From contig NZ_JAHBGD010000013.1 of the NCBI RefSeq assembly GCF_018390605.1, positions 1-32,418 of the forward strand: a stretch of DNA of 32,418 bases, read 5' to 3'. Numbering within the stretch: the stretch's first letter is position 1; every line of letters starts with the position of its first letter. The notes under the pieces are model-generated. The model was not told where the DNA came from. It was given only the letters and a program-made list of their open reading frames with translations, and searched no databases. The translations under genes were made by a program, and so were the position numbers. This document shows, piece by piece, positions 1 through 32,418 of this stretch. This DNA is from Ancylobacter defluvii (GTDB taxonomy: Bacteria; Pseudomonadota; Alphaproteobacteria; Rhizobiales; Xanthobacteraceae).

Positions 1-1
1 C

Positions 2-169
2 GGCGGCGCGACCCTTTCGGGTCCCCGCTATATCTGGTGGAATTTCGTCGCGTCTTCGCGCGAGCGCATCGAAGAGGCCAAGGCCGAATGGCGCGCACAG
101 AACTGGGGGAAGGGCCGCTTCGATCTCCCGGCCGATGACCGGGACGAGCATATTTCCCTTCCGGACTAA
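2..169 (+). CDS. Pirin-like protein, C-terminal fragment
   Basis: The reading frame is open from the window edge, so only the last 55 residues are present. They contain the run [20 protein letters not shown], the usual ending of pirin-family cupins (an aromatic-rich strand, then a charged helix), followed by a tail rich in Asp and Pro ending in SLPD. Pirins are bicupin proteins; some bacterial members are metal-dependent quercetinases and many have no known role. The metal-binding N-terminal cupin lies outside the window, so activity cannot be judged. The gene is on the opposite strand from the next one and looks unrelated to it. Confidence 0.75.
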
Positions 170-489
170 CCGGTGCCCACCGGTCGATCACCCAAGCCGA
201 CGTACGATAAAGCAGCGAGAACTCTAGCGTACCTGTTCACATCGGGGTCATGATACCTATCTCTTAGCCGGTGTTTCCAAATCCTATGTTTGCTCGGTGG
301 GACGCCCTGCGCACTCAGAGAGTTGTACGTGATTTCCGTCAGCAGACGCGAATGTCTGCTTCCTGGCGAGAACCAAATGTCGCTTTCTGGCGCCAGTGAG
401 TGCCGCAGTTGAATCTGAATAGGCCATGGAAGTTCGCTTCCGTGTCGCGTCATGGAGTGTCGGCAGCACGGCAACTGGCGAAGCCCGTA
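170..489. other. Intergenic region between converging genes
   Basis: About 320 nt between the pirin-like gene and the end of the metal ATPase. Just after the pirin stop codon ACCGGT occurs twice, at 169-174 and 179-184, and could pair as a weak hairpin; no T-run follows. A pair of related 25-nt-spaced repeats lies at 351-400. Open frames across the stretch show no recognisable protein features. Confidence 0.5.
351..400. repeat. Tandem intergenic repeat pair, copy 1
   Basis: Two related units begin at 351 (AATGTCTGCTTCCTGGCG) and at 376 (AATGTCGCTTTCTGGCG), 25 nt apart and nearly identical over about 17 nt. The same core, GCTTTCTGGCG, recurs at 7276-7325, also as part of a 25-nt-spaced pair. 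The two loci flank the 490-6874 operon. This may be a dispersed intergenic repeat family or a decayed mobile-element end; the sequence does not decide. Confidence 0.5.
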
Positions 490-2790
490 TCATTCTTTCG
501 CTGCGACATGTTCGAAGATTTCCTCCTCCTGCGCATTATGAAGGCGAACGAGAGCTTCGATCGATTCCATCACTCTTTGCGCATCGCGGACGAGGTAGAA
601 ATCGACATGAGCAGGATCGAGGCCGTCGGTGATGCGTCCGAGCAGCCGCGATTGGTGGAGAATTTCGCGATGCGCGCGGCTCATTGCGCCGAGGCCATGC
701 TTGTCCGCCAAAAACTCCAGCAAGCGCGGATAGACGTCCGTCTCGTCGTTCCGCTCGTGGCCGACAATGGGACCGGAAACAATCCGCCCCGCTTCGAGGA
801 TGAGCGGCACGGCATCGTTCGGCGTGGCCGTATCGAGCGCGTCGGCAATTGCCCTTAGCCGGTCGAGCAAAAGCTCAAGGCGCTCGTGCTCCTCTCGCAG
901 GCGATTGGCCGCTCGCGCCGGCATATGCTGCCGGCCCGAGCCGCGCGCAGGTCCGAGCGCACGCAGCGCATTGAGGATGACGGCGACGTCGATGACTTCC
1001 TGCGTCAGGGCTCCGGCCACCGGTGCCAGCCATCCCGCCGCCGCGGCCAGCATCGCCACGGCCGACATTGCCATCCCCGCCAGAATGCTCTGCATAGCGA
1101 TGCGGCGCGCACGCTGGGCGATCTCCACCGCGTCGGAGACGCGATCGAGGCGGTCGACGAGAATGACTACGTCGGCCGCTTCCGAAGAGGCGCTCGCTCC
1201 CCGAGCCCCCATAGCGACGCCAACATCCGCCCGCGCGAGCGCTGGCGCGTCATTGATGCCGTCGCCGACCATGACGGTACAGTGAAGCCTCTGTTCCGCC
1301 GCGACCGCATCCACCTTGTCCGCCGGCCCGCGATCGGCCAGCACCGCGTCGAGATCGAGTGCGATACCAATCGTCTCCGCCGCATCCACCCGGTCGCCGG
1401 TGACCATGAGTATTCGCCTCACCCCGCAGGTACGCAGGGCTTGGACGGTACGCGGACTCTCGCGGCGCAGTTCGTCGCCGAGCAGCAGCGCACCGATGGC
1501 CTTCCCGTCAACTGACACGAATATGGTGAGGGCCGAGCGCCAGGCTGCGCGTCTCAGCACGCGCAGCGCCCAGTCTTCCGGCTTCGTCGAGCCATAGATG
1601 AACGGATGCGAGCCAGCCCGGACGCGGCGTCCGCCGATTTCGCCCTCCAGTCCGGAGCCCATGGATTCGCGAACGTTCAAGGGCATTTCAAGATGGAGAC
1701 CCTTGCCCACGGCCGACGCGACGATCGCGGCGGCGACGATGTGCTGCGAGGCCTGCTCCAGCGAGCCGGCAAGCCGCAACACGTCGTCCGCGTTTCCACC
1801 CGGAGCCGGCTCCGTCGCCACGAGCCGGGCGCCGCCCACCGTCAGGGTCCCGGTCTTGTCAAAGATGACCGTATGGGTGCGCGCCAGCGTTTCGAGCGCC
1901 CCACCGCCCTTTATGAGTATGCCGCGACGTGCCGCCCGGGATAGCCCGGCGACGAAGGCCACCGGTGCGGCGAGGATCAGCGGACACGGCGTCGCTGTCA
2001 CCAGCACCGCCAACGCGCGAATGGGGTCGCCTGAGATCAGCCAGGCACCGCCCGCGACGGCTAGGGCGAAGGGCAGCAGCAGCAGCGCGTAACGGTCGGC
2101 CATCCGCACGAAGGGGGCTTTGGCCGTCTGCGCGGCAGTCGCCATGCGCACGATACCGGCATAGGTGCTCTCGCCCGCCCTTGCTGTGGCGGTGAGCGCA
2201 AAGGTCCCGCCGGAATTCAACGTGCCGCTGCGAGCCGTCTCGTCTTGGCGACGATGCACGGGCATCGGCTCGCCGGTCAGCGCCGACTCGTCAATCATCG
2301 CATCTGGGGAGGATATGATGCCGTCGACCGGAACGATTTCGCCCGCGCGCACCAGCACACGGTCCCCGATCTCAACGTCTTCGACGGGGATGTCGCGAAT
2401 GCCATCATCCAGGCATTTGTGGGCGCTGCGCGGCGCGCGGTCGACCAGCGATCGGAGATCGCGTTCTGCCCGGCCGACGGCGAAATCCTCCAGCACGTTG
2501 CCGCCGGCATACATGACGGCGACCACGACAGCCGCGAGGCCCTGCCCCATGACGAGGGCAGCAGACATGGAGATCAATGCGACAGCATCGACGCCGAGTC
2601 GGCCGTTCATAAGGTCGCGCAGCATCGAGACAATGAGGGCCGCGATGATCGGTAGCGTGCCGGCCGCCCATATCAGGTCAGCCGTCGTTTGCGCTCCCAG
2701 AAGCCGAGCGGCAATCCCGACCGCCAGTGCCGCCAACGCTGCGGCAACGAGTGCACGGCGAACGATGCGCTCCATGTTCAGGTTGTCCAC
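490..2790 (-). CDS. P1B-5-type metal-transporting P-type ATPase with C-terminal hemerythrin domain
   Basis: An inner-membrane ATP-driven pump for transition metals of 766 residues. There is no N-terminal metal-binding domain. Visible motifs are TGEP (172-175), the membrane metal-site motif TPCP (267-270), the phosphorylated Asp in DKTGT (311-315), GDGINDAP (509-516), and in the last membrane segments QEVIDVAVILNALR (597-610). TPC together with QExxDxxxILNALR and a hemerythrin tail is the pattern described for P1B-5 ATPases such as Sinorhizobium meliloti Nia, which is linked to Ni and Fe. The tail (about 625-766) has His635, His678, Glu683, His707, His712, His751, Glu755 and His761 as plausible di-iron ligands. 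The HP dipeptide of most P1B pumps reads HI here (350-351). The start overlaps the upstream ABC-like gene by 13 nt; Met6 is an alternative start. Export of Ni or Fe is inferred from the family. Confidence 0.9.
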   Translation of the reverse strand: MDNLNMERIVRRALVAAALAALAVGIAARLLGAQTTADLIWAAGTLPIIAALIVSMLRDLMNGRLGVDAVALISMSAALVMGQGLAAVVVAVMYAGGNVLEDFAVGRAERDLRSLVDRAPRSAHKCLDDGIRDIPVEDVEIGDRVLVRAGEIVPVDGIISSPDAMIDESALTGEPMPVHRRQDETARSGTLNSGGTFALTATARAGESTYAGIVRMATAAQTAKAPFVRMADRYALLLLPFALAVAGGAWLISGDPIRALAVLVTATPCPLILAAPVAFVAGLSRAARRGILIKGGGALETLARTHTVIFDKTGTLTVGGARLVATEPAPGGNADDVLRLAGSLEQASQHIVAAAIVASAVGKGLHLEMPLNVRESMGSGLEGEIGGRRVRAGSHPFIYGSTKPEDWALRVLRRAAWRSALTIFVSVDGKAIGALLLGDELRRESPRTVQALRTCGVRRILMVTGDRVDAAETIGIALDLDAVLADRGPADKVDAVAAEQRLHCTVMVGDGINDAPALARADVGVAMGARGASASSEAADVVILVDRLDRVSDAVEIAQRARRIAMQSILAGMAMSAVAMLAAAAGWLAPVAGALTQEVIDVAVILNALRALGPARGSGRQHMPARAANRLREEHERLELLLDRLRAIADALDTATPNDAVPLILEAGRIVSGPIVGHERNDETDVYPRLLEFLADKHGLGAMSRAHREILHQSRLLGRITDGLDPAHVDFYLVRDAQRVMESIEALVRLHNAQEEEIFEHVAAKE

Positions 2791-3773
2791 CGATACCCGT
2801 CCGTCGCCGCGCCTGACCGGCCCGGGAAGGGCAAACCGTCCCTTCCGACGTCGATCGCCCCGGCTGCTGCGGCGTCCCGTACCAGCGCGTATTTCACCTG
2901 TGCCGCTCGCAAGTCACGATACCAAGTCACCAGTTCACCCCACGGGTCGTTGACCTTGGCCAGTGCCGCCAGGAAGGCGACGACGGTGCCCATTTCGGTC
3001 TGGCCGGTAACGACGAGATAGCCGCCGAGCGCGAGAATGGCGGCGATGCCACCGTGCGCCATAAGGTTCATCAGCAGGTTCATGGTGTATTTCAGCCAGT
3101 AGATGCTCATGTTCGTTCGGTAGATCGACATGATATTTCGATACTGGCTTCCATCCGTGTCGCGTGCGCTGCCAGCATCGACGATTCCGGTGCTGATGGC
3201 GCGGAAGAGCATGATGCGCGACGCGATGCGCCGGTTGATCCTTTCCTGCATGAGCGGAAAGAACATCATCTGCGGGATGAAAACGCCGGCAATCACCAGC
3301 GCCATCACCGGTTGCAGGTACAGAAGGTAGACTGCGACAATGACGAGCACGCCCGCTTGAAGCACGGTTTCGCTGATGCTCTCTCCGACGAAACCGCCGA
3401 CCGGCTCGGCTTCGTCAAGCACGATGGAAAGCTGAATGCCTTCGGTCTCCGGGCTTATCGGTTCGTCGCCACGGCACCGGGCAGCCGCGAACACCGCCTC
3501 GCGGAGCCAACGAACTGAAAACTCGCCGATCCAGTTGCGGTACATGTTCAGCGCAAGCTTCAGCAGGCCCTCCGTCACGATCACCGCCAGATAGGCCGCC
3601 ACCAGAGCAAGGATGGGCTGAAATGCGCCCCCGCCGACGGTATCGTTGACGATGCGGCGTTGAAGCTCGATCGGCACGATGTCGATGGCCAGTACCAGGC
3701 CAGAGATGAGAATGAGGGCAAGCTGGTGCCAGCCACTCACACGCCAGACAAATCGTAGCAGGGAATTGGGCAT
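2778..3773 (-). CDS. ABC-exporter transmembrane domain protein without an ATPase domain
   Basis: 331 residues resembling only the membrane half of a type I ABC exporter. It has hydrophobic segments near 17-40, 52-75, 130-150, 155-175 and 238-262, separated by charged loops such as QERINRRIASR, which resembles the intracellular coupling loops of this fold. The chain stops after the last loop (WYRDLRAAQVKYALVRDA), where a full exporter would continue into its nucleotide-binding domain. No Walker A, signature or Walker B motif is present, and the next gene begins within this one's last codons. It may be a stand-alone membrane partner of the metal ATPase, a subunit using an ATPase encoded elsewhere, or a deletion product. 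Function unknown. Confidence 0.7.
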   Translation of the reverse strand: MPNSLLRFVWRVSGWHQLALILISGLVLAIDIVPIELQRRIVNDTVGGGAFQPILALVAAYLAVIVTEGLLKLALNMYRNWIGEFSVRWLREAVFAAARCRGDEPISPETEGIQLSIVLDEAEPVGGFVGESISETVLQAGVLVIVAVYLLYLQPVMALVIAGVFIPQMMFFPLMQERINRRIASRIMLFRAISTGIVDAGSARDTDGSQYRNIMSIYRTNMSIYWLKYTMNLLMNLMAHGGIAAILALGGYLVVTGQTEMGTVVAFLAALAKVNDPWGELVTWYRDLRAAQVKYALVRDAAAAGAIDVGRDGLPFPGRSGAATDGYRWTT

Positions 3774-3968
3774 TCATCCCTCCCGCAGAAGCTGGGGTGT
3801 GGTCGGCGTGGCACGGAATGAGCTTCAGCATGACGCCGCCAAGCCCAGCGGTCGATGACGACGATCAACAGAATGATTTTTGTGCCGACGGCCCGAATGT
3901 GCGGACCCGCCAGCGCGAGCAGGATCAGATAAGAACATTCCCAAAGGGCATGGCCCGGCTGACGGCAT
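3774..3968. other. Gap within the minus-strand operon
   Basis: 195 nt between the kinase and the ABC-membrane gene. A minus-strand frame running from inside the kinase end (about 4000) to 3737 encodes one hydrophobic stretch (LILLALAGP, then TKIILLIVVIDRW) that could be a small two-helix membrane protein. It has no convincing start or ribosome-binding site of its own and overlaps both neighbours, so it is not called as a gene. Confidence 0.3.
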
Positions 3969-5309
3969 TCAAACCGCAGCCGGAAAGGCGACCTCTGCAA
4001 TTGTGCCTCTCACGGCTGCCCGCTTGAGCTGAAATCGCGCCGCGTGCAGTTCGCAGATGCGGCGGACGATTTCGAGCCCGATACCCAGTCCGCCGGAACG
4101 CTTGAAGTGGCCCGGAGCCCCGTCATCGGGCGGTGCCTCGAAGCCGATGCCATCGTCGACGACGTTGATGCGCCCGTCATCAGTCGACAGCACGCGGATC
4201 ACCACACCGGGACCGCCATGGCGCACCGCATTCTCGATAAGGTTACGCACCGCATCGCGCAGCAGCGGCGCGCAGCCCGAAACAACCGGATCGCAGGAGG
4301 GCTCGAATGCGATCGAGGCGCCGTTCGCGTATACGAACTGCGCCATCGATCCGACCACCTCCTCCAGCAGGGCATCGATATGCACCTCGCTGAAGCGCGT
4401 GCGATCGACCGACTCAAGGCGTGCCAGCGCGACCATCTGCTCCAAGAAGTGGGAGAGCTCATCGACCTCCTCGATAGCTCTCCTGGCCCTTGGATGGTCT
4501 ATCATCTCCAGCTCGAGCCGTATCACGGTCAACGGCGTGCGGATCTCGTGCGCGATCGCCGAAGTGAACAGCTTCTGGCCGGAGGTCAGCTTGCGCACGC
4601 GCTCATATGAGCGGTTCACGGCATCGGCGAGCCGGGCGATTTCGAGCGGCATGCCCTCCGTCGACAGCCTGCTGTCCGGCTTCATCGGATCGAGCCGCGT
4701 GGCTGCGCGGGCCGCATGCCTCACCGGTTTCAGGGCAGAGCGGATCGAATACAGACTGGCGCCGAGCACGAAGATCAAGGTGAGGCTCATGGGCACGAGC
4801 ATGTGCTCGATCACCTCATCGGCGAATACGCCCCAAAGGGCGCCTTGCGGGTCGCCTTCGATGGCGATCTCGATGAAGGCCCGCTGCCCTTCGATATCGA
4901 CGGTTCGTCCACCCGCGAAGGACAGGGGATATCCATCCGCGAGCGTCCGCAGCCAGAAGGTCGGCGGGTTCAGCTCCAGTGGGAGAAAATGCTCTGTGCA
5001 TGTGGCACCACAGCGGGAGAACAGAATGACTCCCGAGGGCGTCCGCACACGCGCCGCGTATCCCGAACCTTCGACGCCGTAGCGCTCCCGCAATTCCTGC
5101 GGAAGCTCGTAGCGCAGAGCAGTGTTGTTTTTCGAAAACCCTTCCGCGAGGGTCTGTGTTTCGCGCTCCAGCATCAAACGCGACAAATTGGCGGGATCGC
5201 TGGCATATTGCACCAGCACGATGATCAACTGCGCCAGCATAGCGAGCAGGGCAAACAGTATGATGCGGCGCGCGAGGAGGGTGCCCAGAGGAAGCGCCGT
5301 GCGGCTCAT
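3969..5309 (-). CDS. Two-component sensor histidine kinase
   Basis: 446 residues, inner membrane. A first membrane helix (about 15-35) and a second (about 172-190) bracket a periplasmic sensor region of roughly 135 residues, followed by a HAMP-like linker (190-242). The dimerisation domain has the phospho-acceptor His254 in AHEIRTPL. The ATPase domain shows an N box (RDAVRNLIENAVRHG, 351-365), a G1 box (DDGIGF, 385-390) and a G2 box (GGLGIGL, 406-412). The periplasmic part contains Cys100-x3-Cys104-x2-His107, which could bind a metal or form a disulfide. The start overlaps the response-regulator stop by 4 nt, so the two are a translationally coupled pair. Stimulus unknown; the operon suggests a metal or redox signal. 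Confidence 0.92.
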   Translation of the reverse strand: MSRTALPLGTLLARRIILFALLAMLAQLIIVLVQYASDPANLSRLMLERETQTLAEGFSKNNTALRYELPQELRERYGVEGSGYAARVRTPSGVILFSRCGATCTEHFLPLELNPPTFWLRTLADGYPLSFAGGRTVDIEGQRAFIEIAIEGDPQGALWGVFADEVIEHMLVPMSLTLIFVLGASLYSIRSALKPVRHAARAATRLDPMKPDSRLSTEGMPLEIARLADAVNRSYERVRKLTSGQKLFTSAIAHEIRTPLTVIRLELEMIDHPRARRAIEEVDELSHFLEQMVALARLESVDRTRFSEVHIDALLEEVVGSMAQFVYANGASIAFEPSCDPVVSGCAPLLRDAVRNLIENAVRHGGPGVVIRVLSTDDGRINVVDDGIGFEAPPDDGAPGHFKRSGGLGIGLEIVRRICELHAARFQLKRAAVRGTIAEVAFPAAV

Positions 5310-5983
5310 GGTTCGACCTCACGCAAGAGATAGCCGACACCCCGCACGGTCTCGATCGCCACGCCAGCCGGGCAAGCAGCGAGCTTTTTTCGCAAGCGCG
5401 AAAGCTGGAGTTCTATCGCATTAACTGAGATGCCCTCATCGAGCTCCGAAAGCCTGTGCTCCAGCACGCGCTTTGGCGTCACCTTGCCAAGGTCGCGCAT
5501 GAGGATTTCAAGCAAGGAGCGTTCGCGCGGCGTCAGAGGAATGACATCGCCTGCACAGCTCACTTCGAGACTGGCTGGATCGAAGCGCAATCGCCCCGCC
5601 TCCAGCACCGGTGCGACGGTCGCCGGAGCGCGTCGCAATAGAGCTCGAATACGTGCCAGCAACTCACCGTTATTGAACGGCTTGGCGAGGTAATCATCGG
5701 CACCGGCATCGAGCCCTGCAATCCGTTCGTCGATGGCGCCACGTGCGGTGAGCACGAGAACGGGTGTCATGATGCGTTGACGCCGGAGCGCGCGAAGCAC
5801 GTCCAGCCCGTCACCGTCAGGCAGCCCGAGGTCCAGCAGCACAAGATCATAGGCATTGATGCGAAGGGTGCAGAGGGCGTCCGCCGCCGTGCCGACGGCG
5901 TCGATCCGCCAGCCCGCCTGGCGGATCGTTTCGCTCACGAGCTCACGCAATCGGCGGCTATCTTCCACCAGCAGCATTCTCAT
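5306..5983 (-). CDS. OmpR-family response regulator
   Basis: 225 residues, a cytoplasmic transcription factor. The receiver domain (1-115) has the acidic pair Glu7-Asp8, the phosphorylated Asp51 in LLDLGLPDGDG, Thr79 in VLTAR and Lys101 in LAKPF. The winged-helix DNA-binding domain (about 128-222) has the usual LTPRERSLLEILM start, the recognition region ELQLSRLRKKL and the closing hairpin ETVRGVGYLL. It lies 25 nt after the cytochrome b561 gene and overlaps its cognate kinase by 4 nt. A tandem CTGTCG repeat with 11-nt period upstream of the operon (6932-6948) is a candidate binding site, since OmpR-type dimers often bind direct repeats of that spacing. Autoregulation of the whole operon is an inference. 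Confidence 0.93.
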   Translation of the reverse strand: MRMLLVEDSRRLRELVSETIRQAGWRIDAVGTAADALCTLRINAYDLVLLDLGLPDGDGLDVLRALRRQRIMTPVLVLTARGAIDERIAGLDAGADDYLAKPFNNGELLARIRALLRRAPATVAPVLEAGRLRFDPASLEVSCAGDVIPLTPRERSLLEILMRDLGKVTPKRVLEHRLSELDEGISVNAIELQLSRLRKKLAACPAGVAIETVRGVGYLLREVEP

Positions 5984-6008
5984 TTTCGCGGAAGTCCCCG
6001 CGGGCAGC

Positions 6009-6578
6009 TCATTCCAAGCGCTTGCGGCCCGTGATCATCGACAGAACGAGATTTTCGTTGTGCCGCCCGCTCTCGATGAGCGCGGCTCCGGCATGGAGGA
6101 TCGCCATGACGAGAATGGCATTCGCCAGAAATCCGTGCGTTGCTTCTAGCCATTCCTCGCCCCAGAAGGCGTCGAGACCCATCATCCAGCCGGTAGTGCA
6201 GGTCGCCGCCAGCAGCGTCATGAGCATCAACATCATAACCGCCCCTGCCGGGTTGTGTCCCAGCATCCGGGGCTCTCGCCCCATTGAGAGAGCAGCAAGA
6301 TAGCTTCTCAGTCGTCGCGGACCCGGAACGAAATCGGCGAAGCGGGCATACCGCGTACCGACGAAGCCCCAGATGACGCGGACCACAAGAGCGCCGGCAA
6401 CAATATAGCCGATGACGCGATGAGCCATTTTCCCGTCGTCAAGAATGAAGAGATTGAGCAGGCACCCCGCCACCACGGTCCAATGAAAAATTCGGACGAT
6501 GGGGTCCCACACCTTGATGGTGGGGACACCCTGAACCGATCTGAACTTCGATACGACCCGATCGGACTGCGGCGTCAT
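6009..6578 (-). CDS. Cytochrome b561-domain membrane protein
   Basis: 189 residues with four hydrophobic helices, near 22-45, 54-76, 116-138 and 152-172. His residues typical of heme b ligands lie at the helix ends: FHW in helix 1, HRVIGY in helix 2, and THGFLAN and ILHAG near helix 4. The ending GRHNENLVLSMITGRKR is characteristic of the small b561/Ni-hydrogenase-type b subunits. Such proteins move electrons between the quinone pool or a donor and a periplasmic partner. The start ATG overlaps the PepSY stop codon (TGATG), so the two are coupled. A PepSY protein, a b561 and an OmpR-type two-component pair is a recurring arrangement in proteobacteria. The frame stays open further upstream, but that part only reads through the PepSY gene in another frame. 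Confidence 0.88.
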   Translation of the reverse strand: MTPQSDRVVSKFRSVQGVPTIKVWDPIVRIFHWTVVAGCLLNLFILDDGKMAHRVIGYIVAGALVVRVIWGFVGTRYARFADFVPGPRRLRSYLAALSMGREPRMLGHNPAGAVMMLMLMTLLAATCTTGWMMGLDAFWGEEWLEATHGFLANAILVMAILHAGAALIESGRHNENLVLSMITGRKRLE

Positions 6579-6874
6579 CAGTCGATCTCGGACTTCACGA
6601 CGGCGCCAGATACCGGATTGAAGTACACCTCGGCCTTCTTGCCGTCCTTGGTGTAGCCGTAGATTTCGTAGCAGCTGCCGGACACTTTGAAGGTGCGTAT
6701 CTTCTGATAGCCCATCTCCGACACCTTGGCCTTCATCGCGTCCTCGCTCATCCACTTGTCCTTGGCCTCGCTTGTGCAGATCGGGCCCGCCAGAGCGGCA
6801 GAGGGGGTGATAAGTGCCGTAGCGGAGGCGATCAGCACGGTGGCGACAGCGGTGGTGGAAAGGATGTGACGCAT
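6578..6874 (-). CDS. Secreted PepSY-domain protein
   Basis: 98 residues from the ATG at 6874, which has a good AAGGGAG ribosome-binding site; an in-frame upstream start at 6931 lacks one. The N-terminus is a signal peptide (hydrophobic run TTAVATVLIASATALIT, cleavage likely after ALA), so the mature protein is periplasmic. The rest is one PepSY repeat: an amphipathic helix (DAMKAKVSEMGYQKI), then strands ending in KKAEVYFNPVSGAVVKSEID. Two Cys residues in the mature part (in ICTS and GSCYE) could pair. It is the first gene of the operon, directly before the b561 gene. Periplasmic PepSY proteins are often paired with b-type cytochromes; the precise role is unknown. Confidence 0.88.
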   Translation of the reverse strand: MRHILSTTAVATVLIASATALITPSAALAGPICTSEAKDKWMSEDAMKAKVSEMGYQKIRTFKVSGSCYEIYGYTKDGKKAEVYFNPVSGAVVKSEID

Positions 6875-7369
6875 CGAAGACTCCCTTGAACATCGGCTGA
6901 TTACCGACGCTCCAGTCGTACCGAAGCGCACCTGTCGATAGTCTGTCGGGGCGACCAGATCGCCGGATTGTTTCGGACGTGACGCGGCTTCCTAGAAAGG
7001 CTCAACGTGACACGCAGGGCACATCGCGCATCGCTGCCCGTCGGGCAGATTTCGGAGCGACTTGTCCAAGTTCGACTCGGCTTGTCGACGCCCCCCGAGC
7101 AATGGGGTAGCAGCTTCTAAACCGTTATCGCTCCTGCTGGATGCCGGCGGTGCCGGCACCCCTTATGTTGGTTGGCTGCTGCCTCGCATCTCCTTGGTTG
7201 GCAGTGCCCGGAGGAGCGTTCGCTATTGGGAGCTTAGAATTTCTTCCCCAATATGTTAGATGGGGCGGGAGGCTAAAGGTCCGCTTTCTGGCGAAGTGCT
7301 AAGGTCCGAAAGTGGCACGAGGTCGACGTCCCTTGTTTCGCGGCAGCGGACCAGTGACGGCCATATCGG
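6875..7369. promoter_or_regulatory. Promoter region of the metal/redox operon and spacer to capA
   Basis: About 495 nt with no convincing gene. Near the operon start, CTGTCG occurs at 6932-6937 and 6943-6948, an 11-nt direct repeat that could be the response regulator's site. A perfect inverted repeat, CTGCCCG-T-CGGGCAG, lies at 7034-7048. The far end holds the second copy of the 25-nt-spaced repeat (7276-7325), beyond the stop codon of the CapA-like gene. No clear terminator for capA was identified. Confidence 0.45.
7276..7325. repeat. Tandem intergenic repeat pair, copy 2
   Basis: AAGGTCCG begins at 7276 and again at 7301, a 25-nt period. The first unit continues GCTTTCTGGCG exactly as the unit at 376 does. 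The second unit continues with GAAAGTGGC, close to an inverted form of the same core. Together with the pair at 351-400 it brackets the 490-6874 operon. Confidence 0.45.
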
Positions 7370-8617
7370 TCATATTGCCGATAGAGCAGAAGCTGCCGCG
7401 ATCCGCCCGCGTTTTGCATCGACCTCGGTTCCGTAGGGGGCCGATCGCTGCTGAAGATCTCTCAAGATCGATTGCGCTAAATCTCCTTGCGCCGGGATCG
7501 GCAGCAATCGGTTGTGATAGTCGTCTGCGCCGAGCCGCTGCTCCCCGCCGAGGACCACGGGGAGAAGATCGATGGCCGCCACCCTGCCGTCGTGATCGAA
7601 ATGGCAGGTGGCGACAACGCTCTTCCAGACCTCGGGCGGGCTCCATTCCTTCTGCCCCTCCTTCAGGTGAAAGAGGAAGTTGCCGAGACCGTAGAACAGC
7701 GGCGCCCCCTTGTAGATTTCGATCGCCTGAAGCACGGGAGCTCCATGGCCGACGAAGGCGCCGGCTCCAGCGTCGACGCAGCGATGCGCGAAATCGACGA
7801 CCCAAGCCGGCACGTTCTGCCAGCTCGGCTCCCAGTGATGTTGGTGCAGATAGGCGATCACGAAGGCACCCCCGGCCGTGGCGCGGCTTATGGCGTCGAG
7901 TTGCCCCCGGGCACTGTCCTCGTCCACGATGATGCGGCGGCACGGCGCTGCGGCTTCGCGGAAGATCGTGCCCCAGAAGTCGATTTCATCGGCTGCGACC
8001 GAGGGACGGTCATTGGGCTGCGCGTAGTTCGCGCGCTCCAGCGGCGAACTCTCGAACAGGTGCTGGATTTCCCGCAGGGATTCGAGCCGGGCGGGGTCGA
8101 GCTCGAAAATCCGCTTTACGCGTAGCCGGTTCACGCCGGGGCGCGCGGGGCGATCCTTGCCCGCGTCGTCGGCATACATCGTATCCGGCCCGGGACCGGC
8201 ATCCATCGCCACTAGCGCCACCTGGCGCCCGCCGAGTGGGCCCACGCCGGCGCGCTGTGCGTCGTCCCAGTCGATGCCGATTCCCGCGTGGAGGAAGTCG
8301 CGTGAACTGACCTCTTCCAGCGTCGACAGGATGCCGGAAGGGCCAAGATCGAACGCGTGATTGTTCGACAACGACAGCACATTGAAGCCAATGGCCTTCA
8401 AAGCGTCGAGCACCTCGGGGCCGGACGAGCCGAAGTAGAACCCTTTGAGCGGCCAGCCCTCGTGCCGGCCATAGATGCAGCCCTCGAAATTGGTGAACGC
8501 GACATCGGCGCGCCGCAGGGTTTCGACCACGCTGGCGAAACCGGGCTCGGTAGCTTCCCGCACATCGTGATGGATAAGGGACTGGCCCGTCACGGCGAGG
8601 GTGAACGGCTTGGACAT
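7370..8617 (-). CDS. CapA-family (poly-gamma-glutamate biosynthesis type) metallophosphatase-like protein
   Basis: 415 residues from the ATG at 8617; an upstream TTG at 8635 is possible but has no ribosome-binding site. Family motifs are in order: TGQSLI near residue 10 (usually GD in the family, so the usual Asp is Gln here), NFEGCI at 43-48, LSLSNNHAFDLG at 81-92, then HHWEPSWQ, VGHGAPVLQ and the late YGLGNFLF. This is the fold of PgsA/CapA, but there is no signal peptide or membrane anchor, so the protein looks cytoplasmic, unlike capsule-type CapA. It is the last gene of an amino-acid ABC importer operon, 85 nt after the binding-protein gene. A role in processing an imported glutamyl or related compound is a guess; substrate and metal dependence are unknown. 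Confidence 0.82.
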   Translation of the reverse strand: MSKPFTLAVTGQSLIHHDVREATEPGFASVVETLRRADVAFTNFEGCIYGRHEGWPLKGFYFGSSGPEVLDALKAIGFNVLSLSNNHAFDLGPSGILSTLEEVSSRDFLHAGIGIDWDDAQRAGVGPLGGRQVALVAMDAGPGPDTMYADDAGKDRPARPGVNRLRVKRIFELDPARLESLREIQHLFESSPLERANYAQPNDRPSVAADEIDFWGTIFREAAAPCRRIIVDEDSARGQLDAISRATAGGAFVIAYLHQHHWEPSWQNVPAWVVDFAHRCVDAGAGAFVGHGAPVLQAIEIYKGAPLFYGLGNFLFHLKEGQKEWSPPEVWKSVVATCHFDHDGRVAAIDLLPVVLGGEQRLGADDYHNRLLPIPAQGDLAQSILRDLQQRSAPYGTEVDAKRGRIAAASALSAI

Positions 8618-8702
8618 GACACGGTGTTCTTTCAAAGGCGCACGATAGCAGGGAGGAAGGCGGCCATGCGGGGCAGACGCATCGCCGCTGCGATCCGGAG
8701 GG

Positions 8703-9542
8703 CTACTTCGGAGGTGACATGTCCATGCCGAACCACTTCTCGGTCAGAGCCATGATGGCTCCGTCCTCATTGGCACTCGCGATCGCCTTGTCGAAGGCGA
8801 CCTTCAACTGCGGATCCGTCTTGCGGATGCCGATTCCCGCGCCGGGCCCCCAGGGGCCGCCATTGAGCATGGGACCGTAGAATTCGGCCACGTCGCCATC
8901 CTTGCTCTCAAGGAAGGTCTTGAGGACGAAATAATCCGCCAGCGTGCCATCGACCCGGCCGGCCGCCACGTCCATGGTCATGTTCTCGTTGGTGTCGTAG
9001 CTGCGGATGGTCGCGACCTTGCCGAACAGCTCGTTCACCACGACCTCGGAATTGGACGAGCGCAGCACGCCCAGCGTCCGCCCGCTCAGCGCGGTGCGCA
9101 GCGTATCGATGGTCGCCTGCTTGGAAGCGTCCATCTGGGTGAGGTTCAGTTTCGCCTTGGCATCGGTCGGCGGAAGGCCGAGGCCCTTGCGCATGACGAT
9201 CTGGTTGAAGCCCACCGCATAGGGCGTCGAGAAATCGATCGTCTTCTTCCGTTTCTCGGTGATCGACATTCCGCCCATGATGGCATCGTACTTGCCGACC
9301 GTGAGGGCGGGAATGATGCCATCCCAGTCCTGCGCGACGAAAGTGCAGGTCGCGCCCATGCGGCGGCACAGCTCATAGCCGAGATCGACGTCGAAACCGA
9401 TCAGCTTGCCGGTGGGGTCGGTCGAGTTCCAGGGCGGCGAAGAGCCCTCGGTCGCGATGGTGACCTTCATCGGTTCCTGCGCGAGCACGGGCGCCAGTCC
9501 CATCGTGGTGGCGAGGGCAAGGGCAAGCATGAGCTTTTTCAT
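8703..9542 (-). CDS. Polar amino-acid ABC transporter, periplasmic binding protein
   Basis: 279 residues from the ATG at 9542, which has an AGAGGAG ribosome-binding site. A signal peptide (KKLMLALALATTMGLAPVLA) is followed by a family-3 solute-binding domain: FDVDLGYELCRRMG near the start, then DWDGIIPALTVGKYDAIMGGMSIT and RKKTIDFSTPY, the segment whose Ser, Thr and Arg bind the amino-acid carboxylate in HisJ/ArgT-type proteins. The acidic Asp in GRVDGTLADY would face a basic side chain, so a cationic or opine-like ligand is plausible but unproven. It lies 91 nt after its permease gene with a hairpin (9577-9594) between them, often seen where the binding protein is made in excess. Confidence 0.92.
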   Translation of the reverse strand: MKKLMLALALATTMGLAPVLAQEPMKVTIATEGSSPPWNSTDPTGKLIGFDVDLGYELCRRMGATCTFVAQDWDGIIPALTVGKYDAIMGGMSITEKRKKTIDFSTPYAVGFNQIVMRKGLGLPPTDAKAKLNLTQMDASKQATIDTLRTALSGRTLGVLRSSNSEVVVNELFGKVATIRSYDTNENMTMDVAAGRVDGTLADYFVLKTFLESKDGDVAEFYGPMLNGGPWGPGAGIGIRKTDPQLKVAFDKAIASANEDGAIMALTEKWFGMDMSPPK

Positions 9543-9576
9543 ATGTGTCTCCTCTGGAAAGGCATGCGGGGGCGTG

Positions 9577-9594
9577 CCGCCGAGCACGCGGCGG
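9577..9594. other. Intercistronic hairpin between permease and binding-protein genes
   Basis: CCGCCG-AGCACG-CGGCGG is a perfect 6-bp GC stem with a 6-nt loop, in the 91-nt gap inside the left ABC operon. No T-run follows. It could stabilise the downstream mRNA or cause partial termination. Confidence 0.4.
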
Positions 9595-9633
9595 TTGGTG
9601 TCGGTGGAATGGAGGCGACGGCGGCGTGGCTGG

Positions 9634-10359
9634 TCAGAGCGCCTGCCGCAGCTTCAGGAGCCACGGGAAGCGCGCCTTGTCTGGCGGCGCCCCGGAGAGA
9701 TGGAGTTCGATGAGGTTGAACAATCGCGAGGCTAGGAATGTCAGGCCGAGATAGATCGCGCCGGCGGCGATGAAGACCTCGTAGGGAGCGAAGGTCTCAG
9801 AGACCAGCTTTCGCGCCAGTCCGGTGATCTCCAGCAGCGTGACCGTGCTGGCCAGCGAGCTTGCCTTGATCATGCCGACAACTTCGTTGGCATAGGAGGG
9901 CAGCACGGTGCGGAAGGCGAGCGGGAACACGATCCGCAGGCGGATCTTGGTGGGCGACAGGCCGATCGCCTGTGCCGCTTCGACGAGGCCCGGCGGCACG
10001 GACTGAATGCCGCCCCGGAACACCTCGATGGTATACGCCGCACTGTTGAGCGAGAAGGCAAGCAAGGCGCAGTAGAACGGATCGCGGAACAGCAGCCACA
10101 AGAAGCTTTCGCGCACGAAGGCGAGCTGGCTGAGCCCGTAGTAGATGAGGAACAGCTGAACCAGCAGCGGCGTTCCGCGGAACACATAGGTATAGGCGAG
10201 TACCGGCATCGACAGCCATTGCGAGCGGGAGGCCCGCATGAAGGCCAGCGGCACGGATAGGCCGAAGCCGATGAGGAGCGACAGGATGGTGAGCTCCAGC
10301 GTCAGCACGACGCCACCCAGCAGGGTCTCGATGCTCTCGGTGATGAGGGCGATATCCAT
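9634..10359 (-). CDS. Polar amino-acid ABC transporter permease (HisM type)
   Basis: 241 residues from the ATG at 10359, preceded by GAGGG; an in-frame upstream start at 10404 would run back into the previous gene. This inner-membrane subunit has about five helices and the family's N-terminal layout (TLLGGVVLTLELTILSLLIG). The coupling-loop signature is EAAQAIGLSPTKIRLRIVFPLAFR (about 144-167), which docks onto the ATPase subunit. The family motif VFRGTPLLVQLFLIYYGL is also present. It starts 10 nt after the partner permease, as the second half of the heterodimeric channel. Confidence 0.92.
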   Translation of the reverse strand: MDIALITESIETLLGGVVLTLELTILSLLIGFGLSVPLAFMRASRSQWLSMPVLAYTYVFRGTPLLVQLFLIYYGLSQLAFVRESFLWLLFRDPFYCALLAFSLNSAAYTIEVFRGGIQSVPPGLVEAAQAIGLSPTKIRLRIVFPLAFRTVLPSYANEVVGMIKASSLASTVTLLEITGLARKLVSETFAPYEVFIAAGAIYLGLTFLASRLFNLIELHLSGAPPDKARFPWLLKLRQAL

Positions 10360-10369
10360 GGCGTAACCC

Positions 10370-11029
10370 TCAATGTACCGGGGCGAGCATGCGGCGCTCG
10401 ACAAGACGGAATGTCAGCAGGGAGAAGCTGGTGAGCATCAGGTAGAGCGCCGACGCCGCGAGATAGAAGGTCAGCGGATCGCGCATCGAACCGGCACCGA
10501 CCACGGCGACGCGCATGATGTCGGAGAGACCCACGATCGAAATGAGCGACGTGTCCTTGAGCAGCGAAATCCAGAGATTGCACAGGGCTGGAAGCGCGAT
10601 CCGCGCCATCTGGGGCAGAATGACCAGCAGCCACGTCTGCCAGGGTGCCAGTCCGATCGACAGCGCGGCTTCGGTTTGCCCGCGCGGAATGGCCTGGATT
10701 GCTCCCCGGAAAATCTCCGTGGCATAAGCGCCGAACACCACGGTCAGGCTAAAGACCCCCGCCCACAGCGCGCTGACCTCGACATAGGAGCCGACCAGCG
10801 CGGTGAGCGCGGCGGTGCCACCGAAATAGACGAGGAGAATGACCAGCAGCTCCGGCACGCCACGCACGATGGTTGTGTAGGCATCGGCGACCATTCGCAG
10901 CGCGCGGAAGCGCGATAGCTTTGCCGCCGCGCCCGCAAGCCCCACCAGCATGCCGAAGGCGCCACTGATGGCGGCCACCAGCACCGTCGTCTCCAGACCG
11001 CGCAGGAACTGTTCCTCAAAACCTCCCAT
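10370..11029 (-). CDS. Polar amino-acid ABC transporter permease (HisQ type)
   Basis: 219 residues from the ATG at 11029, chosen because a GAGGG ribosome-binding site sits 8 nt before it; an ATG at 11047 overlaps the ATPase stop codon but has none. It is an inner-membrane subunit with FLRGLETTVLVAAISGAFG at the start, IVRGVPELLVILLVYFGG (family motif) and the coupling loop EAALSIGLAPWQTWLLVILPQMAR. It pairs with the next permease and the upstream ATPase. Confidence 0.92.
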   Translation of the reverse strand: MGGFEEQFLRGLETTVLVAAISGAFGMLVGLAGAAAKLSRFRALRMVADAYTTIVRGVPELLVILLVYFGGTAALTALVGSYVEVSALWAGVFSLTVVFGAYATEIFRGAIQAIPRGQTEAALSIGLAPWQTWLLVILPQMARIALPALCNLWISLLKDTSLISIVGLSDIMRVAVVGAGSMRDPLTFYLAASALYLMLTSFSLLTFRLVERRMLAPVH

Positions 11030-11040
11030 CGCCGACACCC

Positions 11041-11862
11041 TCAACATACCGGATCGAGAAAACGGCGCAGCCCCGCCGAGGCCGGCCGGGACAGCACCTC
11101 TTCGGGAGGGCCCTCTTCCTCGATCCGCCCGCCCTGCATGAAGGCGACGCGGCTGGACACCTCGCGGGCGAAGGAAAGCTCGTGGGTGACGAGGATCATG
11201 GTCCGCCCTTCCTCCGCGAGGCTGCGGATCGCGCGCAGCACCTCACCCGTCAGTTCCGGGTCGAGCGCCGACGTCGGCTCGTCGAACAGCAGCACCTCCG
11301 GCTCCATGGCGAGAGCGCGTGCGATGGCGACCCGTTGCTGCTGGCCACCGGACAGGTGGCGGGGATAATGGTCGCGCCGCTCGATCAGCCCCACCTTGCG
11401 CAGATAGTGTTCGGCGCACTCCGTGGCGGCCCGGCGCGTCAGTCCGCGCACGTGGACCGGCCCTTCCATGACGTTCTCAAGCGCGGTCTTGTGCGGCCAG
11501 AGATTGAAGCTCTGGAACACCATGCCCAGCGAGGCCCGCACGCGACGCGCCTGACGCGCATCACCGATGCGCGCACCGTTGCGACCGGCGGGAGGCCGGA
11601 TATCGAGCTTCTCGTCGCGGAACCAGATTTCGCCACTGTCAGGCACTTCGAGCAGGTTGAGACAGCGCAGCAAGGTGCTCTTGCCCGAGCCGCTGGCACC
11701 CAGCACCGAGATGACCTCATGGGGATAGGCCGCGAGACTGACCCCACGCAGAACCGGATGCGTGCCCAGCGTCTTGTGCACATTCTCGGCGCGCAATGAG
11801 GCGATCGCCGCCGCGCGCCCGCGACGCGGGTTTTCCGAATGAATGTCGATCGCTGTTTGCAT
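11041..11862 (-). CDS. Polar amino-acid ABC transporter ATPase (HisP/GlnQ type)
   Basis: 273 residues, the first gene of the left importer operon, on the cytoplasmic face. It has Walker A GASGSGKS (55-62), Q-loop Gln117, signature LSGGQQQR (170-177), Walker B LLFDE (191-195), the D-loop SALD and switch His227, so all motifs for ATP hydrolysis are intact. The first 20 or so residues are extra relative to the family core and rich in Arg; a shorter start cannot be excluded. The insert RPPAGRNGARIGDARQARRVRAS before the Q-loop is normal for this subfamily. It is divergent from a LysR gene that probably controls it. Confidence 0.94.
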   Translation of the reverse strand: MQTAIDIHSENPRRGRAAAIASLRAENVHKTLGTHPVLRGVSLAAYPHEVISVLGASGSGKSTLLRCLNLLEVPDSGEIWFRDEKLDIRPPAGRNGARIGDARQARRVRASLGMVFQSFNLWPHKTALENVMEGPVHVRGLTRRAATECAEHYLRKVGLIERRDHYPRHLSGGQQQRVAIARALAMEPEVLLFDEPTSALDPELTGEVLRAIRSLAEEGRTMILVTHELSFAREVSSRVAFMQGGRIEEEGPPEEVLSRPASAGLRRFLDPVC

Positions 11863-12152
11863 CGTGCGTCCGGCCTGGGCATCACGTTCGCGCGCCTCCA
11901 GGATGAGACGGCCGGCCCGAGGCCCGCGAGCGGCCGGCGTGGTCAGAAAACAACCCTGCCTATATCGGCGTCAATTTATAAGCTGAGAATAATTTCGATA
12001 AGCATCACTTATCATCGACCTCTCAGCCCACAGCGCGTGCGGGTTCGAAATGCTGGATAGATCTAAATGACTCGCGGCGGCCCGACGCCTTCTTGCGGTT
12101 TTGGCTTAAGTCAAGATTATGCCTTCCATCCTTCCTCGCGAAAGCCGCCAAC
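11863..12152. promoter_or_regulatory. Divergent promoter region, left ABC operon and LysR gene
   Basis: 290 nt between the two divergent starts, with an AT-rich core around 11960-12020. It contains GATAAG-CATCA-CTTATC (11997-12013), an inverted repeat of LysR-box size and T-N11-A form, plus a looser partner TTATAAGCTGAGAATAA just to its left. These are the most likely sites for the neighbouring LysR regulator. Confidence 0.55.
11997..12013. promoter_or_regulatory. Candidate LysR-type operator
   Basis: Perfect 6-bp inverted repeat GATAAG/CTTATC with a 5-nt spacer, matching the T-N11-A outline of LysR recognition sites, about 140 nt upstream of both divergent starts. Confidence 0.55.
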
Positions 12153-13082
12153 GTGCCTGACCAGCCCAGTGCCGACGTCAAACTGCGTCAGTTGCAAATC
12201 CTCCGGGAGGTTCTACGGACCGGATCGGCCCGCTATGCCGCGCGGCTGTTGAAGGTCAGCCAGCCGGCCGTCAGCCAGCACATCAAGCAGCTGGAGGCGA
12301 CGCTGGGCTTTCCGCTTTTCCTGCGCGAGAAGAACCGGTTGATCCCGACCCATCAGGCATGGGAGCTGCTCCGCGACATCGAGGTCACCTTTGCCAGCCT
12401 GGAGAAGGTCGGCAAGTCGATTGCGGCGCTGAAGGGCCAGGAGCCCACGGCGGTGGGGCTCGCGGCGCCGGGCATCTTCTGCTTTGAACTGCTCCCACGC
12501 GCACTTAGCGCCCTGCGCGCGCACTATCCCGGCTGTTCTGTGCACCTGCATTCGGGCAGCTACCAGCAGACCGCCGAGCACGTACTCAATGGGCGAGCCG
12601 ATCTCGGCCTCTCCCGCCTTCCGCTCGACAGCAATGTGTTCGAGTGGCGCCCGGTCGCGACCGCCCGTAACGTCTGCCTGATCTATCCCGGACATCGCTT
12701 CGAGCAGAAGGACCTGGTGGTCGCGGAGGACCTGGTCTCCGAGGCGCTCGTCGACATCGATCCGCAGTTCTCGGCCCATCAGATGAACGTCAACTCGCTG
12801 CGCTACATGGGCGTCGAGCCGAACATCGCCGTGGAGTTCGATGCGACCGGCCACGATGCGGGCTTCGTGGCCGCCGGCATCGGGGTGTCCGTCACCAATG
12901 AAGTCATCGCGCGCGAATATCGCCGCTTCGGCCTGATCACGCGTCCGTTCGAGCCGAGCGCGGTCTATCATTACGTCGTGTTCTGGCGGCGCGGGTACAA
13001 GCTGAACGGGCGCCAGCAATTCCTCGCGGACGAACTGGCGCGCAGTTTCGTCGTTTCGCCGCCGCGAGCGGGGTCAACGTAG
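12153..13082 (+). CDS. LysR-family transcriptional regulator (left module)
   Basis: 309 residues from the GTG at 12153, which places the DNA-binding domain at the usual distance from the N-terminus; a TTG at 12093 would add 20 residues of unlikely sequence. The winged helix-turn-helix is at about 10-68 (KLRQLQILREVL, then VSQPAVSQHIKQLEATLGFPLFLR). The effector-binding domain follows (about 90-295), with typical GRADLGLSRL and FVAAGIGVSVTNEVIA elements. It is divergent from the left ABC operon, so LysR-type control of that importer is likely. Its 3' end overlaps the end of the opposing LysR gene by 9 nt. Confidence 0.9.
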   Translation: MPDQPSADVKLRQLQILREVLRTGSARYAARLLKVSQPAVSQHIKQLEATLGFPLFLREKNRLIPTHQAWELLRDIEVTFASLEKVGKSIAALKGQEPTAVGLAAPGIFCFELLPRALSALRAHYPGCSVHLHSGSYQQTAEHVLNGRADLGLSRLPLDSNVFEWRPVATARNVCLIYPGHRFEQKDLVVAEDLVSEALVDIDPQFSAHQMNVNSLRYMGVEPNIAVEFDATGHDAGFVAAGIGVSVTNEVIAREYRRFGLITRPFEPSAVYHYVVFWRRGYKLNGRQQFLADELARSFVVSPPRAGST

Positions 13083-13952
13083 CGCACCGACCTCCCGCCC
13101 CGCCTCCTCCCGCAACAAAGCGAGGAAAGCCTCGGCCTCCCGCGAGGCGCCGCTGCGCCGGGTGAAGGCGCCGATGTGCCGGTGGAACGCGTCCTCCCCA
13201 AGGGAGAAGACCCGGACGCGCTCTGACGCCGCGCCGAGATCGGAATGGGGGATTAGCGCGACCCCCATGCCCTCGCTGACCAGCGCGATCATCGTATCAA
13301 GATAGTTGATCCAGATATTGTCGGCGACCGCCGTACCCGTCCGCTCCAGAAAGGCGTCGATCCTGCGACCGCTGATGGTCGAGCGGTCATAGCGCAGCAG
13401 CGGCCGCCCGACCATCGCCTCGCGCCAGTCGGCGGCGTCCACCGCCGCTGGCGCGATGAGCACGAAGGGCTTCGTGAGCAAATGGTGCCACACGACATTG
13501 CCGGGCAACTCACCGGAAGGCTGGATCATCACCGCGAGATCCAGTTCCTCGCGCTCGACCTGCCCGAGCAGGTCGTCCTCGCCGCGCATGGAGCGCAGTG
13601 TCACCTTGGGAAAAACCCGATGGAACGCCAGCATGCTGCGCGCGACCAGCCCACTATGCAGCGAGGCGACCGTACCCACGCGCAAGGTGGTGCGGATTTC
13701 GGAAACGGCATGGCGTCGGCGCATCTCCGCGACCAGCGACACGACCTGATCGGCCAGCGGCACCAGATCCTGCCCATCGGCGTTCAGCGTCGCGGAGCGG
13801 CCCGTTCGGAAGAACAGGCGGTAGCCGACAAAGTCCTCCAGCCGGCGGATCTGCTCGCTGACAGCCGATTGCGTCAGCCCGATGCGCTCGCCGGCCTCGG
13901 TGAAGGTGCCGTAGCGAACGGCCGCCAGGAAGGTTTCGATTTCGCGCAGCAT
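13074..13952 (-). CDS. LysR-family transcriptional regulator (right module)
   Basis: 292 residues. The N-terminal winged helix-turn-helix (2-60) has the standard form REIETFLAAVRYGTFTEAGERIGLTQSAVSEQIRRLE. The effector domain has HSGLVARSMLAFHRVFP, EELDLAVMI and ALVSEGMGVALIPHSDL, which match the family's ligand-binding folds. The gene is divergent from the right ABC operon and is preceded by a strong palindrome at 13985-14005. Regulation of that operon and of itself is likely. It is not a close copy of the opposing LysR, so the two modules did not arise by a recent duplication. Confidence 0.92.
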   Translation of the reverse strand: MLREIETFLAAVRYGTFTEAGERIGLTQSAVSEQIRRLEDFVGYRLFFRTGRSATLNADGQDLVPLADQVVSLVAEMRRRHAVSEIRTTLRVGTVASLHSGLVARSMLAFHRVFPKVTLRSMRGEDDLLGQVEREELDLAVMIQPSGELPGNVVWHHLLTKPFVLIAPAAVDAADWREAMVGRPLLRYDRSTISGRRIDAFLERTGTAVADNIWINYLDTMIALVSEGMGVALIPHSDLGAASERVRVFSLGEDAFHRHIGAFTRRSGASREAEAFLALLREEAGREVGALR

Positions 13953-13984
13953 CTCCGACGACCACCTCGCGTAGGACTAAACTG

Positions 13985-14005
13985 AGCATCGAAATCTTCG
14001 ATGCT
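13985..14005. promoter_or_regulatory. Candidate LysR-type operator, long palindrome
   Basis: AGCATCGAA-ATC-TTCGATGCT is a perfect 9-bp inverted repeat with a 3-nt centre. It extends to 12 bp per arm with one mismatch (13982-14008). It lies 33 nt before the LysR start and about 75 nt before the right operon's binding-protein start, where a LysR regulator would act on both. Confidence 0.7.
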
Positions 14006-14079
14006 TAGCTACGGGATTATTCGTTTTCCGATCGCACTGCAACATGGTCTTCTTTTCCGCATAACCAGAGGGAAAAGCC

Positions 14080-14913
14080 ATGTTTCATCGTATGTCACGC
14101 CTCGCCGGCGGGCTGGTCGCGCTCGCCATGGGCCTGGGCCTGAACGTCGCTGCCGCGCAGGAATCCCGCCTCGATACCATCGTCAAGCGCGATAAGGTGA
14201 TCGTCGCCGTTTCGTCGACGGCCCGCCCCAACGGCTTCATCGACGAGAATGGCAGGCACACCGGCTTCGAGGTCGAATTCGCCCGGCTGATGGCCAAGGC
14301 GCTGGTCGGCGATCCCGACAAGATCGAACTGATGACCACCACCGTCGATGGCCGCTTCCCCGCCGTGCTGTCCGGCAAGGCGGATTTCGGCATCTCCACC
14401 GCCACCATCTATCCTGACCGGGCGGTGCGCCTCGCCTTCACCCGTCCCTACATTGATTCCAGCACGCTGGTCGTGGTGCCCAAGGGCTCGCAGATCAAGA
14501 CGCTGGCGGATCTCGACAATGAGAACGTGGTGCTGGGCTCGACCAACAGCGCCGCCATGGTCGACCGCGCCAAGAAATACGCGCCGAAGGCAAAGGCCAT
14601 CTTCTTCGACACCGACAGCGCCGCCGCCCTGGCGCTGAAGAGCGGCCGCTCGACCGCCTGGCAAGCGGATTCGGCGGCGGCGAACTTCTTCGTCGGGCAC
14701 AATGGCGATGAGTTCGTGGTGCTCGACGGCTCGCTCGGCACCATCAACAACAACGCCATCTTCATGAAGCCTGGCGACTTCCCGCTCTGGCTGGCGCTCG
14801 ACACCATCGTGCGTGAGTACGTCAACGGTTCGCGCTACGGCGAATATGCCGCGCTGTACAAGACGTGGTTCGGCAAGGAGCCGCCGCCCCAGCGGCCGTT
14901 CAACCAGAACTGA
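14080..14913 (+). CDS. Amino-acid ABC transporter, periplasmic binding protein (right module)
   Basis: 277 residues with a strong AGAGGG ribosome-binding site. A signal peptide (about 1-26, ending NVAAA-Q) is followed by a family-3 solute-binding domain: GFEVEFARLMAKAL, AVLSGKADFGISTATIYPDRAVRLAFTRPYIDSS, where the Arg and the Ser/Thr cluster bind the ligand's alpha-carboxylate and amino groups. The tail PPPQRPFNQN is proline-rich. It is the first gene of a plus-strand operon (binding protein, two permeases, ATPase, racemase-like protein). Sequence similarity to the left module's binding protein is only at family level, so the ligand probably differs. Confidence 0.93.
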   Translation: MFHRMSRLAGGLVALAMGLGLNVAAAQESRLDTIVKRDKVIVAVSSTARPNGFIDENGRHTGFEVEFARLMAKALVGDPDKIELMTTTVDGRFPAVLSGKADFGISTATIYPDRAVRLAFTRPYIDSSTLVVVPKGSQIKTLADLDNENVVLGSTNSAAMVDRAKKYAPKAKAIFFDTDSAAALALKSGRSTAWQADSAAANFFVGHNGDEFVVLDGSLGTINNNAIFMKPGDFPLWLALDTIVREYVNGSRYGEYAALYKTWFGKEPPPQRPFNQN

Positions 14914-14934
14914 CGGCCGAAAGAGCGTCCGTCC

Positions 14935-15588
14935 ATGGATTTCGGCTTTATCCTCAACAATGCACCTCTGCTGATGGAGGGGGCGGCGATGACCGTCGCC
15001 CTCGCCATCGGCGCCCTGCTCGGCGCCACGATCGGTGGCGGCGTGGTGGCGGGCCTGCGCATGAGCCGCCATGCGCCGCTCCGCTGTGTCGGCGCCGGCT
15101 TCGTCGAGATCATGCGCAACACGCCCATCCTCGTGCAGATCTTCGTGCTGTATTTCGGCTTGCCGACGCTGGGCGTGCACATGTCGGCATTCACCTCCGC
15201 CGTGCTGGCGATGTCGCTGCAGAACAGCGCCTATATCGGCGAGATCTACCGCGCGGGGCTGGAATCGATCCATCCGCGCCAGCGGGAGGCGGCACTGGCG
15301 TTGGGCATGATGCCCGGCATGGCGCTGAGGGTCATCCTGCTGCCGCAGGCGCTTCGCCGCGTCCTGCCGCCGCTCGGCAACCAGTTCATCATCATCATCA
15401 AGGACACCTCGGTCGCCTCGACCATCGCGGTCGCCGAACTGACCCAGGCCAGCAAGCTGCTGCTGGACCGCAGTGCCGCCCCCTACGAGACCTTCGCGAC
15501 GGTCGCCCTGATCTACCTCGCCATCAGCGCAGGCGTCGCCGGCGTGCTGAAGCTCGCCGAATGGCGCTATCCGGTGAGGGTTTCGTGA
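14935..15588 (+). CDS. Amino-acid ABC transporter permease 1 (right module)
   Basis: 217 residues, inner membrane, about five helices. It shows LLMEGAAMTVALAIGALLGA at the start, the family motif IMRNTPILVQIFVLYFGLP and the coupling loop EAALALGMMPGMALRVILLPQALRRVLPPL, followed by KDTSVASTIAVAELT. It starts 21 nt after the binding-protein stop codon. Its own stop overlaps the next start by one base (TGATG), so the two permeases are coupled. Confidence 0.93.
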   Translation: MDFGFILNNAPLLMEGAAMTVALAIGALLGATIGGGVVAGLRMSRHAPLRCVGAGFVEIMRNTPILVQIFVLYFGLPTLGVHMSAFTSAVLAMSLQNSAYIGEIYRAGLESIHPRQREAALALGMMPGMALRVILLPQALRRVLPPLGNQFIIIIKDTSVASTIAVAELTQASKLLLDRSAAPYETFATVALIYLAISAGVAGVLKLAEWRYPVRVS

Positions 15589-16235
15589 TGACGTCCGCCA
15601 TGCTGACCTCCTCCGCGCTTTACCTCGCGCAGGGCGCGCTGGTGACGATCGGCCTGTCACTGGGGATCATCGCCGTCGCCACCGTCGCCGGCATGCTGCT
15701 GGCCTTGCTCCGTCTCTATGGCTGGAGGCCTCTGGGGCTTCTGGCGGCAGCCTATGGGCTGGTGGCGCGCGGCGTGCCGCTGCTGGTGCTGCTGATCGGC
15801 AGCTATTTCAGCCTGCCCTATCTGGGCCTCGACATGCCGCTCTGGCTGGTCGTGGTGCTGATCGGCGGCCTGTACTTCGCCGCCTATGCCGCGGAGGTGT
15901 TCCGGGCAGCGCTGGCAGCGGTGCCGCGCACGCAGTGGGATGCCGGCCGGGCTTTGGGCATGCGGCGCTTTCAGCTCTTCACCATCGTGATCCTGCCGCA
16001 GGCGCGGCGTCTCAGCCTCCCGCCCTTCCTGAACGTGGCTCTGGTCGCGGTGAAGAACACGTCGCTGGTTTCCGCCATCGGCGGCTGGGAACTGGTCGCG
16101 GCCGGACGCGAGATCGGCGAGCGGACCATGGAAATACTCCCCGCCTACCTAGCCGTCGCTGCGTTCTATTTCGTGATCTGCTTCTCAATCTCGCAGATCG
16201 GGCGCCATGTCGAAAAGAAGATGCGCTATGTCTGA
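15588..16235 (+). CDS. Amino-acid ABC transporter permease 2 (right module)
   Basis: 215 residues from the ATG that shares one base with the preceding stop codon; a longer in-frame reading from 14865 only passes through the previous gene in another frame. It is an inner-membrane subunit with ALYLAQGALVTIGLSLGIIA, LVARGVPLLVLLIGSYFSLP and the coupling loop DAGRALGMRRFQLFTIVILPQARR. The last residues (IGRHVEKKMRYV) are the usual positive tail. It forms the second half of the channel with permease 1. Confidence 0.92.
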   Translation: MTSAMLTSSALYLAQGALVTIGLSLGIIAVATVAGMLLALLRLYGWRPLGLLAAAYGLVARGVPLLVLLIGSYFSLPYLGLDMPLWLVVVLIGGLYFAAYAAEVFRAALAAVPRTQWDAGRALGMRRFQLFTIVILPQARRLSLPPFLNVALVAVKNTSLVSAIGGWELVAAGREIGERTMEILPAYLAVAAFYFVICFSISQIGRHVEKKMRYV

Positions 16236-17034
16236 CCTCATCCCCCCTGCCACCCCCGCGCCGCTGGTCGTCATCGACCGCGTGGGCAAGTCGTTTGGCC
16301 CGGTCGAAGTCCTCAAGGAGGTCAGCCTCACCGTCGCCGCAGGGGACGTGCTCTCCCTCATCGGCCCCAGCGGGTCGGGCAAGACCACGCTTCTGCGCTG
16401 CGTGAACTACCTCGAAACCTATGAGCGGGGCCTGATCACCATCGCCGGCGAAAGCGTCGGCATCGAGCAACTGCCCGATGGTCGGCGCCGCCGCAAGTCG
16501 GACCGGCAGATCGCGGCACTTCGGGCGCAAGTCGGCATGGTGTTCCAGCACTACAACCTGTTCCCGCATCTCGACGTGCTGGAGAATCTCACCGTGGCGC
16601 CGTGCCGCGTTCATGGTGAGGCGCTGGGTCCGGTGCGTGAGCGCGCGCTCGCCCTTCTCGAGCGGGTCGGCCTTGCCGATAAGCGCCACCGCTATCCTTC
16701 CGAGCTTTCAGGCGGCCAGCAGCAGCGGGTAGCGATCGCCCGGGCGCTCACCATGCAGCCCCGCCTGCTTCTGCTCGATGAGGTGACCTCCGCCCTCGAC
16801 CCGGAACTGGTGGGCGAGGTGCTCGACGTCATCACCTCGCTGGCGGCCGACGGCATCACCATGATGATCGTGACCCATGAAATGGCTTTCGCACGCGAAG
16901 TTTCGACCTCGGTCGCCTTCATGGCGGAAGGCCGGCTCATCGAGAACGGGACACCGGAGGCCATCTTCGAGGCGCCCCATCACGAACGCCTGCGCAGCTT
17001 CATGCAGCGCTACCGCGCGGGGAACCGGCTGTGA
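16228..17034 (+). CDS. Amino-acid ABC transporter ATPase (right module)
   Basis: 268 residues from the ATG at 16228, which overlaps the permease stop by 8 nt; an upstream ATG at 16207 is possible. It has Walker A GPSGSGKT (46-53), Q-loop Gln107, signature LSGGQQQR (160-167), Walker B LLLLDE (180-185) and switch His217, all intact. The residue after the Walker B Glu is Val (DEVTSALDPE) where the family mostly has Pro. It couples ATP hydrolysis to the two permeases just upstream. Confidence 0.94.
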   Translation: MSDLIPPATPAPLVVIDRVGKSFGPVEVLKEVSLTVAAGDVLSLIGPSGSGKTTLLRCVNYLETYERGLITIAGESVGIEQLPDGRRRRKSDRQIAALRAQVGMVFQHYNLFPHLDVLENLTVAPCRVHGEALGPVRERALALLERVGLADKRHRYPSELSGGQQQRVAIARALTMQPRLLLLDEVTSALDPELVGEVLDVITSLAADGITMMIVTHEMAFAREVSTSVAFMAEGRLIENGTPEAIFEAPHHERLRSFMQRYRAGNRL

Positions 17035-17066
17035 GAGCGCCTTCATCCATCCAGGAATTCACCTCA

Positions 17067-18188
17067 ATGTCCGCCCCCTTGCGCCCGACCTGGTGCGAGA
17101 TCGATCTCGGCGCCATCGCTCACAATGTGCGCCAGCTGCGCCACCTCATCGGTCCGGCTGTCGCGATTTATATGTGCCTCAAAGGCGACGCGAGCGGCTG
17201 CGGCGCCGCGGAAGTAGCGCGGCGGGCCGAGGCGGAAGGCGTCGACGGCTTCGCGTTCGGCAACATCGACAGTGCCCTCGCCTGCCGCGCCGCCGGCATC
17301 AAACGCCCGATCCTGCTCTATCCCACCTGCCTGCCCGACAGCGCGCCCCTGCTGGAACAGGCTGAACTGATGCCCACGCTCTCCACGCTGGGGGACGTCG
17401 TCCTCTGGGATCGGGCGGCCCGCCACCGCCTGCCGGTTTTCCTGAAGATCGACGGCGGGGGCTTCCGGGCCGGCGCCTTCCCGCATGAGGCCGCGGCGAT
17501 GGCGCGTGCGATCACCGATAGCCGTCATCTTCGTCTGGCGGGGGTCTATGGCCACCCGATGACGAGTTACGGCTTCGATGACGAGCCCTACACCCTCGCC
17601 CAACTCGACGCGATCAAGCGGGCGCTTGCCGCCATCGAGGCGGAAGGCATCGAGGTGCCGATCCGCATGACCTCCAGCTCAGCGATCGTCCTGGGCCATC
17701 CCAACGCGGATCTGAATGCGGTGGATCCGGGGCGGCTTGTGGTCGGCATGTCGTTCCAGTCGGTGGCCAAGCGGCACGCAAGCTGGAAGCCCGCGCTGGT
17801 GGGATTGAAAAGCCGGCTTGTCATGGTGCGCGCGCTCGCGCCGACGGATGATCTCGTCCGGGCGCCCTTTCTGAGGCTCCGCCCGAACATGCGCTTGGGG
17901 CTCATTCCCTTCGGCTGGAGCGATGGCTATCCCAAGTCCATGCCGCCCAACGCTACGGCGCTGATCCGCGGAAGGCGGGTTCCGCTGCTCGGCCCCTCGC
18001 ACTCGGAACTGCTGCGCGTGGACCTGACGGATGTGCCGGACGCGCAGGTCGGCGACGAGGTGGTCCTCCTCGGCCGTTCGGGTGATGTCGCTATCCAGAT
18101 TGAGGAACTGGCGGAACAGTGGCGGATGTCGACGCACGAGCTGTTTCCCGCCATCGGAAAGACCCTACCGCGTCGTTACATCGACTAA
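17067..18188 (+). CDS. Alanine-racemase-fold protein lacking catalytic tyrosines
   Basis: 373 residues from the ATG at 17067, with an AGGAA ribosome-binding site; a GTG at 17031 touching the ATPase gene would add 12. It follows the fold-type III PLP enzyme plan: a barrel opening WCEIDLGAIAHNVRQLR, then Lys39 (in CLKGDASGCG), at the place of the PLP lysine in KANAYGHG, KIDGGGFRAG for the usual KVDTGMGRLG, and a C-terminal beta domain (LIPFGWSDGYPK). By ungapped comparison with Geobacillus alanine racemase as I recall it, Tyr43 is Ser, the catalytic Tyr265 is Arg265, Tyr354 is His, and the Arg contacting the PLP ring nitrogen (Arg219) is Asp. Ordinary racemisation is therefore doubtful, while PLP binding through Lys39 remains possible. 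It is the last gene of the right ABC operon, so it probably acts on the imported compound. Confidence 0.8.
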   Translation: MSAPLRPTWCEIDLGAIAHNVRQLRHLIGPAVAIYMCLKGDASGCGAAEVARRAEAEGVDGFAFGNIDSALACRAAGIKRPILLYPTCLPDSAPLLEQAELMPTLSTLGDVVLWDRAARHRLPVFLKIDGGGFRAGAFPHEAAAMARAITDSRHLRLAGVYGHPMTSYGFDDEPYTLAQLDAIKRALAAIEAEGIEVPIRMTSSSAIVLGHPNADLNAVDPGRLVVGMSFQSVAKRHASWKPALVGLKSRLVMVRALAPTDDLVRAPFLRLRPNMRLGLIPFGWSDGYPKSMPPNATALIRGRRVPLLGPSHSELLRVDLTDVPDAQVGDEVVLLGRSGDVAIQIEELAEQWRMSTHELFPAIGKTLPRRYID

Positions 18189-18450
18189 ACTCGACGTCTT
18201 AGAGCTCTCCGCCACAGTCCCGATGGCATCCGGGCCGGAACAGATGCGCCATTGCCCTGCGGCACTCAAGCCCCCCGTACCCGTGCTTCCGTGCCGGCAT
18301 TGCGGCACTGCCCCAAGCAGTGCCGGCAATGGAACGGTGCCGCTGCAATTGCATCAAGCGCGCAAAATCCCTGCGGATGCGCCGCAATTCCGGCCAGGGA
18401 AACTGCCGCCCCTCGGCGCCATCGGCCCGACGGCGATCAGCACGTCGAGC
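18189..18450. other. Spacer after the right ABC operon
   Basis: About 260 nt without a convincing gene. It contains a GC hairpin at 18303-18325. In-frame sequence leading into the XRE remnant is open but does not resemble a protein. Confidence 0.4.
18303..18325. terminator. GC hairpin downstream of the racemase-like gene
   Basis: CGGCACTGC-CCCAA-GCAGTGCCG, a perfect 9-bp stem with a 5-nt loop, 115 nt after the operon's last stop codon. There is no T-run, so it would be a weak or factor-assisted terminator at best. Confidence 0.35.
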
Positions 18451-18630
18451 TTGGCCACCCAAGCTGCAGTTTCCACCCAGACCGTGACGCGTCTTGAGCG
18501 CGGTGAGGCGTTGAAGGCGGCAACGGTCGGGCGTCTTCAAGCTGCGCTCGAAGCTGCCGGCATCGAGTTCATTCCGGAAAATGGGGGCGGCGCCGGTGCG
18601 CGCTTCCGGAAGCCGTCCGTGTCGAGCTAA
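18451..18630 (+). pseudogene. XRE-type regulator remnant, C-terminal part
   Basis: The last 59 codons of a plus-strand frame read as the second half of a short XRE helix-turn-helix protein: LATQAAVSTQTVTRLERGEA, then AATVGRLQAALEAAGIEFIP and the family's usual ENGGG tail. The expected first helices (the ARALLGWSQ-type opening) are absent upstream in all three frames, and the sequence before it is not protein-like. It looks like a 5'-decayed gene. A short intact protein starting at 18223 is the alternative but less likely. Confidence 0.6.
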
Positions 18631-19392
18631 CGGCGCCTGTGCCGACACTGTCGGCCGACAGGACGACCATTATTGCCCAAATCGAGAACCAGCCGATAGT
18701 TCGAATTAATCCTTGCGCTCCGCCAAATATCTCATAGCACTACACTGGAAATCACCCAAAATCATACAATACATTGAAATTTTTTATCTATTTGCCAGAA
18801 TTCCTATTCTATAAAAATACTTATTACATAAATTTCTAATGCTCTACCGAAGGTATTTTTGCTTTCTCAGGGAGCCCTCCCCTTCCAGGTAAATCGTCAC
18901 AAACCCATACGCCTCAACGCTCCCCCCTTTGTGCACTCGCCTGCTCCGCTTGCGGTGCGGTACAAATCGCGCCTCAAATGCGTTGCAACATCGGGTACAG
19001 TGTGAGCGGCAGCGGCATTGATCGCGATGTGAAGCGCGGTCCGCGCACCGGCGTCTATCTCCCCCTTCGGCACTACAGATGCCCGGATGCCACAAGCACC
19101 GGAACCCCGGATGCCGTCCCCCTCGCCCACTCTCCCTCCCGTTCGCGACCATCCCCGCGCCGGGTTGCTGGCGATGAGGCCATTCTGGCCGGGAGGCCGC
19201 AGCCGCCGCCATCCAAGCTCCTGACGAAACAAGGCCTTCCTTGCCGATGGAGCCGGCCCGCGGCGCCCCCTGGCCCCGCGAGAAGGCACATTGAGGCGCC
19301 CCTGCGAAAAAGGGGCGCCTCAAGCGCCCCTTTCGAATCGGTCGATCGTCCCGGACGTCGCCGCCCCGGCAAACCGTCTCAGGTGTCGCCGG
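18631..19392. other. Gene-poor stretch with AT-rich island
   Basis: About 760 nt. A dyad GCCGACA-C-TGTCGGC lies at 18641-18655. The part from about 18661 to 18870 is markedly AT-rich against its GC-rich surroundings, with runs such as TTTTTTATCTATTTG and CTATAAAAATAC. The rest returns to high GC but its open frames show no protein features. The far end carries the terminator of the Aae operon. Confidence 0.5.
19307..19333 (-). terminator. Rho-independent terminator of the aae operon
   Basis: Read on the minus strand, AAAGGGGCGC-TTGAG-GCGCCCCTTT forms a 10-bp GC-rich stem followed directly by further Ts (TTTTT in total), about 60 nt after the aaeA stop codon. A second, longer 13-bp stem (19291-19303 with 19311-19323) overlaps it and could form instead. 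Confidence 0.8.
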
Positions 19393-20259
19393 TCACTTCT
19401 CCAGCACCGATACCGTGGCGGTGAGGCCGGCGACCAGTTGCACGCCGTCCGGCGCCTCGTCGAGCACGATGCGCACCGGCACGCGCTGGGCCAGCCGCAC
19501 CCAGCTGAAGGTCGGGTTGATATTGGCGAGCAATCCATTGCCGACCGTGCGCTCGCGGTCCTCGATACCGGTGGCGATGCTCTCGACATGGCCGCGCAGC
19601 GGCGCCGCCTGCCCCATCAGCCGGATCGACACCGGCGCGCCGACGCGGATGCGGGCCAGCTTGGTCTCCTCGAAATAGCCTTCGATCCGCAGCGAATCGG
19701 TATCGACCAGCGCGACCTTGGCGGTGCCGGCGGTCACATAGTCGCCGGGCCGCAGGCTGAGATTGGAGATGGTGCCGTTGACCGGCGCCTTCACTTCGGT
19801 GCGTTCGAGATTGAGCTTGGCGAGTTCGCGGTCGGCCAGCGCCTGCCGATAGGAGGCGGCGGCCTCGGCCTCCGACATGCGCATCTGCTCGGTCTTCTGC
19901 TCCGACACGACGTCCTTGAGCTGCTCATAGCGCTCGCGGTCGCGCTTGGCCTGGTCGAGCGTCGCCTTGCGGCCGTCGACGACGGCCTCGGCCTGCTCCA
20001 GCGCAATGGCGAAGCGGGCGCGGTCGATGCGGAACAGCACGTCGCCCTTCTTCACCGCCTGATTGTCCTGCACCAGCACGTCGCTGACGAAGCCGGCGAC
20101 ATCCGGTGCGACGCCGACCACGTCCGCGCGCACCTTGGCGTCGCGCGTCCACGGATCGTCCATGTAATGCGCCCAGAGCTCGCGCCCGGCGCCGAACGCG
20201 GCGAGGACGAGGACAAGCGTGACGATGACGCGGATGGCGCCGCGAAACGAAACCTTCAT
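19393..20259 (-). CDS. aaeA: HlyD-family membrane fusion protein (AaeA-like)
   Basis: 288 residues from the ATG at 20259, which overlaps the preceding stop as ATGA. One N-terminal membrane anchor (about 8-27) precedes a periplasmic adaptor. The beta-barrel/lipoyl part begins DPWTRDAKVRADVVGVAPDVAGFVSDVLVQDNQAVKKGDVLFRID, the typical EmrA/AaeA opening. A coiled-coil hairpin (about 80-150, rich in Ala, Glu and Arg) and the second lipoyl half (VKAPVNGTISNLSLRPGDYV) follow. It links the inner-membrane pump to the outer membrane. Its neighbours, AaeX-like and AaeB-like, make this an aromatic-carboxylate efflux system like E. coli AaeAB; the substrate is inferred from that. Confidence 0.9.
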   Translation of the reverse strand: MKVSFRGAIRVIVTLVLVLAAFGAGRELWAHYMDDPWTRDAKVRADVVGVAPDVAGFVSDVLVQDNQAVKKGDVLFRIDRARFAIALEQAEAVVDGRKATLDQAKRDRERYEQLKDVVSEQKTEQMRMSEAEAAASYRQALADRELAKLNLERTEVKAPVNGTISNLSLRPGDYVTAGTAKVALVDTDSLRIEGYFEETKLARIRVGAPVSIRLMGQAAPLRGHVESIATGIEDRERTVGNGLLANINPTFSWVRLAQRVPVRIVLDEAPDGVQLVAGLTATVSVLEK

Positions 20260-20465
20260 GACAGCCACCATTGGGACAGCAGGGACATGCCCTGCAGAAG
20301 AACGACGTAGAGGGCGATGTCGAACAGCCCGCGATGCCAGACCAGGGCATAGACGCCGAGGAAGGCCAGCACCCGCCGCACCACGAGGCTCACCAGCAGC
20401 GTCGCCACCATCAGCGCCAGCAGGTTGGGGACGTAGACACCGTAGATATCGATTTCACCGGACAT
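20256..20465 (-). CDS. aaeX: DUF1656 small membrane protein (AaeX-like)
   Basis: 69 residues from the ATG at 20465, 4 nt after the aaeB stop. It has two hydrophobic helices (about 12-29 and 50-66) with the family opening GEIDIYGVYVPNLLALMVAT. Proteins of this family sit almost invariably between an AaeB-type pump and an AaeA-type fusion protein, as here. Role unknown; probably a small accessory subunit of the pump. Confidence 0.9.
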   Translation of the reverse strand: MSGEIDIYGVYVPNLLALMVATLLVSLVVRRVLAFLGVYALVWHRGLFDIALYVVLLQGMSLLSQWWLS

Positions 20466-20469
20466 GGGA

Positions 20470-22545
20470 TCACTCCGCCGCCAGCAGCATCGGCTGGCCC
20501 GAACGCTCCGGCGCGAAGCCACCGGCGGGCCCCGGCGCATCCGGGAAGAACACCCGCCTCAGGCCGACCAGCGCGTCGAGCGTGCGCCGCGCCTCCGCGC
20601 CGGTGTGGCGGGCGGCGAGACGAAGCGCGACGTCGAGCGCCGCGCAGAGCGGCTCGGAGGGCGCGACCAGCCTGCGGCGCGCGGCGCGTTCGCGATACAG
20701 CGCCGCGACGCCGGCCAGCACCGCATCGATGGCCGCGCGATCGTCCGCCGCCAGGCCGCGCCGCGTCTTCTGCAGCTCGACGATGTTGAAGCCGACGCGC
20801 ACCTCGGCGAAGCCGTCGACCTTGGCCAGCTCGCGGTCGTCGATAGTGGCGATCCGCGGCACCAGCTGGCCCAGCCGGTCGAGCATGCGGCCGGCAAGGC
20901 GCTCATGATCGCCGTGATGGCGGCCGGACGCGGTCTCGGCGAGGTCGTTCCATCCGGCCTGCACCAGGCGCCGTGCTGCGATCTCCGCACCGAAGGGGCG
21001 CGTCGCGATGGTCCACACCAGGGCGAAGGTCAGGCCCGCCATCGCCGCGAGCCCTTCATTGGCGAAGGTGCCGAAATCGACGCTGTAGCGGTTCTGCATC
21101 GCCACGAAGGAGGCGGTGTTCACCGCCATCAGCATGCCCAGCATGGTGAATTGCGGCCGCGGGATCAGCAGGCCGAGCAGCAGGAAGGGCGGCGCGAACA
21201 CCAGCACCAGCATCTCGAAATCATGGACCAGCGGCAGGATGCCGAACAGGTACACGCCGGAGACGACGATGCTGACGCCGGACCAGATCGCCATGGAGCG
21301 GATAAAGGGCGCCGGACGGTCCATCGCGGCGAAGAACGAGCAGGCGACCGCGGTCATCATCACCGCACCGCTGCCGCTCGACCAGCCGCTGGCGATCCAG
21401 AACGCGCTGGCGAGCAGGGTCGCGAGGACGCAGGAGCCGGCGGAGAACAGCATCAGGCCGAAATCATAGTGCCGCGCCCGCCCGAGCACCCGGCGATGGC
21501 GGAAGCGCGGACGCCAGGGGCCGGCGTGCTGGCCGCGCTCGATGTCGGCACGCAGGGACAGACAGTCGCTCCACAGCGCGACGATCTCGTCCAGCCGGTC
21601 GAGCGCGCTCACCTGCACCAGCTCGTCCCAGTTGGCGGCATCCTGCGGACGCAGGGCCCTCAGGGTGGCGGACAGCAGCTCCGCTTCGGCGGGATCGGCG
21701 TGGCGGCCCCGCGCGAACCAGTCCGCCACCCGCGGCAGCAACGCCGCCAGTTCCGGGGAGAGCGCGCCTTCCTGCGCCTTCAGCGCATGCAGGCGGTCGG
21801 CCAGCGAGGAGAGCAGCGGCATCAGCATGAGCAGCCGGCCGCGCAGTTCGCGCGCATGGGGCACCACGTCGCGCGTCGCCGCGTCATAGGACAGCTGGCT
21901 GATGATGAGATCGAGACCGATGATGTCGGCGGCGAGCTTCTGGCGGCGAAGCGGGGTCGCCGGCAGCGCGCCCTCGCCGCGCAGGATTTCACCCGCCCAG
22001 GACGCGGCATCGTCGAGCCAGCCGGCGATGCGCGTGGACAGCGCCGTGCCGACGCTGGTCGGGAACACCACCGCGCCGACCACCGTGGCGCAGGTGATGC
22101 CGATGACGATCTCCTCGCTGCGGGCCAGCGCGACGTCGAAGATCTGCTCCGGCGTGCCAATGGCCGGCAGCGCGATCAGCGGCAGGCTGTAGCCCGCCAG
22201 CATGAACACATAGCTGCGCGGCGTGCGGTCGAGCATGGAAATATAGAGCAGGGTACCGGTCCACAGCGCCACGACGAGGCTGAGCAGTTCCGGCGCATTG
22301 ACGAACAGCGGCACGAAGAACACCGCCGCGCTGGCGCCGATCAGCGTGCCGAGCGCGCGGTACAGTCCCTTGGAGCTGGTGGCGCCGGCGAGCGGGTTGG
22401 CCACGACATAGACCGCCGCCATCGCCCAGTAGGGGCGCGGCAGGTCGAAGGCCAGCGCGATGTAGAGCGCCAGCATGGAGGCGAGGAAGGCCTTCCCGGA
22501 GAACAGCCAGTCCCGCCAGGATGGCAGGGCCACCGGCAGGGTCAC
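20470..22545 (-). CDS. aaeB: FUSC-family efflux pump (AaeB-like)
   Basis: 691 residues, inner membrane. The layout is that of the FUSC/AaeB family: a first bundle of helices (about 15-190) that opens FLASMLALYIALAFDLPRPYWAMAAVYVVANPLAGATSSKG, a cytoplasmic helical stretch (about 190-355), a second bundle (about 365-500) and a cytoplasmic C-terminal domain. In E. coli this class exports p-hydroxybenzoate and related aromatic acids with AaeA. The start overlaps the marR stop by 4 nt, so the operon reads marR-aaeB-aaeX-aaeA. Confidence 0.92.
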   Translation of the reverse strand: MTLPVALPSWRDWLFSGKAFLASMLALYIALAFDLPRPYWAMAAVYVVANPLAGATSSKGLYRALGTLIGASAAVFFVPLFVNAPELLSLVVALWTGTLLYISMLDRTPRSYVFMLAGYSLPLIALPAIGTPEQIFDVALARSEEIVIGITCATVVGAVVFPTSVGTALSTRIAGWLDDAASWAGEILRGEGALPATPLRRQKLAADIIGLDLIISQLSYDAATRDVVPHARELRGRLLMLMPLLSSLADRLHALKAQEGALSPELAALLPRVADWFARGRHADPAEAELLSATLRALRPQDAANWDELVQVSALDRLDEIVALWSDCLSLRADIERGQHAGPWRPRFRHRRVLGRARHYDFGLMLFSAGSCVLATLLASAFWIASGWSSGSGAVMMTAVACSFFAAMDRPAPFIRSMAIWSGVSIVVSGVYLFGILPLVHDFEMLVLVFAPPFLLLGLLIPRPQFTMLGMLMAVNTASFVAMQNRYSVDFGTFANEGLAAMAGLTFALVWTIATRPFGAEIAARRLVQAGWNDLAETASGRHHGDHERLAGRMLDRLGQLVPRIATIDDRELAKVDGFAEVRVGFNIVELQKTRRGLAADDRAAIDAVLAGVAALYRERAARRRLVAPSEPLCAALDVALRLAARHTGAEARRTLDALVGLRRVFFPDAPGPAGGFAPERSGQPMLLAAE

Positions 22546-23000
22546 GACGACACCTCCTCCGCCGAACGGGCGGACACCTCGTCGAAGGCCTTCAGAACGC
22601 GCAGCGCGGCTTCCAGGTCGGACGGATCGATAGGGGCGAGCACCTGCCCGCGCACCTCCACCAGAACCTCTTCTATGTGCGCGGCGAGTTGCTCGCCGGC
22701 CTCGGTCAGCCAGATGGTCTTGGCGCGGCGGTCGGTGGGGTCGTCCCGCCGCTCGATGAGATCGGAAGCGGCAAGCTGGTCAAGCAGCCGCACCAGTGAC
22801 GGGCCTTCGATGCCGACATAGGCGGCGAGCGTCACCTGGCGCACCCCGCCGCCCAGCCGGCCGGTCCACAGCAGCGGCGCGGCGCAGGCTTCGGAAATGC
22901 CCAGCGCTTCAAGCTCCCGCTCGGCAATGCGGCGCCATTGGCGGCCGGCCTGGAGAAGCTGGGCGGTGAGCGCCCGCCGAAGGTTGTCGATCTGGTTCAT
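22542..23000 (-). CDS. MarR-family transcriptional regulator
   Basis: 152 residues. The winged helix-turn-helix is at about 55-100 (VTLAAYVGIEGPSLVRLLDQLAASDLIERRDDPTDRRAKTIWLT), with the DxRDRR-like wing DPTDRR and flanking dimerisation helices. It is the first gene of the efflux operon, so a self-repressing regulator that releases DNA on binding an aromatic acid is the likely model; E. coli uses a divergent LysR (AaeR) instead. A candidate promoter and operator sit directly in front of the start codon, which leaves a very short leader. Confidence 0.93.
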   Translation of the reverse strand: MNQIDNLRRALTAQLLQAGRQWRRIAERELEALGISEACAAPLLWTGRLGGGVRQVTLAAYVGIEGPSLVRLLDQLAASDLIERRDDPTDRRAKTIWLTEAGEQLAAHIEEVLVEVRGQVLAPIDPSDLEAALRVLKAFDEVSARSAEEVSS

Positions 23001-23002
23001 GG

Positions 23003-23027
23003 CCTAATTAATAGGATACGAATTATA
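23003..23027 (-). promoter_or_regulatory. Candidate promoter and operator of the marR-aae operon
   Basis: On the minus strand TATAAT (23022-23027) is an ideal -10 box, with a weak GTCGAT near the right place for a -35. CCTATTAATTAGG (23003-23015), with arms CCTA/TAGG, covers the expected transcription start and abuts the ATG. The 12-nt part TATCCTATTAAT recurs with one change (TATTCTATTAAT) at 28551-28562. Confidence 0.6.
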
Positions 23028-23144
23028 TTTTCGCAAACAAATTATCGACCGCCGCACAGGCTCGTGATCGCCCTGCTGCTCGCCGGTCGCGGGATCGCTG
23101 ACTGGAAACTGGTATCGGCTCGCCGTCCGGCGACGCAGCCCCGG

Positions 23145-25496
23145 CTATTTCACCTTCAGGGCGGCCAGCACGGCTTCCGGCCGGATCGGCAGGCGGCGCA
23201 GGCGCACCCCGACCGCCTCGAAGATCGCATTGCCGATCGCCGGCGCCACCACCGTCGTGCCGGGCTCGCCCAGCCCGACCGGCACCTCGGTGCTGTCGAC
23301 GAACTCCACCACCACCTCCGGCGTATCGATCATCCGCAGCGGCGTGTAGCTGTCGAGGTTGCGATCGCGCACCTGGCCGTTCTCGAACTCCGTGCCCTCG
23401 CAGAGCGCCATCGACAGGCCCCACAGCGCGGCGCCCTCGCATTGGGCGCGGGCGCTGTCGGGGTCCACCACGGTGCCGCAATCGACCACCAGCCAGATCT
23501 TCTGCACGTCGACGAAACCGGTCTGCCGGTCGACATGCAGCTGCACGGCGCCGCCGACCCAGGTGGGCATCGACCGCGCCTGGCCATAGGAGGTCGCCAC
23601 GCCGATCGCGGTGTCCGCCGGCAGTTTCGCCTTGCCGTAGCCGGACAGCGCGGCGACGCGGGCGAGCACCTGCGCCTGCCGTGCCGCGCCGCCGACCGAA
23701 TCCGGCGCGGTACCGGCATTGCGGCCCTCGGCCTTCAGATGGTCGAGGCGGAACCGCACCGGATCCTTGCCGACCTTCACCGCCGCTTCGTGCATGAAGC
23801 TCTCGATCGCCCAGTTGATCCAGCCCGGCGACACCGAGCGCAGCCAGCCGGGGCGGAAGGTGCTCTCCGCCAGATCGTTGGAGATCGCGCGCGCCCGCTG
23901 CGCCCCGACCGAATACCAGTGATCGACGCCGTCGCTGGCGAACGGATCATACGGCTCGCCATTGACGCCCTTGGGCATGAAGGCCGGCACCATCACCTTG
24001 GTCGGCCAGCCCGCCGCCACCGCCGTATCCATGGCGATGACATTCCGGTCCTGGTCGAACGCCATGCGCACCCGCTGGACCGAGGGCGAGCGCGGGCTGT
24101 CGAACCTGAGGTCGTCCGGCCGCGTCGCCACCATCTTCACCGGCTTGCCGCCGAGCGCCTTCGAGGCCAGCGCGACCGGCACCGCATAGTCGCCGTTGAG
24201 GCGCCGCCCGAAGCCGCCTCCCAGCAGGTAGCTGCGCATGACCACGCCGTTCTCGTCGACGCCGAGCGCCTTTTGCAGCCAGGGCAGCGCCAGCGACTGC
24301 CATTGATTGCCGGTGTGGATTTCCCAGACGCCCTCCGCATTGCGGAAGGCGAGCGCGTTCACCGGCTCCAGCTGGAAGTGCAGCACGGTCGCGGTGGTGT
24401 ATTCCGCCTCCATGGTCACGGCGGCGCGGGCGAATACCGGCACCACATCGGTGTCGCCGGTATCGAGCACCGCGCCCTTGGCGTCGTCGGCGATCAGCGC
24501 GCGCGCACGCTGCTGGATATCCGCCTCGCTCACCCGCGCGGCATCGCTCGGCTTCCACTCGACCCTGACGAGGCCCGCCGCCTTCTGGGCGGCCCAGTGG
24601 CTGTCGGCGATCACCATGGCCCAGCCGGGCGCGGTCCCGGACGGATCGTCGAGCTTGAGTGTCTGCTGATATCCCTTGATCGCCTTGGCGGAGCTGTCGT
24701 CGATGCGGACAATCTCCGATCCGTAGCGCGTCGGCGGCAGCAGGGGAGCCGCATGCACCATCCCCTCGACCTTGGCGTCGATGCCGAAGATGGCCTGCCC
24801 GGTGGTCTTGTCGGCGATGTCGAGCGCGGTGACGTCCTTGCCGACCAGCGTCAGCTCGGCATGCGGCTTCAGCGGCAGCGCCCTCAGCTCGTCCTCGGTG
24901 AAGCTGCGGGTTATGCCTTGCGCCACCAGCTCGCCGAAACCGGCGCTGCGGCCACCGCCGGACACCACGCCGTTGGCGACGCTGACCGCCGCCGGATCGA
25001 GGCCCCAGAGCTCGGCGGCCTTCTGCGCCAGCGCCACCCGCCCGGCCGCGCCGGCCTGGCGATAGACCGGCCAGCTCTGCCACACCGACCAACTGCCGCC
25101 GGTGACCATCAGCCCCCATTTGGCGGCGGTGTCGACATGCTCGATATGCACGTCGTCCCAGTTGGCGCCGAGTTCGTCGGCAAGGATGCGCGCAATGGCG
25201 GTGCCGACATGCTGGCCCATTTCGGCGCGGATGATGTTGACGTTGATCCGGCCCTCGGTATCGATCCAGTACCAGATGGCCGGCTCGTAGCGGGCACCGG
25301 CCGCCTCGATCGGCGTGCCGCCGGGCATCGCCGGATCCATCGCCGCCAAGCCGGCGCGCGGAAAGCCGAACACCGCGCCGGCGGCGCACATCGAGACGAG
25401 GAAACCGCGGCGGCTCAATCCACTTTCGCGCGAGCGGTCGGCCAAGCGGGCGCCATTATCGCGCGAGCGGGCGCGGAAGCGGGATTCGTCAGCCAT
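23145..25496 (-). CDS. Molybdenum hydroxylase large subunit, isoquinoline-1-oxidoreductase beta type, TAT-exported
   Basis: 783 residues. A twin-arginine signal (Arg29-Arg30 in LSRRGFLVS) and a hydrophobic stretch to about 52 route the folded enzyme to the periplasm. The mature part is the molybdopterin-binding chain of the xanthine dehydrogenase superfamily, IorB branch: WIDTEGRINVNIIRAEMGQHVGTA, the GGGFGRR motif in the middle (LLGGGFGRRLNGDY) and, near the end, GLGEPGTTVVAPAIGNAI with the Glu that acts as base in Mo hydroxylases. It pairs with the [2Fe-2S] subunit just upstream (8-nt overlap) and the tri-heme cytochrome. The reaction would be hydroxylation of an N-heterocycle or oxidation of an aldehyde; the substrate cannot be told from sequence. 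Confidence 0.9.
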   Translation of the reverse strand: MADESRFRARSRDNGARLADRSRESGLSRRGFLVSMCAAGAVFGFPRAGLAAMDPAMPGGTPIEAAGARYEPAIWYWIDTEGRINVNIIRAEMGQHVGTAIARILADELGANWDDVHIEHVDTAAKWGLMVTGGSWSVWQSWPVYRQAGAAGRVALAQKAAELWGLDPAAVSVANGVVSGGGRSAGFGELVAQGITRSFTEDELRALPLKPHAELTLVGKDVTALDIADKTTGQAIFGIDAKVEGMVHAAPLLPPTRYGSEIVRIDDSSAKAIKGYQQTLKLDDPSGTAPGWAMVIADSHWAAQKAAGLVRVEWKPSDAARVSEADIQQRARALIADDAKGAVLDTGDTDVVPVFARAAVTMEAEYTTATVLHFQLEPVNALAFRNAEGVWEIHTGNQWQSLALPWLQKALGVDENGVVMRSYLLGGGFGRRLNGDYAVPVALASKALGGKPVKMVATRPDDLRFDSPRSPSVQRVRMAFDQDRNVIAMDTAVAAGWPTKVMVPAFMPKGVNGEPYDPFASDGVDHWYSVGAQRARAISNDLAESTFRPGWLRSVSPGWINWAIESFMHEAAVKVGKDPVRFRLDHLKAEGRNAGTAPDSVGGAARQAQVLARVAALSGYGKAKLPADTAIGVATSYGQARSMPTWVGGAVQLHVDRQTGFVDVQKIWLVVDCGTVVDPDSARAQCEGAALWGLSMALCEGTEFENGQVRDRNLDSYTPLRMIDTPEVVVEFVDSTEVPVGLGEPGTTVVAPAIGNAIFEAVGVRLRRLPIRPEAVLAALKVK

Positions 25497-25962
25497 TGGT
25501 GGTCTCCCCCCGCAGCGCCGCGGCCGCCTCGCGCACCGCGGCGCGGATGCGGAGATAGGTCATGCAGCGGCAGAGATTGCCGGTCATCACCGCGTCGATG
25601 TCGTCGTCGGTCGGGCTGGGAATGTCCTTCAGGAAGGCGGCGGCCTGCATGATCTGGCCGGATTGGCAGTAGCCGCATTGCGGCACCCGCAAATGGCGCC
25701 AGGCCTGCTGCACCGGATGGTTGCCGGCGGGGTCCAGCCCCTCGATGGTGGTGATCTCGGTGCCGGCGACATCGCCCACCGGCGTGATGCAGGAACGCGT
25801 CGCCCGGCCGCCGACATGCACGGTGCAGGCGCCGCACATACCGATGCCGCAGCCATATTTGGTGCCGGTCAGGTCGATCGTGTCGCGGATCACCCAGAGC
25901 AGCGGCGTGTCGGCTTCGACGTCGACGCTGACGTTCCGCCCGTTGACCGTGAAGTCGATCAT
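25489..25962 (-). CDS. Molybdenum hydroxylase [2Fe-2S] small subunit
   Basis: 157 residues from the ATG at 25962; the frame is open further upstream but that part lies inside the cytochrome gene. It has a plant-ferredoxin-type cluster from Cys38, Cys43, Cys46 and Cys58 (CGIGMCGAC) and a second cluster in the helical domain from Cys96, Cys99, Cys131 and Cys133 (CGYC, then LCRC). This is the standard two-cluster subunit that passes electrons from the Mo site. It has no signal of its own and probably travels to the periplasm bound to the TAT-exported large subunit. The start is 13 nt after the cytochrome stop codon. Confidence 0.94.
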   Translation of the reverse strand: MIDFTVNGRNVSVDVEADTPLLWVIRDTIDLTGTKYGCGIGMCGACTVHVGGRATRSCITPVGDVAGTEITTIEGLDPAGNHPVQQAWRHLRVPQCGYCQSGQIMQAAAFLKDIPSPTDDDIDAVMTGNLCRCMTYLRIRAAVREAAAALRGETTNG

Positions 25963-25975
25963 GCCGATGCCCTCA

Positions 25976-27286
25976 TCAGTGTCCGGCGCCCTCGGCCCGG
26001 ATGCGCGCCACCTGCGCGGCGAGATCCGGCCAGGGGGCGAGATTGGCGCGCTTCTCGCGCAGATAGGCCGCCACCGCTGCGATCTCCGCATCCGACAGCG
26101 CGTGGCGGAAGGCCGGCATCACCACGCCGCCCATGCCGTTCTTCGCATCGACGCCGTCGAGGATGACGTGGATCAGGTTGGTGGGGTCGGCGAGCCGGGT
26201 GGAGGAGTTGATCGCCAGCTCCGGCCGCCCCTCGACGATGCGCGACGCATTGTAGTGGCAGGCGGCGCAGGCGGTGGCGTAGAGCCGCTCGCCGAGATCC
26301 TTGCGGTAGGTCGGGTCGGGGCGACCGGCCTTCAGGCTCGCCAGCACGGCGGGGTTGGCGGCGGGATCGGTGGCGGGCGCCCCGATCCCCGCGCCGAGAT
26401 AGGCGCCGATCGCCTCCAGGTCGCTCTTGGGCAGCTCGCGCAGGCCGGCATGCACCACCGGCCCCATCGGACCGGCGGCGATGCCGTGATAGACGCCCGC
26501 CCCGGTGCCGAGATAGCGGGTGAATTCGGCGGCGCTCCACGGCACCACCGAGGGATTGTCGGCGGTCAGCGCCGGGGCGATCCACCTGTCGATCGCGGCG
26601 CCGGCGAAGGCCTCGCCCTTCTTCTCGGCGCCTAAAAGATTGCGCGGCGTGTGGCAGGCGCCGCAATGCGTCACTCCCTCGACGAGATAGGCGCCGCGAT
26701 TCCATTGCTCGGATTTGCCGGGATCGGGCCGGTAGCGGCCGAAATCGACGAAGAGCAGCTTCCAGCCGGCCTGGAGGACCCGCTGGTTCAGCGGGAACGG
26801 CAAGGCGTTGTCCTTGGTCGTCTCCCGCACCGGCGCGACCTTGGCCATCAGGAAGGCATAGATCGCGTCGACGTCCTCGTCGCTCATCTTGGTGAAGTGA
26901 TCGAAGGGGAAGGCCGGCAGCAGATGCGCGCCCTCGCGGTCGACGCCGTCATGCATGGCGCGGCGGAAGGCGGCGGGCGACCAGCTGCCGAGCCCGGTTT
27001 CCGGGTCCGGCGTGATGTTGGAGGCGTAGATCGTGCCGAACCCGGTTTCCATCGGATAGTTGCCGGCATAGGGCTTGCCGCCGACCGCGGTGTGGCAGGT
27101 CGCACAGTAGCCCGCCGCCGCCAGGATCCGGCCCTTCTCGATCACCTCCGGGCTGAAGCTCGGACGCTCGGCGGCGCTCATGGCGGGCAGGCTCGGGTGA
27201 TAGGCGTACACCCCGAAGCCGGCCAGAGCAACGACCGCGGCCGCGACAACGATCGACAGCCAGAACTTGAAATTCAAGCGACGCAT
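25976..27286 (-). CDS. Tri-heme cytochrome c, electron acceptor of the Mo hydroxylase
   Basis: 436 residues. One N-terminal membrane anchor (about 9-29) precedes three cytochrome c domains with heme sites CATCH (61-65), CGACH (208-212) and CAACH (340-344). Likely axial Met ligands sit in the runs that follow each site. This layout is that of the membrane-bound tri-heme cytochromes that serve periplasmic dehydrogenases (alcohol, aldehyde or gluconate type) in alphaproteobacteria, handing electrons to ubiquinone or an oxidase. As the first gene before the two hydroxylase subunits, it should be their electron outlet. The AAAGG before the start is very close to the ATG, so the exact start is less certain. 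Confidence 0.92.
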   Translation of the reverse strand: MRRLNFKFWLSIVVAAAVVALAGFGVYAYHPSLPAMSAAERPSFSPEVIEKGRILAAAGYCATCHTAVGGKPYAGNYPMETGFGTIYASNITPDPETGLGSWSPAAFRRAMHDGVDREGAHLLPAFPFDHFTKMSDEDVDAIYAFLMAKVAPVRETTKDNALPFPLNQRVLQAGWKLLFVDFGRYRPDPGKSEQWNRGAYLVEGVTHCGACHTPRNLLGAEKKGEAFAGAAIDRWIAPALTADNPSVVPWSAAEFTRYLGTGAGVYHGIAAGPMGPVVHAGLRELPKSDLEAIGAYLGAGIGAPATDPAANPAVLASLKAGRPDPTYRKDLGERLYATACAACHYNASRIVEGRPELAINSSTRLADPTNLIHVILDGVDAKNGMGGVVMPAFRHALSDAEIAAVAAYLREKRANLAPWPDLAAQVARIRAEGAGH

Positions 27287-27446
27287 CCTTTGATGTCGAG
27301 CGCCAGAATTAGAATTCTTCTCACATAGGCCGTCAAAGGAATTCTGCCGGGTCGCAAGCCGCCGCCCGTCGAACTTTAGGAGAAATCACCGCGGGCTCGG
27401 CGCCCCTCCCGGCATCCCGCGCCCAAACCAAAGCCCAAGCCCCGCC

Positions 27447-28289
27447 TCAGTCTTCCGCCTTCATGTAGGCAGCGAAGGCCTCGGCATAATCGGGATGCCA
27501 GCGCGACAGGGCCGGCCGGTTCTCGATGATGTCGCCCATGCCCCAGCGCATGCGCTTGAGGTCCATCTCGCGCGTCACTTCATTGTCGGGGCAGAGGATG
27601 TAGAAGTCCCGCTTGTCCAGGCCGTCCATCATGAAATCCGCCGTCTGGTCGGGCGTCCAGGCGCCAGCGGGCTTCTCGGTTACGCCCTTGGCGCGGGTGA
27701 AGCCGGTATAGACGAAGCCGGGGATCAGCAGATGCGCGCTGACCCGCCCGCCGGTCTGCTTGACGAGGTCGTGCGAGACCGATTCCGCCAGCGCCCGCAG
27801 CGCGGCCTTGGAGACGTTGTAGGCGGTGTCGCCCGGCGGTAGCGTGATGCCCTGCTTGGAGCCGGTCATCACCACGGCGCCGGGATGCGGCGAGCCGATC
27901 ATGTCCGGCAGAAAGGCCTGCAGGCCGTGGAACACGCCCCAGAAATTGGTCTCCAAGGTGCGCCGCCACACCGCCTCGCCGGCGGCAAATCCACCGCCGC
28001 CTTCGCGCCCGGCATTGCACATCAGCACCGACACCGGCCCCATCCGGTCCGCCTGTGCCTTCGCCGCGGCAATCTGGGCGATGTCCGTCACGTCGGTCGG
28101 CGCCGCCACCGCGTTGATGCCCTCGGCCCTGAGCGCCTCCACCGCCTGTGTGAGCGAAGGGCCGGGCAGATCCATGATCAGCACCGCCATCCCCGCCGCG
28201 CCGAAGCGCCGGGCGGCGGCAAGCCCGATGCCGCTGGCGCCGCCGGTGACCACCGCGACGCGTTCGGGTGCAATGGCCGGATGTGTCAT
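27447..28289 (-). CDS. SDR-family oxidoreductase
   Basis: 280 residues, soluble, with a GAGGG ribosome-binding site. It is a Rossmann-fold short-chain dehydrogenase: TGGASGIG (15-22) binds NAD(P), NAG (about 92-94) closes the sheet, and the active site is Ser (in MTGSKQG) with Tyr and Lys in YNVSK. Asp40 after strand 2 (in LIMDLPG) suggests NAD(H) rather than NADP(H). The C-terminal part (RMRWGMGDIIENRPALSRWHPDYAEAFAAYM) is longer than the minimal fold and recurs in a subgroup of uncharacterised SDRs. It is divergent from the TRAP operon and 160 nt before the cytochrome gene, so it may belong to the same catabolic unit. Substrate unknown. Confidence 0.9.
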   Translation of the reverse strand: MTHPAIAPERVAVVTGGASGIGLAAARRFGAAGMAVLIMDLPGPSLTQAVEALRAEGINAVAAPTDVTDIAQIAAAKAQADRMGPVSVLMCNAGREGGGGFAAGEAVWRRTLETNFWGVFHGLQAFLPDMIGSPHPGAVVMTGSKQGITLPPGDTAYNVSKAALRALAESVSHDLVKQTGGRVSAHLLIPGFVYTGFTRAKGVTEKPAGAWTPDQTADFMMDGLDKRDFYILCPDNEVTREMDLKRMRWGMGDIIENRPALSRWHPDYAEAFAAYMKAED

Positions 28290-28552
28290 GGCGTTTCCCT
28301 CGGTTCCGTATGCTGCCGTCCCCGCATTCTATACTGCCGGCCACGGCGCCCCGAACCGGCTTCCGCTCATCGTCGCATTGAATTTGGCTCAACCGCCCCA
28401 TTCTACCGGCGGCGTGACGCTGCGACAGCCGCAGGCATCGAAAAATACGATCATCATAATTGCCAAATTTTATTCTGACGCATTAAAGTCATCATCCTTG
28501 ATGCCCGCGGACATCCCGGAATAAATGACAACCCCTGCATAGAAAATATCTA

Positions 28553-28566
28553 TTCTATTAATAGAA
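28553..28566. promoter_or_regulatory. Candidate operator, perfect 14-bp palindrome
   Basis: TTCTATTAATAGAA is its own reverse complement. It lies about 130 nt upstream of the predicted TRAP transcription start, where an activator's upstream site would be, and shares the CTATTAAT core with the site in front of marR. Confidence 0.55.
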
Positions 28567-28672
28567 CTACATAATTTTATCTGATTAAATAATCATCTTT
28601 CCCTCTTCGGCGATGCTTCCCGCATGGGCATACGTAGAGTTACGGGTTGAGATCCCCCAACGTTTCTCCTTC

Positions 28673-28688
28673 TGGCACGCTCGATGCA
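28673..28688 (+). promoter_or_regulatory. Candidate sigma-54 promoter of the TRAP operon
   Basis: TGGCACG-CTCG-ATGCA matches the consensus TGGCACG-N4-TTGCW with one change. The essential GG (28674-28675) and GC (28686-28687) are exactly 10 nt apart. The predicted start near 28699 leaves a leader of about 30 nt with an AAGGA ribosome-binding site before dctP. Confidence 0.7.
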
Positions 28689-28729
28689 ATCGGTTCCTCC
28701 GTATTTCTCCACGGCAAGGAACGCGGATC

Positions 28730-29746
28730 ATGCTCACTCTCTCCTCCCTGAAGCGGCTTGCTACCCTGAAGCGGCTTGCGGCCATCGGTGTCGTCGCTTC
28801 GGTGCTCGGTGCCGCCGGGCTGGCCTCCCCGGCCCTCTCCCAAACCAAGCTGCGCCTTGCGGTGGAAACCAATTCCGGTGACCCGCTCAACATCATGCTG
28901 GCGAATTTCCGCGACGCTCTCGCCAAATCGGCCGGTTCGGAGGTCGCCATCGAGTTCTTCGAGGGTGGCGCGCTGGGCGACGAGACGGCGCTGATGGAGC
29001 TGATCCGCGCCGGCGAAGTGCAGGTGGTGCCGCTCGGCTCGGATGTCGTCACCCTCGACAAGGGCTTCTCCGTGCTCGACACCCCCTTCCTGTTCGCCGA
29101 CAAGGCCAGCGCCCGCGCCGCCTTTGACGGCAGGTTCGGCGAACTGCTCGCCGCCTCGCTGCGCGAGAAGGCCGGCCTTCAGGTGCTGGCCTTCGGCGAG
29201 CTCGGTTTCCGCACCATCTCGACCACGGCCAAGCAGATCAACGTCCCGGCCGACCTCAAGGGCCTGAAGATCCGCACGCCGGGCAGCCCGACCCGCATCC
29301 TCGCCTTCAAGACGCTGGGCGCGGCGCCCACCCCGATGCCGCTCGGCGAAGTCTATATGGCGCTCAAGCAGGGGGCGCTGGACGGCCAGGAGAACCCGCT
29401 TTCGGTGATCAAGGACTTCTCCTTCTTCGAGGTGCAGAAGTTCATCGCCCTGACCAACCACGTCTACACGCCCATCACCCTCGCCATGAACGGCGCCGCC
29501 TATGACGCGCTCTCGGCGGAGATGAAGGCCAAGCTGAAGGACGCCGCCAAGGCCGGCTCCGCCGCCACCCGCAAGGTCTCCGACGACAGCGACGCCCGCC
29601 TCGTCGACGAGTTCAAGTCGAAGGGCGTGACGGTGACGACCCCCGACCTCGCCGCCTTCCGTACCGCGGCCGAGCCGGTGAAGGGCGAGATCGCCAAGGT
29701 GGTTGGGCCCGATCTGATGACCAAGCTCGAAGCCAGCCTGAAGTGA
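28730..29746 (+). CDS. dctP: TRAP transporter substrate-binding protein (DctP family)
   Basis: 338 residues from the ATG at 28730 (AAGGA ribosome-binding site); an open frame further upstream is promoter sequence. A signal peptide of about 36 residues ends PALSQ and contains a doubled LKRLA motif from a 16-nt direct repeat. The mature part is the DctP fold: ETNSGDPLNIMLANFRDAL, ALMELIRAGEVQVVPLG, then LKGLKIRTPGSPTRILAFKTLGA with the Arg that grips the substrate carboxylate, and EVYMALKQGALDGQENPL, a family hallmark. A carboxylate ligand is therefore likely. The next gene suggests a malonate-type acid. Confidence 0.95.
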   Translation: MLTLSSLKRLATLKRLAAIGVVASVLGAAGLASPALSQTKLRLAVETNSGDPLNIMLANFRDALAKSAGSEVAIEFFEGGALGDETALMELIRAGEVQVVPLGSDVVTLDKGFSVLDTPFLFADKASARAAFDGRFGELLAASLREKAGLQVLAFGELGFRTISTTAKQINVPADLKGLKIRTPGSPTRILAFKTLGAAPTPMPLGEVYMALKQGALDGQENPLSVIKDFSFFEVQKFIALTNHVYTPITLAMNGAAYDALSAEMKAKLKDAAKAGSAATRKVSDDSDARLVDEFKSKGVTVTTPDLAAFRTAAEPVKGEIAKVVGPDLMTKLEASLK

Positions 29747-29766
29747 ATGCGAGCGAGCTTTGCGAC

Positions 29767-30564
29767 ATGACTTCGATCACTGGTGAGGAAGCCCGCAAGG
29801 GCTTCCGTTACGACGGCTACGCCACACTCGGCCGCCTCGGCCTCATCTACATCGCCTCCAGCATCGTCATGGACGCCGAATGGGCGGCCATGGCGGCGCC
29901 GGGGCTGTCGATCCATACCACCCGCGTGCGCCTGCCGAAGGTGACGCTGGAAGGCATCGACCAGATGATGAACGCGCCGGAGCTGGAGCAATCCGCCCGG
30001 CTGGTCGGCTCGGCGCCGATCGATGTGTTGTGCTTCGGCGGCACCAGCGCCTCCTTTGTCTACGGCACCGCCTATGACAAGGCGCTGATCGGCCGCATGG
30101 AGGGTTGGGCACCGGGCGTGAAGGCGACCACCGCCTCCACCGCCTCGCTCGCCGCGCTCGCCGAGGTGAAGGCCGGCCCGGTGGCGCTGGCGACGCCCTA
30201 TGTCGACGCCATCCACCAGCGGGCGATCAACTTCCTCGAATCGAACGGCCACAAGGTGCTCAACAGCGGCAATCTCGGCATCGACGAGGATTGGGCGCTG
30301 GCCGACGTGCCGCTGGAGAAGGTGTTCGACCACGTCGTCGCCTGCGACCACCCGGACGCCACGGCGATCTTCATCTCCTGCACCAATTTCCGCTCCGCCG
30401 GCGTCATCGAGGCGCTGGAGACCGCGCTCGGCAAGCCGGTGATCTCCGCCGTGCAGGCCTCGTTCTGGCACTGCCTGGAGGTGGCCGGCATCGACGGCGC
30501 GAGGCCCGGCTACGGGCGGTTGTTCGACCGCCGCCTCGCCACCGAGGGGGGATCGTCGACATGA
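29767..30564 (+). CDS. Arylmalonate decarboxylase-like enzyme (Asp/Glu racemase superfamily)
   Basis: 265 residues from the ATG at 29767; a GTG at 29743 overlapping the dctP stop would add 8. The superfamily has two facing active-site motifs, each with Cys in racemases. Here the first is FGGTSASF, with Gly92 in place of Cys, and the second is ISCTNF with Cys205 kept. The same Gly/Cys pair (Gly74 and Cys188) defines Bordetella arylmalonate decarboxylase, and the spacing agrees within one residue (113 against 114). Other stretches also match that enzyme as I recall it: VALATPYVDAIHQRAINFLE and, at the end, RPGYGRLFD. It would remove CO2 from a disubstituted malonate without cofactor, in the cytoplasm. 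Maleate isomerase relatives, which keep both Cys, are the alternative. Location between dctP and dctQ implies it acts on the imported acid. Confidence 0.82.
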   Translation: MTSITGEEARKGFRYDGYATLGRLGLIYIASSIVMDAEWAAMAAPGLSIHTTRVRLPKVTLEGIDQMMNAPELEQSARLVGSAPIDVLCFGGTSASFVYGTAYDKALIGRMEGWAPGVKATTASTASLAALAEVKAGPVALATPYVDAIHQRAINFLESNGHKVLNSGNLGIDEDWALADVPLEKVFDHVVACDHPDATAIFISCTNFRSAGVIEALETALGKPVISAVQASFWHCLEVAGIDGARPGYGRLFDRRLATEGGSST

Positions 30565-31133
30565 CCTTCAAGCTTCTGGAAGCGCGGCGCGCGCCCTCCG
30601 ACCTTATTGGCCGCGCCAGCCTCATCGGCGCGGCATCCTGGCTCGTCGAGACCGTCGGCATGGTGCTGATGGCGGTGCTGAGCCTGTTGGTGCTTGCCAA
30701 CGCCACCGGCCGCTATTTCTTCAACACCCCCCTTCCCTGGACGGAAGAGGTCGTCTCGATCCTGCTGGTATGGATCGCCGCGGTCGGCGTGGTGCTGGCG
30801 GCCGGGCGCGGCGCGCTGGTCGGCTGCGAGATCGTCACCGGCCGGCTGCCGCCGCAGCAGGCGCGGACCCTCACCCGCGCGATCAGCTTCGTCAGCGCCC
30901 TGCTGATGCTGGCCGTCGCCTGGTATTCCTGGCGCTACATGCAGGTGTTCGGCCGCGACGTCACGCCGATGCTCGACATCCCGAAATCCTGGATCTCCGG
31001 CGGCCTGCTCGCCGCCTCTCTCGGCATGGCCGCCGCGTTCCTCTACCGCACCGTCGTGCCGCACAAGCTGGTCCTCATCGAGGACATTGCGGAAGAGATC
31101 GCCGACCACCCGGCCCATGAGGTGAAACTATGA
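30561..31133 (+). CDS. dctQ: TRAP transporter small membrane subunit (DctQ)
   Basis: 190 residues from the ATG at 30561, which overlaps the preceding stop as ATGA. It has four hydrophobic helices, near 29-49, 61-82, 103-122 and 147-166. The family signature NATGRYFFNTPLPWTEEVVSILLVWIAAVG spans helices 1 and 2. It is the small inner-membrane partner that links the binding protein and DctM. Its tail (VLIEDIAEEIADHPAHEVKL) is acidic and slightly longer than usual. Confidence 0.93.
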   Translation: MTFKLLEARRAPSDLIGRASLIGAASWLVETVGMVLMAVLSLLVLANATGRYFFNTPLPWTEEVVSILLVWIAAVGVVLAAGRGALVGCEIVTGRLPPQQARTLTRAISFVSALLMLAVAWYSWRYMQVFGRDVTPMLDIPKSWISGGLLAASLGMAAAFLYRTVVPHKLVLIEDIAEEIADHPAHEVKL

Positions 31134-32416
31134 TGCTCGCTCTCGCCGGCGGCTCGCTCGCCGCCCTGTGCATCCTGGTGGTGATCGGCTTCCCGATCAT
31201 CGTGGCGCTGGTCGCCTCGGTGTTCATCTTCCTGTCGATCAGCGGCGGCTGGTCGCTCGCGCTGCCGCAGCAGACGCTCACCGGCGTCTCCGACTACATC
31301 CTCGTCACGCTGCCGCTGTTCATCCTCGCCGGCGGCATCATGAACAATGGCGGCATCGCCAAGCGGCTGTTCGACTTCGCGGTGGCGCTGGTCGGGTGGA
31401 TGCGCGGCGGCCTCGCCCATGTCGATGTGGTCACCTCGGTGCTGTTCGGCGGCATGATCGGCACCTCGGTGGCCGATCTCGCCGGCACCGGCTCGGTCAC
31501 CATCCCGCATCTGAAGAAGCACGGCTATCCCGGCCCCTTCGCGGCGGCGGTCACCGCGACCTCCTCGGGCATCGGCGTGCTGATCCCGCCCTCCTCGCCG
31601 ATGATCCTGTATTCGGCGGTGACCGGCACCTCGCTCGGCGCGCTGTTCCTCGCCGGCGTGGTGCCGGGCCTGCTCATGGGCGGCATGATGATGGGCGTGA
31701 TCTCCTACCTTGCCCCCCGCCGGGGCTGGGGCACCGCCGGCCCGTTCGTGCCGGCCGAGGTATGGCGCACCGGCAAGCGGGCGGTGCTGCCGCTCGGCCT
31801 GCCGGCCTTCATCCTGATCAGCCTGATCTCTGGCGTCTGCACGCCGAGCGAGGCCGGCGCCTTCGCCCTCGCCTATGCGTTCATCCTGTCGAAATTCGTC
31901 TACCGCTCCATCACCTGGTCGGAACTGCGCAAGGTGACGGTGGACGGGGTGATCATGACCGGCGAGGTGCTGATCGTGGTCGGCTTCTCCACCGCGCTCG
32001 GCTGGGCGCTGTCGCAGGCCAAGGTGCCGATGGTGCTGGCGGACGGCCTCCAGACGCTGTTCCCCTTCGAAGGGCAGACGCTGAAGCTGCTCGTGCTGCT
32101 GTTGCTGGCTCTGGTCGCCGGCATGGTGCTCGATCCGCTGATCCCGATGATCATGCCGGTGCTGCTGCCCTCGCTGATCGCCATGCAGGTCGATCTGGTG
32201 CATTTCGGCGTGCTGATCGTGGTGACGGTGGTGATCGGCCAGATCACCCCGCCGGTCGCCATCGCGATATTGGTCTCGGCCAAGATCGCGCGCGAGGATG
32301 TGGTGCATGTGTTCCGGGCCAACATGCCGTTCTTCTGGGGCATGGTCGCCTTCCTGATCCTGCTCACCGCGTTCCCGTGGCTCTCCACCGGCCTGCCGTC
32401 GCTGATGGCGGAATGA
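31130..32416 (+). CDS. dctM: TRAP transporter large membrane subunit (DctM)
   Basis: 428 residues, the usual length, with about 12 hydrophobic segments. It is the Na+-coupled channel of the TRAP importer. Family features are the early GFPIIVALVASVFIFL, TLPLFILAGGIMNNGGIAKRLFDFA, GMIGTSVADLAGTGSVTIPHLKKHGY, and the two pseudo-repeat ends IGVLIPPSSPMILYS and IGQITPPVAIAILVSAKIA, whose Pro-rich turns form the substrate site. The start overlaps the dctQ stop by 4 nt. It ends 2 nt before the window edge. Confidence 0.95.
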   Translation: MMLALAGGSLAALCILVVIGFPIIVALVASVFIFLSISGGWSLALPQQTLTGVSDYILVTLPLFILAGGIMNNGGIAKRLFDFAVALVGWMRGGLAHVDVVTSVLFGGMIGTSVADLAGTGSVTIPHLKKHGYPGPFAAAVTATSSGIGVLIPPSSPMILYSAVTGTSLGALFLAGVVPGLLMGGMMMGVISYLAPRRGWGTAGPFVPAEVWRTGKRAVLPLGLPAFILISLISGVCTPSEAGAFALAYAFILSKFVYRSITWSELRKVTVDGVIMTGEVLIVVGFSTALGWALSQAKVPMVLADGLQTLFPFEGQTLKLLVLLLLALVAGMVLDPLIPMIMPVLLPSLIAMQVDLVHFGVLIVVTVVIGQITPPVAIAILVSAKIAREDVVHVFRANMPFFWGMVAFLILLTAFPWLSTGLPSLMAE

Positions 32417-32418
32417 CG

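Follow-up and report, generated by a model that had tools for sequence, protein, structure and literature searches.

The window analysed here, bases 1-32418 of contig C5 (NZ_JAHBGD010000013.1) of the 5.28-Mb Ancylobacter defluvii genome, carries on its forward strand a TRAP transporter operon in which the gene for a single-cysteine PF17645 (Amdase) protein, hereafter the enzyme, stands between those for the solute-binding protein and the small permease. The four genes are dctP (28730..29746; PF03480, 247 bits), the enzyme gene (29767..30564, ATG to TGA, 265 amino acids), dctQ (30561..31133; PF04290, 87 bits) and dctM for the large permease (31130..32416; PF06808, 330 bits). The dctP start was fitted to homologues, the longest frame opening at 28613, and the enzyme's N-terminus from the ATG at 29767 agrees with those of its close homologues, the nearest named of which (97% identity) belong to Ancylobacter sonchi, A. 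oerskovii and Ancylobacter sp. Lp-2. The enzyme gene is genuine, and its extent and its place between dctP and dctQ are as a first-pass annotation had given them. The overlapping stops and starts described there hold at the enzyme-dctQ junction, where the two genes share the four bases ATGA (30561-30564), but not at the dctP-enzyme junction, where dctP stops at 29744-29746 and a 20-base gap precedes the enzyme's ATG, an overlap arising only with an alternative GTG at 29743; dctQ and dctM in turn overlap by four bases (31130-31133). The tight link drawn between enzyme gene and transporter is borne out by the gene order and the overlap with dctQ.

Upstream and divergent from the operon lies a short-chain dehydrogenase gene (27447..28289, reverse strand; PF00106), a homologue of which (86% identity) also adjoins the operon in Ancylobacter sonchi, and downstream follows an RND-type efflux pair, named from its sequence rather than by profile search. 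None of the named genes flanking the operon comes from the set that recurs beside the enzyme's relatives, and a promoter scan upstream of dctP returned one weak match, with 0.7 expected by chance. Elsewhere in the window, genes for a molybdopterin-binding subunit, a [2Fe-2S] subunit and a cytochrome c protein stand in a row on the reverse strand upstream of the operon (23145-27286), a composition known from heteroaromatic or aldehyde hydroxylases; an alanine-racemase gene (PF01168/PF00842) follows genes for an ABC permease and ATPase (14865-18188, forward strand), close to two LysR genes; another ABC set, of amino-acid type and separate from this one, occupies 8703-11862; and a reverse-strand row of histidine kinase, response regulator and cytochrome b561 genes (3969-6893) lies near a P-type ATPase gene (490-2790).

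In the DctP protein (model pLDDT 90.5), Arg161, Arg182 and Asn222 (numbering of the 338-residue protein) are invariant in 28/28 rows and correspond, by a common offset of 9 (first aligned pair 35/26), to Arg152, Arg173 and Asn213 of 4P47, which the available text of PMC11668362 describes as typical carboxylate-binding residues. DctP, DctQ and DctM together with this triad identify the system as a TRAP transporter of organic anions, and the conserved triad leads one to expect a carboxylate ligand. Among proteins of known structure, 4pdh, 4p9k and 4nq8 match DctP best in sequence (34-38% identity). At the end of the first strand sits an acidic residue, Glu46, and TeaA and UehA are also acidic there, where such a glutamate would contact ectoine; Glu46 hints at a cationic ligand.

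Active-site signature and affinities of the enzyme

The structure model of the enzyme (pLDDT 91.4, pTM 0.90) has a predicted Asp/Glu-racemase fold that matches 2xec and 3dg9, and a PF17645 match of 112.2 bits (gathering score 25.9) assigns the protein to the PF17645 branch of the Asp/Glu racemase superfamily. Structure prediction and alignment with Bordetella arylmalonate decarboxylase (AMDase) had been proposed in the first-pass annotation as a check on its single-cysteine active site, and the alignment agrees with that arrangement (identity to the Bordetella enzyme is 30-34% in structural alignments): Gly92, Thr93 and Ser94 of the first active-site motif (codons 30040..30048; these and the following on the forward strand) align with AMDase Gly74-Thr75-Ser76, Tyr145 (30199..30201) with Tyr126 of the dioxyanion hole, and Cys205 and Thr206 (30379..30384) with Cys188 and Gly189, while Asp175 (30289..30291) replaces Val156. 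AMDase removes CO2, Cys188 protonating the enediolate, and racemase activity has been described for the G74C form; its natural substrate is unknown according to the available text of PMC4996985, as the annotation had also held.

Gly92, Asp175, Cys205 and Thr206 each occur in 84/84 family sequences (83 loci plus the window) and Leu56 and Val59 in 83/84, the figures for Gly92, Cys205 and Thr206 being inflated by the scan behind 80 of the 83 loci, which required FGGTSASF[LV] or [IV]F[IV]SCTNF; of 188 relatives the best 80 were retained, and the rows include many near-duplicates. Gly92, Asp175 and Cys205 are also invariant in a less biased 43-row alignment, made up of the window and 42 of 120 listed matches (of 492), all close relatives, and L158, a member that a search with the EutA profile recovered independently, shows Gly, Asp and Cys at the same positions. 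A two-cysteine racemase or maleate isomerase was rejected on this basis, the second cysteine that the annotation had named in advance as speaking against its reading being absent from the Gly92 position in 43/43 rows. Cys89, three residues before Gly92, was considered as a substitute first cysteine and likewise rejected: because it is Cys in only 53/84 family sequences (Leu in 24, Val in 7), it is no conserved catalytic residue.

For AMDase, Maimanakos et al. (2016) set out 12 criteria and required 43% identity by BLAST in their screen (PMC4996985). Read against the criteria in the available text of that paper, the enzyme has the equivalents of Gly74 and of Cys188 as sole catalytic cysteine (Gly92/Cys205) and of the dioxyanion-hole residues Thr75, Ser76 and Tyr126 (Thr93, Ser94 and Tyr145), but it carries Thr206 for Gly189 and Ile29-Ala30 for Pro14-Pro15 of the large pocket. 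The hydrophobic pocket (Leu40, Val43, Tyr48, Val156 and Met159) is not preserved as a whole, with Leu56 and Val59 identical to Leu40 and Val43, Leu178 similar to Met159, Ile64 for Tyr48 and Asp175 for Val156, and the motifs FGGTSASF and IFISCTNF are identical to AMDase LMGTSLSF and ILLSCGGL at 5/8 and 3/8 positions. The profile NF052327 (arylmalonate decarboxylase) gives 104.8 bits, below its 225-bit cut-off. A true AMDase was rejected by the published criteria, and the label arylmalonate-decarboxylase-like, under which the annotation had entered the gene, is not supported by the comparison: several of the 12 criteria go against it, the score is 105 of the 225 bits, the EutA model scores higher and the enzyme falls in its own clade.

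The better of the two NCBIfam matches is TIGR02990 (EutA), at 129 bits and below its 318-bit cut-off. Among EutA-affinity rows, the Gly92 position is Cys in 39/39 and the Asp175 position is Asp in 36/39, Asn in 2 and Glu in 1. When eutB, eutC, doeA and doeB protein queries taken from two plasmid records were compared by BLAST with the frames of the 83 loci, a set that lies outside the window, eutC had no relative, eutB one weak frame (L050, 30%), and doeA and doeB one each, both in L097. Ectoine genes are no part of the clade's neighbour set, and a true EutA was rejected by the profile cut-off, the cysteine count and the missing eutB and eutC. L097 (a Rhodospirillales MAG, 4643-10241) holds the most divergent family member among those fetched (45%), and there, alone among the 83 loci, the enzyme adjoins frames like the ectoine hydrolase DoeA (31-32%) and the deacetylase DoeB (28-30%), which may connect this member with ectoine-like substrates.

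Within an 86-row tree the family makes up a single branch of 20 rows (support 100/99), separate from the three rows of the AMDase clade and the 39 EutA-affinity rows. Forcing a joint clade with AMDase gives p-AU 0.179 (0.18 without five long rows) and lowers the log-likelihood by 6.6 to 7.4 units; a joint clade with the EutA-affinity rows gives p-AU 0.571 and a log-likelihood 1.66 above that of the free tree; neither arrangement is rejected. Judged by its sequence, the enzyme is a member of a distinct clade in which AMDase-like Gly92, Leu56 and Val59 are combined with EutA-like Asp175 and Thr206. Glycine at the first position also occurs in rows L132, L003 and L004, so the Gly/Cys pair alone makes no AMDase. 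Four paralogues are present in the window's genome, L002/L119 (C20), L003 (C19), L004 (C18) and L005 (C3), of which one is a two-cysteine EutA-affinity protein, two are Gly-first and one has neither cysteine (Ala, Ser).

Gene neighbourhoods across genomes

Open frames were clustered from the 83 loci (80 genome contigs and 3 plasmid records; 39 genus or MAG labels) by single linkage at 32% identity and 60% length, a procedure by which paralogues may be lumped. Most cluster names derive from the profile match of one member or from an annotated Shinella record, potB and potC were named by position, and clusters in fewer than four labels, plus many others, were left unnamed. A dctP gene lies directly upstream of the enzyme, on the same strand and within 250 bases, in 38/83 loci and a potC-like gene in 7/83; counting afresh from the enzyme start that homology indicates, and within a narrower limit, again gave 38/83 for dctP, L019 being gained and L088 lost. 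The gene for a HisJ-type ABC binding protein, of an amino-acid-type importer, stands directly downstream in 16/83, only in Achromobacter and Bordetella, and in 14/83 loci no gene of the named set immediately flanks the enzyme in its own orientation, L019 among them having dctP by the recount. The dctP-enzyme order occurs in Alpha- and Gammaproteobacteria and in Actinomycetota, where Mycolicibacterium and Nocardia carry it as a TRAP unit with HpaB, RidA and DUF1028; the unit therefore crosses phyla. Five Ancylobacter-group loci (L023-L027) have their TRAP genes approximately 1.7 kb downstream of the enzyme. The DctP proteins of L023, L024 and L040 are of another paralogue, with 39-40% identity to the window's and without the acidic residue Glu46, and that of L202 resembles L040's.

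Anywhere within the available stretch, usually 9 kb on each side of the enzyme, the named companions in the 83 loci are LysR (57), dctP (45), GhrA-like (43), DUF1028 (41), RidA (39) and potD-like (39) genes, followed by type II dehydroquinase-like (35), M20/argE-like (34), quinone oxidoreductase-like (34), GST (24), FAD monooxygenase-like (22) and HpaB-like (8) genes. The importer beside the enzyme alternates between loci, being either TRAP or amino-acid-type ABC. Because of this alternation and of the RidA and M20 neighbour genes, the imported substrate would more likely be a nitrogen-containing acid than an arylmalonate. The suggestion of the first-pass annotation that DctP would give a handle on the natural substrate of AMDases is not supported: the enzyme departs from the AMDase criteria, and its neighbours would point to a nitrogen-containing substrate.

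A DUF1028 search of the window's genome led to a stretch of contig C17 (L099, about 599-610 kb). One of its strands carries frames for HpaB, M20, RidA, DUF1028, HbpS-like, GST and dehydroquinase-like proteins, and the opposite strand those of LysR, HutD, GhrA-like and potD/B/C-like type. Members of this set accompany the enzyme in other genomes. In the equivalent stretch of a genome of the same genus (G407), an enzyme homologue (69% identity to the window's) is flanked by LysR and HutD, with a one-base overlap between its stop and the HutD start, and the stretch also includes a TRAP operon; in L041, apparently the same contig as G405:C84, the genes run in the order LysR, enzyme, HutD, GhrA-like. 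The C17 stretch of the window's genome has HutD but lacks the enzyme, which is in the TRAP operon on C5. Among 30 same-genus genomes (enzyme in 14, DUF1028 in 25, both in 13), the association of the two is not significant (13/14 versus 12/16, Fisher p 0.34); across all 61 genomes their co-occurrence has p 0.0006, mostly through shared ancestry.

Proposed reaction and relation to known systems

We tentatively favor, with somewhat less than even confidence, a reading in which the enzyme represents a distinct Amdase/EutA clade, Cys205 is likely its sole acid-base residue, and the substrate is a nitrogen-containing acid imported by the surrounding TRAP transporter. Cys205 would act at the carbon next to a carboxylate that Thr93, Ser94 and Tyr145 may hold as the enediolate in a dioxyanion hole, as proposed for AMDase, and without a cysteine on the opposite side protonation would occur on one face only. 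Because no cysteine stands opposite Cys205, loss of CO2 from a malonate-type acid or one-way isomerisation would fit better than racemisation, and since hydrophobic side chains persist at four of the five positions of the AMDase leaving-group pocket (Leu56, Val59, Ile64 and Leu178), we give a little more weight to decarboxylation of a polar malonate-type acid than to one-way isomerisation. Asp175 may contact a substrate ammonium group or ring nitrogen, or it may put strain on the leaving carboxylate; it is no argument for decarboxylation, since EutA-affinity proteins also carry it and a racemase role has been proposed for EutA. The product would then pass to the co-conserved set of flavin monooxygenase, RidA, M20 deacylase, GhrA-like dehydrogenase and other enzymes, encoded here on contig C17.

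The main counter-argument to decarboxylation is that EutA, the nearest profile, is proposed in the available text of PMC5924519 to invert a stereocentre of hydroxyectoine. Somewhat less probably than in the favored reading, the enzyme would use one base to isomerise, epimerise or tautomerise an imported amino-acid-like compound, as an EutA relative that has lost its first cysteine and releases no CO2, the other face being served by another group, perhaps Asp175 or water. The scores lean this way (129 bits for EutA versus 105 for AMDase), as do the shared Asp175 and Thr206, the tree with a joint EutA clade (p-AU 0.571, log-likelihood 1.66 above the free tree) and the 6.6 to 7.4 units lost on joining AMDase, although that joining is not rejected either. 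Nevertheless, every family member seen has Gly rather than Cys at position 92, Leu56 and Val59 are as in AMDase, and no second base has been identified. At the other end of the comparison, a genuine arylmalonate decarboxylase with a TRAP system importing arylmalonates would account for the 112-bit PF17645 match, for the equivalents of Gly74/Cys188, Thr75/Ser76, Tyr126, Leu40 and Val43, and for the TRAP genes beside true AMDases (PMC4996985); with Pro14/15, Tyr48, Val156 and Gly189 replaced, a score below the 225-bit cut-off, 30-34% structural identity set against the 43% of the published BLAST screen, a clade of its own, and RidA and M20 in the neighbour set, we regard it as very improbable.

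The enzyme might also be a passenger in the operon, with a substrate other than the TRAP cargo and a gene order owed to chance gene movement. This agrees with G407 and L041, where it adjoins hutD and ghrA-like genes instead, and with L023-L027, whose TRAP genes lie approximately 1.7 kb downstream and whose DctP, in the two aligned (L023 and L024), is another paralogue; we nonetheless hold it unlikely in view of the dctP-enzyme order in 38/83 loci from Alpha- and Gammaproteobacteria and Actinomycetota and of the stop/start overlap with dctQ in the window. Returning to the favored reading of a mixed Amdase/EutA clade, a bolder version, which we consider rather doubtful, is that a second lineage reached the single-cysteine design of AMDase independently, from two-cysteine EutA-type racemases, and supplies the key carbon-acid enzyme of an undescribed nitrogen-heterocycle catabolic pathway, fed by TRAP or ABC importers and spread over Proteobacteria and Actinomycetota; there the enzyme would probably decarboxylate a malonate-type acid that bears an amino or imino substituent.

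The idea of a TRAP transporter beside an AMDase-type enzyme is not new in kind. In the available text of the 2016 study, TRAP genes lie beside true AMDases in two of eight clusters, with the remark that the transporters may import the substrate, and a mandelate racemase/MLE gene lies beside 61% of true AMDases (PMC4996985); a 2018 review repeats the neighbourhood and the remark on import (PMC5812351). Within open-licence PubMed Central papers, a search that is no proof of absence, we found no description of the clade, its mixed signature or its recurring pathway set, and none of a neighbour set with DUF1028 or of the glutamate-racemase family joined with RidA and TRAP. The ectoine and other MocR regulons in the available text of PMC5320631 differ from the clade's neighbour set, and another 2018 review calls the biochemistry of the ectoine catabolic enzymes, EutA included, "in its infancy" (PMC5924519). 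The clade combines the mixed AMDase and EutA signature with a richer gene context, namely a dedicated importer, often a LysR gene and about eight recurring enzyme genes, which brings its substrate and reaction within reach of DctP ligand screens and of gene removal. Should the enzyme prove to be a decarboxylase, cofactor-free, stereospecific decarboxylation would be extended to polar substrates.

Compared with known systems, the enzyme shares with AMDase of Bordetella bronchiseptica (EC 4.1.1.76; 3dg9, 2vlb and 3ixl) the predicted fold and the equivalents of Gly74/Cys188, Thr75, Ser76, Tyr126, Leu40 and Val43, and TRAP genes stand near some AMDase members as they do here (PMC4996985), but it falls in a separate clade with RidA and M20 neighbour genes. 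From maleate cis-trans isomerase (2xec and 4fq7; approximately 24% identity) it is set apart by Gly92 in place of the first cysteine, which is Cys in 2xec. With EutA it has in common the equivalents of Asp175 and Thr206 and operons that include TRAP or ABC importers, whereas EutA has two active-site cysteines, as seen in the EutA-affinity rows, and the clade enzyme one. On the transport side, the window's DctP shares the family 7 fold and the Arg/Arg/Asn carboxylate triad with TeaA and UehA, and the alternation of TRAP and ABC importers beside one enzyme resembles that of ectoine operons as described in the available text of PMC5924519.
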